Part shown: piece by piece, positions 1 through 37,354 of the stretch
How positions within the stretch are numbered: the first letter of the stretch is position 1
How the letters are laid out: each line of letters starts with the position of its first letter
Assembly: GCA_021846045.1 (NCBI GenBank)
Contig: JAJZCM010000015.1
Span: forward strand, 1-37,354
Direction of reading: 5' to 3'
Length of the DNA: 37,354 nucleotides
From: a bacterium
GTDB taxonomy: Bacteria; Elusimicrobiota; Elusimicrobia; UBA1565; UBA9628
Notes under the pieces: generated by a model
What the model was told of the DNA's origin: nothing
Databases searched by the model: none
The model's input: only the letters and a program-made list of their open reading frames with translations
Program-made: the position numbers and the translations under genes

Positions 1-73
1 CTTCCAAGACCACGCGGGCTTTGAAGTCCGCACTATACTGTTTCTGCAGTTTTCGCATCTTTTTGCTCCCCAT
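1..73 (-). mobile_element. 5' end of an IS3-type OrfA transposase (partial, runs off window start)
   Basis: Reverse complement from ATG at 73 reads MGSKKMRKLQKQYSADFKARVVLE..., matching the N-terminal pattern of IS3-family OrfA proteins (xxxYSAEFKAxVVLEA). Confidence 0.65.
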
Positions 74-88
74 TTAAGGTCATTTTAC

Positions 89-259
89 CACCTCAGCGCC
101 TGGTCCGAATTCTTGGGAGCGCCTCACCCCCAGGTCGGAATGGATTACCGCAAAAAAATCCTCGAACAGGGGAGCGAACGTCCCGAGATGGAGTCTCTCA
201 GAGACTTTCTAGGCCGAGAACCCGATAACAAGGCCTTCATCGAAAAACTCTCCCGCTAA
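89..259 (+). pseudogene. C-terminal remnant of an M3-family oligopeptidase
   Basis: Plus frame ending TAA 257-259 reads ...SAWSEFLGAPHPQVGMDYRKKILEQGSERPEMESLRDFLGREPDNKAFIEKLSR*, resembling M3 peptidase C-termini (YRKxILExGGSRxxxxxLxxFLGREPxxxAFL). The 5' part is absent and replaced by the transposase fragment. Confidence 0.55.
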
Positions 260-360
260 AATTTTTCGCGGACCAAAATACCCATGCGGCTTCTAGGCCT
301 AAAGACCCTTCACACACAAGAAGAGTTCTCCTACAATATCGCAGAAGGGAAAATGATCGT

Positions 361-2286
361 TTGGAGATTTCAATGAAAAAAATATCGAGCCCTGAATTCA
401 ATTCCTGGACCAGACTTGCCCTCATCGCTTCTTCTCTCACCCTGCAAGCCTTGACTCCGGTTTTCGCCATTGAATTAGCGGAGAAGCCGGCTGCCATCGA
501 GACTCTGCCCTCTGGAATCGGGCAAAATACGTTCGATCCCGCGATTGGGATGGGTATTGAAGACCCTCTAAAAACTCCCCTTCCGCTTCCTCTTAATGTT
601 TCGGCGCCTCTCAGGGAAGATTCTTTACCTGTAACTACTTCCGTCACCCCGACGAAAGTCGGGGTCCAGAGCAGCAATCTTCTGGATTCCGGCTTTCGCC
701 GGAATGACGAACCTGAGCAGTTACCTTCCCCTGCATCTCAAAACAACGCCCTGACAAGTTCAAACATCCGGAGCGGCGTCAAGGCCTCCCGCAAAAGAAA
801 ATCCGCCCTCAGAAAAAAATTTGCTTCCAAGAATATCGCCCTTGGCCAATTAAAAGAAATGCTGAAAGTCACCAAGGAACGCAAAGACATCCCTTCTGAT
901 TGGATTAAAAAGATGCAAGAAGAAAATGCCAAGGCGGCTCCTGAGGTTCAACGGCTCAGGGACGCGGTCGAAAACCTCGGCTTTGACAAGGTCGCCCTCA
1001 ACCGAAAAATCGTCGCTGAGCACAATGATCATTACACTGTCAAAGTCCCGGACGGACTCATCACGGATCAAGCTCAGTCTGGAAGGTGCTGGATATTCGC
1101 TGGCCTCAACGCGATTCGTTCCCATCTTTTGGTCGAGAAAAAACTGCCAAAAGATTTTGAGTTTTCCGAAAACTACATTTATTTTTTCAGCATGCTGGAG
1201 CAGTCAAACAGCTACATGGAAAAAACTCTTCGCCTAACCCTTGCCCAAATGGCCGGCGCCGATATTCCGGAACAAACATTTCGAGGGCTGATAACGCCGA
1301 TGGATAAAATCGGAGACGGCGGCTGGTTTAACTGGTTTCAGTTTCTAGTCTCCAAATACGGGCTCATCCCGAAACGCATGATGTCAAACACCGCAAGCTC
1401 TCAAAACAGCGCCCGTTTAGGAAGCGAGCTTCAGTCCTCTCTTTCACTCTACGCCTCGGAACTAATGAATTTAATGCGCCAAAAGCCGTCTGTAGATACG
1501 GCCAAAAAGGCCGCTGAGATCAAGGAGCGCGCCCGGACGCGAATTTGGAAAATTCTCTCGACCCATTTGGGAACGCCTCCGAAAGAATTTGAATTCCGCC
1601 AAGACGCGAAAGTAGAAAAACCGGAGGAAGTCTCTAAAATTCCCGCGACAATCACCCGCTATACGCCGCTGGAATTCTCGAAAGACTTTATTCAATTTAA
1701 TCCTGCGGACTACGTCACCGCGACCAATTATTCGCGAAAGGAAAACGGCAAGGTCTATGAAGTTGAAAATTCCGCTATCGGATTCTCAGAGCCAGGAGAA
1801 CCCGCCTTTAATCACCGCTTCATTCAAACCGGAGCCGAGCGCATGGCGGAACTAGTCGCCGCCTCCATTAACGCGGGCCATCCGGTCTGGTTCGGATCTC
1901 AGATGGGCCGGGACACCGACAACGCGACGGGAATCATGCACCCAGACATTTACGACCGCAAAAACGTCTATGGATTTTCCGATGCCGAGAAAAAAGAAAC
2001 AATATCTCGAGACGCAGCGACCTATCTTGGGCTCAGGGAACTTAATCATGCGATGGCCTTTACGGGATATGACCGTCCGGATGAAAAAGCGCCCCTAGTC
2101 AAATTCAGGGTGGAAAATTCCTGGGGAGACACGGTCGGAACGAAGGGCATTTACCATATGTATCTGGACTGGTTTAAAGAGAACGTCTATCAAGTCATCG
2201 TGCACAAAAAATTCTTGAGCAATTTCGAGAAAAAAGCCTGGGATGGGAAAGCCAAGAAGCTCAAAGATTGGGACGACGTTCTTTAG
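361..2286 (+). CDS. Exported peptidase C1B (aminopeptidase C / bleomycin hydrolase-like)
   Basis: 641-aa ORF. Signal-like N-terminus (MKKISSPEFNSWTRLALIASSLTLQALTPVFA). Catalytic motifs: Cys region DQAQSGRCWIFAGLNAIRS, His region LRELNHAMAFTGYD, Asn region VKFRVENSWGD. Real start may be 373. Confidence 0.9.
   Translation: MEISMKKISSPEFNSWTRLALIASSLTLQALTPVFAIELAEKPAAIETLPSGIGQNTFDPAIGMGIEDPLKTPLPLPLNVSAPLREDSLPVTTSVTPTKVGVQSSNLLDSGFRRNDEPEQLPSPASQNNALTSSNIRSGVKASRKRKSALRKKFASKNIALGQLKEMLKVTKERKDIPSDWIKKMQEENAKAAPEVQRLRDAVENLGFDKVALNRKIVAEHNDHYTVKVPDGLITDQAQSGRCWIFAGLNAIRSHLLVEKKLPKDFEFSENYIYFFSMLEQSNSYMEKTLRLTLAQMAGADIPEQTFRGLITPMDKIGDGGWFNWFQFLVSKYGLIPKRMMSNTASSQNSARLGSELQSSLSLYASELMNLMRQKPSVDTAKKAAEIKERARTRIWKILSTHLGTPPKEFEFRQDAKVEKPEEVSKIPATITRYTPLEFSKDFIQFNPADYVTATNYSRKENGKVYEVENSAIGFSEPGEPAFNHRFIQTGAERMAELVAASINAGHPVWFGSQMGRDTDNATGIMHPDIYDRKNVYGFSDAEKKETISRDAATYLGLRELNHAMAFTGYDRPDEKAPLVKFRVENSWGDTVGTKGIYHMYLDWFKENVYQVIVHKKFLSNFEKKAWDGKAKKLKDWDDVL
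631..724 (+). repeat. 94-bp MITE-like element, copy 1 (inside the C1B peptidase gene)
   Basis: GTAACTACTT...GAGCAGTTAC with two internal hairpins (ACCCCGAC-GAAA-GTCGGGGT; ATTCCGGC-TTTC-GCCGGAAT). Flanks ctttacct (623-630) and cttcccct (725-732) match 6/8. Confidence 0.85.
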
Positions 2287-2298
2287 TTTAGGTTGACC

Positions 2299-2784
2299 TT
2301 ACTGCGCGCCGGATTGCTGGTACCAATATTTAGGAGCGTGAGGATTAAGAGGATAGCGGAGAGGCGCAGTCGAATCCACAAAAGCGATTACTTGATGCCC
2401 TCGGATCACATAGCCCCAGCCGCCGGTGTTTTTAATCTTTCCGCCGTCAACCCTGCCATTTCTTAGAATAGTCGACGGGTAAACCGTGACGAGGCGGGCG
2501 TTTCGGTAGCCCGGAATCCCCAATTCGACGATTGGAATTTCAAATAAATATTTAGGAACCAAGGATTGAATGTCGCGCGGGATTGCGCCGTTGTCATGGT
2601 AGTAGGCGGCTATCGCGGAGTTGATATTGCCCAAAGACGAAAGAGTCTGGGATTCATCCGCTTGGACTTGGACCTTTAAAGCCTCCCTATCCATCGCGCG
2701 AGAGGTGGAGTCATCAAAAAGTTTCGTTGAAGACGCGCAGGCGGCAAAAGACAGCAGAGCTGATAAGAGAAAAAACTTTTTCAC
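2299..2784 (-). CDS. Lipoprotein with pseudopilin/GspG-like C-terminal region
   Basis: GTG start overlapping the mnmA stop. Lipobox-like SALLSFAAC. SAIAAYYHDNGAIPRDIQSLVPKYL...NTGGWGYV resembles type II secretion pseudopilin globular domains. Confidence 0.6.
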   Translation of the reverse strand: MKKFFLLSALLSFAACASSTKLFDDSTSRAMDREALKVQVQADESQTLSSLGNINSAIAAYYHDNGAIPRDIQSLVPKYLFEIPIVELGIPGYRNARLVTVYPSTILRNGRVDGGKIKNTGGWGYVIRGHQVIAFVDSTAPLRYPLNPHAPKYWYQQSGAQ

Positions 2785-3854
2785 CGTAAAACCTCCCTGA
2801 TTGTTCCTCCTCCGACGACTTGCGCGCCACGGTAAAAAACCGCCGATTGCCCCGGCGTTATCGCTCTCTGAGGAGAATCAAAATGAACGCGAATACGCCC
2901 GTTTTCCATCGAAAAAAACTCCGAAGACGCGGGCGCGTGGCGGTGACGAATGCGAACTTCTGCGAAACCTTGAGCAACAGGACCTCCCCCGGTCCAGCTC
3001 ATGTCGGAAACTTCGCAGGAAGACGCCATCGTCTCCTCTTTTTCTCCGACAATCACCGTCTGACTTTGAGGCTCCAATCGCACGACGTATTTCGGCTCGG
3101 CCGTCCCCGACACCAAGCCTTTTCTTTGTCCGATCGTATAACCCGCAGTTCCTTGATGACGCCCCAATTCACGGCCTGAAACGTCCTTAATCGGGCCGGA
3201 TTTAAGCGCGGGTTGAATTTCCGAACTTAAGGGATGAGATTTGACAAATCCGCGATAATCTCCGTTGGGAACGAAACAAATTTCTTGACTCTCGGGTTTG
3301 TCCGCCGTCTCAAGCCCAAGACGCCTTGCATAGTCCCTCACCTCGGGTTTCGAGAGTTCCCCAACGGGGAAAATCAATCGGGATAATTCGCGCGAACCCA
3401 AATTGTAGAGAAAATAGGTCTGGTCCTTGTTCTCATCCCGTGCCCGGTAAAGTTTCCCGTCTTGAACCCGCGCGTAATGACCGGTGGCCAAAAACCGGGC
3501 GTTCCAAGCCTCGGACAGGCCCAACAGATGCCCAAATTTGACGAAGCGGTTGCAGAGAGCGCAGGGGTTGGGCGTATCCCCGTGAAGATACGACTCGACA
3601 AAAGGACGAATGACCTTGTCTTCAAAAAGCTCATCGGCCGTAATCACATAATGCGGAATATTGAGGTGAGACGCGACCGCTTTCGCATCCGCGATATCGG
3701 CCGGCGAACCGCAGCATCCAAAGCCCGTCGGAGCGCCGGGTAAAAGCTGGAGGGTAACGCCAATCGTCTCAAAACCTTGCTCGACAAGCAGAGCGGCCGC
3801 CACCGAGCTGTCCACGCCGCCCGACATCGCGACAATCGCCCGTTCTTTATTCAT
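2781..3854 (-). CDS. mnmA: tRNA-specific 2-thiouridylase MnmA
   Basis: AMSGGVDSSVAAALLVEQGFETIGVTLQL PP-loop; TPNPCALCNRFVKFG; LATGHYARV; KDQTYFLYNL; ESQEICFVPNGDYRGF; GYTIGQRKGL. Confidence 0.95.
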   Translation of the reverse strand: MNKERAIVAMSGGVDSSVAAALLVEQGFETIGVTLQLLPGAPTGFGCCGSPADIADAKAVASHLNIPHYVITADELFEDKVIRPFVESYLHGDTPNPCALCNRFVKFGHLLGLSEAWNARFLATGHYARVQDGKLYRARDENKDQTYFLYNLGSRELSRLIFPVGELSKPEVRDYARRLGLETADKPESQEICFVPNGDYRGFVKSHPLSSEIQPALKSGPIKDVSGRELGRHQGTAGYTIGQRKGLVSGTAEPKYVVRLEPQSQTVIVGEKEETMASSCEVSDMSWTGGGPVAQGFAEVRIRHRHAPASSEFFSMENGRIRVHFDSPQRAITPGQSAVFYRGAQVVGGGTIREVLR

Positions 3855-5008
3855 GCCGCAACCAAACGGACTGAACGCATTTTTTTAACCACGTCCGGAA
3901 AAAGTTGAATAAACCGGTCGACTTCTTCTTGTTTTGTTCTCCAGCCGGTTGAAACGCGCAAAGCGCCCTTGATCAAATTTTTGGGAAGCCCCATCGCTTT
4001 CAACACATGGGAGGGACTTGAAAGCCCAGACTGGCAGGCCGATCCGCTTGAAACTAAAACCCCCTCCAAATCAAGCGCGATGGATAAGGAATGACCATCT
4101 AAGCCTTCAATTGAGAAATTGGAAGTGTTCGGCAGACGCTTGGCCCCGCCGCCATTTAAGAAAACGCCCTCAACTGAAAGGCACGCCTTCTCAATTTGTT
4201 TTTGCCAAACCGAATATTGAACGGAGTTGGGCAATTCCGCCAAGGCCAATTTCGCGGCTTCTCCAAAACTGACAATTCCAACGACGTTCTCCGTTCCACC
4301 CCTGCGTCTTTTTTCTTGAAGCCCGGCGATGAGCGGAAAAAGTTTGACCCCGTCGCGAATATAAAGCGCTCCCGCGCCTTTAAGCGCGCCCAATTTGTGC
4401 CCTGACACGGACAATAAATCCGCGCCCCAAGTTGAGGCCGTAATTTCAATTTTGCCGGCGGACTGAACTGCGTCGGAATGGAATAAAACGCCTTTTTCTC
4501 GGCAATAAGCCGCTATTTTTTCAATGGGCTCAATGGTCCCGGTCTCGTTATTGGCCTGCATAACCGAAACCAAGGCCGTCTCCTCGTCAATGGCGTCAAA
4601 GAGAGAATCGCAGTCGATAAGTCCATCCGAGCGAACTTGCGCTTCGTAGATTCTAAATCCTTGACTCGACAAAACCGGCAACATCTCCCGAACGCTGTCG
4701 TGTTCAATGGAACTCACAATGATTTTTTTTCTGCCGCTCTGTTGAAGAGAATGCCAAGCCGCCCCGTAAAGCGCGGCGGAATTGGCTTCCGAGCCGGAAG
4801 AGGTAAAAACGATTTCCCGCGAGCTTTTCGCCCCTAAAAGGCGCGCAACACTCTCTCGGGCAGATTCAACGGCGCGCCGCACTTCTTGGCCAATACGGTA
4901 CGGACTATTGGGATTGGCAAAGCCGTCTCTTAAATAAGGCGCGACCGCTTGCGCCGCCTCTGGGCGGATAGGGGCCGTCGCGTTATAATCGAGGTAAGCG
5001 GGTTCCAT
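3851..5008 (-). CDS. Cysteine desulfurase (NifS/IscS family)
   Basis: MEPAYLDYNATAPIRPEA; SGSEANSAALYGA; MQANNETGTIEPI; HSDAVQSAGK; SVSGHKLGALKGAGALY (PLP Lys); SSGSACQSG (active Cys). Start placed at 5008; the ORF-track extension to 5155 overlaps the neighbour. Confidence 0.92.
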   Translation of the reverse strand: MEPAYLDYNATAPIRPEAAQAVAPYLRDGFANPNSPYRIGQEVRRAVESARESVARLLGAKSSREIVFTSSGSEANSAALYGAAWHSLQQSGRKKIIVSSIEHDSVREMLPVLSSQGFRIYEAQVRSDGLIDCDSLFDAIDEETALVSVMQANNETGTIEPIEKIAAYCREKGVLFHSDAVQSAGKIEITASTWGADLLSVSGHKLGALKGAGALYIRDGVKLFPLIAGLQEKRRRGGTENVVGIVSFGEAAKLALAELPNSVQYSVWQKQIEKACLSVEGVFLNGGGAKRLPNTSNFSIEGLDGHSLSIALDLEGVLVSSGSACQSGLSSPSHVLKAMGLPKNLIKGALRVSTGWRTKQEEVDRFIQLFPDVVKKMRSVRLVAA

Positions 5009-5009
5009 G

Positions 5010-5750
5010 TCAAGGACCGAAACCAAAGCCCTTGAAGAGATTATCTTCCGACTGCGCCGAGGGAGCGGCGTTTTCTTTTTTCTTCTTCGGAGAAGCGGGC
5101 GAGGAAGCGGGAGGCAATGTTCCCGGCAAAGGGGCGGCGGCCGTACTGCCGGCAAGGCTTTGAACTGGAGCTACGATCACTTTGCGGATTCCTTCCGCGA
5201 AAACAATCATCCCGGTCTTTTCCTTGTAATAGAGCCTAAAGGGACTCTGCTTCATCTGCGGCTCATAAGCTTTTCCGAGATTGGATTTTTCTTCCTCCCA
5301 TCCCGGGTTATACGCCAATTTTCCCCTAACATCGACGATCCCATCGACAATCGGCAAAGAGAAACGAATTCGGTAAAAACCGTTGGAATCGCTAACCCCC
5401 GGATCAAAAGAACTGACGGCCAAGGCTTTTTCCCCGGTGTCGAATTGATCTTGACTTTCCTGGCCTTCGGCGGAAGCCACCGCGCGCACCACCACTCCTT
5501 GAATCGGGTTATCGGCATAATCGGTCACTACCCCTTGAATGTAGCCATCCAGAAACTGGCTTTTCTTCGGAAGAGAGAAGAATATGTAGTCATTGACGCC
5601 CGTCAATTTTTCAGTGATGGATAAATCGACGACCCGGCCCTCGGCAAAATCCAAAACGACAATTTTTCGAGGGGCCCCGCCGCAACCCCAAAACGTAAGC
5701 CCCACCAGAAAAAACAGTCCCGCCCAACTGTGGGTTTTCATTTTTTTCAT
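5010..5750 (-). CDS. Lipoprotein with carboxypeptidase-regulatory-like domain
   Basis: MKKMKTHSWAGLFFLVGLTFWGCGG signal/lipobox; YIQGVVTDYADNPIQGVVVRAVAS...SDSNGFYRIRFSLPIVDG typical of a CarboxypepD_reg-like beta domain. Start overlaps the upstream stop (ATGA). Confidence 0.6.
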   Translation of the reverse strand: MKKMKTHSWAGLFFLVGLTFWGCGGAPRKIVVLDFAEGRVVDLSITEKLTGVNDYIFFSLPKKSQFLDGYIQGVVTDYADNPIQGVVVRAVASAEGQESQDQFDTGEKALAVSSFDPGVSDSNGFYRIRFSLPIVDGIVDVRGKLAYNPGWEEEKSNLGKAYEPQMKQSPFRLYYKEKTGMIVFAEGIRKVIVAPVQSLAGSTAAAPLPGTLPPASSPASPKKKKENAAPSAQSEDNLFKGFGFGP

Positions 5751-6922
5751 AAAAAAGAGCGGCGGAACACAAAAGCCGCAATCAGAATCGGGAACAGGCT
5801 CAAGGAAAGCCACCATTTTGCCGCATTGTCAGAACCGGAAAGGGGCGGCAGTTCCGCAAGCGGAACATCGCTTAGTTTAGCTTGAGAAACGTTTGTCTCA
5901 AAAACGGATGAAAACGGAATGAAGAAATTCCATTTTGAATTAAGATTGGAAGAAGCATCCGAACTTAAACTTTGATAGACCCCTCCCACCTTACGGAAGA
6001 GGGAAAAATCTAAAATCCGCCTTGAGACGGTCATGACAATTAAGACCGGAAATCGGCCCGCAAAGGAAACTCCCGAAAGCAAATCTTCACCAAGACCGCC
6101 GCCGGAATCGGAAGATTGAGACAGCGCCGTCCATGAGCGCAACAAAATCTCATTAGTCGAGTCTCCCGGGGAGGGAATTTCTCCGACTGGAGAAACGGAC
6201 GGGTCTCGCCCCGAGGAAACCGATGCCGCATAACCGCCATTTGGTAATTGCTCAGGTTCGTCATTCCAACGCAAACCGGAATTCGGAAAATTGCCGCTCT
6301 GGACCCCGGCTTGCGTCGGGGTGACGTGAGTAATTACGCCATTTGGGTCATTCAGGACAGTCCCCAATTCTCTTTTGGATAAATGCCGCTTTGAGCGCTC
6401 TTGAGATTTCCCTTGCGATAAAAGCCGCCACAATTCATCGCTGATTTTGCGCCCCTTTTCGGCCGATTTTCTCGCGTCGTTTTCCCAAGTCTTCAGATTT
6501 TGAAGGGGCTCCTTAAGTTCGATTTCACGACGCCGAATGTCTTTTGAGAAAGGCAAATTTTGGTCTCGCGGTAAAGGAATGGAATCGCCGGGCGCCGCGA
6601 TAGGCCCAACATTGTTGGTCAACGGGTGAACTGCAGACGAACTCATGGGAGAATTGGGGCTGACGGGCAACGCTGAAAAAACTCCCAAGGGAATCGCTTG
6701 AGGAAGAGCGGTTTGAGGAGCCGTCCAAGTCAAAGTCAAGGGCGCGCCGAATCCGGAAGGCAAACCCGCATTTTGAGGCAAAGTTTCCAAACTCGCGCCC
6801 CCCGAAAAAGCCAGCGGCATGGCGCCGTTTCCGCCGACAATATTGCGTGAAAAAGCGCCGGCATGAAGATTTCCCGCCAGGCAAAGAACCAAGGCAAGAA
6901 GCGCCAGTATTTTCGTATTCAT
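5747..6922 (-). CDS. Exported low-complexity protein with C-terminal TM and basic tail
   Basis: Signal peptide MNTKILALLALVLCLAGNLHA; disordered body; C-terminus NAAKWWLSLSLFPILIAAFVFRRSFL. Start placed at 6922. Confidence 0.6.
   Translation of the reverse strand: MNTKILALLALVLCLAGNLHAGAFSRNIVGGNGAMPLAFSGGASLETLPQNAGLPSGFGAPLTLTWTAPQTALPQAIPLGVFSALPVSPNSPMSSSAVHPLTNNVGPIAAPGDSIPLPRDQNLPFSKDIRRREIELKEPLQNLKTWENDARKSAEKGRKISDELWRLLSQGKSQERSKRHLSKRELGTVLNDPNGVITHVTPTQAGVQSGNFPNSGLRWNDEPEQLPNGGYAASVSSGRDPSVSPVGEIPSPGDSTNEILLRSWTALSQSSDSGGGLGEDLLSGVSFAGRFPVLIVMTVSRRILDFSLFRKVGGVYQSLSSDASSNLNSKWNFFIPFSSVFETNVSQAKLSDVPLAELPPLSGSDNAAKWWLSLSLFPILIAAFVFRRSFL
6244..6337 (-). repeat. 94-bp MITE-like element, copy 2 (inside the 5747..6922 gene)
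   Basis: GTAATTGCTC...GAGTAATTAC on the plus strand, 94 bp, flanked by a perfect 8-bp direct repeat gccatttg (6236-6243 and 6338-6345). Confidence 0.9.
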
Positions 6923-6932
6923 TCCTATAGAA

Positions 6933-9900
6933 TTATAGAACATTCTTTCTTCGCTTTTTCTTCTTAAAAATCGCGGCAAAAATCCCCGCCGCGGTTCCGA
7001 AGAAAAGCGCTATTTTGGCGGCATAGGATAAAATCCTACCTTTAAGCGACAGCGCCGCATGAGGCGTAAAGGAAACCATAAGGGCGGGCTCTAATTCTTC
7101 CAAGCGGCGAATATAACGTTTCCACCAAGAAACTTGGCGAGTCAAAACCTGTTCGCGCGCCCGATCGGCCTTAAGGCGAGATTCAATTTCTTGCTGAGAA
7201 AGGACCCTGATCTCCCGCCCATAGACGTCTTCATGGAGCCGATCCGCCGCGACTTTGGAGCCGGAATCCAACGCCTCGTTTTCCTTTCTCATCCGTTCGA
7301 TCTCGATCTTTCTTTTTTTCAGGCTCGCCAAATCGCTTTTCCTTGCCGGGAGGTCCTTTTCTATTTGGTCGACATATCCGCGAGCTTCCTTGGAATCAGA
7401 TTGATATTCCTTGGCGCCGGCATCTATTTGAACCGTTTTCTGGGTGCGGTTGACCCAAATATCCTCGGGCTTGCCCGAAAAGACGGTCTTCCCCGAACCG
7501 TCCGCATTAGGAGACAAGCCCAGCTCCTTGTCGCTTAAAGCCTTGGCTAACGCTTTTTCCCCAACCGCTCCATTCTTTTGAGATTCCTCGTAAGGTTTAT
7601 CCCGTCCCTGCATTTCATTGATGACAACCTCGGACACCCCGCCGCGGAAATGGGCCAAGGTTCTTAATCTCGCGGCATTAATGTCTTCCTGATAGTAGCG
7701 AAGTAGACGCTCCAAAAATTGAGCTCCAAAATGAATATCCTTGTCTTTATACCGCCCGCTTAAAGACGCTTCGCTGTCTCCAGGCATGAGCGTCGATTGT
7801 CCCACGCGCAAATCGGGCGGAAATTGGCTTAAGTCATAATAGGGAGTGACCGGGTCCGGAAGGAAATTAAGAACATCGAGAGCCCCGGCGACATTGCGGA
7901 AAAAACCATGATGTTCCGTCGCCCCGCCTTCGGTCTTATACATAGCGACGCGCCCAAGATAATGACTAAATCTAGGATCTCGCCCCGCCCATTCCGCGGG
8001 GAAACCCACGATTTCGCGCGGAACCTCCATCATCAAGCTTCCCCAACGCCACGGCATCACGCCCCAGTATTTTTTGAAGGGAAGATGGAAGGATACGTTT
8101 TTGGCGCTCTTTTCCAAGTATCTCTGATTTAAAAGGACGGGATAGTTTTTTCCGTCGATCAAGGCCTCGTAATGGCTGACGCGCAAGGCCGGGTTGATCT
8201 GGTTCTTGGATTCAAACACGTTTTTCTCGCCCTTAATCGTCTTTGATTTCAATGTCCAGGACTTCGCCGCTTTTTCCATTTCCGAGGCGCTGTCATAGTG
8301 ATCGACCAAGCGCCCTTCAGAATCCATGATGGCGGCATAAATCGGCCCGCGCACGTACACGGCGGCTTTCCGTGACGACAAGCGGTCATCGAGAACGGAG
8401 CGTCCGTAAACCGGGGAAGCCTGGGCGTGGAGAAGCGTTTTATCCGAAGCAAAGCCCAGAATCAAATCGCGACTGCGGTAGAGGCTCCACGTCTTCGAAT
8501 GCCGTTTAATTTTGAACGCATCCTCCACCTGTTTTTTGGCGTCCGTAAACACCGCGGATTGAAGTTTCAAATCATCGCGAGCCGTATTCAATTTCTTGGA
8601 AAGCGAGTTGACATATTTTTGCTCGCCCTTATATTTTCCATTCGAGGCCAATTCTTTTTTAATCTGCTCATCCAGCCGCTGAGCGTAATCTTTATCTGAT
8701 TCCTTGTCTTTTTTAGGATACTGATCATGAGTATCCGCTTTGATTTTTTCCGACATCTCATTAGAAACTCGAACGCCGTCCAGCATCGCTTTCTCGGCTT
8801 CTTTTTCTTTTTTCTCGGACTCCCCTTGAGCTTGTTGGGCTTTAATTAATTTCAGTTGCGCGACCTTAAGCCCCGCATCCGCGTCCGACAGGGCCTTTTT
8901 AGCCGCGTCAAAATCATCCCGGTTTAAATAAATTTCCGCAACTTCTCCTCTCTCATTTCTCATAAAACCGTATCCGGCCAATTTCAGCTCCACGTATCCG
9001 GCCCGAAGTTCCGCCCGACGCCGAGAATCGAAGAAATCCGCCAAATTCGCGGCTCCTTTTTTAGAGAGATAAATCCGGCTGAAATCTCCCTTCATGGAAG
9101 AAGCCTTGAGAGATTCGAGGGTCTCGAATTTATCCGAGGGGAAAGCCGCTTTCCCCGTATAGACATAGACTTCGTATCGGTCCGGAGACCTGGCCCAAGC
9201 CGCCAAGGCCGGCAGTCGGTAATGCAAGCGCCCTGCATCTTTCGGATCGGGAGCCTCAAAGAAAAGGACTTTCCCTTGGCTTAAAAGACCGTGGGAACCG
9301 AAAAGTTCTTGGACGGAATAGCCGTTTTTGCCGTCGTCTGCGACGAAATCATGCCGGCCAAGGCGTTCCGCCAAATCAATGACGTGAGAATCTCCCTTGA
9401 TGCCGTTTTGCGTTTCAGATTTTTGCCGCTCAAAAGCGTCCGAACCTCCGACAAACTCGACGTTCGGATTCGCTTCGAGGAAATAGCGTCCGTTAATTTT
9501 AACGATTTCGTCTTTGCTTTTGTTTTTAGGATTCATGCGGTCTTTAATCTCATCGAGACTGAGCCAACGCTTGACCGTCCACAAACGGCGGCCGTCCTTA
9601 TCCATCTGGGTCTCGGCGTAAAGGGGATAAAGTTTTGATCCATGGCTGAGCCAAGAGGCCTTCTTGTCTTCCAGTTGCGCGATTTTAAGCGCGACGGCGT
9701 TGATGGACTGTTCCGATCGCCCCTCCCATCTCTCGGCAAAGAGCCGGGATTTTTCAAGCATAATCAAGGCGTCCAAGGCGAGAATCCCTCGCCCGGATTC
9801 CTTAAAATCAATTTGGCGGTTGAGACTCTTTCTGGCGTCATAGAGAGCATCCAGCGTGCGCATGAGCTCCACGTTTCCTTGGACCTCTTTTAGGTCCAAG

Positions 9901-12900
9901 GTTCGGACCAAATCTTCGTCAAAAACTTGCTGAGCCTTGAGATAGTTGTCCAAAAGCCCGTCTTTTAGGATAAATTCGTCGTTTTTCAAGGGCGAGGCGA
10001 AATAAGAATCAATCAATGCGTCTTTGGCCAAAATCAATTCTTGGCGATCCGCTTCAAGGGCTTTAAAGGCGGCTTCCGATCGAGGAGAAACCGAGACCGC
10101 GTTCCAATACGCATCACGAAGGTCCAAGGCGGCTTGGGAATATTCTGTCCGCTTTTGATCGCTTGAACTCAATTCTTCTTCCAAATCCTGGCGCAAAAAC
10201 GCTAATTGCGGGTCCTTTTTTAAGATTTCGGTCTTGAGCGCTTCAAGGCCAAACATCAGGAGATTTCTCTTCCCGCGCGCGTCATTTTTCGCCAAGAGGC
10301 GCAGTCTTTCATCCGACGAGAAATTTTCCGCTGTCGCATCCTTGGAGTCGCGGATCGCGGCGCTGTAAAGGCGAGCCACTGAATCGACGGAATCAATCAT
10401 CTGCCGGGAAATTCCCCATTTTTCAAGATAATGATCTTGGCGGAGGATAAAGTTCGGGTCTTCCATGCGATCCGCCCAATAGCCCAAAAGCCCGCGATCC
10501 GATGGATTTTTGGGCAAACCATGGTTTTCCAAAACGCGCTGGTCCCCCAAGCTCAGATTCTTAAGCAAGGGATTCGGCGCCGAGGAGTTTTCTTTCCGCC
10601 CCAAGGCTTTGAGTTCCGACACCAAGGAAATAAAATTGGATTTCAAATCCGCCGACTGAGTGATCAACTTTTCCCAAGTTTGAACTAAATTTTTCCTTGC
10701 CTCCAAGAAATCTTGCTGAGCCTTGGGCGATTCCGGATTATGATTGGCGGTCCACTCTTTCTGCTTTAAGTCGCTGGCCGCCTCATCCAACAAACGGCTG
10801 TCGGCCTGAACTTCCTTCATTCCACCGGAAACGCGGGCCATTTGAGTATAGAGAACTATTTCAAGTTTTTTAAACTGCCCCTGGGCCTTCAACTGCTCGC
10901 GAATGGAGTTGGATAAAATATCGGTCAACCCGCGTTCAATTTCCTGCGGGTCGGGGGCTTCTAAAAATCCGCCGAAAATAGGGGTTCCGCGGAAAATTCC
11001 AAAGGCGGCAATCGGCGTAATCCCCTGATAACTCATGTGTTCAGCCAGCACATCGGCGCGAATTTGGTTCATGAAAATGTCTTTCTCGTTCTGAGGCCCA
11101 AAAGCCTCTAAACCCAACATTCGAGCAATGCGCGCTTTACCCGCCGGAGAATTAATTTCTTCAACCAGATAAGGTAAATCGCCGGAGGAGTCAGTTCCCT
11201 TAAATTCCGGAACAAGATTCGATAAGAGGCGCAAACGCTCTTCCATCGTCTGCCCCTGAGCCCGCGAGAGCCCCAACAACGCCCAGATCTCTTCCGATTG
11301 AGAGAGCGTTTTTTGGCGAACGGAATTAATCATATCCGCCCAATCAGTTCCGACTTCTTTCCCATGATGCAATTGAATCCAGTTAAGAAAACGGACATTC
11401 TCCGTGAAATCGGCCAACTCCGAATCGGCCAACGCCGCCGAGCGCTCACGGGCAATTTTGTCCAAACGCTCGGCCTTATCCTGGGACAATTTGGCCAAGG
11501 CGATTAAATCCGGAGCCGGGGTGTCCTTGTTTTTGAGGCGCAACTCGATCCAGGGCTCCAAAAATCCGCGATTAATCGGAGTTTCATCCAAGGTCTGCCG
11601 GGCGTAAAAATAGCGCATGAACATTTCCGCCGGAGCCTTATCAAATCCTGGAGCGGGAATCGGGGGCAAGGAATCCAAACGGGGAGTGCGGGTCACCTTT
11701 TCTTCTCCATCGATCAGACGGCGCCGAAGTTCCGCAAAATTGGCGGGCAGGGAAGCGGAATTGTCCTGTACGGAGGAATTTCCCTCAAGACTGAGAAGAG
11801 AGGCTTGAATGGCGGCCTTGTCTCCTTTTAATTTTTCCACCTTGGCGAAATCAAGCGAATCCCCCTTTGCCGACAATCTTTGAATCTCGGAATCGATCAT
11901 TTGAAGGCTGACCTGGCTGCGCGCTTGAAGATTCGCTAAATGAGCATCGAAGGAATCTTTCTGCCTTTCTTCCATTAAAAGTCTCAGGCGCGCGGCCATC
12001 ACCTTATCGGCGCGGCCCGAGTCTTCCGCCGACAAGGCGCTAATTAATCGCCCGATCGTCCGCGCCGCCAGCGAAATCGGATCGGCTGAAACATCCTGAA
12101 CCTTCAGATTTCTATCAACCATCTCTTGATAAGCCCTGGCCACTTGAACGCGAGCCGCGAAAATAGTCTTTTGGGCCGCAACCAGATTCTGATCCTTGAG
12201 AACTCCTTGAAGTTGTTGATAAGCCTTCTCCGGAGAGATGTCGATGGACAGCACGGAATCCGCCGGACGCCCCATCAAGACGTTGAGAGCTGAATGAGCC
12301 TCGTCGTTAGTCAAAACCATCTGAGCGCGCCACAGTTTCGCGTTGAAGATTTCCTTTTGGATTTTGTCGGCTTTTGCGCGGTCGCCTAAAGACCGGGCTT
12401 GGGAGAGCTTTTGCTCAAGGCCGGGAAGAACTTCTTGATCCACCTGGGCGATGACCGACTGAGCGGCTTTGGCTTGAACGATATCTTGATACATTTGAAG
12501 AGCCGTCTCGACCTTGAGTTTCGTCTCCAAAGCCCCGTAATAGGCGGATTTGCCCTTGTCGGCTTTGACTTGCAACTCTTTAAGCTCTCCCGGCTGAAAG
12601 TGCGCTCCCGGAATCGGTAAAATCGGAAATCCGGTAAAGCCAAAAGAAGGCAAGAACCCGGCGCCGGTGGCGGTTAAATCCGCTCCGATCATGAGGTTAA
12701 TCCAGAATTTTTGTGTGATGTGATTGTCGGCTTTCGCCAAAGCCTGGAACTCTTCTTGATGAAGGGCCAAGGCTTCCAAGGACGAATTTTGAAACGCAGT
12801 TTGAACGGCGCCCTTTAAGTCTGAAACGCTGAAAGGCGGCGAATCCGAAACATTTTTTCCGCCGACCGCCTCATCCATCTTGGCCCAGGCGCCGGACGCA

Positions 12901-15900
12901 GCGGCGAGGGACTCTGAATTTACGGTCGCCTGGGCGTTCAAGTCCCACAGGTTAATGGCCTGCCTAAGCTCGTTTCTTGAAATCAAGCCGTTGCGATAGG
13001 CCTTAAAGGCAAACTCTAATTCGTTGCTGGTCCGCGGAAGAGCCGCAGTCATTTCCTCGGCCGTCTGCCCCCAGACAGCGGCTTCTTGGCGCTCATTATT
13101 GGCTAAAAGACGGTATTGAGAATGGATGTCCTCCATTTCCCTGAGATCAGCCTCTTTTTTAAACAAATAGCTCTTATTTTTATCCTTGGACGACGGATCA
13201 TAGAAAGGAAGGCGCAAGGTTCCACCGACGCCGAAAATCTGTCCCGCCATTAAATCCTGGATTTGAGTTCCAATGCCGAAAGTAAATTGATCGACAAATG
13301 AAATCCAGTCCATGATGTTAAAGCGATCTTCTCCGATGCGGTCCTCAAGAGAAGTCTTGTCCAAGGACGCGAGAATTTTCTTCAAACGGTCGGGGGCGGA
13401 CACAAACGAGTGGATTTCCTTGACTAAATTTTGAACGTCCGCAAGATTGAGATCGTCAAACGGCGTTGGGGAATCCGGATTTTTTCCGGCCATGATGTTA
13501 TAGCGCACGCGCGCCTCGCTTAATTTTTCAAGCGCCTCCGCCAGCCGCGCGTTGGCCTTGCCCTTTTCGATGACGGAAGCGGCGTTTTGGCTCAAAAACA
13601 CCGCGCGCTGGGCGGCAAGCCGAGCCTTGACAATTTGAAGAGCGTTTTCCTCCCAATCCTTCGTTAATTGAACCAACCGCGATTGGAGCAAAAGACCGTT
13701 CTTGTAGAGAGAGACGACCTTGCCGTCCAAAAGCTCCTTCTGAGTCTTTGAGAGAGTCACCATGGTCTCGGTGCCGCTCATGAAGCCTCCGGTGGCGGCC
13801 AATTCTGCCGGATTATTTGAAACCGGGCCTGAAACAAAGCCAGCGTCTCCCACCACCTTGACGTTATCTAAAATCGCACCCGCCGCTCTTAAATCCTTGA
13901 TATCGTGGTCCAAGGTTCCAATTTTTTGTTCAATCAGCCTTCTTCCGACGTCCTTGGCGAAGACCGCTTTAAGTTGGTTAATATCTTTTTGGCCTTTTTG
14001 GGGCTTGAGAAAACCCGTCATTCGCTTTTGATAGTCCTTGAGGGCTTTCCCCCCGTTTAAATCATTGGAGGCGCTGTGGGTCACATCATTCCAAAGCTGA
14101 GAAAGACTGGCCGAGGTGTTGACCATCAAAGACAGGCGGTTATTGTAGCCGACAAAGGGAGAACCGTATCCAACTGACACATCAGTTCTCTTGGTCAATT
14201 GCTTGCCAATCTGCGCGTAGTAGGCGTCCGCCGACCCCAACATCTGCCATTGGGCGCTGAAAACAATTCCGTTTTGGGGAAGTTTCACCGACAACTGATC
14301 AATGGCGATATTATACTGTTGCCCCAACTCTCCGGTCGCGGTGTTGGTGATATCAATCAAGGGGTGTTTCGCATCGTCATAAATGGTAAAGCCTTTGAGA
14401 ATGGTCGCCCCCAAGGTCTGCTGGGCAATGTCGTAAGTGCCGGCGTAATTGGCGTAATAAAGGTCCACGGTAAATGGATTTTCGTCATTTTTAGAAACTA
14501 TTCCCGCTTGTTTGAGAAGAGACGCCACGTCGAATTTAGGTCCGACCTTTGTTTCATAAAAGTTTGCGCTCGCCCCATGCGCGGCGATATCGAAGGTTTG
14601 GTTGAGGCTCGGGTCAAGACCGGTGAAGTCGAGATTGGCGGTTTCAAAAAACTGCCGCGGATCTTTTGCGAACAAAGCCTGCTGGTCGGCATCCAAGCTC
14701 ATGACAGGGGTCAATTTAATTGAAGTCTTGGCGTTCGCCCCGTAGTAATAAGGCTGATTGGCAGAATTTTGCGCCGCCGCGTCTCCAAAACCCGTCAAGC
14801 CGACGTAAAGCTTTCCGTTCATCAAAAGCATCGCGTAATCATCAAAGATAAGAAGACGCGACTCATTGGCTTGGGACCCAAACGACATATTCGGAGGAAC
14901 GTCCAAAATATCGTGATGGATGATCGCCTCGAAATAATTAACGTCATTTTTGCGCAAGGTCTCAACTTGAACACCGATACCCTTGTCTCCCCAAGGGGCA
15001 TTGGAAGCTCCGCCGGTTTCCGGTGGAGAATAGGTGTCATACGCCGTCACGCTCAAATTGCTGCCCATCACATGGGCAACATTCCCCAAGGTCACTTGAT
15101 TGGTCGAACTGAGTCCGTAAGGAACGCCAAACCCGGTTTGATAAACCAAATAGAAGCCGTCTTCGGAATCCCCCAGATTCATAATCTGCGCTCCGGGAAT
15201 CAGTTGGGAGATGTTTTGGGGATTGGAGAGAATGCTTTGCGCCAAGGATCCGATATCGGCCGAGGAAGCGTTTTGCCCGCCGGAAAGGCTTGAAAGAATA
15301 TTATGGACAAAATCAGGGAAGCTCGATTTTTTAATCACTAAGGCCGAGGCCCCGGAAGAGGAGTTAAGCCCCATCCCCCATCCCGAGTCGCTTAAGTGAA
15401 GGGAAGCAATCTCTTGCTTAATATGATTGGGCAATCGATCCCATCCGTCATCCTTTAACTTATCAAGCAGATGAGTCAACCGGTCCTGCTTATCCTGAAC
15501 CAAATCCATATCCGCCTTGAGGATTCTGTCGGTTCGAGAAAGCTGGTCCTTTGATTGAGTCCACAGATGGTTGGATTCAAGAACCTTGCGGGTGTCATCC
15601 TGAATCGAGGAAATCGCCTCCGAAGTTCTTCTCAACGCGCTGTCATAAGGGCTGTTGAGTTGCCCCATCCAGGACAAGAGTTGCGATTTCGTGCTATTGA
15701 GGCTGCTCATCGTATTTTGAAGCGCCGTCATCATCGAATTCATCGCCGACAAGTCGCCCTGGTCAACCGTGACCCCCGAGCCGTAAACCTGGTTAGCCAT
15801 GGCCTGATAATAGGTGGAAAGCAAATTGACCGTCCCCAACGACCCGGGATCGTATTGATTGATTTTGAGATTGTAAAAATTGATTCCTTCTTGGAGAACG

Positions 15901-18900
15901 GACTGAAGGGAATTGAGCATCGCGATTTGATTGGCGTAAACTGTCGCGGTCGGAGGGCTGTTGCCGCCTGAATTGACGTAGGCCTGGTCCTGTTTTAATT
16001 GCGCCTGAGCTTTGTTTAAGGCGGCAGTCGCATCATTTAAGAATTTTTCGACCTGGGGAATTTCAGTTGTGAGTTCCTGCTGGGAACTTTGAACCGTCGA
16101 AAAGGAATAGAGAAAGCGCGCGATGGAATAAGAAATGGAAGGAGAATTAGCGCTGCTTCCGGCCGATGGCGCCAAGATTTTTGTCGCGTCCAAGGCTAAG
16201 AGGGCCAATTGTTGCGAATTAGAAACCGTCGGAGAGGGCTGATGCCCGGTTTGAACCGCAAGGCCGCCTCCCCCGCCCACATTGATAGGAGATCCGAAAC
16301 CCGCTTGACCCGCGATATTTTTCAACTCGGAAACCAAACCCATCAAATTCCCATTATTAGTCACGGAGAGAGAATAAATCTGGTTATATCCCGCTTGACT
16401 TGCCGCGACGTTAGTCGGCAGTTGATAGGACGACAGATTGTATTTCCCCCCTGACAGGGTCTGGATTTTCGTCAAAATTTGGTTGAGTTGCGCGTCCTGA
16501 TTGTTGATTTCCTTGACGCGCTGATCCATTTCAGTCGTGTAAAGAGTGGTTTTTTTCGGAAGGCTGTACGGCCCGCCGCCGGGATAATTGCTGTCTTTTA
16601 AATAATCCACGGTCTCGTTTCCGTTAAAATTCGGGTCTTTTCTTTCATTGACCTGGGTTAGATTTGTTGAAACCGTCTGTTGAAGGTTGGTGAAATTGTT
16701 CTGCCAGGACTGCAAACTCGAAGCGGCATTTTTGGAATTGCCGCCCAAAGAAATGAGCCCCCCGGGAATGGTCTTATCATTGAGCTGCTGGGTCTGGGTA
16801 ATGAGAGAATTTTCGGCGCTGAAAAGTTCCTGATAGGTTCCATTCTGGGATACTTGCTGAACGGAAGACTCTTGGTAGGGAATGAGGGTATTTTCCAAGC
16901 CGCCTTGAATGGCGGTCAAGGGAGCGATGACGTCGTTTTGAAGCAAGTTTTCCTTGCGGTTAATGAGCGCCTGCACCGCGTTGGTCGGGGGATTGGAGTT
17001 GGCATTGGGATATTGCGCCACGAAGGTCTGATCAGACTGCACATCATTGAGAATGTTTTGCACCATGTTGACCGCTTGCTTCATGGCCGACTGGGCCTGA
17101 GGGACGGTGTTTTGAAGCGCGCTTTGAATGGTGGTCACAGTCGTCTGGGCTTCGCTTCCCTGAATGACCAGCCAAGCTGCCTGCGGCAAGAGGGAAGCGA
17201 TTTTTACCAAATCGAGGGAAGCCTGGAAAGATTGGGGCGTCCCGTTATTGGGAATCTGGACGTTTTCAATATCTGCGCCGTAATTGGCAATTGTGGTCTG
17301 AAGCTGGGTCATCGAAAGTCCTGAAAGCTGGGGCAAGGCCGTGCCGCCGGCCTGGGTGATCTGAGAGGACAGTTGATCCATTTTAGCGATGATGGGGTTG
17401 AGGGATGTTTTCGCTTGGCTTAAGGTTTGGCCGGCCTGGGCTTCCCACGCCGGCAAAGATTGCGGATGGGATCTCCCAAACTCATCGGTCACGGTAATTT
17501 GATTATTCGGATCCAACATGGCCTCAACCGAGTTAAGATCTTGTTGAAAGGTATGAAGCTGTCCTTGCCAGTAAGTCTTGCGCGCGCTTAAAATCTCGGA
17601 GAAGCTCATTGAATTCGAAATGCCCGGGCCTCCCGGAACGTCCTTGATGATCATCGGCCAGGCTTGAGTGGGCGCTGTCTTAAGCTCGTTCAGTCCATTC
17701 TGGGCCGATTGGAGATTAGTCTGAACCTCGCTGAGGATGATTTTAAATTCTCTCAGGGAAAAAGCCGACGGGTCGTTGGGGTTTCCGTTGGTTCGCCATT
17801 GGGACACCTGCCCCAGCTCTTGCTCGCGAAGTTGGAACTTGCTTTCTAAAGCCTGCGCCTCGGAATCAAAACTCCCGGTTTTGACTCCCTCATGGGATGC
17901 AATCGTCGCCATCACGGAGGGAAGCACGCTTTGAACGGCGGTGAAAACTTGAACTGCGGAAGAAGCCTCGTTAAAGTCGGAAGTTAATTGACTTTGCTGG
18001 GTCTGATCGGCCTGGGTCTGCTGAACCGTCTCCTGTTTCCATTGAGGGAGATTGGACTCCGCCTGTTGAGCCGCCGCTTCGTTTTGCTGGGACAAGGTCT
18101 GGGACTGAGTGATACTTTGGATATTCGTGTTTAAAAGATTCTCCATTCCGCCGATGGCATTTTCCGCCGCATTGATTTCACGAAGCCCCAAGGCAAAATC
18201 CATGACTGCCGAAACCTGGGAAAGGCTCTGGATGAAATTCATCATGTCATTCCCGTTTCGGCGATTATTCAAGGCCTGATCCCGCGCCTTGGACACCACT
18301 TCAAGCGTTTTTCTAGTTGCATCTCTCATCTTCATCTGCGCTGAGGCATTGGCCCTCAAAGCTCTAATTTCCTTAACCAGGCTTTCGATTTCTTTTTGAG
18401 TTTCCGGATTGACCGGCGCGATATCGGCCCGCGAGTTTTTATCATCAATTCCGATTTTTTGGTCCAAACTGCTCAAAACCGATTTCAACATCCCGGGGCG
18501 AATCCCCTTATCCTCGGCGTATCCGATGCGATCTTCCGCTCCCCTAGGCACAAGGGTCTTCAATTTATTTTTTAGCTGATGGAGACGTTCGTCGGAATTG
18601 CGGTCGTGGCGGCTTAAATCGCGGCTTTCCGAAAGCTTTGAGCGAACATAGCGCTCGTTTTGGGCTTGCCTTAATTTAGCTAACTGGGCTTTATAGGCCC
18701 TGAGCTCGCCGGGGGTCAAAGGCCGGTTTTGGGTCTTTAGCGCCGCTTCGTTTTTTTGGACCGAGGCCAAGTCTTTTTGAAGCTTAAGTTCTTGCGCGCG
18801 CGCGGCCTTCATCTCCTCGCTAAAATTCCCCGCCGACTTTTCAAGCTCTTTAAGGCGCGCCGCCCTTTCCTTCGGGGTCTTTTTGTAAAGATCGGGATCG

Positions 18901-20927
18901 AAAGGAATCGGCTTATTGGGAGCGGATGCCGTCGTCGTTAAGCCTATGGCGGAAACGCCGGCAGTGTGGGAATTCAAAGTGTGCATTACCGCATCGGATA
19001 AGTTAAATCCCGAAGCCGATTCGGCTTTGTAGAGAAGAATGTTTCCCCAGGTGATCGCGCCGCCCCAAGGAACAAGGCTTTGTCCCTTCGGAGCCTCAAA
19101 GGCCGAGAAAAGCCCGTGAAGGCCGTGAAAATCATGCCCCGTTACGACATGCCAGGCTGGGCTGAGACCCGTGTCAATCTGGGTTCCGTAGGAAAGAATC
19201 CCTTGGATTTCAGAGCCGACGGTCAATAATCCTAGGAAAAATTTGAGGTCCTGCCAAATAAAGAACTTCCAGAATTCACGGGCAAAAATGGCCGAGGCCA
19301 CGGTCTGAGTCCAACCGACGGAATCCGATGGATGTTCCGCTTCAAGCCGGCGGCGATGCTGATCCAGCGACTGGGGCAAGGTAAAAATGGTTGAGAGAAT
19401 GAAGGTGTTTAAGATCGGGCCGAGAACCAAATCCTTCATCAGTGCCTGAGTGGCGGCGGCTACGACTGGAGCAAAAATCCCACCCATCCAGGGAATACCG
19501 GAAATAAAAACAGGAAGGCTGTTGGCGCCCGCAACCAGAAGCGGCCCTATCACGGGAGCTGACAAGAGACTTAAGTGAAGAATCGCAACTCCCGGGGCCA
19601 AGGCGCCCAAAATTCCCATCGCCACCGCTGAGGCCACCGCCATGATAAGCCGCCGCCTTAGAAAAGCGAGAAGCGGCAGGGGAGCAACATGGCCGAACAT
19701 TCTCACTGCGCGGCCAAGTCCGGTCGCGAGAAAACGCGAGGCCAAGGTTTCGCCTGCGCCCGATATCGCGGTTTCGCGCAAAACGCGGCGGAAAAATTTT
19801 TCGGCGTTCTGGGTCTCTACGACTAGCCCACCCTCGGCATCGGCCAGGCTTAAGAAATCCTCGGTTGAATGGGCGAAAGTATAGCTGGCGTTTTGCCGGA
19901 AATAACCCAGGACGAAAACGTCGAACAAATGATAGGGAAAACGGACAAAAAAGCCCAGCAGGTGCTTCTGTATCTCGAAGCTTCGCTCAATCCGGCCCTT
20001 CCACCCGTCTTCATAATGCAAATTCGCCAACTTTTGGAATCCAACATGGTATTTCTGCGCGTCGAAATGTTGGAAGCGCTGGGCATTAAGCCTTTGAAGC
20101 CCTAAATAAACGGAGTCCCATTCGGCATTGGAGGAGCTTTCTTTAAGCCCGACCTTGGAAGCAAGTTTTATAACGCGCGCGCGCGGTATATGGAACTGGC
20201 GGGAAATTTGATCGATGATTTGGGAAGTCTTGGCATTCAAGGGCAGGCGGGAAAGTCCGGAGTCATACTTCAAGCCGGCGACTTTTCGGTAGCCGAGCAT
20301 ATTCTCATAGAAAATTGAAACGCCCGGAGGGCCTTTGGAAGATTTCGGAGGCAACGCCCCTCCAAAGTCGCCCGGAGGCGGCCCTAGCGGCGGCCCTCCG
20401 TCTCCAATTCTCCCCGCACCATCAAAAAGCGCGTTGCTTGCCAAGGCCGCAGACTCGGGAGACCCCGGAGAAGGCGAGTCAGCATTATCGTCATTCCGGC
20501 GACCGAGCATCGGCGAGGAAGCGCCGCTTCCGAGTTTGTTGGAAAGCGGCTGAAAGCCGGAATCCGACCGAGCGATAACGCGAGGAAGCGCCGTTTCCAG
20601 ATTCCGAAGGGGAACGGCCGGACCACCGCGAACGGACTGGACCCCGGCTTTCGTCGGGGTGACGATGGGGGAGTTAGGGACTCCTAACTCGCGTTCGCGG
20701 GAAGGGAGCACCGCGTTCGAAGGAGGAATTTCAGCGCCAAATTGAGACGCCGCAGACGGATCCAAGGATTGTTCAGGAAGAGAGATGGCGTTTCCCAGCG
20801 GATCGGAAGAGTCTTCTTTGGGGGCGTCAGCGGCTAAAACCGTGTAAAAACGGGCGCCCGGAGACAATAAGATCAAGCTGAGCGCCAAAAAGGCCGAGAG
20901 AAACCGCTTGAACTCTTTTTTTATCAT
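6933..20927 (-). CDS. Giant (4664 aa) exported protein with coiled-coil, TolC/outer-membrane-efflux-like and beta-rich segments
   Basis: Single uninterrupted ORF. Signal peptide MIKKEFKRFLSAFLALSLILLSPGARFYTVLAA; hydrophobic N-terminal region around aa 400-520; Q/N/S/T-rich coiled-coil stretch; aromatic/glycine beta-rich stretch; two TolC-like helical regions (RVRYNIMAGKNP..., HSALNVLMGRPADSVLSIDIS); C-terminal TM and KKKKRRKNVL. Confidence 0.85.
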   Translation of the reverse strand: MIKKEFKRFLSAFLALSLILLSPGARFYTVLAADAPKEDSSDPLGNAISLPEQSLDPSAASQFGAEIPPSNAVLPSRERELGVPNSPIVTPTKAGVQSVRGGPAVPLRNLETALPRVIARSDSGFQPLSNKLGSGASSPMLGRRNDDNADSPSPGSPESAALASNALFDGAGRIGDGGPPLGPPPGDFGGALPPKSSKGPPGVSIFYENMLGYRKVAGLKYDSGLSRLPLNAKTSQIIDQISRQFHIPRARVIKLASKVGLKESSSNAEWDSVYLGLQRLNAQRFQHFDAQKYHVGFQKLANLHYEDGWKGRIERSFEIQKHLLGFFVRFPYHLFDVFVLGYFRQNASYTFAHSTEDFLSLADAEGGLVVETQNAEKFFRRVLRETAISGAGETLASRFLATGLGRAVRMFGHVAPLPLLAFLRRRLIMAVASAVAMGILGALAPGVAILHLSLLSAPVIGPLLVAGANSLPVFISGIPWMGGIFAPVVAAATQALMKDLVLGPILNTFILSTIFTLPQSLDQHRRRLEAEHPSDSVGWTQTVASAIFAREFWKFFIWQDLKFFLGLLTVGSEIQGILSYGTQIDTGLSPAWHVVTGHDFHGLHGLFSAFEAPKGQSLVPWGGAITWGNILLYKAESASGFNLSDAVMHTLNSHTAGVSAIGLTTTASAPNKPIPFDPDLYKKTPKERAARLKELEKSAGNFSEEMKAARAQELKLQKDLASVQKNEAALKTQNRPLTPGELRAYKAQLAKLRQAQNERYVRSKLSESRDLSRHDRNSDERLHQLKNKLKTLVPRGAEDRIGYAEDKGIRPGMLKSVLSSLDQKIGIDDKNSRADIAPVNPETQKEIESLVKEIRALRANASAQMKMRDATRKTLEVVSKARDQALNNRRNGNDMMNFIQSLSQVSAVMDFALGLREINAAENAIGGMENLLNTNIQSITQSQTLSQQNEAAAQQAESNLPQWKQETVQQTQADQTQQSQLTSDFNEASSAVQVFTAVQSVLPSVMATIASHEGVKTGSFDSEAQALESKFQLREQELGQVSQWRTNGNPNDPSAFSLREFKIILSEVQTNLQSAQNGLNELKTAPTQAWPMIIKDVPGGPGISNSMSFSEILSARKTYWQGQLHTFQQDLNSVEAMLDPNNQITVTDEFGRSHPQSLPAWEAQAGQTLSQAKTSLNPIIAKMDQLSSQITQAGGTALPQLSGLSMTQLQTTIANYGADIENVQIPNNGTPQSFQASLDLVKIASLLPQAAWLVIQGSEAQTTVTTIQSALQNTVPQAQSAMKQAVNMVQNILNDVQSDQTFVAQYPNANSNPPTNAVQALINRKENLLQNDVIAPLTAIQGGLENTLIPYQESSVQQVSQNGTYQELFSAENSLITQTQQLNDKTIPGGLISLGGNSKNAASSLQSWQNNFTNLQQTVSTNLTQVNERKDPNFNGNETVDYLKDSNYPGGGPYSLPKKTTLYTTEMDQRVKEINNQDAQLNQILTKIQTLSGGKYNLSSYQLPTNVAASQAGYNQIYSLSVTNNGNLMGLVSELKNIAGQAGFGSPINVGGGGGLAVQTGHQPSPTVSNSQQLALLALDATKILAPSAGSSANSPSISYSIARFLYSFSTVQSSQQELTTEIPQVEKFLNDATAALNKAQAQLKQDQAYVNSGGNSPPTATVYANQIAMLNSLQSVLQEGINFYNLKINQYDPGSLGTVNLLSTYYQAMANQVYGSGVTVDQGDLSAMNSMMTALQNTMSSLNSTKSQLLSWMGQLNSPYDSALRRTSEAISSIQDDTRKVLESNHLWTQSKDQLSRTDRILKADMDLVQDKQDRLTHLLDKLKDDGWDRLPNHIKQEIASLHLSDSGWGMGLNSSSGASALVIKKSSFPDFVHNILSSLSGGQNASSADIGSLAQSILSNPQNISQLIPGAQIMNLGDSEDGFYLVYQTGFGVPYGLSSTNQVTLGNVAHVMGSNLSVTAYDTYSPPETGGASNAPWGDKGIGVQVETLRKNDVNYFEAIIHHDILDVPPNMSFGSQANESRLLIFDDYAMLLMNGKLYVGLTGFGDAAAQNSANQPYYYGANAKTSIKLTPVMSLDADQQALFAKDPRQFFETANLDFTGLDPSLNQTFDIAAHGASANFYETKVGPKFDVASLLKQAGIVSKNDENPFTVDLYYANYAGTYDIAQQTLGATILKGFTIYDDAKHPLIDITNTATGELGQQYNIAIDQLSVKLPQNGIVFSAQWQMLGSADAYYAQIGKQLTKRTDVSVGYGSPFVGYNNRLSLMVNTSASLSQLWNDVTHSASNDLNGGKALKDYQKRMTGFLKPQKGQKDINQLKAVFAKDVGRRLIEQKIGTLDHDIKDLRAAGAILDNVKVVGDAGFVSGPVSNNPAELAATGGFMSGTETMVTLSKTQKELLDGKVVSLYKNGLLLQSRLVQLTKDWEENALQIVKARLAAQRAVFLSQNAASVIEKGKANARLAEALEKLSEARVRYNIMAGKNPDSPTPFDDLNLADVQNLVKEIHSFVSAPDRLKKILASLDKTSLEDRIGEDRFNIMDWISFVDQFTFGIGTQIQDLMAGQIFGVGGTLRLPFYDPSSKDKNKSYLFKKEADLREMEDIHSQYRLLANNERQEAAVWGQTAEEMTAALPRTSNELEFAFKAYRNGLISRNELRQAINLWDLNAQATVNSESLAAASGAWAKMDEAVGGKNVSDSPPFSVSDLKGAVQTAFQNSSLEALALHQEEFQALAKADNHITQKFWINLMIGADLTATGAGFLPSFGFTGFPILPIPGAHFQPGELKELQVKADKGKSAYYGALETKLKVETALQMYQDIVQAKAAQSVIAQVDQEVLPGLEQKLSQARSLGDRAKADKIQKEIFNAKLWRAQMVLTNDEAHSALNVLMGRPADSVLSIDISPEKAYQQLQGVLKDQNLVAAQKTIFAARVQVARAYQEMVDRNLKVQDVSADPISLAARTIGRLISALSAEDSGRADKVMAARLRLLMEERQKDSFDAHLANLQARSQVSLQMIDSEIQRLSAKGDSLDFAKVEKLKGDKAAIQASLLSLEGNSSVQDNSASLPANFAELRRRLIDGEEKVTRTPRLDSLPPIPAPGFDKAPAEMFMRYFYARQTLDETPINRGFLEPWIELRLKNKDTPAPDLIALAKLSQDKAERLDKIARERSAALADSELADFTENVRFLNWIQLHHGKEVGTDWADMINSVRQKTLSQSEEIWALLGLSRAQGQTMEERLRLLSNLVPEFKGTDSSGDLPYLVEEINSPAGKARIARMLGLEAFGPQNEKDIFMNQIRADVLAEHMSYQGITPIAAFGIFRGTPIFGGFLEAPDPQEIERGLTDILSNSIREQLKAQGQFKKLEIVLYTQMARVSGGMKEVQADSRLLDEAASDLKQKEWTANHNPESPKAQQDFLEARKNLVQTWEKLITQSADLKSNFISLVSELKALGRKENSSAPNPLLKNLSLGDQRVLENHGLPKNPSDRGLLGYWADRMEDPNFILRQDHYLEKWGISRQMIDSVDSVARLYSAAIRDSKDATAENFSSDERLRLLAKNDARGKRNLLMFGLEALKTEILKKDPQLAFLRQDLEEELSSSDQKRTEYSQAALDLRDAYWNAVSVSPRSEAAFKALEADRQELILAKDALIDSYFASPLKNDEFILKDGLLDNYLKAQQVFDEDLVRTLDLKEVQGNVELMRTLDALYDARKSLNRQIDFKESGRGILALDALIMLEKSRLFAERWEGRSEQSINAVALKIAQLEDKKASWLSHGSKLYPLYAETQMDKDGRRLWTVKRWLSLDEIKDRMNPKNKSKDEIVKINGRYFLEANPNVEFVGGSDAFERQKSETQNGIKGDSHVIDLAERLGRHDFVADDGKNGYSVQELFGSHGLLSQGKVLFFEAPDPKDAGRLHYRLPALAAWARSPDRYEVYVYTGKAAFPSDKFETLESLKASSMKGDFSRIYLSKKGAANLADFFDSRRRAELRAGYVELKLAGYGFMRNERGEVAEIYLNRDDFDAAKKALSDADAGLKVAQLKLIKAQQAQGESEKKEKEAEKAMLDGVRVSNEMSEKIKADTHDQYPKKDKESDKDYAQRLDEQIKKELASNGKYKGEQKYVNSLSKKLNTARDDLKLQSAVFTDAKKQVEDAFKIKRHSKTWSLYRSRDLILGFASDKTLLHAQASPVYGRSVLDDRLSSRKAAVYVRGPIYAAIMDSEGRLVDHYDSASEMEKAAKSWTLKSKTIKGEKNVFESKNQINPALRVSHYEALIDGKNYPVLLNQRYLEKSAKNVSFHLPFKKYWGVMPWRWGSLMMEVPREIVGFPAEWAGRDPRFSHYLGRVAMYKTEGGATEHHGFFRNVAGALDVLNFLPDPVTPYYDLSQFPPDLRVGQSTLMPGDSEASLSGRYKDKDIHFGAQFLERLLRYYQEDINAARLRTLAHFRGGVSEVVINEMQGRDKPYEESQKNGAVGEKALAKALSDKELGLSPNADGSGKTVFSGKPEDIWVNRTQKTVQIDAGAKEYQSDSKEARGYVDQIEKDLPARKSDLASLKKRKIEIERMRKENEALDSGSKVAADRLHEDVYGREIRVLSQQEIESRLKADRAREQVLTRQVSWWKRYIRRLEELEPALMVSFTPHAALSLKGRILSYAAKIALFFGTAAGIFAAIFKKKKRRKNVL
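20481..20665 (-). repeat. Degenerate/composite relative of the 94-bp element inside the giant gene
   Basis: Minus strand has CGTCACCCCGACGAAAGCCGGGGTCCAG (plus 20637-20664) and a second half GGATTCCGGCTTTC...GCCGGAATGACGA split by extra sequence. It contains an imperfect ~32-34-bp direct repeat (20500-20531 and 20565-20598). Terminal GTAAYT repeats are not evident. Confidence 0.6.
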
Positions 20928-22453
20928 GCGTAGCAGGAAACCGAGACAAGGCCGCCTTTAAAAACTCCTTGGATATTTTGAGTCAATCGGGGATCAGGGG
21001 CGGGCTTTGAGCCTGAGTCCGGGCGTTTAAGCGCGCGATAGGTGATGAAAGAAAACAAGAATTGCAAGACGTTCGATGCCGCGACGAGAATCAGATCGAT
21101 GTGCTGGGCCGGATTTTGCCAAGCCTGGGTTCCCCCCCAGACGACAAAACACGCGGCGATGAGGCAGAAAATTAAAACAAAGCCGGGGGCAAAACTATTC
21201 GGTTTTTCTCCTCGACGAATGGTCAGCAGATCCGGGACAAACAAGGATAAATAAAATCCTTGGACCAATATTTGGATCCCAACGCTGATTAAGGGCAATG
21301 GAATGGGCAAGAAAGACGCGATCAAAGAAGGCATGAAAGCGGCCCAGCCGAAATACATTCCAAAGCCCGCGGCGATGAGAAGAGGCGCCGTGGCCAAGGT
21401 GATTTGAAGAGAGCGGTCCGTCTTGAGACTGTTAAACCATTTTCTAATCCAAGAGCCGTCATGGGAAGGGACGCTTCCCTGCGATTTCTCTTTCGGGAGA
21501 AATTTCGCCAGCATGATTCCCACGGCCAAAACGGCGGAAACCGACAAGGACTCCGAACCCCATAAAAATTTATCAGCCGCGGTTTGGGCCGGAGCGACGA
21601 CAAGCCCAACCATAAGATTTGCCGCAATCACCCCGTAAGTTCTCCAATCGTATTTCCTATTTTTGATCAAATCGCGAAGCTCCGGAATCGCCATCACAAA
21701 ACCCGAAGCCATGCTGACCCAATACGCTCCCCGCGCAAAGAGAGGCCAAGCCGCCGCCAAAAAGGCCAAGCTCCCATGAGCCGCTGAAGCGTTATGAAGG
21801 GCCTGGGCATAAGCAGGGACCGCCACCGCCGCCGAAACGCCCACGGCGCCCGCAGCCACCGAGGATTTTTTAAGCCCCGAGCGCAAGAACCACGGGATTT
21901 TCCCGGTTGATACATCCCCCGCAGGCAACGCTTGGAAGGGAGAGTCTTCTCCGTCATAAAGCCGCCTTATCGCTTGTAAACGATGAGAAAAAAAGCCGGA
22001 AGCTGAGCTCTTATTTTTCCCGAACACGCGAGAGCCTAAGCGTCCTAAAATCGAGTTTTTCGCTTGCGTCTTGGTTTCCGACCCAAGACTTCTCTGAGCC
22101 GGCAAGCCGCTTTCACTATTGCCGCTTTCGCCTAGAGGACGGACGGCTCCGGCTTCTTCTGGAACTCTTGATTCCGTCTTCAACTGAAACGGCAAAGACC
22201 TAACCCCTTCCATCTTAACCGACGGGGTCAAGGGCGCCAAGAGAGTGGATTTAAACCCTGTCTCAGATACGTCCGGCAGAGAAGGAACCTCCGAGTTTAA
22301 GCCGCCGGAAAGAACCGGCACGGGTTCGACCGCGGAGTCCGCCTGCTGTCCGATATCCTTGGCAAGAGCTTGATAGCTCTCCCCCGGCCACAAAAGCCCT
22401 AGGCAAAGGGCAAGAATAAAGGCCAATCCCCGCTTAATTAACTTCTCTTTCAT
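20924..22453 (-). CDS. Exported multi-TM protein with PQ-loop/SWEET-like repeats
   Basis: MKEKLIKRGLAFILALCLGLLWPGESYQALA signal. Repeated YWVSMASGFVMAIPELRDLIKNRKYDWRTYG and FYLSLFVPDLLTIRRGEKPNSFAPGFVLIF resemble PQ-loop motifs. Stop overlaps the giant's start (ATGA). Confidence 0.6.
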   Translation of the reverse strand: MKEKLIKRGLAFILALCLGLLWPGESYQALAKDIGQQADSAVEPVPVLSGGLNSEVPSLPDVSETGFKSTLLAPLTPSVKMEGVRSLPFQLKTESRVPEEAGAVRPLGESGNSESGLPAQRSLGSETKTQAKNSILGRLGSRVFGKNKSSASGFFSHRLQAIRRLYDGEDSPFQALPAGDVSTGKIPWFLRSGLKKSSVAAGAVGVSAAVAVPAYAQALHNASAAHGSLAFLAAAWPLFARGAYWVSMASGFVMAIPELRDLIKNRKYDWRTYGVIAANLMVGLVVAPAQTAADKFLWGSESLSVSAVLAVGIMLAKFLPKEKSQGSVPSHDGSWIRKWFNSLKTDRSLQITLATAPLLIAAGFGMYFGWAAFMPSLIASFLPIPLPLISVGIQILVQGFYLSLFVPDLLTIRRGEKPNSFAPGFVLIFCLIAACFVVWGGTQAWQNPAQHIDLILVAASNVLQFLFSFITYRALKRPDSGSKPAPDPRLTQNIQGVFKGGLVSVSCYA

Positions 22454-22571
22454 ATTCCTAGGATAGGTTATTTTCATCTTCAAGACATGGGCCAAAGGTC
22501 CTAGAGAAGCCCCCGCCAAAGGACCTAGGCATTTTATGCCTTTTTTTGGTTTTTTGGGGGCCTAGGATAGA

Positions 22572-23465
22572 TTAATGCCTGTTTAAGGCAAAGTCAAGGG
22601 CTGAAGAGAGGTCTTCAAACCGGAATTTAAAACCCGCGGCTTCCAGTTTTCCAGGGAACGCCCTCTGACTAGACAAAAGAACGGCGGAAACCTCGCCTAA
22701 ACCCAAGCCGAGGGCCCAACGAGGAACGAAGGTCCAGGCCGGTCTCTTGAGCATTCCCGCAAGAAGAGACGCAAAATCGCTGTTGCGAACGGGTTGAGGA
22801 GATACCGCATTGACCGGCCCAAAAACCTGGGAATCAATCAAGAAAAGAATCATTGAGATCAAATCCTCAAGAACAATCCAGCTCATCCATTGCCGGCCGC
22901 TTCCCAAACGCCCGCCGATGCCCAGTCGAAAAGGAAACGCCAAATGCCGCAAGGCCCCGCCCTCACGGGACAAGACGATGCCCATTCGCAAGGAAATCGT
23001 CCGAACCCCTAAATTTTGGGCGATCGAAGCTTCCCGCTCCCAATCAACGCACAATTTTCCGAGAAAGTCATCTCCCGGCTTGGAAGATTCGCTCAACTCC
23101 TCATCATCACGGTCTCCATAAAAGCCGCAAGCCGAAGCGTTGATCAAGACCTTTGGTTTTTCCTTTGCCTGAGAAAGAGCCGCGACTAGGGCGCGAGTCG
23201 GAAGAATTCGGCTGTCGTAAATTTGTTTTTTTCGGCGCATATCCCAGCGCCCGTTAATAATGGACTCTCCGCATAAATTGATGACCGCGTCCGCGCCTTC
23301 AATTGCGGACTGCCATTCGCCGGAGCTTTTTCCGTCCCAAACGACCGAAGGAAATTCCTGGTAAGGCTTCCGGGATAAAACCACGACTTCATGGCCCTTG
23401 GAAAACAAAGTTTTTCGCAGTTGTCCCCCAATAAAACCCGTTCCTCCGGCAATCACGATCTTCAT
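22572..23465 (-). CDS. TIGR01777/SDR39U1-family NAD-dependent epimerase
   Basis: MKIVIAGGTGFIGGQLRKTLFSKGHEVVVLSRKP; VINLCGESIINGRWDMRRKKQIYDSRILPTRALVAAL; SACGFYGDRDDEELSE; FALNRH C-terminus. Confidence 0.9.
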   Translation of the reverse strand: MKIVIAGGTGFIGGQLRKTLFSKGHEVVVLSRKPYQEFPSVVWDGKSSGEWQSAIEGADAVINLCGESIINGRWDMRRKKQIYDSRILPTRALVAALSQAKEKPKVLINASACGFYGDRDDEELSESSKPGDDFLGKLCVDWEREASIAQNLGVRTISLRMGIVLSREGGALRHLAFPFRLGIGGRLGSGRQWMSWIVLEDLISMILFLIDSQVFGPVNAVSPQPVRNSDFASLLAGMLKRPAWTFVPRWALGLGLGEVSAVLLSSQRAFPGKLEAAGFKFRFEDLSSALDFALNRH

Positions 23466-24283
23466 TAGCGGTGAACCCGTGGAGGAGGGCCCTCCACAAT
23501 CAGGCGCGTATGCCTTTTGTCCAGGCAAACTGCGGAAATCCAATAGACATTCGTTCCCGCGCGCATCTGAAAAAGATTGGGGTCAAACATCTGTCTTAAC
23601 GCGCCTCTAAATTCCACAGCGTTTCCGCTCGCCTCGGCCAAATCAGCCAAGGAATCGGTATAGGTTCCATGCCGGGCTTTGTAAGCGTTTTCAATTTTTG
23701 CAAGCAAATAAAGGGCATCGGCGGACTTCTTGATTTTTACTTGGTCGCCAAAACCGGATGCGGAAAAAAGCCCGTGAACCAGAAACCCGTAGATAAAAAC
23801 AAGAACGCAAACCGCGGCAACAAAAAGCATATTGGACTCCGCCCGGCTTTTTGGGCGCTCTTGAACTACGGTCGTCCCGGACATCAAATCATGAAGAGTT
23901 CTTGAGTCCGCGCGAAAAAACGCGAACCAGAAGCCGAAATTAAAAAAAACCGAGCTCAAAATTTGCCCGGCCGCCCGAATTAAGGACTGCAAAAAACCGG
24001 GATGGCGGCCGTTCCCGTCGACGACGACGATTCCCATCAGCCTCTTGCCGACCGTCCCGCCTTTGTGAACTCCGATAGACTGGTAGACCCCGTAAAGAAA
24101 TATCCAAAAAACCGAAACAAGCAGCGGCGTCAAGAAAATCGGCCAAGAATAAGAATGAGCCATCGCCCACAAACTCAGCGTCAACCCGGCCACGAAGGGG
24201 GTCAAATCCAAAACATAAGCGATAAACCGCTCGTTAATCGTCGCCGGCGTCAAAACCCGGTCTTGAGGAATCCCTTGTTCCAT
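23465..24283 (-). CDS. RDD-family membrane protein with pseudopilin-like C-terminal region
   Basis: RFIAYVLDLTPFVAGLTLSLWA; GGTVGKRLMGIVVVDGNG; DSRTLHDLMSGTTVV. C-terminal LLAKIENAYKARHGTYTDSLADLAE resembles a pilin-like segment. Confidence 0.75.
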   Translation of the reverse strand: MEQGIPQDRVLTPATINERFIAYVLDLTPFVAGLTLSLWAMAHSYSWPIFLTPLLVSVFWIFLYGVYQSIGVHKGGTVGKRLMGIVVVDGNGRHPGFLQSLIRAAGQILSSVFFNFGFWFAFFRADSRTLHDLMSGTTVVQERPKSRAESNMLFVAAVCVLVFIYGFLVHGLFSASGFGDQVKIKKSADALYLLAKIENAYKARHGTYTDSLADLAEASGNAVEFRGALRQMFDPNLFQMRAGTNVYWISAVCLDKRHTRLIVEGPPPRVHR

Positions 24284-24297
24284 AACTGTTCGCTTCT

Positions 24298-24391
24298 GTA
24301 ACTACTCGCGTCACCCCGACGAAAGTCGGGGTCCAGAGCAACAATTTTCTGGATTCCGGCTTTCGCCGGAATGACGAACCTGAGCAGTTAC
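24298..24391 (+). repeat. 94-bp MITE-like element, copy 3 (intergenic)
   Basis: GTAACTACTCGCGTCACCCCGACGAAAGTCGGGG...GCCGGAATGACGAACCTGAGCAGTTAC; flanks tcgcttct (24290-24297) and ttgcttct (24392-24399) match 7/8. Confidence 0.9.
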
Positions 24392-24418
24392 TTGCTTCTT
24401 AATGATAGAATAAAAATT

Positions 24419-24829
24419 ATGAGAATCGAACTCCTTAAGCAATTCAGCATCTTTATGCCGAACCGGCCCGGATCCTTGGCCGCGATGACGCGGCTATTCG
24501 CCAACCAAGGGGTCAACCTCATCGGTATCGCTTCCGAAATCTCGAATGATTCGGGCTTAGTCCGGGTCGCGGTTCCGGAAGGAACGGATGTTTCGGGAAT
24601 TCTCACCCAGGCTGGATTTGCCAGCGTGGAAACAAATCTTCTCTCCATCGAACTGGCCGACAAACCGGGAGAACTTTCAAGAATCACAAAGGCCTTAGCC
24701 GACAATCACGTGAATATCACTACCATCTACGGAACCGCTGTCGGCGGAAATCAAACCCGCATTCTCATCGCGGCGGAAAACACGCCCAAGGCCAAGAGCG
24801 TTTTGGAAAGCCTTACATTCGACGTTTAA
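24419..24829 (+). CDS. Tandem ACT-domain protein
   Basis: MRIELLKQFSIFMPNRPGSLAAMTRLFANQGVNLIGIASEISNDSGLVRVAV...IELADKPGELSRITKALADNHVNITTIYGTAVGG. The ORF-track start at 24371 lies in the repeat, so 24419 is preferred. Confidence 0.88.
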   Translation: MRIELLKQFSIFMPNRPGSLAAMTRLFANQGVNLIGIASEISNDSGLVRVAVPEGTDVSGILTQAGFASVETNLLSIELADKPGELSRITKALADNHVNITTIYGTAVGGNQTRILIAAENTPKAKSVLESLTFDV

Positions 24830-25715
24830 GGGCTTCTATTCTAGCGTCCAGCGGCGGGTGACTGGCAAAAAGCGCGGCGATGAGCCCCCGGCCGTGCCCG
24901 TTGATTTTGAAAGTTGAAAGAGCCGGGGCGCGATTGTCTTGACCTGACAGCGTGGTCTGAAGAGACTCAAGAGCGTGAATCATGGTCTGCGGACTCGTCA
25001 GATGGGCCGAGCTGGAATCGGCGGCGTATTCCCTCCGACGCGAAAACCAATAGATGATGGGGGAAGCCAAAATAAACAAGACCGTTTCCAAGGCGTTGAT
25101 CAAAAGAAACTGCGCGATAAAGCCGAGCCCGCCGCGCTCATCCTCTCCTTTCTGCATCGCGTTTTCAATCAAAAAGGCCAGAACTTGCGCGGCAAAAATA
25201 ACGAAGGTGTTGACGACGCCTTGCAAAAGCGTCATCGTCACCATATCGCCGTTGACGATGTGGGATATTTCGTGACCGATGACGCCGTCAACGGCGCTTG
25301 AATCCATGTTTTCCAAAAGCGAGCTGGAAATCGCCAAAAGCGCGCGGCGGCGGCTGGGGCCCGTGGCGAAAGCATTGATCTCGGGGCTCTGGTAAATCCC
25401 AATTTCCGGCACGGTCTCAAGCCCCGCGCGCTGGCAAAGACTTTGCACCTTGGCCACGACTTGAGTTTCCAAATCTCCTCGCGGATTCGCCGCGTCAATG
25501 ACCTGAACCCCCAAAGACATTTTCGCCATCCAGCGGGACAGCTGAAGCGAAATAAAAGCGCCGCCGAATCCAAAAAGAGCGCACATGACGAGAAGGGACT
25601 GGTAGTTGATTCCCCGCGATCCCAACCAAGGCTGAAGCCCCAACAGGCTGATAACGGAAGAGATGACCAAAAGGACCAACAAATTGACGGCGATAAAGAG
25701 AACGATGCGCTTCAT
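24813..25715 (-). CDS. htpX: Membrane zinc metalloprotease HtpX
   Basis: AVDGVIGHEISHIVNGDMVTMTLLQGVVNTFVIF (HExxH), ISLQLSRWMAKMSLGVQVID, FSRRREYAADSSSAHLTSPQTMIHALESL, FASHPPLDARIEALKRR. Confidence 0.95.
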   Translation of the reverse strand: MKRIVLFIAVNLLVLLVISSVISLLGLQPWLGSRGINYQSLLVMCALFGFGGAFISLQLSRWMAKMSLGVQVIDAANPRGDLETQVVAKVQSLCQRAGLETVPEIGIYQSPEINAFATGPSRRRALLAISSSLLENMDSSAVDGVIGHEISHIVNGDMVTMTLLQGVVNTFVIFAAQVLAFLIENAMQKGEDERGGLGFIAQFLLINALETVLFILASPIIYWFSRRREYAADSSSAHLTSPQTMIHALESLQTTLSGQDNRAPALSTFKINGHGRGLIAALFASHPPLDARIEALKRRM

Positions 25716-25847
25716 AAAAACCTCCTAAGACTGCGACCAATCAGGGCCTTAATTCTCAAATTACGACCCTAGCTTGATTATACAATTTTACCTCAATTCA
25801 ATATTCCGCAGCCCGTGGTGATGAGCCATGGTATACTATTTGTGTCT

Positions 25848-27332
25848 ATGACGAAACTCGATCTCGAAACGCTCAAGAGTCACTTGTGGGAATCGGCGAA
25901 TATTCTCAGAGGCAGCATTGACGCTTCCGACTACAAGAACTATATCTTCGGCCTGCTGTTTCTCAAAAGGCTGTCCGATGTTTTTGATGAGGAAGCCGAA
26001 AAGTTGATCAAGGAGGGCAAGAGCAAGAAAATCGCCTTCGAGGAAGAGGACGAGCACGAATTTTTTGTTCCTGCGAAGGCTCACTGGAAGCATCTCACCA
26101 CGCTAACCCAGAATCTTGGTGACGCCCTCAACAAGGCCAACGACCAGCTTGAAGAGCATAACCGATCTCTCGAGGGCGTTCTCTCGGCTACCGACTTTAA
26201 CGACAAGGACCGGCTTCCCGATAGCGCTCTCTCAAGACTGATCGTTCATTTTTCAAACATTAATCTTCGCAATGAAAATCTTGCCGAGCCGGACATGCTT
26301 GGCCGCGCCTATGAGTATTTAATCGCGCAATTTGCCGATGACGCGGGTAAAAAGGGCGGCGAGTTCTACACTCCAAAAGAAGTTGTCAGCTTACTGGTTG
26401 ATATCCTTGATCCCCAAGAAGGCATGTATGTTTGCGATCCGGCTTGCGGTTCAGGCGGTATGCTGGTTCAGGCCGTGCATCATCTAAAATCCCTTCATCA
26501 GAACGCGAAAAACATCGTGCTTCACGGCCAAGAGAAAAATATCGGCACCTGGGCCATCTGCAAGATGAATATGCTCCTTCATGGAATTTCAGGGGCGCGA
26601 ATCGAGAAGGGCGACACCATCCGGGAGCCAAAGCTTCTTCAGAAGGGGAAACTCGTCGAGTACGACATCGTCATCGCGAACCCTCCCTTTTCGCTTAAGA
26701 ACTGGGGCGTTGAGTCCGCCGAAAACGACGCCTTTGGCCGCTTCAGATACGGATTGCCGCCGCAGAGTTACGGCGACTTCGCCTTTGTCCAGCACATGAT
26801 CGCGACCTTAAAGCCCTTTGGCCGCGCCGGCATCGTCTTGCCGCATGGCGTACTCTTTCGCGGCGGGGCCGAAGGCAAGATCAGGCAGGGCCTCATTGAG
26901 GAAGATTTGATCGAGGCGGTGATCGGCCTGCCCTCGAATATATTTTCCGGAGCCGGTATCCCGGTCTGTCTATTCATCTTGAACAAGAAAAAACCGGCGC
27001 AGAGAAAAGGCAAGGTTTTCTTTCTGTATGGGGCGCGAGACTTTAAGCAACTTAAGAGCAAAAACGAGTTAAGGCCGGAGGATATCGATAAGATCGTCAA
27101 GGCCTATCGCTCTTGCGGAACCGCTGAGAAATATTCGAGGCCGGTCAGCTTGGATGAAATTCGCCGCAATGACTATAACCTCAACATTCCTCGCTACGTT
27201 GATATCACGGAAGACGAAGCGCCGATTGATGTCCAGCAAACAATCAACGATTTGATCGTGTTGAAAAAAGAGCGCGCGCAGGCCGAGGAAAAAGTCGAGG
27301 GGTATCTTAAGGAGCTGGGGTACAAGGCATGA
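25848..27332 (+). CDS. hsdM: Type I restriction-modification DNA methyltransferase subunit HsdM
   Basis: MTKLDLETLKSHLWESANILRGSIDASDYKNYIFGLLFLKRLSDVFDEE; GRAYEYLIAQFADDAGKKGGEFYTPKEVVSLLV; VCDPACGSGGML; DIVIANPPFSLKNWG (NPPF). Confidence 0.95.
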   Translation: MTKLDLETLKSHLWESANILRGSIDASDYKNYIFGLLFLKRLSDVFDEEAEKLIKEGKSKKIAFEEEDEHEFFVPAKAHWKHLTTLTQNLGDALNKANDQLEEHNRSLEGVLSATDFNDKDRLPDSALSRLIVHFSNINLRNENLAEPDMLGRAYEYLIAQFADDAGKKGGEFYTPKEVVSLLVDILDPQEGMYVCDPACGSGGMLVQAVHHLKSLHQNAKNIVLHGQEKNIGTWAICKMNMLLHGISGARIEKGDTIREPKLLQKGKLVEYDIVIANPPFSLKNWGVESAENDAFGRFRYGLPPQSYGDFAFVQHMIATLKPFGRAGIVLPHGVLFRGGAEGKIRQGLIEEDLIEAVIGLPSNIFSGAGIPVCLFILNKKKPAQRKGKVFFLYGARDFKQLKSKNELRPEDIDKIVKAYRSCGTAEKYSRPVSLDEIRRNDYNLNIPRYVDITEDEAPIDVQQTINDLIVLKKERAQAEEKVEGYLKELGYKA

Positions 27333-27341
27333 GGAAGAAGC

Positions 27342-28145
27342 ATGTTATTTTTTATTGACGAAAGCTGGCAGCTGTCGGCTGACAAAAAGCACAAAGCGGG
27401 AGTTTTGTGCGCGATTCCCATTGACAGCCAGAATTTCAACGACTTTTCAGTCCAATTATTCAATCTCAAGAAAAAACATCTTGGATTTGAGGGCGGCAAC
27501 TTGGAAATCAAAGGGCACAAATTATTACAGCGTTACTACTTTAAGTTAGAGAAAAAATTTCAGGATAAAAGCGTCCAGCTCAACCTAGCGCGGGACATAT
27601 TGTCTCTGTGCGAAAAGAGCGGCCTCAAGGCTTTTGCGACCGTTACTTTTCCTAAAGAAGAGTTGGATTTGGCCTGCGCTAACCCAAACCAATTGGAGAG
27701 GCCATTTTTCTTTCTATTCGAGCGGATTAATCAATTCATGAGGGAAAATCACACCGACATGATTGCCAAACTGGTCTTCGATGATCGCGACGTTAAAACG
27801 AACAATCGCATATCGGCCAGCGTTAGTAATTTCCTTCACAAATCGCATGTAGGGAAATCGTTCGATCGCATATTGAAGGTCCCATTATTCGCCATTTCGA
27901 AGGAAAATGCGGGAATTCAGATGGCGGACATTTGCGGCTATATTATCGGCAGATGGTTTACGGGGGACAATGGTGAGATTTCCCAATTTTTCCGAAGGGT
28001 TGAATCTTTTCAATATGTGAGCGCGGAATTGGTCGGCAAGTTGCCCAACGGCGATCCCTGTCCTTTAAAAGGAATAAAAGTGATCAAAAAAGAACGGGCC
28101 GATCGTAAAAACATACCAATCGGCCCGGATTCTGATGAAGACTAA
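27342..28145 (+). CDS. DUF3800-like protein (first in the island)
   Basis: MLFFIDESWQLS start; KLVFDDRD mid motif; NAGIQMADICGYIIGRW C-terminal motif typical of DUF3800 proteins. Confidence 0.75.
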   Translation: MLFFIDESWQLSADKKHKAGVLCAIPIDSQNFNDFSVQLFNLKKKHLGFEGGNLEIKGHKLLQRYYFKLEKKFQDKSVQLNLARDILSLCEKSGLKAFATVTFPKEELDLACANPNQLERPFFFLFERINQFMRENHTDMIAKLVFDDRDVKTNNRISASVSNFLHKSHVGKSFDRILKVPLFAISKENAGIQMADICGYIIGRWFTGDNGEISQFFRRVESFQYVSAELVGKLPNGDPCPLKGIKVIKKERADRKNIPIGPDSDED

Positions 28146-28295
28146 AATAGAGCTGGCAGTTCAACGCGCCCAGATGGGTCAACGTTCAACTTATCGCAAG
28201 GCCAGAGGGCCCCACACCAACCCTGACAAGATTATAGCAGACCTTGGACAATCCGTCAATAGAAAGAAACGATCGGGGTACATAGGGAAGAAAAA

Positions 28296-29816
28296 ATGAC
28301 GAAAAAATATGCGCATCCCCTTGAGGAGAATCCATTATTCGGATCATTGCCGATCGAGCTTTCAGAAAACATCCGTTCCATAAATCCCTGGTGGAGAAAC
28401 GAGCCATTTCCTGATTTGCCGAAATTTCATCGTTGGGTATTCAAGCGATTAAAGCATCTGCTTGATCAAGGCATGACCCCGGCTACGGTTTTGCGCGGGC
28501 CGCGCCGAGTTGGGAAAACCATATTGATCAAGCAAATCATTCAGGACCTTCTCGACGCCGGGGTCCCGTCCGGCCATATCCTTTATGTCCCATTTGATGA
28601 GCTTCCATCCCTCCAAGGAATCCAAGAACCGGTGTTGGCGGTGGCGCGCTGGTTTGAAAGGGAGATTATAAAATCTTCCTTCAACGCTATCGGCAAGACC
28701 GCGCAGCCGGCGTATCTTTTTTTCGACGAAGTTCAAAATTTGGAATCTTGGGCGCCCCAAATAAAAAATCTTGTGGACAATCACTCAATCCGCGCCCTCA
28801 TTACCGGCAGCTCGTCTTTGCATATCGAAGCGGGCCGCGACAGTTTGGCCGGACGCATCACGACCGTTGATTTGGGCCCGCTGTTTCTTCGGGAGATTGC
28901 CGAGCTTAGATTCGGGGAAGCGACCGGCCCATTTTGGGGCGACAACGGGTTGGACAAGATCGTCCAGCGCGATTTCTGGATGCAGGCCAAGGAGCGGGCC
29001 AAGCAGGAGACGAGCCTACGAACGCAATCCTTTGCCGCTTTTTCCGAACGCGGCGCCTATCCTATCGCGCATGAGAAAGCGAACACTCCCTGGCCGGAAG
29101 TCGCCGATTATCTAAACGAAACCGTCATCCAACGGGCTATTCAGCATGACCTGCGCATAGGAAGCAGGGGACAGAAGCGGGATGAGAAACTTCTGGAAGA
29201 AGTCTTCCGTCTGTGCTGCCGCTACGCCGGACAAGCCACGGGGCAAAGGGCGTTTGTTCCAGAAATTCGTCAAGCGTTGTCCGGCAATATCGGCTGGAAT
29301 CGGGTTCTTAACTATTTGCGTTTCCTCGATGGGACGCTGCTGATTCGCTTGATTAAGCCGCTAGAACTTCGACTGAAAAAACAGAAATCGCCGCCTAAAA
29401 TCTGCCTTTGCGATCATGCTCTGCGGGCAAGCTGGCTTCAGGAAGTCGTGCCCTTAGATCCAACCGGATTGTCTCAGAATCCGCATCTGACGGACTTGGC
29501 CGGCCACTTGGCCGAGAGCGCCTTGGGTTATTTCCTGGCTTCCATCCCGAACTTGGATACGGCCTATTTCCCGGCCCGCGCCGCCGAGCCGGAGGTGGAC
29601 TTCGTCCTGACGGTGGGGACCAAGCGCATTCCCGTCGAGGTGAAGTATCGCAAGCGCATCGATCCCCACGATGACACCGTGGGTTTGCGGGCGTTTCTTG
29701 AGAAGTCCGCCTATAATGCGCCGTTCGGCCTTCTTGTGACCTTGGATGATGATGTTGCCGTGTTGGACCCGAGGATTATTCCAATTTCGCTTTCTTCGCT
29801 ACTGTGGTTGAAATAG
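28296..29816 (+). CDS. AAA_14/DUF4143-type ATPase
   Basis: TVLRGPRRVGKTILIKQIIQDLL (Walker A), YLFFDEVQNLESWAPQIKNLVDN (Walker B), ALITGSSSLHIEAGRDSLAGRITTVDLGPLFLREI, C-terminal EVDFVLTVGTKRIPVEVKYRKRI. Confidence 0.9.
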   Translation: MTKKYAHPLEENPLFGSLPIELSENIRSINPWWRNEPFPDLPKFHRWVFKRLKHLLDQGMTPATVLRGPRRVGKTILIKQIIQDLLDAGVPSGHILYVPFDELPSLQGIQEPVLAVARWFEREIIKSSFNAIGKTAQPAYLFFDEVQNLESWAPQIKNLVDNHSIRALITGSSSLHIEAGRDSLAGRITTVDLGPLFLREIAELRFGEATGPFWGDNGLDKIVQRDFWMQAKERAKQETSLRTQSFAAFSERGAYPIAHEKANTPWPEVADYLNETVIQRAIQHDLRIGSRGQKRDEKLLEEVFRLCCRYAGQATGQRAFVPEIRQALSGNIGWNRVLNYLRFLDGTLLIRLIKPLELRLKKQKSPPKICLCDHALRASWLQEVVPLDPTGLSQNPHLTDLAGHLAESALGYFLASIPNLDTAYFPARAAEPEVDFVLTVGTKRIPVEVKYRKRIDPHDDTVGLRAFLEKSAYNAPFGLLVTLDDDVAVLDPRIIPISLSSLLWLK

Positions 29817-29823
29817 AAAACGT

Positions 29824-30027
29824 ATGACGCTTCAAGAATTTCGAGAATCACTGCTCGACCAAACCCTGACCTTTCTCTGGCGGCAATGCTCGGCTTTGGA
29901 AATGAGTCGCTATGAGCCCAGGCTTTCGACCGCAGGACTCCCGTCCGATCTGCAACAAAAGACCGCGCTAAAACTGTTGAGCAACATTTTTGGATTAGAA
30001 TATGGCGAACCAAGTCACCACGCTTAA
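29824..30027 (+). CDS. Small 67-aa ORF overlapping the hsdS start; possibly a truncated remnant
   Basis: MTLQEFRESLLDQTLTFLWRQCSALEMSRYEPRLSTAGLPSDLQQKTALKLLSNIFGLEYGEPSHHA; follows the ATPase by a few bp and overlaps 30002..31249. Confidence 0.4.
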   Translation: MTLQEFRESLLDQTLTFLWRQCSALEMSRYEPRLSTAGLPSDLQQKTALKLLSNIFGLEYGEPSHHA

Positions 30028-31249
30028 GATGGAGCAAAAGTTCAAGAAAACTCCCGCCGGGGAGATTCCGATGGATTGGGATGTCGTCAAATTGGGTGAT
30101 ATATCAATTCAACCGGAAGAGCGATTTGTCCCTGTCCCGGGAGATGCCCGTCCTTACATTGGCCTCGAACATATTGGTAGTGGTACCGGACGTCTATTAT
30201 CCACTGGAACCTCCACGACGGTATCAAGTCTGAAGTCAATTTTTCGGGCAGGAGACATTCTTTTTGGAAAATTGCGCCCAAATCTGAAAAAGGTTGTCAT
30301 GCCTCCGTTTGCTGGAGTATGTTCCACTGACATTATGGTCATCCGACCCAAGGATGGATTCTCCCGATCTTTCATGTTCTACCGTCTTCAATCCGCAACA
30401 GCGTTCGATTTTGCCGTAGGAACATCGGGCGGCACTAAGATGCCACGGACATCTTGGCCGCTTTTTAGAAATTATGCCTTCCCCTGTCCACATTTAGCCG
30501 AGCAGAAAAAGATCGCCGAGATTCTTTCTACTGTTGATGACGCCATTGAGAAAACCCGCGCCGGCATTGAAAAAAGCAATCAGCTCAAAAAAGGCCTGAT
30601 GCAAACCCTCCTCACCCGCGGCATCGGGCATAAAAAGTTTAAGAAGAGTCCCGCTGGGGAGATTCCGGTGGAGTGGGAACTATTGACCCTTGGGAAAATC
30701 TCTGAGATACGGAGAGGGGCCTCTCCACGGCCAATTGGAGATCCGAAGTTTTTTGGAAATGGACGGGGATGGGTCAGAATTGCAGATGTTACCAGAAGCA
30801 CGAAATTCCTCCGAACAACCGAACAGCAGCTTTCCCATCTTGGTGAAGCTGGCAGCGTAAAAGTGGATCACGGCGACATCATCATGAGCATATGCGCAAC
30901 AATAGGGAAACCTATAATTGTGGATATGGAGGCGTGTATCCATGACGGTTTCGTCCTCTTCGAAAAATTATCGCCACGAATCCTCAAGGAGTTTCTCTAC
31001 TACTTCCTGCAATGGAAAGAGAACTACTTAGCAGGCAAAGGCCAGCCAGGCGCTCAAAAGAACCTGAACACAACAATCGTGGGAGAAACGGAAATACCTC
31101 TTCCTCCTATCAGTCAACAGAAGTATATCGCCGAGATTTTGTCCGCAGTGGATATGGAAATCGAAAAACAAGAATCGGCGCGTATAATACTTCAGAGGCT
31201 TAAAAAGAGCTTGATGCAAGTGCTTTTAACTGGCAGATTACGGATATAA
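30002..31249 (+). CDS. hsdS: Type I restriction-modification specificity subunit HsdS
   Basis: Two target-recognition halves with repeated motifs: KFKKTPAGEIPMDWDVVKLGDI / KFKKSPAGEIPVEWELLTLGKI, and AEQKKIAEILSTVDDAIEKTRAGIEKSNQLKKGLMQTLLT / SQQKYIAEILSAVDMEIEKQ...LKKSLMQVLLT. Confidence 0.93.
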   Translation: MANQVTTLKMEQKFKKTPAGEIPMDWDVVKLGDISIQPEERFVPVPGDARPYIGLEHIGSGTGRLLSTGTSTTVSSLKSIFRAGDILFGKLRPNLKKVVMPPFAGVCSTDIMVIRPKDGFSRSFMFYRLQSATAFDFAVGTSGGTKMPRTSWPLFRNYAFPCPHLAEQKKIAEILSTVDDAIEKTRAGIEKSNQLKKGLMQTLLTRGIGHKKFKKSPAGEIPVEWELLTLGKISEIRRGASPRPIGDPKFFGNGRGWVRIADVTRSTKFLRTTEQQLSHLGEAGSVKVDHGDIIMSICATIGKPIIVDMEACIHDGFVLFEKLSPRILKEFLYYFLQWKENYLAGKGQPGAQKNLNTTIVGETEIPLPPISQQKYIAEILSAVDMEIEKQESARIILQRLKKSLMQVLLTGRLRI

Positions 31250-31260
31250 TTAGAAAATAA

Positions 31261-32277
31261 ATGAAGAAACGCTGGGAGTATCTTCGCCTCCTCGAAATAT
31301 CCTTGCACGCCATACGTTCGGCAATTGACTGCTTTAACCGTGTCTACGATCCCTATAAAATTGAGACGTGCCTGATCCTCATGACGAATGCCTGGGAATT
31401 GTTGGGGAAAGCTATCCTTGTCAAGACAAGAGGTAAGAAAAGTATTCAAAAAGATCGCCACGGCAATACCCTCCCGGCGGAGCAAATAGTCACTAAACTC
31501 CGAAGTTTTGAATTTTTAGATGAGAATCAAGAGCACTGCCTTCAACAAGTTATTTCACTCAGAAACCACGCATCTCATCATCTTCTTCCCGCAATCCCGG
31601 ACGAGGTGCTTCATCACTTGTTTTATTTTGGATGCAAGTTTTATAAAGATTTAGTCGTCAAACAATTTCCAAGACAGCCCAATATACCGAAACAAAACTT
31701 CCTGTCAATCTCATTTGATAATCTAACAACGTATGCAGAAAAGGTCCAGTCGCTCGTTGGAAGGATGAAAAGAAGCAAACAAGATATGCAACTTGTGTGG
31801 CTACTTGAAAGAGGTGTGTGCTTTGATGGCGTGAAATACATTTCGCAGGATCAATTCGAACGGCAATATAAAAATAAACGCAAAGTTTTGCCGCACCTCC
31901 AGGTAGGCAAATTCTTAAAGGACTCTGAGATGATCAGGGTTGTCCTAATTCAAGCCCCTAAAAACTTTACGGCAGACATAACTCTACGCAAGGGGAAACC
32001 AACTGAGTCGGCTCTGCCTGTTGCCATCAAGAAAACTGACTTGGAGAAAGATTACCCATATCTGACCGTAGAAATGGCCAGCAAACTTGGCAAAAGCCAA
32101 AACTATGTAGCCTATACGCTTAAAAAGCTGAATTACAAAGAGGATTCCCGCTATCACCAATCCGTGCGGTCTTCAAAAAGTGGCACTGTCAACCGTTATT
32201 CAGAAAGCGCATTGAATGACCTTAAGAAATTTCTGGATGGAAATCCTGGATTTAATCCTTATGCAAATGAACCCTAG
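31261..32277 (+). CDS. HEPN-like (DUF3644-like) protein with C-terminal helix-turn-helix
   Basis: CLILMTNAWELLGKAILVKTRGKK N-terminal helical region; QQVISLRNHASHHLLP contains R-x4-H (HEPN-type RNase motif); C-terminal TVEMASKLGKSQNYVAYTLKKLNY HTH pattern. Confidence 0.65.
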   Translation: MKKRWEYLRLLEISLHAIRSAIDCFNRVYDPYKIETCLILMTNAWELLGKAILVKTRGKKSIQKDRHGNTLPAEQIVTKLRSFEFLDENQEHCLQQVISLRNHASHHLLPAIPDEVLHHLFYFGCKFYKDLVVKQFPRQPNIPKQNFLSISFDNLTTYAEKVQSLVGRMKRSKQDMQLVWLLERGVCFDGVKYISQDQFERQYKNKRKVLPHLQVGKFLKDSEMIRVVLIQAPKNFTADITLRKGKPTESALPVAIKKTDLEKDYPYLTVEMASKLGKSQNYVAYTLKKLNYKEDSRYHQSVRSSKSGTVNRYSESALNDLKKFLDGNPGFNPYANEP

Positions 32278-32950
32278 ACCTAATTTTAACGAATCCACTC
32301 TCTCTGAAAAACCCGCGATCGAGCAATTGGTCGGCATGGGTTACGCATTCATCCCGGGTGACAAGCTCGACCCGGAGGCAACACGATCCACGCTCGATAA
32401 AGCTGTCCGCCGAACTTTGCAGGGGTGCGTAGCGGCAATCGCTTTCTTGACCGTGTTAGTGGTTTCAGCACGAGCAAACTCTCCCAAGCCAGCTGGTCTC
32501 AGAAACACGACAGAACGCCACACTATTCAAAATCCTACTATGCCGAGCGCATTTGCCCAGAAAAAGGATATACCCGTCAGTCGGGATTCGGCGAACTCAT
32601 CAGCAGAAAAATCCAGCGTTTATGAGACCCTTTTACTCGCCCTCTCCGCGATGGAAGGTATTCTGTTTGCAATGTTGGGTGTTATTGTCCAAGTCGATTC
32701 CGCTCGCTCCCTAAGAATGGGTTCCAAAGTGTTCCCGATTATTCCATACGTATCTTTTGCACTAACAGCCTTCTGGCTCCAAGCATTGTTTCTCATTCCG
32801 TTTGACATCGGACGTCTTAAGCCAGTGTGTGCTTATGCCATATTTACCGTCAGCGTCATCGCAATCGGAGCAATCGCGGTTCGGGCCATCCGCGCACTCG
32901 ATCCTAACCATGTGGTTGACCGAACACTGGATTGGTATTTCAATGAGTAG
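32267..32950 (+). CDS. Fusion of HsdR N-terminal fragment to a ~4-TM membrane protein
   Basis: MNPRPNFNESTLSEKPAIEQLVGMGYAFIPGDKLDPEATRSTLDKAVRR is near-identical to the HsdR start at 35107; then hydrophobic segments QGCVAAIAFLTVLVVSA, LLLALSAMEGILFAMLGVIVQV, FPIIPYVSFALTAFWLQALFLIPF, CAYAIFTVSVIAIGAIAV. Confidence 0.75.
   Translation: MNPRPNFNESTLSEKPAIEQLVGMGYAFIPGDKLDPEATRSTLDKAVRRTLQGCVAAIAFLTVLVVSARANSPKPAGLRNTTERHTIQNPTMPSAFAQKKDIPVSRDSANSSAEKSSVYETLLLALSAMEGILFAMLGVIVQVDSARSLRMGSKVFPIIPYVSFALTAFWLQALFLIPFDIGRLKPVCAYAIFTVSVIAIGAIAVRAIRALDPNHVVDRTLDWYFNE
32282..32412 (+). repeat. Duplicated 5' end of hsdR (copy A, 87-bp internal deletion)
   Basis: 131 bp aligning to 35110-35327 (218 bp). 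60 bp (gcgatcgagc...gctcgacccg) are identical; flanking differences are mostly third-codon; an 87-bp in-frame gap. Confidence 0.9.
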
Positions 32951-34247
32951 CATTGTAGCAACCAGCCGAAAAAGTCAAGCGGCGGATTCTCTAGTAGACT
33001 TGCTCATTCAACTTGCTGTTGGTCGAGAATATCGCACACTGAGGTACTTCTCCGATTCTCTCCTTCGTCGAGTTGAGAATCTTCCAGCAGATCGGGTTAA
33101 AAGAAAAGCCGATCCGCTTATTTTTGCCTTTTCTCAATTTATTCTGGACCCGATGTTCGATGATGAACAGGCTCGACGAACGGTTAATGATCTGTTTGGT
33201 TGCCTTGTCGAGCATCGTGTTGGTCGGATTCCCCAAGGGCTAGATGACATCGACAGGCTGGTATTTAACGGTCTAATTCCTCGGTTCATGATGGCTTCCA
33301 AGACGGGCGACTCCAAAACCATAACTCGCGCGGCCGAGGGCGTTGTCGAGCTTCCACGAATACTTTCCGGTTTCATTATCGCCTCCGATTTGGAAAGATT
33401 TAGAAAGTTGGCCGATTTGTTGCCAGCCCTCTTTCACGACGAACTTAAGAATCGGAGCTACGTCCAATTTCAACTGGCCTCGGCAAATCTCATAGACGCG
33501 CTGTCTGCCTGGCAGCGGATGGAAAACTCAAAAGCTGAATTTACGCCGCATGTTGAGCAATTGCTTCGCGCCATGATCGCCGTCCAGAAAATTTTATTGG
33601 AGAACTCGAATGGCCCCGAAGTAGTAGGGCCTCTGGCGGACAATATTCTTGCGGTTATGCGCGCGCTCATCAAAATAGAGTACGAGGAGAAAATGTTCCC
33701 AGTCGCACTGAACGCCCTTAAATCCGAGTGTGACGCGATCGACAAATACCCCAGTCTAAGACCGCATCTCTTTGCCGATCTTGAGAATCATGCGTCCCTA
33801 GCGGCACAATATGCCGATCCGAAAGACTTCCGATCAGTTCTTCAATATTGGTCTCTTGCAATGAGGGATGGCTTCCCGCAAGATTTGTACTCGAGATTTG
33901 TGGGTCTAGTCGCGCAACATTGCGACAAACAAAGAATTCTTGATGTCGCAATCCAATTCGCATCGAAAGAATTCCATTTTCTTGTTACTGAACCTGCCCA
34001 AAAAATTTATCCTCAATTTTACCAATACCCCTTGTTTGTTGCCGCCTTGGGAATCGAAAGCAAAGCGACATTCCCTGAAGATTTCAGCAAATTGACCAGA
34101 GCTATTATGGAGCGCCTGCAGGGTCTGGAAAGGACCACACAAGAGGCTGTTCGGAAGAATATCCGGACACTTTGGCGTGAAATGGTCAATGCGGACATGA
34201 GCGATGAGGACTACGATCGGGTATGGGAAAAGCTTCTCGCAATTTAA
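32944..34247 (+). CDS. All-helical protein of unknown function
   Basis: 434-aa ORF from MSSIVATSRKSQAADSLVDLLIQLAVGREYRTLRYFSDSLLRR...; start overlaps the membrane-protein stop (ATGAGTAG). Helix-rich, no family recognised. Confidence 0.7.
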
Positions 34248-34978
34248 TGTTTCAGAATAATTTGGATTCGCCACTCTCTGACCTGAATAAAAACGAAAAA
34301 ACAGGGGGAACTTCGGCTTATCGCTACATTTTCTTGGATGAGGGCGGCAATCTTGATTTTTCTCCAAGCGGAACAAAATATTTTACGCTGACGACTATCA
34401 CGACAAGTCGGCCGTTTTTGCTCTATGGGCCGCTGTCGGACCTGCGCTACGATTTAATAGAGTTTGGGCTCGATATTGAGCATTTTCATGCCGCAGAAGA
34501 CAGGCAAGCCGTTAGGGATAAGGTTTTCGCCGAAATCACCAAGGCCATGCCCGACCTTAGGATCGACTCCCTTATCGTTGAAAAAAGCAAGACCGTCCCG
34601 GCGTTGCGCACGGTTGAGCAATTTTATCCAGGGATGCTGGGATATTTGCTGAGGTATTTGTTCAGGGGGAAGGCGATAGGGAATTGCGATAAGGTCATCG
34701 TCATTACTGATTCCTTGCCGGTGAACAAAAAGCGCCAAACTATAGAAAAGACCGTCAAAATAACCTTGGAAAGGATGTTGCCGGCGCAAACTCCTTTCTA
34801 CCTGTTGCACCATGCTTCAAAGGCTTGTCTCTACCTGCAAGTCGTCGACTATATCAACTGGGCCATTTTCCGCAAGTGGGAAGGAAGCGACCGGCGTAGC
34901 TATGACTTGATCTCCGGAGGGATACAAAGCGAATATGATATTTTTAAGAAGGGAACGACCTATTACTACAAAAAGTGA
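34247..34978 (+). CDS. DUF3800-like protein (second in the island)
   Basis: YRYIFLDEGGNLDFSPSGTKYFTLTTI; KVIVITDSLPVNKKRQTIEKTVKITLERMLP; HHASKACLYLQVVDYINWAIFRKWEGSDRRSYDLI. Start overlaps the upstream stop (TAATG). Confidence 0.75.
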   Translation: MFQNNLDSPLSDLNKNEKTGGTSAYRYIFLDEGGNLDFSPSGTKYFTLTTITTSRPFLLYGPLSDLRYDLIEFGLDIEHFHAAEDRQAVRDKVFAEITKAMPDLRIDSLIVEKSKTVPALRTVEQFYPGMLGYLLRYLFRGKAIGNCDKVIVITDSLPVNKKRQTIEKTVKITLERMLPAQTPFYLLHHASKACLYLQVVDYINWAIFRKWEGSDRRSYDLISGGIQSEYDIFKKGTTYYYKK

Positions 34979-35002
34979 CCGCCCCGGCTACTCCTTGCGG
35001 AG

Positions 35003-35019
35003 AGAGCCCCGTGGGCTCT
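35003..35019 (+). other. Perfect 7-bp stem hairpin upstream of hsdR
   Basis: AGAGCCC-CGT-GGGCTCT; not followed by a T-run. Confidence 0.6.
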
Positions 35020-35044
35020 TGTCACCAGAGCGGAACCTTTATCT

Positions 35045-35056
35045 CTACTATAGTAG
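35045..35056. promoter_or_regulatory. Candidate operator: perfect 12-bp palindrome upstream of hsdR
   Basis: CTACTATAGTAG followed immediately by GGTAGTAG (third half-site-like repeat), ~50 bp before the hsdR ATG; contains TATAGT. Confidence 0.35.
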
Positions 35057-35106
35057 GGTAGTAGAAAATCCGGTTTTTGTCAATAGAAATTTTTCGGCAA
35101 TAGCGC

Positions 35107-37354
35107 ATGAATCTTAACGAATCCACCCTCTCCGAAAAGCCTGCGATCGAGCAATTGGTCGGCATGGGTTACGCATTCATCCCGGGTGACAAGCTCGACC
35201 CGCAGGAAACTGAGAGTCCCGAGCGCAACTCCCGTCGCGATGTTGTTCTAGTGGACAGGCTTCGTCGAAAACTTGCCGAGCTTAACCCTGAGGCGACCTC
35301 GTCCACGCTCGACAAAGCTGTCCGCCGCGTCACAAATATTGTGGGCACGGATATTCTCGATGAGAATAAGAGCTTTCATAAGGACCTGATCTCGAATGTG
35401 ACTATTGAGCAGGAAACCAACGGCCGCCCTTTCCGGCGAGAGGAGAATGATCCGCGCCTTCAAGGACAGGGGCCCCTTGGCCCCCGGCGAGGCCAGACCG
35501 TTCAATTCATCGACTTTGATAACCCGGAGAAAAATGAGTTTCTGGTTGTGAGCCAGTTCTGGGTCAAGGGACCTCGGCTTTCAGATCGGCCTGATATCGT
35601 GATCTTTGTCAATGGAATCCCGCTGGCCGTCATTGAATGCAAAAGCCCGATTGCGAAAGAGACGGGCATTATTGACGCCCTAGAACAGCTTGCGCGCTAC
35701 CAGCGGGAAATTCCGGCGCTTTTTCGCACGAATCAGCTTCTCATCGGCGCGAACCTCTTTGGCGCCAAATACGGAGTCGTGGGCGCGAGCCCCGATAATT
35801 TCCACGAATGGAAAGAAAAGCCGGAAGAAAAGTTGCCGAACTTGAGCGAGCATCCATCGGTTAAGGAGATGCTGGCGCTTAAGCTAATCAAGAAGGGTGA
35901 CTTGCCCAAGACGCCGGCGGCCCAAGACGTTCTCATCGCGGTTCTCTTTAACAAGCGGAACCTCTTGGACATTATCCGCAACTTCATCGTTTTCGACATG
36001 GACGAAGGAAAAATTCGGAAGAAAATTTGCCGCTATCAGCAGTTTACAGCCGTGCAAAAAATAGTTCATCGCGTCCTTGATGAAAAAGAGAAAAAAGGCA
36101 TCGTCTGGCATTGGCAGGGATCTGGGAAATCTCTCACCATGCTCTTTGCCGCCTTGAAGCTCCGGCGAGAAGAGGCGCGGCTCAAAAACCCTTGCTTTCT
36201 CGTGGTCACGGATAGGCGAGACTTGGATAAGCAGATTTCGGACAACTTTCGCGACTGCGGCTTTCCCAATCCCATCCGCGCGGAAAATTCGCGTGAGCTT
36301 TACGCGATGCTTTCCAATGGCGTCGGCCAAACGATCATGACGACGGTGCAGAAGTTTAGAACGCCGCTCAACAAGCCGCTCTCGGAAGCCAAGAATATCA
36401 TCGTTTTGACCGATGAGGCGCACCGGACCCAATACGGCAATTTCGCTCTTAATCTCAGAAAGGCCCTGCCCAACGCCTCCTTTTTCGCCTTCACCGGAAC
36501 GCCGCTGGATAAGCGCTACCGCAACACCTATCGGCTTTTTAGCCCCGAGGGCGAGAGATACCTCGACAAGTACGGTATCATTGAAGCCGAGAAAGATCAG
36601 GCGACTGTCCCCATCAAATACATGAGCCGCCTGGTCAATCTTCAACTCGTTGGCGCGTCTTTAGATTCATTGCTTGCGGGACTTTTCCCCGGTAAAAATA
36701 AGAAGGAGCTGGTGGAGATTAAACGGCAGTACGCAACGCCCGACGTTTTGGCCAGCGCTCCCCAACGCATCAATCGGATCGCCATGGATATTGTTGAGCA
36801 TTACAGCCAGGCGATTAAGCCGAACGGATTTAAGGCGATGATTGTCGTTGAAACCCGGGAGGCGGCTGATTTATACAAAAAGGCCCTGGATCGGCTCATC
36901 AACCCCAGTCTCTCCGCAGTTGTCATGACCGTCAACCGTGGCGAAGAATGGGCCGAGAAGTACGCCCTATCGGATGTTGAAGAAAGCGCTATCAAGGACC
37001 GCTTTAACGATCCCAAGAGCAGTCTCAATTTTCTAATCGTCTGCGACAAGCTTTTGACCGGCTTTGACGCCCCCATTCTTCAAGCGATGTATCTGGACAA
37101 GCGCTTAAAAGAGCATACCTTGCTTCAGGCGGTAGCGCGGACCAACAGAACGTATCCGAGGAAAAATTTCGGCCTGATCATTGATTACGCCGGGCTTGGC
37201 AAAGAATTGGCCGACACGCTCAAAGAATTCAGCGCCGAGGATATTGAGGGACTTTTCCGGACCGACGACGTCGAGCGCGAGTTAAGCGATCTCGGCGATT
37301 ATCACAGGGAAGCTGTAAAATTTTTTTCGGGCATTTCGCTGGATGGAGAGCCAA
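35107..37354 (+). CDS. hsdR: Type I restriction endonuclease subunit HsdR (partial, continues beyond window)
   Basis: Not in the ORF track because no stop lies in the window. ATG 35107: MNLNESTLSEKPAIEQLVGMGYAFIPGDKLD...; PD-ExK-like DIVIFVNGIPLAVIECKSP; GIVWHWQGSGKSLTM (Walker A); IIVLTDEAHRTQYG (DEAH); FFAFTGTPLDK; LLTGFDAPILQAMYLDKRLKEHTLLQAVARTNR. Confidence 0.95.
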   Translation, partial: MNLNESTLSEKPAIEQLVGMGYAFIPGDKLDPQETESPERNSRRDVVLVDRLRRKLAELNPEATSSTLDKAVRRVTNIVGTDILDENKSFHKDLISNVTIEQETNGRPFRREENDPRLQGQGPLGPRRGQTVQFIDFDNPEKNEFLVVSQFWVKGPRLSDRPDIVIFVNGIPLAVIECKSPIAKETGIIDALEQLARYQREIPALFRTNQLLIGANLFGAKYGVVGASPDNFHEWKEKPEEKLPNLSEHPSVKEMLALKLIKKGDLPKTPAAQDVLIAVLFNKRNLLDIIRNFIVFDMDEGKIRKKICRYQQFTAVQKIVHRVLDEKEKKGIVWHWQGSGKSLTMLFAALKLRREEARLKNPCFLVVTDRRDLDKQISDNFRDCGFPNPIRAENSRELYAMLSNGVGQTIMTTVQKFRTPLNKPLSEAKNIIVLTDEAHRTQYGNFALNLRKALPNASFFAFTGTPLDKRYRNTYRLFSPEGERYLDKYGIIEAEKDQATVPIKYMSRLVNLQLVGASLDSLLAGLFPGKNKKELVEIKRQYATPDVLASAPQRINRIAMDIVEHYSQAIKPNGFKAMIVVETREAADLYKKALDRLINPSLSAVVMTVNRGEEWAEKYALSDVEESAIKDRFNDPKSSLNFLIVCDKLLTGFDAPILQAMYLDKRLKEHTLLQAVARTNRTYPRKNFGLIIDYAGLGKELADTLKEFSAEDIEGLFRTDDVERELSDLGDYHREAVKFFSGISLDGEP
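35110..35327 (+). repeat. 5' end of hsdR (copy B, intact) of the duplication
   Basis: Aligns to 32282-32412 except for an extra 87 bp (caggaaactgagag...cttaaccct). Confidence 0.9.

Follow-up and report, generated by a model that had tools for sequence, protein, structure and literature searches.

Insertion sequences of the IS66 family are recognized by termini starting with GTAA and by target duplications of 8 bp. A MITE is not defined by the presence of an autonomous partner, and it may persist after that partner is lost. In the open full-text literature, no IS66-type MITE of the kind described below was found, and nothing relevant was found in the literature on MITEs of Elusimicrobiota. Concerning in-frame insertion, the closest conceptual analogue would be the Rickettsia palindromic elements (RPEs), only an analogy being claimed. 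These are hairpin-forming repeats of about 100–150 bp with an open frame, inserted in frame in conserved genes; they are documented as translated inserts and their target duplication is listed as unknown (PMC2229807), while those of R. conorii end in CGTC (PMC3733652). Concerning the interior of the element, CGTC-tagged REPs consist of a CGTC tag, a stem of 8–9 bp usually starting with A/T pairs, a loop of 4–5 bases and a CCA tail, and they have been reported without an associated transposase (Di Nocera et al. 2013, PMC3733652). QMITE2 of Coxiella burnetii is, like the element studied here, a MITE that contains a REP and is flanked by duplications (7–11 nt), but its REP is of the GTAG type, its length is 150–190 bp, and it lies mostly in 3′ untranslated or intergenic DNA and was not shown to be in frame in genes (PMC5896051).

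The window, i.e., the whole stretch of 37,354 nucleotides analyzed, corresponds to contig C79 of the host genome G000 (1.996 Mb in 93 contigs, 97% complete). It contains, as predicted, three 94-bp elements with near-palindromic arms that start with GTAAYT and end with ARTTAC. Copy 1 (631..724, plus strand) is in frame in a C1-like peptidase gene (ORF 361-2286), where it encodes VTTSVTPTKVGVQSSNLLDSGFRRNDEPEQL; it is flanked by the 8-bp target-site duplication (TSD) CTTTACCT at 623..630 and CTTCCCCT at 725..732, which agree at 6/8 positions. Copy 2 (6244..6337, minus strand) is in frame in a hypothetical gene (ORF 5747-6979, minus), between 8/8 repeats at 6236-6243 and 6338-6345. Copy 3 (24298..24391, plus strand) lies between two divergent genes, with 7/8 repeats at 24290-24297 and 24392-24399. 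An ORF is called from position 24371, within this copy, and its ATG is probably spurious. The original prediction gave the correct repeat sequences in an order permuted against that of the elements: ctttacct/cttcccct belongs to the element at 631, gccatttg to that at 6244 and tcgcttct/ttgcttct to that at 24298. An older composite (20487..20667, minus strand), made of a dimer of CGTC-tagged REPs plus two nested palindromic units of 54 and 51 bp, is located in frame near the N-terminus of a 4664-aa ORF (6933-20927, minus), and its GTAA ends are unrecognizable now. The giant protein encoded by this ORF looks secreted. Elsewhere in the window, a type I restriction locus has the 5′ part of its hsdR-like gene present twice (32282-32412 and 35110-35327), with blocks 93% and 80% identical and unrelated ORFs between them.

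The interior of the element is a head-to-head dimer, each half of which shows a CGTC tag, an 8-bp stem, a GAAA loop and a CCA tail. In copy 1, the first REP (642..668, plus strand) reads CGTC-ACCCCGAC-GAAA-GTCGGGGT-CCA, and the second, inverted one (683..709) reads CGTC-ATTCCGGC-GAAA-GCCGGAAT-CCA on the minus strand. Both agree with the published definition and follow the layout of CGTC family 1 (PMC3733652), with the slight departure that one REP has C-G rather than T-A as its second stem pair. The other difference is that the dimer studied here is carried by a MITE that makes TSDs, while no transposase was found for the described REPs (PMC3733652). As a whole, the element folds as one long hairpin (z about −6 to −9).

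A first search of G000 for the element scored 40 of 125 candidates as matches. In a census of about 0.9 Mb of G000 stretches, partly chosen around matches, 65 copies were found to be bounded at both ends by terminal inverted repeats (TIRs). The TIRs, GTAACTACTCA and GTAACTGCTCA, are identical at 10/11 positions, and their pattern occurs at 53 sites in the genome versus 1 in a reversed control. The length of 94 bp noted for the three copies of the window holds for 48/65 copies of this sample, the others being mostly near-94 indels or composites holding a nested unit of 51 or 54 bp. The 8-bp TSD is perfect in 29/65 copies and matches at 7/8 in another 14/65, while flank shuffling gave a mean of 0.8 pairs at ≥7/8. 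Because the ends of the census copies had been refined partly using the flanking repeat itself, a recount was made without refinement, with ends strictly fixed at GTAA/TTAC: a perfect match was then present at 8 bp in 14/24 copies and at 3–7 bp in 0/24. The duplicated targets are A+T-rich (about 70% versus about 50% for the genome).

Empty sites were found by comparison across species, not between strains. The pheS genes of four congeners (G001-G004) lack the element and show a single C(T/C)TT(T/C)TAT where G000 has CTTTTTAC[94 bp]CCTTTTAT, and the pgl genes of G001 and G004 show an identical, exact gap of 94+8 bp. Two sites are left out of this count: that of argS, where the insertion falls in a length-variable loop and the alignment is approximate only, and that of copy 1 of the window, where the linker of the C1-like peptidase is not alignable. 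So, the calculation that insertion plus duplication amounts to 102 bp was borne out by the alignments, and the description of the element as a MITE with an 8-bp TSD is upheld by both the census and the empty sites. It could be argued that the intragenic copies arose as artefacts when a metagenome-assembled genome was put together or binned, considering that the nearest named records are all of this kind and that G000 is in 93 contigs. This is extremely unlikely, since 94 bp is less than the usual read length, the insertion sites carry TSDs, the copies have dozens of unique flanks, and congeners provide exact empty sites.

The distribution of the element is narrow. Its right-end pattern has 62 occurrences in G000, 3 in G002 and 2 in G003, and it is absent from every other genome among 296 of the phylum; none was found in viral contigs, nor in a broader collection of genome contigs from which near records may be missing. 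The MITE is thus restricted to one lineage, and in the host species it has multiplied and is tolerated in frame. A related element of 104 bp is present in G003, in the apparent orthologue, recognized by eye, of an element-bearing gene of G000, at another position, and the different positions would fit independent insertions.

Copies were called intragenic with a hexamer coding model when the frame was open and there was a coding signal on both sides. There were eleven of them, eight with strong and three with weak coding signal, the genes hit being the tRNA-synthetase genes pheS and argS, pgl, a COX15/CtaA-type gene, a YdjC-like gene, the C1-like peptidase gene and the hypothetical gene of the window, and four others. 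All eleven are in sense orientation, in phase 0 and of net length divisible by three, so that 34 codons are added with the reading frame unbroken; among the other copies, 12/54 have a net length off by 1 or 2. Sense phase 0 is free of stops in 47/48 of the 94-bp copies, the next best of the six frames being open in 12/48. The claim that one frame is open, and that genes can be colonized without truncation, was therefore extended from the window to the genome. A copy at C49:2797-2890 (L134) was considered as an out-of-frame intragenic case and rejected, as it lies between two genes that by eye resemble kdpB and kdpC, the upstream one taking its stop codon from the junction with the copy.

No second gene homologous to pheS, argS or pgl was found in the 97%-complete G000, the leftover matches to these queries being copies of the element. 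Since the three genes are single-copy, the interrupted versions are probably functional. Against the best solved chains, the alignment of PheS breaks at the insert; with chain 1b70 it runs in one stretch across it, which hints that the insert may occupy a naturally length-variable loop of PheS. The presence of insertions in single-copy pheS and argS, together with the strong hairpin, could also be explained if the insert were removed from the RNA or the protein, in the manner of an intron or intein, and were for this reason tolerated in essential genes. Such a removal is hardly credible: no Rfam family matched the element above chance, the open frame kept in every intragenic copy would be needless under removal at the RNA level, and translated palindromic inserts have a precedent in the RPEs (PMC2229807). 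If the segments are translated, the 34 residues added naturally to PheS, ArgS and Pgl would provide tests of how proteins absorb new segments.

The likeness to RPEs thus extends to size, hairpin, open frame and in-frame location in conserved genes, while the element studied here, in an unrelated host, has a clear TSD, TIRs and empty sites that point to IS66. The MITE shows the GTAA ends and the 8-bp TSD of IS66 derivatives, its termini being GTAACTACTCA (left) and GTAACTGCTCAGGT (right), or GTAACTACTCACGTCA and GTAACTGCTCAGGTTC when extended. A search across the class gave IS66 elements with matching ends in G250, a genome of the same class and another family. There, a complete element (L273:32-2467, with PF03050 and zf-IS66) has the ends GTAACTACTCAGAT, also written GTAACTACTCAG(AT), and GTAACTGCCCAGGT, the right one being set by a homology break against L285. 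A decayed element of the same genome (L289:1264-2465) ends in GTAACTACTCAGGTCA and GTAACTACTCAGGTTC, each identical to the corresponding MITE end at 15/16 positions. Moreover, an A/G difference between left and right ends at position 7 is common to the MITE and to L273. No clear TSD flanks the G250 copies themselves. Within the taxonomic family of the host, other IS66 elements start with GTAA, two of them with near-perfect (7–8/8) 8-bp TSDs. The elements of G038, G043, G017 and G019 were rejected as close end matches, because apart from their GTAA ends only 7–10 of 13 positions are common with the MITE; among the IS66 elements compared, only those of G250 give a good match. The attribution to IS66, advanced originally from the type of ends and duplication, was strengthened by these near-identical, end-specific termini, and they constitute the strongest evidence for a mobilization by IS66, which would occur in trans. 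The element differs from known IS66-family insertion sequences and their MITEs in being non-coding and of only 94 bp, in having a REP dimer instead of a recognizable remnant of an insertion sequence, and in the lack of an IS66 gene in the host: no PF03050 match was found in G000 or in the four congeners. This absence of the partner is not final, because the assembly is 97% complete. An apparent IS30-type transposase, judged by eye, at the end of contig C4 was considered, and is an unlikely partner given the 8-bp TSDs. In the L273 element of G250, the ORF beside the IS66 transposase (L273:77-1006) contains the DruA domain of Druantia (PF14236).

A different enzyme is suggested by the interior of the element: with a core of two inverted CGTC-tagged REPs and a fold into one long hairpin, it could be a REPIN/REP-type palindrome whose movement depends on a RAYT (Y1, HUH) transposase, the flanking repeats being incidental. 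This origin is very unlikely, as consistent 8-bp TSDs indicate staggered double-strand cuts by a DDE enzyme and not an HUH-type insertion, the termini match IS66 ends, and no Y1 transposase (Y1_Tnp, PF01797) was found in G000. Very probably, the element is an IS66-type non-autonomous transposon (MITE) mobilized in trans by an IS66 transposase, its compatibility with the reading frame being incidental. The course of events would be as follows. In each copy, IS66-like termini flank the head-to-head pair of REPs; an IS66-family DDE transposase acting in trans would cut at these ends and move the element, this enzyme having possibly been lost by the host, left out of the assembly, or retained only in other cells; on integration, an A+T-rich target is duplicated over exactly 8 bp; insertion would be blind to frame, and purifying selection would remove the insertions not tolerated; frame compatibility, incidental in itself, would widen the range of tolerable targets. 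The way in which palindromic elements reach essential genes in frame becomes testable, with TSD, ends and empty sites pointing to a DDE route of the IS66 type.

Whether frame compatibility is an adaptation, i.e., whether the gain of 102 bp and the open frame are kept by selection on the element, was considered with the copies outside genes. In favor of this, sense phase 0 is open in the 94-bp copies with non-genic ones included, the latter being open in 38/39 cases versus 34.2 ± 1.9 expected (P about 0.03), and the nested units are likewise multiples of three. Nevertheless, synonymous changes are not in excess in the non-genic copies (48 observed versus 63.5 expected), and their stop mutations are close to expectation (4 versus 5.4). 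One third of random lengths would comply with the multiple-of-three rule, lengths off by 1 or 2 are tolerated outside genes, and several copies of another MITE family with the same core, described below, have frame-breaking lengths. An adaptation is thus improbable. Since the length of 94 bp is kept outside genes too and the encoded peptide lacks a synonymous excess, the best reading of frame compatibility is that of a lucky, incidental property, with selection acting after insertion. With a coding fraction of about 0.92, random insertion with one of six frames tolerated would give about twice as many genic as intergenic copies, while 11 genic and 54 other copies were seen; so, most in-frame insertions are probably lost too, or A+T-rich targets favor intergenic DNA.

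Besides the dimer core, the original prediction had overlooked a second MITE-like family with this core and the smaller nested units. The second family occurs in G000 with other ends (TAGTGNAGTGTCCC... / ...GGACACTACACTA), of the TA...TA type, and with varying length (L056:13889-14021, L066:10785-10919, L074:4181-4320, L094:11344-11475 and three more copies). Judging from its TA ends, it may be IS630/mariner-like. It is also present in G002 and, at one end, in G030. In G000, REPs with neither the GTAA nor the TA set of ends occur as well. A tentative interpretation, somewhat less probable than its negation, is that the CGTC-REP dimer is a portable core which, within one genus, has come to be framed by ends from two or more unrelated types of transposon (GTAA ends with 8-bp duplication, IS66-type; TA ends, mariner/IS630-like). 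This would explain the spread of CGTC REPs without a transposase of their own, the IS66-type version having given a MITE that colonizes genes in frame. What moves the CGTC-tagged REPs, reported without a dedicated transposase (PMC3733652), becomes testable with a REP dimer carried by two MITE families.

The nested palindromic unit (GCCGCTTTCCAACRAACTTGGAAGCGGCRCTTCC...GCTCGGTC) is 51 or 54 bp long, both multiples of three, and is nearly confined to CGTC REPs. It is inserted at two positions of the REP, either after CTGG or in the TTTCG/CCGG loop, examples being C7:111818-111868 of G000 (L061:11818-11868) and 20500-20550 of the window. By its location, it looks like a satellite that targets REPs.

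Follow-up and report, generated by a model that had tools for sequence, protein, structure and literature searches.

A family of giant exported proteins in Elusimicrobiota with predicted tandem TolC-like units between putative membrane-anchoring ends

Outer-membrane factors (OMFs), such as TolC, OprM and CusC (PF02321; TC 1.B.17), have chains of 472±30 aa (PMC4827864) that form homotrimers and whose helices H3/H7 and H4/H8 run for 67 and 36 residues, respectively (PMC8277102). Each chain has two halves, built from a half-repeat of a hairpin with a ~67- and a ~36-residue helix, and provides four transmembrane (TM) strands to a 12-strand barrel per trimer. Giant proteins, abundant but unannotated, have been reported from Elusimicrobiota, where many exceed 5,000 aa (PMC11573180), and from Omnitrophota, whose giant ORFs have been proposed to be adhesins or surface coats (PMC10066038). 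Here we analyse a giant gene in an Elusimicrobiota contig of 37,354 nucleotides, the whole stretch examined and hereafter called the window, from a 2.0 Mb, 97% complete genome; among the nearest relatives with a name are 'Elusimicrobia bacterium isolate clean4882' and further MAGs.

The initial annotation had described an uninterrupted 14-kb ORF for a protein with a signal peptide, a strongly hydrophobic N-terminal stretch (~aa 400-520), a Q/N/S/T-rich helical section followed by a beta-rich section and TolC-like repeats, and a C-terminal TM segment with a KKKKRRK tail. All of these were located in the ORF and its product (Table 1): hydropathy placed a signal-peptide-like N-terminus, the hydrophobic stretch and the C-terminal TM segment, the helical section spans about 15.5-18.4 kb and the beta-rich section about 14.06-15.23 kb, and their order along the chain, helical, beta-rich and then TolC-like, was borne out by the coordinates, which fall along the chain of this minus-strand gene. 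Orthologues from the same genus share 78-80% identity over the entire length, and substitutions relative to L036 at codon positions 1, 2 and 3 number 664, 349 and 1761 (4,627 codons), and hence the ORF is, by sequence comparison, a real gene far beyond chance; the family is, by the same kind of comparison, under purifying selection. Sequence searches of Pfam, NCBIfam and the PDB returned no match for the window protein, and single weak Pfam matches (DNA_pol3_tau_5, Tocopherol_cycl and similar) were dismissed as chance.

Table 1. Positions of the giant gene, the parts of its product and its neighbours; coordinates are those of the window unless a relative is named.
Feature	Residues (aa)	Position	Strand	Remarks
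Giant-protein ORF		6933-20927	-	4,664 aa, no internal stop
N-terminal signal sequence	1-34	20826..20927	-	Kyte-Doolittle (KD) hydropathy window aa 9-27
Low-complexity Pro/Ser/Gly linker	35-205	20313..20825	-	poorly conserved
Conserved N-terminal domain	206-700	18828..20312	-	hydrophobic segments aa 425-518 (19374-19655)
All-helical rod	845-1825	15453..18395	-	AlphaFold mean pLDDT 82.6
Rod helical repeat, copy 1	about 1156-1440	16608..17462	-	hhalign 97-98% to copy 2
Rod helical repeat, copy 2	about 1450-1760	15648..16580	-	hhalign 97-98% to copy 1
Strand-rich, most conserved domain	1900-2290	14058..15230	-	about 20 predicted strands
TolC half-repeat h1	2310-2490	13458..14000	-	hairpin aa 2356-2393; helices 51+28 residues; MAGKNP
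TolC half-repeat h2	2491-2695	12843..13457	-	hairpin aa 2547-2576; helices 66+38 residues
TolC half-repeat h3	2696-2895	12243..12842	-	hairpin aa 2738-2777; helices 67+35 residues; LMGRPAD
TolC half-repeat h4	2896-3085	11673..12242	-	helices 49+23 residues; beta-hairpin lost
C-terminal region	3086-4560	7248..11672	-	conserved helical part, then mixed part
C-terminal TM, KKKKRRK tail and stop	TM 4632-4650; KKKKRRK 4655-4661	6933..7034	-	hydropathy
Upstream exported multi-TM protein, 531 aa		20924..22519	-	overlaps giant's start
Downstream exported protein, 410 aa		5747..6979	-	C-terminal TM + RR tail; genus-level conservation
Downstream putative lipoprotein, 268 aa		5010..5816	-	hydrophobic segment, then WGCGG
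RAYT-like genes		L047:431-1336, L053:355-1260, L037:16623-17525 and equivalents in relatives	same as giant	absent from window

Of 341 Elusimicrobiota genomes, 51 carry the family as detected with a profile of the most conserved domain: 46 of the 56 genomes in the window's own order and five more elsewhere within the class; the viral contigs searched held no relatives and a viral fold library gave no significant match. Full-length homologues measure 4.6-5.6 kaa across one order (the longest has 5,647 aa), those in other genera and families being about 29-40% identical to the window protein. The long members have both the N-terminal domain with its hydrophobic segments and, where the C-terminus is closed, the C-terminal TM helix and basic tail, while short paralogues of 3.7-3.9 kaa retain the middle and have neither end; nine of the ten short rows form one clade in a maximum-likelihood tree, the other, L040, falling among long members. 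Wherever the 3' end is closed, the two ends are thus both present or both absent, the exceptions being the split ORFs L038 and L066. This co-occurrence suggests that both ends act in the same membrane and, together with hydropathy, supports the claim of two membrane-anchoring ends; the export signal and the positive C-terminal tail point to the inner membrane as their probable location. Tethering would be dispensable in some members, since the short paralogues hold the OMF module without either membrane end.

Because sequence and profile searches of the PDB were empty (the profile of the OMF region had no match among PDB sequences), the fold of this module was first set by profile-profile comparison and structure prediction. 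With aa 1880-3079 and 33 homologues as AlphaFold input, aa 2389-3049 were modelled at pLDDT mostly 80-94, and Foldseek and VIA placed an OMF fold at aa ~2310-3085: the top 39 Foldseek matches in the PDB were all TolC-family OMFs, with 7ng9_A the best (E 1.9e-5, prob 1.00). By VIA, aa 2397-2888 matched CusC (3pik; Z 16.7, 3.3 A, 333 residues) and aa 2702-3048, in a second, overlapping match that extends into h4, 9j3d_A (Z 16.6), the highest unrelated row reaching only Z 7.6; the overlap of these two full matches indicates more than one OMF protomer per chain. The source genome also has several ordinary OEPs, and comparison of the family profile with these related aa 2452-2681 to the OEP second half at 90.5% and aa 2695-2890 to the first half at 42%, with all other regions of the giant at about 2% or less, and the ends of h1 and h3, with the motifs MAGKNP and LMGRPAD already pointed out in the initial annotation, were related to each other at 72%. 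An L(L/M)G-P motif where first halves end is a further feature shared with OMFs. Pfam OEP (PF02321) matched 6 of 37 family members at E <= 0.05 and, although the window protein itself had no match, L063 (31.7 bits, h3-equivalent stretch) and L041 (27.6 bits, h2-equivalent stretch) lie above its cut-off of 22 bits. The OMF fold, a hairpin, a long helix and two stacked shorter helices, repeated, is present in the giant, and in the structural models the domain is very probably OMF-like and its four half-repeats are two OMF protomers in tandem. The likeness to TolC, first noticed by eye in two short motifs, is in this way confirmed by profile-profile comparison, by AlphaFold with Foldseek and VIA, and by the Pfam OEP matches of relatives; OEP similarity is present and the predicted structure is more than disorder and coiled coil, the two points on which the initial annotation had staked its reading.

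In length, the h2 and h3 helices match the 67 and 36 residues of OMFs, whereas those of h1 and h4 are shorter. Because h4 has no beta-hairpin, the three hairpins per chain do not simply yield the 12 strands of TolC: two chains with three hairpins each would total 12, and a single-chain barrel would require the strand-rich domain to complete it. This domain has the highest mean column identity in the giant (59%), and AlphaFold predicted its strands at low pLDDT. Alternating hydrophobicity was found in 21.6% of windows scored there, compared to 2.7% and 6.5% in two other regions, and part of the domain gave a weak VIA match to the porin KdgM (Z 6.2); the profile of the region had no match in the PDB. 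On the predicted strands, it is plausible that aa 1900-2290 form an outer-membrane barrel.

On the N-terminal side of the module, the rod was modelled with helices of up to 98 residues and contains, by hhalign, a tandem duplication with a unit of about 300 aa. Its fold matches are generic SMC-type coiled coils (Z < 10), and a search for hidden TolC halves by profile comparison gave zero OEP similarity, and hence the idea of six TolC halves per chain was dropped. The N-terminal domain had no Pfam or PDB match, and aa 3086-4560 of the window protein no family or PDB match, in sequence searches; an EmrA hairpin was weakly matched in the C-terminal region (E 0.035). Several motifs recur at the two ends of these proteins. 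The signal motif L-x-x-(S/T)PGxxxYxxLAA is also found in homologues, and in both the giants and the 531-aa neighbour the hydrophobic core of the signal sequence is followed by a pattern like (S/T/W/L)PGxxxYxxLA (N-termini of L037, L039, L047, L053, L063 and L119; window 20826-20927 and 22400-22480); this pattern is unusual for a plain Sec signal and might be a lineage-specific sorting motif. At the position of the linker, some genera have additional TM or alpha/beta modules, and N-terminal extensions in other genera (L042, L043, L044, L039, L053, L051, L047 and L049) carry, ahead of the N-terminal domain, one or more copies of a module with the pattern (A)RLVxVxINLDDxRAHWIFxFxS...KPVRVEIxxxWKGxPxYxFxDAxGR. 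At the other end, the C-termini of long giants (e.g. L042, L047, L049 and L123) consist of a Pro/Asn-rich linker, W-x-W, the TM segment and (W)xxLRRR near the extreme end, and the 410-aa neighbour ends similarly (WW...FRRSFL).

In the window's genus the gene order is the 531-aa gene, the giant, the 410-aa gene and the putative lipoprotein gene, followed by nifS-like and mnmA genes. The 531-aa protein had no Pfam or PDB match in sequence searches, and the putative lipoprotein gave a weak match to CarboxypepD_reg (E 0.006). The giant of genus g3 itself contains, within its N-terminus, a segment homologous to the 531-aa TM protein, which suggests a functional link between the two. The conserved PQ-loop-like neighbour that had been expected is not universal: one genus has the homologous TM segment fused into the giant, and in most genera a degenerate RAYT gene stands upstream. 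This gene is found on the giant's strand in most other genera, usually with 14-144 bp between its end and the upstream limit of the giant's open frame, and its RAYT-like product combines a degenerate HUH motif with a DnaA-like HTH (Y1_Tnp, PF01797: L047, E 9e-12; L053, E 4.6e-8; in L037 only the HTH was found, Y1_Tnp being unmatched). None of 15 aligned copies has an intact motif with the catalytic HUH histidines (NSYVH, GNSVN, QNSVD, GREVH, GRSAS, PGRAL and the like occur instead). A single orthologue scoring >300 bits per genome was found in 32 genomes, mostly on the giant's contig, background RAYTs reaching <= 156 bits. Giant-adjacent copies thus resemble RAYTs in their Y1_Tnp and DnaA-like HTH matches but differ in the degenerate HUH, the one strong orthologue per genome and the fixed synteny, and judging by these sequences are apparently domesticated, catalytically dead transposase relatives. 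In L133 (G111:C6, 200-4400), a TrkA-like channel, the RAYT orthologue and a dCache-type sensor kinase occur in the usual order without the giant between RAYT and kinase, in what is an apparent empty site; this block implies a role for the RAYT independent of the giant. A RAYT with no giant adjacent is also present in G209. An obligate partnership of RAYT and giant was rejected, the former being absent in the window's genus and kept without an adjacent giant in G111 and G209.

Elsewhere in the window, positions 25815-37353 hold, by eye, a type I restriction-modification cluster with HsdM-, HsdS- and HsdR-like ORFs, into which an ATPase gene and small genes of no assigned function are inserted and whose R gene is cut by the contig end. 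Separated by 2.9 kb, two ORFs (32216-32350 and 35107-35190) have near-identical residues near their start (NESTLSEKPAIEQLVGMGYAFIPGDKLDP), from which we read that the HsdR start was partly duplicated and the copy joined to a TM protein unrelated to it.

The anatomy of the giant, that is, its ORF, the conservation of the family, the OMF fold and its tandem arrangement, the duplication in the rod and the co-occurring ends, is well supported, and we propose a mechanism on this basis. The giant would be a single exported trans-envelope polypeptide in which aa about 1900-3085 form an outer-membrane module, in which the strand-rich and possibly barrel-like domain precedes two OMF/TolC-type units in tandem, with four half-repeats of which three have beta-hairpins. 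This module would insert in the outer membrane, with a TolC-like alpha-barrel reaching into the periplasm. On the N-terminal side, the long helical rod and the membrane domain would tether the module to the inner membrane, and on the C-terminal side the ~1,500-aa region with the TM helix and positive tail at its end would be a second inner-membrane tether. An OMF channel and an inner-membrane tether, both parts of a tripartite exit duct, would hence be fused in one chain, and assembly would need one, two or three giants instead of separate OMF and adaptor subunits, the oligomeric state and a conduit function being, like the insertion of the module, what we infer from this anatomy. We favour such a fused, inner-membrane-tethered exit duct tentatively, at a confidence somewhat short of even. 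That one polypeptide would be the complete inner-to-outer-membrane duct, a pseudo-oligomeric channel whose tandem TolC units and strand-rich domain wholly or partly replace the OMF trimer while the same chain serves as tether and both anchors, is a doubtful proposition.

The alternative that fares best, although we think it unlikely, is that the OMF fold was recruited as structure only, the giant being a mechanical tether or scaffold that joins both membranes with no open conduit. The likeness of the long rod to generic SMC-type coiled coils fits this idea, as do the lost hairpin of h4, the shortened helices of h1 and h4 and the want of a transporter domain: sequence searches recognised no transporter, ATPase, lipoyl or adaptor domain in the giant beyond the weak EmrA hairpin match, and those of Pfam and NCBIfam no energised transporter (RND, ABC or MFS) in it or its nearest neighbours. 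However, h2 and h3 retain full OMF dimensions, and the high conservation of the strand-rich domain suggests more than a tether.

A surface protein, with the helical regions displayed outside for contact with other cells and the OMF and strand-rich module as its outer-membrane anchor, is rather improbable. The proposal of adhesins or surface coats for the related Omnitrophota giant ORFs (PMC10066038) speaks for it, and so does the C-terminal W/TM/RR tail, laid out like a sorting signal, which it could be instead of an anchor. Yet no adhesin or carbohydrate-binding domain was found, the co-occurrence of the membrane segments of the N-terminal domain with the C-terminal TM is a better fit to two anchors, and exosortase (EpsH, PF09721) is absent in all ten carrier genomes searched, which leaves sorting of the exosortase (PEP-CTERM) type unsupported. 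A bridge across the periplasm that transports lipids or polymers, distinct from an exit duct of the TolC kind, would be well served by a continuous connection of both membranes in one chain and by N- and C-terminal domains without assigned function, but is very unlikely, given that the folded parts (the rod and aa 1880-3079) bear no similarity to known lipid-transport bridges. Misassembly, a chimera or gene decay, as the split copies in L038 and L066 could suggest, has a negligible probability and is refuted by the same full-length ORF in independent MAGs and by the dominance of the third codon position among substitutions.

Compared to known systems, the fused exit duct that we favour would be a new envelope-spanning build: OMFs appear in reviews as short trimerising chains, and here two protomers would lie in one conserved chain with both ends anchored. 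In place of two halves per chain and a homotrimer, the giant has four halves in tandem within 4,664 aa, with extra domains and membrane ends, and, next to the four TM strands per OMF protomer, the models show three hairpins among its four halves and a strand-rich domain at low confidence. On the structural models it contains OMF units and may work like an OMF, but it is not a standard OMF, because its length, its four halves and the added domains do not fit that definition. No precedent for tandem or fused TolC chains or, among Elusimicrobiota and Omnitrophota, for a protein of this kind was found in the open-access literature searched, and two tandem TolC units between membrane-anchored ends form an architecture absent from the annotated families searched. 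As in AcrAB-TolC and HlyBD-TolC, the envelope would be spanned jointly by a TolC-type element, long helical elements and segments in the inner membrane, in contrast from a single gene and with no recognised RND, ABC or MFS transporter or lipoyl/adaptor domain. The giant would also serve as a natural experiment for TolC symmetry and for the tethering of ducts between the inner and outer membranes. With the Omnitrophota giants and the huge Elusimicrobiota proteins (PMC10066038, PMC11573180) it shares great size, export and few annotated domains; most Omnitrophota giants are reported to show little conservation, their annotated domains being of adhesin type, whereas the present family is conserved along its whole length and has an OMF fold, and so gives a first structural handle on the abundant, unannotated giant proteins of Elusimicrobiota (PMC11573180).

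Follow-up and report, generated by a model that had tools for sequence, protein, structure and literature searches.

What unites the genes that lie between the specificity and restriction subunits of a type I restriction-modification (RM) operon in an Elusimicrobia genome? The operon sits in the window, by which we mean the whole 37,354-nucleotide stretch of DNA analyzed (JAJZCM010000015.1), which is one whole contig of a 2.0-Mb genome. A sequence-only reading had proposed that three overlapping genes, here called A, B, and C, form a defence module combining a sensor, a membrane effector, and a nuclease. The three open reading frames and their overlaps (ATGAGTAG and TAATG) are real, and the end of B was placed correctly, although its start lies at 32943 rather than one base later at 32944. 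That reading overlooked a conserved folded element that begins at the stop codon of C (Table 1).

Table 1. Features of the type I RM operon in the window. L053 to L056 are the loci of four genomes of the same phylum; R1 is our model of the folded element.
Feature	Position	Strand	Evidence
hsdM, type I methyltransferase	25854..27332	+	PF02384 1.1e-106; TIGR00497 above cutoff
Slot-1 cargo: different DUF3800 gene, without folded element	27342..28145	+	PF12686 3.8e-12; 66% homologue in same slot of L056; R1 matches genome once only
Slot-1 cargo: AAA_14/DUF4143 ATPase	28296..29816	+	PF13173 3.3e-27; PF13635 2.5e-12
Deleted remnant of ~357-aa slot-1 gene, intact in four related loci	29824..30027	+	tblastn to L053 to L056
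hsdS specificity subunit	30002..31249	+	PF01420 1.3e-35
Slot-2 cargo: DUF3644 gene (PADLOC candidate PDC-S19, weak HEPN-like matches)	31261..32277	+	PF12358 1.9e-20; PDC-S19 1.8e-23
Truncated hsdR 5′ copy with internal ~78-nt deletion, now first ~48 codons of gene A; start overlaps DUF3644 stop	32267..32412	+	hsdR 5′ repeat comparison
Gene A: chimeric membrane protein, 227 aa (hsdR N-terminus plus ~178 aa with hydrophobic, membrane-like stretches); without detected homologue	32267..32950	+	
Gene B: 434-aa all-helical protein, possibly ARM/HEAT-like; without detected homologue	32943..34247	+	
Gene C: 243 aa, DUF3800 subfamily, RNase HII-like predicted fold; conserved D31, E32, D155, D201	34247..34978	+	
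Three-stem folded element, begins within C stop codon	34977..35040	+	R1, 77.4 bits; two C.A mismatches in stem P1 of window copy
Element tail with GTCAA motif, then hsdR start	35041..35106	+	GTCAA/TCAAG in 32/58 right flanks vs 7.5 (sd 2.5) in shuffles
hsdR, runs past contig end	35107..37354	+	TIGR00348 8.6e-167

The RM scaffold is common to the window and the four same-phylum genomes, with 85 to 88% amino acid identity in HsdM and 76 to 78% in HsdR, and the cargo differs among these five loci in two slots, one between hsdM and hsdS and the other between hsdS and hsdR. The window locus shows the pattern of cargo slots in a type I RM operon: hsdM and hsdR are conserved and the genes between the subunits vary. 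A slot-1 gene of 357 to 361 aa, intact in all four relatives, has shrunk in the window to a remnant of 67 codons; in L053 to L055 an NTase-like gene precedes the intact form.

The second slot carries a repeat of the start of hsdR, with 93% identity between 32282-32382 and 35110-35210, and 80% between 32359-32412 and 35274-35327. The cargo does lie inside the operon and between two hsdR 5′ copies, as had been noted, but the left copy is not outside gene A: it makes up the first ~48 codons of A, which is an in-frame chimera with an internal deletion. Among the 50 type I loci with enough upstream sequence, the first ~40 to 220 bp of hsdR are repeated upstream of hsdR in six (the window, L056, L142, L147, L097, and L109); eight of the 50 were chosen because they carry C, and the count is 4 of 42 in the loci not so chosen, the window included. 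Control hsdR segments taken from 200, 300, and 450 bp inward are repeated upstream in 0/50, 0/49, and 0/49 loci, respectively. In five of these loci (the window, L056, L097, L142, and L147) the truncated copy starts where the preceding gene stops, presumably the place at which hsdR once began. On the simplest reading, we infer that the cargo, on entering the 5′ end of hsdR, brought a second such end with it, such that hsdR stayed intact. The start of A would then be the older hsdR start, and the overlap of A with the DUF3644 gene would be a relic of an old DUF3644-hsdR coupling, giving no evidence for an A-B-C unit. Truncated hsdR 5′ copies offer a sequence signature for the order in which cargo was stacked in type I RM loci. 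At L142 (G044:C62) a single hsdR has two separate hsdR 5′ fragments upstream, which would fit two rounds of cargo stacking, and in L109, from the same genus as the window, C carries an in-frame fusion to part of the hsdR N-terminus (L109:5956-6669; MTLFGSERPAVQNP versus MSNFGSERASVQNP of the downstream hsdR).

Coding scores support B and C in their own frames; for the non-hsdR part of A the score is weak, yet still the best of the six frames. Pfam, PADLOC, NCBIfam, and PHROGs yielded no credible family match to either A or B. Searches for A in 294 genomes of the phylum gave spurious matches only, and matches of transmembrane proteins to A (E about 0.002 to 0.01) proved unrelated, involving ABC permeases and unrelated frames. 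No relatives of B were found in the 294 phylum genomes, plasmids, phages, viral contigs, or a scan of species genomes; two contig scans for B used short exact peptide patterns, sensitive to close relatives only. The description of B as all-helical agrees with its predicted model, which is of low confidence (pLDDT 58), and we set aside its ARM/HEAT fold matches and a plakophilin match (E 0.008) as reflecting generic helices.

Gene C belongs to a wider family. It matches the DUF3800 domain PF12686 at 31.9 bits against a cutoff of 21, and its structural model (pLDDT 86, pTM 0.84) has RNase HII as the nearest PDB fold (1eke, E 7.7e-5). This agrees with the sequence-only assignment of C to DUF3800 and an RNase H-type fold, and C is predicted to be an RNase HII-like nuclease. 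RNase HII/RNase H2 is the best structural match of the predicted model, but C has no convincing sequence match in the PDB, its TM-scores to RNase HII are about 0.5, and its distribution is patchy, unlike that of a housekeeping enzyme. In 45 C sequences D31, D155, and D201 are invariant and E32 is at least 90% conserved; these acidic residues are candidate catalytic residues, and D31-E32 is reminiscent of the DEAGRG motif of RNase HII. We collected 71 homologous loci, 67 from genomes and four from viral contigs, with type I RM genes near C in 11 of them; most of the others adjoin ordinary genes such as thrC, uvrC, and topA (named as read off the sequences). The tree of C groups mostly by phylum, with 17 label changes against a minimum of 14, and transfer between phyla is therefore not rampant. 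The gene C of the window groups with two Elusimicrobia sequences.

The element beside C is ~64 nt long and folds into three stems, P1 (9 bp), P2 (3 bp or more), and P3 (7 bp), with invariant ACC, CTA, and TTT letters among the 55 sequences aligned. Its Watson-Crick covariation is very strong and far above controls: 94.9% of cells are paired, 15 of 19 pairs have changes on both sides, the covariation score is 0.443 (0.189 when shuffled and 0.05 to 0.15 for slid structures), and there are 158 double-change cells, compared with 43 in shuffles and 14 to 23 in slid structures. Model R1 places the element next to C in 65 of the 71 loci, with scores of at least 52 bits in all but one, and the loci with both come from about 15 phyla. 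R1 was built from 54 C loci, in which its matches follow by construction, and the independent tests are the remaining C loci, two plasmid copies (L051 and L052), and the phylum genomes. Six C loci have no full match: L087, L122, and L123 are truncated at a record end, in L121 C itself is just a fragment, L111 lacks any match, and L127 has a weak one (19.7 bits). R1 matches the window's own genome once and 6 of the 294 phylum genomes, and searching with the element alone brought up two further copies, in G024 and G119, each with C next to it. The element is the constant partner of C. Rfam 15 gives no match to it even at E ≤ 10, low-scoring matches included, and among 10 C loci no Rfam match at the gathering cutoff falls at the element.

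The element also has a fixed orientation. In three Chloroflexi loci (L112, L113, and L115) it is found on the opposite strand, upstream of C and ~20 bp from the C start, and even with C so inverted the GACC side faces C and the CCTTT side faces outward, as in all other loci. Pairs of G and U are rare, making up 1.2% of paired cells compared with 6.0% in 18 tRNAs of the same loci, and near the right end, beyond the element, a GTCAA/TCAAG motif recurs in the flanks.

Two sister species differ in the presence of C and its element as one piece. In G119 (L139) they lie between thrC and a symporter gene, and in G162 (L182) the thrC stop overlaps the symporter start with neither C nor the element between. 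Homology breaks at L139 positions 6804 and 7613, with ~9 bp between the breakpoints in G162; the breaks fall at the exact stop/start junction, and C plus element is a discrete unit of ~0.8 kb. Most simply this is an insertion in G119, and the difference may alternatively reflect precise loss in G162. There is a possible ~12-bp duplication at this site, the only empty site found: the other species in G020's genus lack the flank, and the neighbours on Phaeobacter plasmids include no clean empty site. Long flanking repeats that might be target-site duplications occur in 4/62 C loci and 3/157 control ORFs, which is not convincing, and no conserved motif was seen at the left cassette boundary.

With these results, the proposal that A, B, and C act together can be weighed. 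Its appeal lies in overlapping genes within one operon beside RM genes, all bracketed by the two hsdR 5′ copies. The overlaps exist, but they do not stop at three genes: the DUF3644 gene overlaps A by 11 nt, and as the chain starts one gene earlier, three is an arbitrary cut. Overlap between C and the preceding gene carries no diagnostic weight either: among the 51 C homologues open to this test, 18 have their start no more than 20 nt from the stop of an upstream gene, and the upstream genes that C overlaps elsewhere are unrelated. C moves without A and B, neither of which is present in any of the 71 loci with C homologues or has relatives in the collections searched, and the start of A is an hsdR relic. 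A lack of co-occurrence of the three genes elsewhere had been named beforehand as an outcome that would refute the module, and as far as the data reach they do not co-occur elsewhere; the design of sensor, membrane effector, and nuclease finds no support. A genuine three-gene defence module, so rare or fast-evolving that relatives of A and B escape detection, is in our judgment highly improbable. We think it probable instead that cargo was layered into the gap between hsdS and hsdR, giving a patchwork rather than a three-gene system, in which A and B would be passengers with no demonstrable partner.

For C itself, we favor, with some reserve, a one-gene cassette in which an RNase HII-like nuclease has a dedicated folded nucleic-acid partner. 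The cassette would comprise C, its fold predicted, and the ~64-nt element at its 3′ end, in which pairing is evident; it would insert at gene ends, often on a stop/start junction, as the empty site and the recurring context suggest, and would persist by horizontal spread, sometimes landing in defence operons. Counting against this reading are the mostly phylum-wise grouping of the C tree, the single empty site with its possible loss in G162, and the TM-scores of about 0.5 to RNase HII. The partner is more likely RNA than DNA, probably an RNA bound by the nuclease that inhibits or directs it. A role limited to terminating transcription of C or forming a hairpin in its 3′ UTR would fit the element's place after the stop codon and its CCTTT end. 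Its three stems, with loop and junction letters conserved across phyla, and its opposite-strand position upstream of C in Chloroflexi speak against such a role, and we consider it very unlikely. The Chloroflexi loci weigh against RNA too: ~20 bp from the C start on the opposite strand leaves little room for a promoter, and the outward CCTTT side is kept as the end of a mobile element would be. Together with the few G-U pairs, this arrangement suits a folded DNA site better than an RNA. The element might then be a DNA site at the end of a minimal mobile element, with C recognizing and cutting the hairpin and the two forming a transposon-like unit of one gene, a reading that the constant orientation, the GTCAAG motif beyond the element, and the clean empty site also favor. 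Against it, the element has one copy in its own genome, no second end is recognized, the left boundary lacks a motif, and there is no firm target-site duplication; moreover, RNase HII-like enzymes cleave RNA in hybrids. We regard the DNA site as rather unlikely. We are similarly doubtful of the broader proposal that C and the element are an autonomous one-gene mobile element of about 15 phyla, in which the RNase HII-like nuclease would recognize the three-stem hairpin, as DNA or RNA, and insert on stop/start junctions; if true, it has not been described as such. A defence role for C and the element, suggested by their location, is possible.

The preferred reading, a nuclease with a dedicated folded partner, invites comparison with known systems. 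Type III toxin-antitoxin systems such as ToxIN have a nuclease gene beside a structured RNA, and C, a nuclease-like gene beside a folded element, may be seen as analogous, but it has no repeat array and a different fold. For DUF3800 proteins, an RNase H fold and linked putative noncoding RNAs have been reported (PMC10910872), Rfam families including DUF3800-I and DUF3800-IX have been named (PMC11701678), and roles as accessories of CRISPR types V and VI have also been described (PMC12669027). The pairing of a DUF3800 gene with a conserved structured element is thus already known, as is the RNase H fold prediction, but the element here matches no described Rfam motif, is tied to one DUF3800 subfamily, and behaves at the empty site as a discrete insertion. 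Cargo in the hsdS-hsdR gap likewise has precedents in DarTG2 of the RRDM island, where a recombination hotspot was proposed (PMC12255303), and in PrrC, described in one source as a tRNase genetically linked to the type I RM enzyme EcoprrI (PMC2610378); the loci here differ in that a truncated hsdR 5′ copy marks the cargo boundary in 6/50. What appears to be new is the folded element (as set against Rfam models), its constancy over about 15 phyla, the one-gene insertion with its empty site, and the hsdR scars. No function has been established for DUF3800 proteins and the RNAs linked to them in the years since they became known. A compact pair of one gene and a 64-nt element, for which a covariance model, an empty site, and conserved acidic residues are now at hand, makes the question directly testable, including whether the element binds, restrains, or guides the nuclease, or ends a mobile element.

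Some further features of the window deserve mention. The operon's second, different DUF3800 gene has a homologue in L056, and a scan with R1 found no copy of the folded element at it. A single ORF of 4664 codons (6933-20927) has a signal-like start and is rich in coiled coils. A repeated peptide of the type VTPTKVGVQS...GFRRNDE occurs in this and other ORFs (361-2286, 5747-6979, and 6933-20927), and suggests an in-frame insertion of a REP-like DNA repeat.

Follow-up and report, generated by a model that had tools for sequence, protein, structure and literature searches.

The window, by which we mean the whole stretch of 37,354 nucleotides analyzed here, is one entire contig of an Elusimicrobiota genome assembled as 2.0 Mb in 93 contigs. 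It carries a type I restriction-modification (RM) operon with cargo genes in both gaps between its hsd genes. Its features are:

25815–27332, + strand: hsdM, type I methyltransferase subunit (N6_Mtase and HsdM_N in Pfam; TIGR00497 over its cut-off).
27342–28145, + strand: DUF3800 protein in the hsdM–hsdS gap (PF12686, E 3.8e-12).
28296–29816, + strand: AAA_14/DUF4143 ATPase in the hsdM–hsdS gap, not an ABC ATPase (Pfam; PADLOC PDC-S01).
29824–29899, + strand: 5′ remnant of a cargo gene, 76% identical to a gene found in the hsdM–hsdS gap of sister genomes (sequence comparison).
30002–31249, + strand: hsdS, specificity subunit, matched by Methylase_S in two stretches (PF01420, E 1.3e-35).
31261–32277, + strand: gene for a DUF3644 HEPN protein of 338 aa (open reading frame (ORF), Pfam, PADLOC, alignment and structure model).
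32216–32950, + strand: ORF that starts within the DUF3644 gene, crosses the hsdR 5′ copy and continues into hydrophobic stretches; no family match (ORF list, Pfam).
32267–32392, + strand: incomplete second copy of the hsdR 5′ end (93% identity across 101 nt, then a further piece; 86% protein identity).
32802–34247, + strand: large ORF in the hsdS–hsdR interval; no family in Pfam, NCBIfam or PADLOC (ORF list).
34223–34978, + strand: second DUF3800 protein, upstream of hsdR (Pfam, PADLOC).
35107–37354, + strand: hsdR, restriction/translocation subunit, cut by the contig end (ORF, homology).

The DUF3644 ORF begins with an ATG at 31261, 11 nt past the hsdS stop, and ends with a TAG at 32275–32277; its coordinates are as given in the first-pass annotation, a reading made from the DNA letters before this analysis. 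That annotation also placed the gene between hsdS and hsdR. This description holds, with one refinement. Downstream, the next hsdR-like frame (32267 onward) is only a truncated 5′ copy; three more cargo ORFs intervene before the start, at 35107, of the hsdR that continues to the end of the window. The single operon holds two DUF3800 genes, one per hsd gap (27342–28145 and 34223–34978).

The 338-aa protein had been likened to DUF3644 and is a member of that family: Pfam matches PF12358 to residues 9–163 with E 1.9e-20 and 73.6 bits, over the curated cut-off of 27.6. DUF3644 is the sole Pfam family over cut-off. The Pfam matches contain no ABC ATPase, in line with what had been noted from the sequence, and no other P-loop family; likewise, no REase domain was detected in the protein. 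Nine PADLOC models match it (best E 1.8e-23), all belonging to one candidate defense family, PDC-S19, a name under which our literature search found no paper; NCBIfam has no family for the protein. The predicted layout is a HEPN bundle at residues ∼1–140, a low-confidence middle at ∼141–250, and a winged helix at 261–327.

An AlphaFold2 model built from 71 sequences (mean pLDDT 78.7, pTM 0.65) supports this layout. Residues 1–140 are helical and confidently predicted, with R101 inside a helix spanning residues 88–105 and H106 just beyond its end. The poorly predicted middle reaches its lowest confidence at residues 184–228, and residues 261–327 are again confident (pLDDT mostly >90), ending in the helix-helix-strand-strand-helix order of a winged helix. 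In a Foldseek comparison the first 27 rows are all HEPN or HepT-like, with probability up to 1.00 and weak E-values (0.04 upward). A second structure aligner ranks 2hsb (Z 13.5), 6m6u (12.9), 5yep (12.4), 7ae2 (11.8; a HEPN toxin with a mutated H107) and the sacsin HEPN domain (11.4) highest, and warns that helical bundles may score about Z 13 through arrangement alone. A profile search against solved structures returned HepT toxins in three of four rows, at E 0.15 or worse. Because helical bundles can reach such Z-scores, the HEPN assignment rests jointly on the HEPN-filled top rows, the conserved motif described below and the published assignment of the family. Taken together, these lines confirm the predicted product of the DUF3644 ORF as a HEPN-fold protein. 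The HEPN four-helix bundle that the first-pass annotation had anticipated thus tops both fold comparisons, and the HTH-like C-terminal segment that it had noticed is part of the high-confidence winged helix, which matches RacA/MerR-type DNA-binding domains (Z 7.4 to 6.6, second aligner).

The protein is very divergent. Protein searches of genome contigs, viral contigs, 97 related genomes, plasmids and phages found no close relatives, only partial matches at ∼35% identity or less. Homologues were gathered from two contig sets (genome, searched with a profile from a tighter alignment, and viral), from plasmids and phages, and from related genomes; of these, 125 distinct sequences of at least 220 aa were aligned. 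The window protein shares at most 25% identity with any sampled relative and forms the longest end branch of the family tree (2.49). Its segment LRNHASHH contains R101-x4-H106, the HEPN signature originally proposed, and this is not a chance occurrence: R101 is present in all 125 homologues and H106 in 124, the one exception being a frameshifted frame (L086). A second motif, E46-x3-K50, is nearly as constant (E46 95%, K50 95%), and 97% of homologues have N or D at the residue following R101. Both features agree with published descriptions of HEPN motifs, in which an E-x3-[KR] motif occurs in many families and a polar residue follows the motif R (PMC3710099). Other near-invariant positions are N26 (98%), A44 (99%), L49 (98%) and A51 (98%); at position 49 the window protein has a G. 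That so divergent a protein retains these residues indicates that the active site is under selection. Neither a missing HEPN bundle nor an R/H pair lost in homologues, the two outcomes that the first-pass annotation had named as counting against it, was observed.

Nesting of the gene in a type I operon, as first described for the window, recurs in other Elusimicrobiota, in a Phycisphaerae genome and in an archaeon. We classed genomic context through homology to the window's own hsd proteins, so that a locus without a type I neighbor is one where none was detected. The order hsdM-hsdS-DUF3644-hsdR occurs in three loci of the same phylum (L068, L071 and L072) and in one from Phycisphaerae (L110), and a Thermoplasmatales archaeon (L133) has hsdS-DUF3644-hsdR. 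The order hsdM-hsdS-DUF3644 is found in L090, L100 and, at a contig end, L070, and L076 has hsdM-hsdS-hsdR-DUF3644. In L079, L097, L115 and L138, as also in L100, hsdS or hsdR directly adjoins the DUF3644 gene. Further arrangements, resting partly on looser matches, are hsdR-hsdM-DUF3644-hsdS (L091), hsdR-hsdM-DUF3644 (L116 and L125) and hsdM-DUF3644 (L141).

In many of these loci the adjoining hsd genes are co-directional with the DUF3644 gene. Six loci may share a 4-nt overlap with the neighboring hsd gene (L079, L097, L100, L133 and, presupposing a GTG start, L110 and L115). Among 80 genome contig loci, seven of the eight strictly labelled as type I have the two genes within 35 nt of one another, which favors operon membership over loose clustering in an island. 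The hsd partners themselves differ: hsdR or hsdM is only 24–36% identical between the window, the L068/L071/L110 group, L076 and L100, indicating that this is not one travelling operon. By comparison, the hsdR genes of L097 (Desulfovibrionaceae), L110 and L133 are 55–68% identical, suggesting that in this case hsdR and the DUF3644 gene probably crossed phyla and domains as one module. Traced on the family tree, linkage to type I genes requires eight changes, gains or losses, of which at least six are forced by starred branches, with L069 not counted as type I-linked; a broader label that adds L091, L116, L125 and L141 requires 11, at least nine of them forced.

No type I neighbor was detected for most sampled family members. 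Examples are a temperate phage member beside an integrase (L019), a Streptococcus satellite member beside a cI repressor and an integrase (L020), and members on plasmids. The many DUF3644 proteins of this kind imply that the family need not depend on an RM guard. In three loci (L084, L088 and L122) a gene for a protein of ∼1100 aa, with a similar N-terminus, lies close to the DUF3644 gene. One of the three shares its strand and the other two are on the opposite one; this larger protein presumably resembles DUF499-type proteins.

The operon's cargo has been exchanged, as three related genomes (L169, L170 and L171) illustrate. All three have an orthologous hsdMSR operon (hsdM 85–88% and hsdR 76–78% identical) without a DUF3644 gene, showing that the RM complex does not need DUF3644. 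Their hsdM–hsdS gaps each contain, along with a second gene, a nucleotidyltransferase-like gene, for which both of the genomes tested gave a weak DUF6036 match below cut-off. The window retains 76 nt of that second gene at 29824–29899 (76% identity), which implies that the cargo in its own hsdM–hsdS gap was replaced. The hsdS–hsdR gaps of the three genomes also differ from one another, encoding a 295-aa protein in L169, proteins of 306 and 616 aa in L170, and 257-aa, 442-aa and Schlafen/AlbA_2 proteins in L171. Two of these contain an R-x4-6-H string near the C-terminus: IRSELSHG in the 442-aa protein, which has no Pfam HEPN match, and IRNNGSVHHG in the 616-aa protein, which has a weak Apea-HEPN match (E 0.15) elsewhere in its sequence. 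Possibly these are other HEPN proteins in the same slot, but we regard this only as a lead. The hsdS–hsdR site has been called a potential recombination hot spot (PMC12255303).

The window shows its own trace of rearrangement at this site. A direct repeat of the hsdR 5′ end (32267–32392 and 35107–35330) brackets ∼2.8 kb of cargo. In a self-comparison of the window, 32282–32383 repeats the hsdR 5′ end at 93%; an internal stretch is missing from the upstream copy, which continues, after 101 nt at this identity, with a shorter piece. The ATG of this copy (32267) overlaps the stop of the DUF3644 gene by 11 nt, which suggests that hsdR once directly followed the DUF3644 gene. Judging from this one genome, the 2.8 kb that hold the other ORFs would most simply have arrived together with a second hsdR 5′ end.

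We propose that the DUF3644 protein is a fail-safe, abortive-infection RNase that is co-produced with the RM system, and give this reading a probability of about one half; that it would cut RNA, abort infection and be controlled by the RM complex is modeled on HEPN relatives and PrrC. What we observe computationally is a HEPN fold, conserved catalytic-type residues, a winged helix and recurrent co-directional nesting beside the hsd genes of several type I lineages. A putative HEPN RNase encoded in RM operons is well supported; its guarding by the RM system we infer. The protein would be a metal-independent HEPN endoribonuclease made in one operon with the type I complex. In the uninfected cell it would be kept quiet, most likely through association with HsdMSR or through DNA contact via its C-terminal winged helix. 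Infection that disables or overloads restriction would set off the HEPN domain, probably as a dimer, and cleavage of host or viral RNA would then stop growth and abort the infection.

R/H conservation, recurrent nesting, the 4-nt overlaps, the divergence of the hsd partners and the PrrC precedent all support the fail-safe reading. It is weakened by the many sampled members with no detected type I neighbor, some of which sit beside a phage or satellite integrase or repressor, by the sister operons that lack the gene, and by the readiness of type I operons to take up unrelated defense genes (DarTG2 and TgvAB). Members lacking a detected type I partner, together with TgvAB, which works independently, cast doubt on obligatory guarding in particular, and our sequence analysis found no feature marking an HsdMSR-binding surface. 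A more specific version is an NTPase-less guard RNase. Direct contact with HsdMSR, or with DNA via the protein's winged helix, would silence its HEPN domain until anti-restriction proteins set it free, a form of control that divergent bacterial and archaeal type I systems would have acquired repeatedly. We advance this version tentatively, and consider it less likely than not.

The main rival, a serious contender that we nonetheless hold to be short of even odds, is that the protein is an autonomous, single-gene abortive-infection HEPN RNase with its own means of sensing, for example the winged helix. The gene would then be cargo in the hsdS–hsdR hot spot, co-expressed with the RM system but not regulated by it. 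PADLOC's treatment of the family as a defense candidate agrees with this, as do the phage, satellite and plasmid homologues without a detected type I neighbor. The differing cargo of both hsd gaps in the sister genomes, the hot-spot description of the site and the reported function of TgvAB without HsdR (PMC11411939) point the same way. Nevertheless, starts and stops overlap those of hsd genes in several phyla, and the gene is linked time and again to type I systems that are themselves divergent; both suggest more than random cargo, although tight spacing could also be selected after insertion at a hot spot. Our sequence data cannot separate the fail-safe RNase from autonomous cargo.

The gene might also serve as a stability (addiction) module, in which the RNase, by killing or arresting any cell from which the RM operon is lost, would stabilize the operon rather than oppose phage. 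Such an effect would presumably also follow from a toxin that the RM complex holds, and the cargo of the operon is clearly exchanged. We consider this unlikely, given that no RM partner was detected for the family members in phages and satellites and that the sister genomes keep the operon without DUF3644. Least probable by our estimate is a non-catalytic HEPN regulator of the hsd operon that binds RNA or, through its MerR/RacA-like winged helix, DNA: some HEPN domains without the motif, MtlR among them, have been proposed to bind RNA but not cleave it (PMC3710099), but here the catalytic-type R and H almost never vary over 125 very divergent sequences.

The fail-safe reading has a precedent in PrrC, a HEPN RNase encoded in a type I operon (PMC3710099, PMC12707154). 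The functional analogy between PrrC (with EcoprrI) and the window protein, a putative HEPN RNase, is that the gene for each lies within a type I hsd operon. PrrC fuses an ABC ATPase to a C-terminal HEPN domain, whereas the window protein has no ABC ATPase, an N-terminal HEPN domain and a winged helix. Moreover, PrrC is silenced by the RM complex, is released by an anti-restriction protein and cuts a tRNA anticodon loop; the window protein is a putative counterpart in these respects. RloC is likewise a HEPN RNase with an R-x4-6-H motif that acts in second-line defense, but it has its own ABC ATPase and has been described as unlinked to an RM system (PMC3710099). HepT/MntA (HEPN-MNT) provides the closest solved HEPN folds. 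The toxin's motif residues, R102 and H107, have their counterparts in R101 and H106 of the window protein; two residues past the catalytic H, the toxin has Y109 and the window protein L108; no MNT antitoxin gene is adjacent in the window, and Pfam found no nucleotidyltransferase (MNT) family among the operon genes tested. DarTG2, which is embedded in a type I RM operon in the same hsdS–hsdR gap (PMC12255303), and TgvAB, which protects independently of HsdR from within a Vibrio type I operon (PMC11411939), are also accessory defense genes, of unrelated protein families.

The nearest comparison is with the DUF3644/EC042_2821 family itself (PF12358, PDC-S19), with which the window protein shares the HEPN R-x4-H motif, the winged helix and the RM operon context. 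It differs in its great divergence, its origin in Elusimicrobiota and the lack of a detected REase domain, which some EC042_2821 members have. DUF3644 was listed in 2013 as a HEPN family with a conserved motif, wHTH fusions and an RM operon context, and PrrC-like control was proposed for RM-linked HEPN families in general (Anantharaman et al. 2013, PMC3710099). The first-pass suggestion of a distinct, RM-guarded HEPN RNase is borne out in part, as to HEPN fold, R/H motif, DUF3644 membership, winged helix and type I nesting, but the idea is not new. With this locus, a family already described in 2013 gains a new and very divergent member. What our analysis contributes is the recurrence of the nested gene order in different phyla, the overlaps with hsd genes, the divergence of the type I partners and the existence of sister operons without the gene. 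Complexes of HEPN RNases with RM systems were predicted in 2022 to be widespread, with none characterized beyond E. coli PrrC (PMC9296519). The DUF3644-hsd loci make this prediction testable in a simpler form than PrrC, a small single protein with no ATPase domain, and such a test can draw on the short overlaps with hsd genes, on type I partners of divergent lineages and on sister operons from which the gene is naturally absent.
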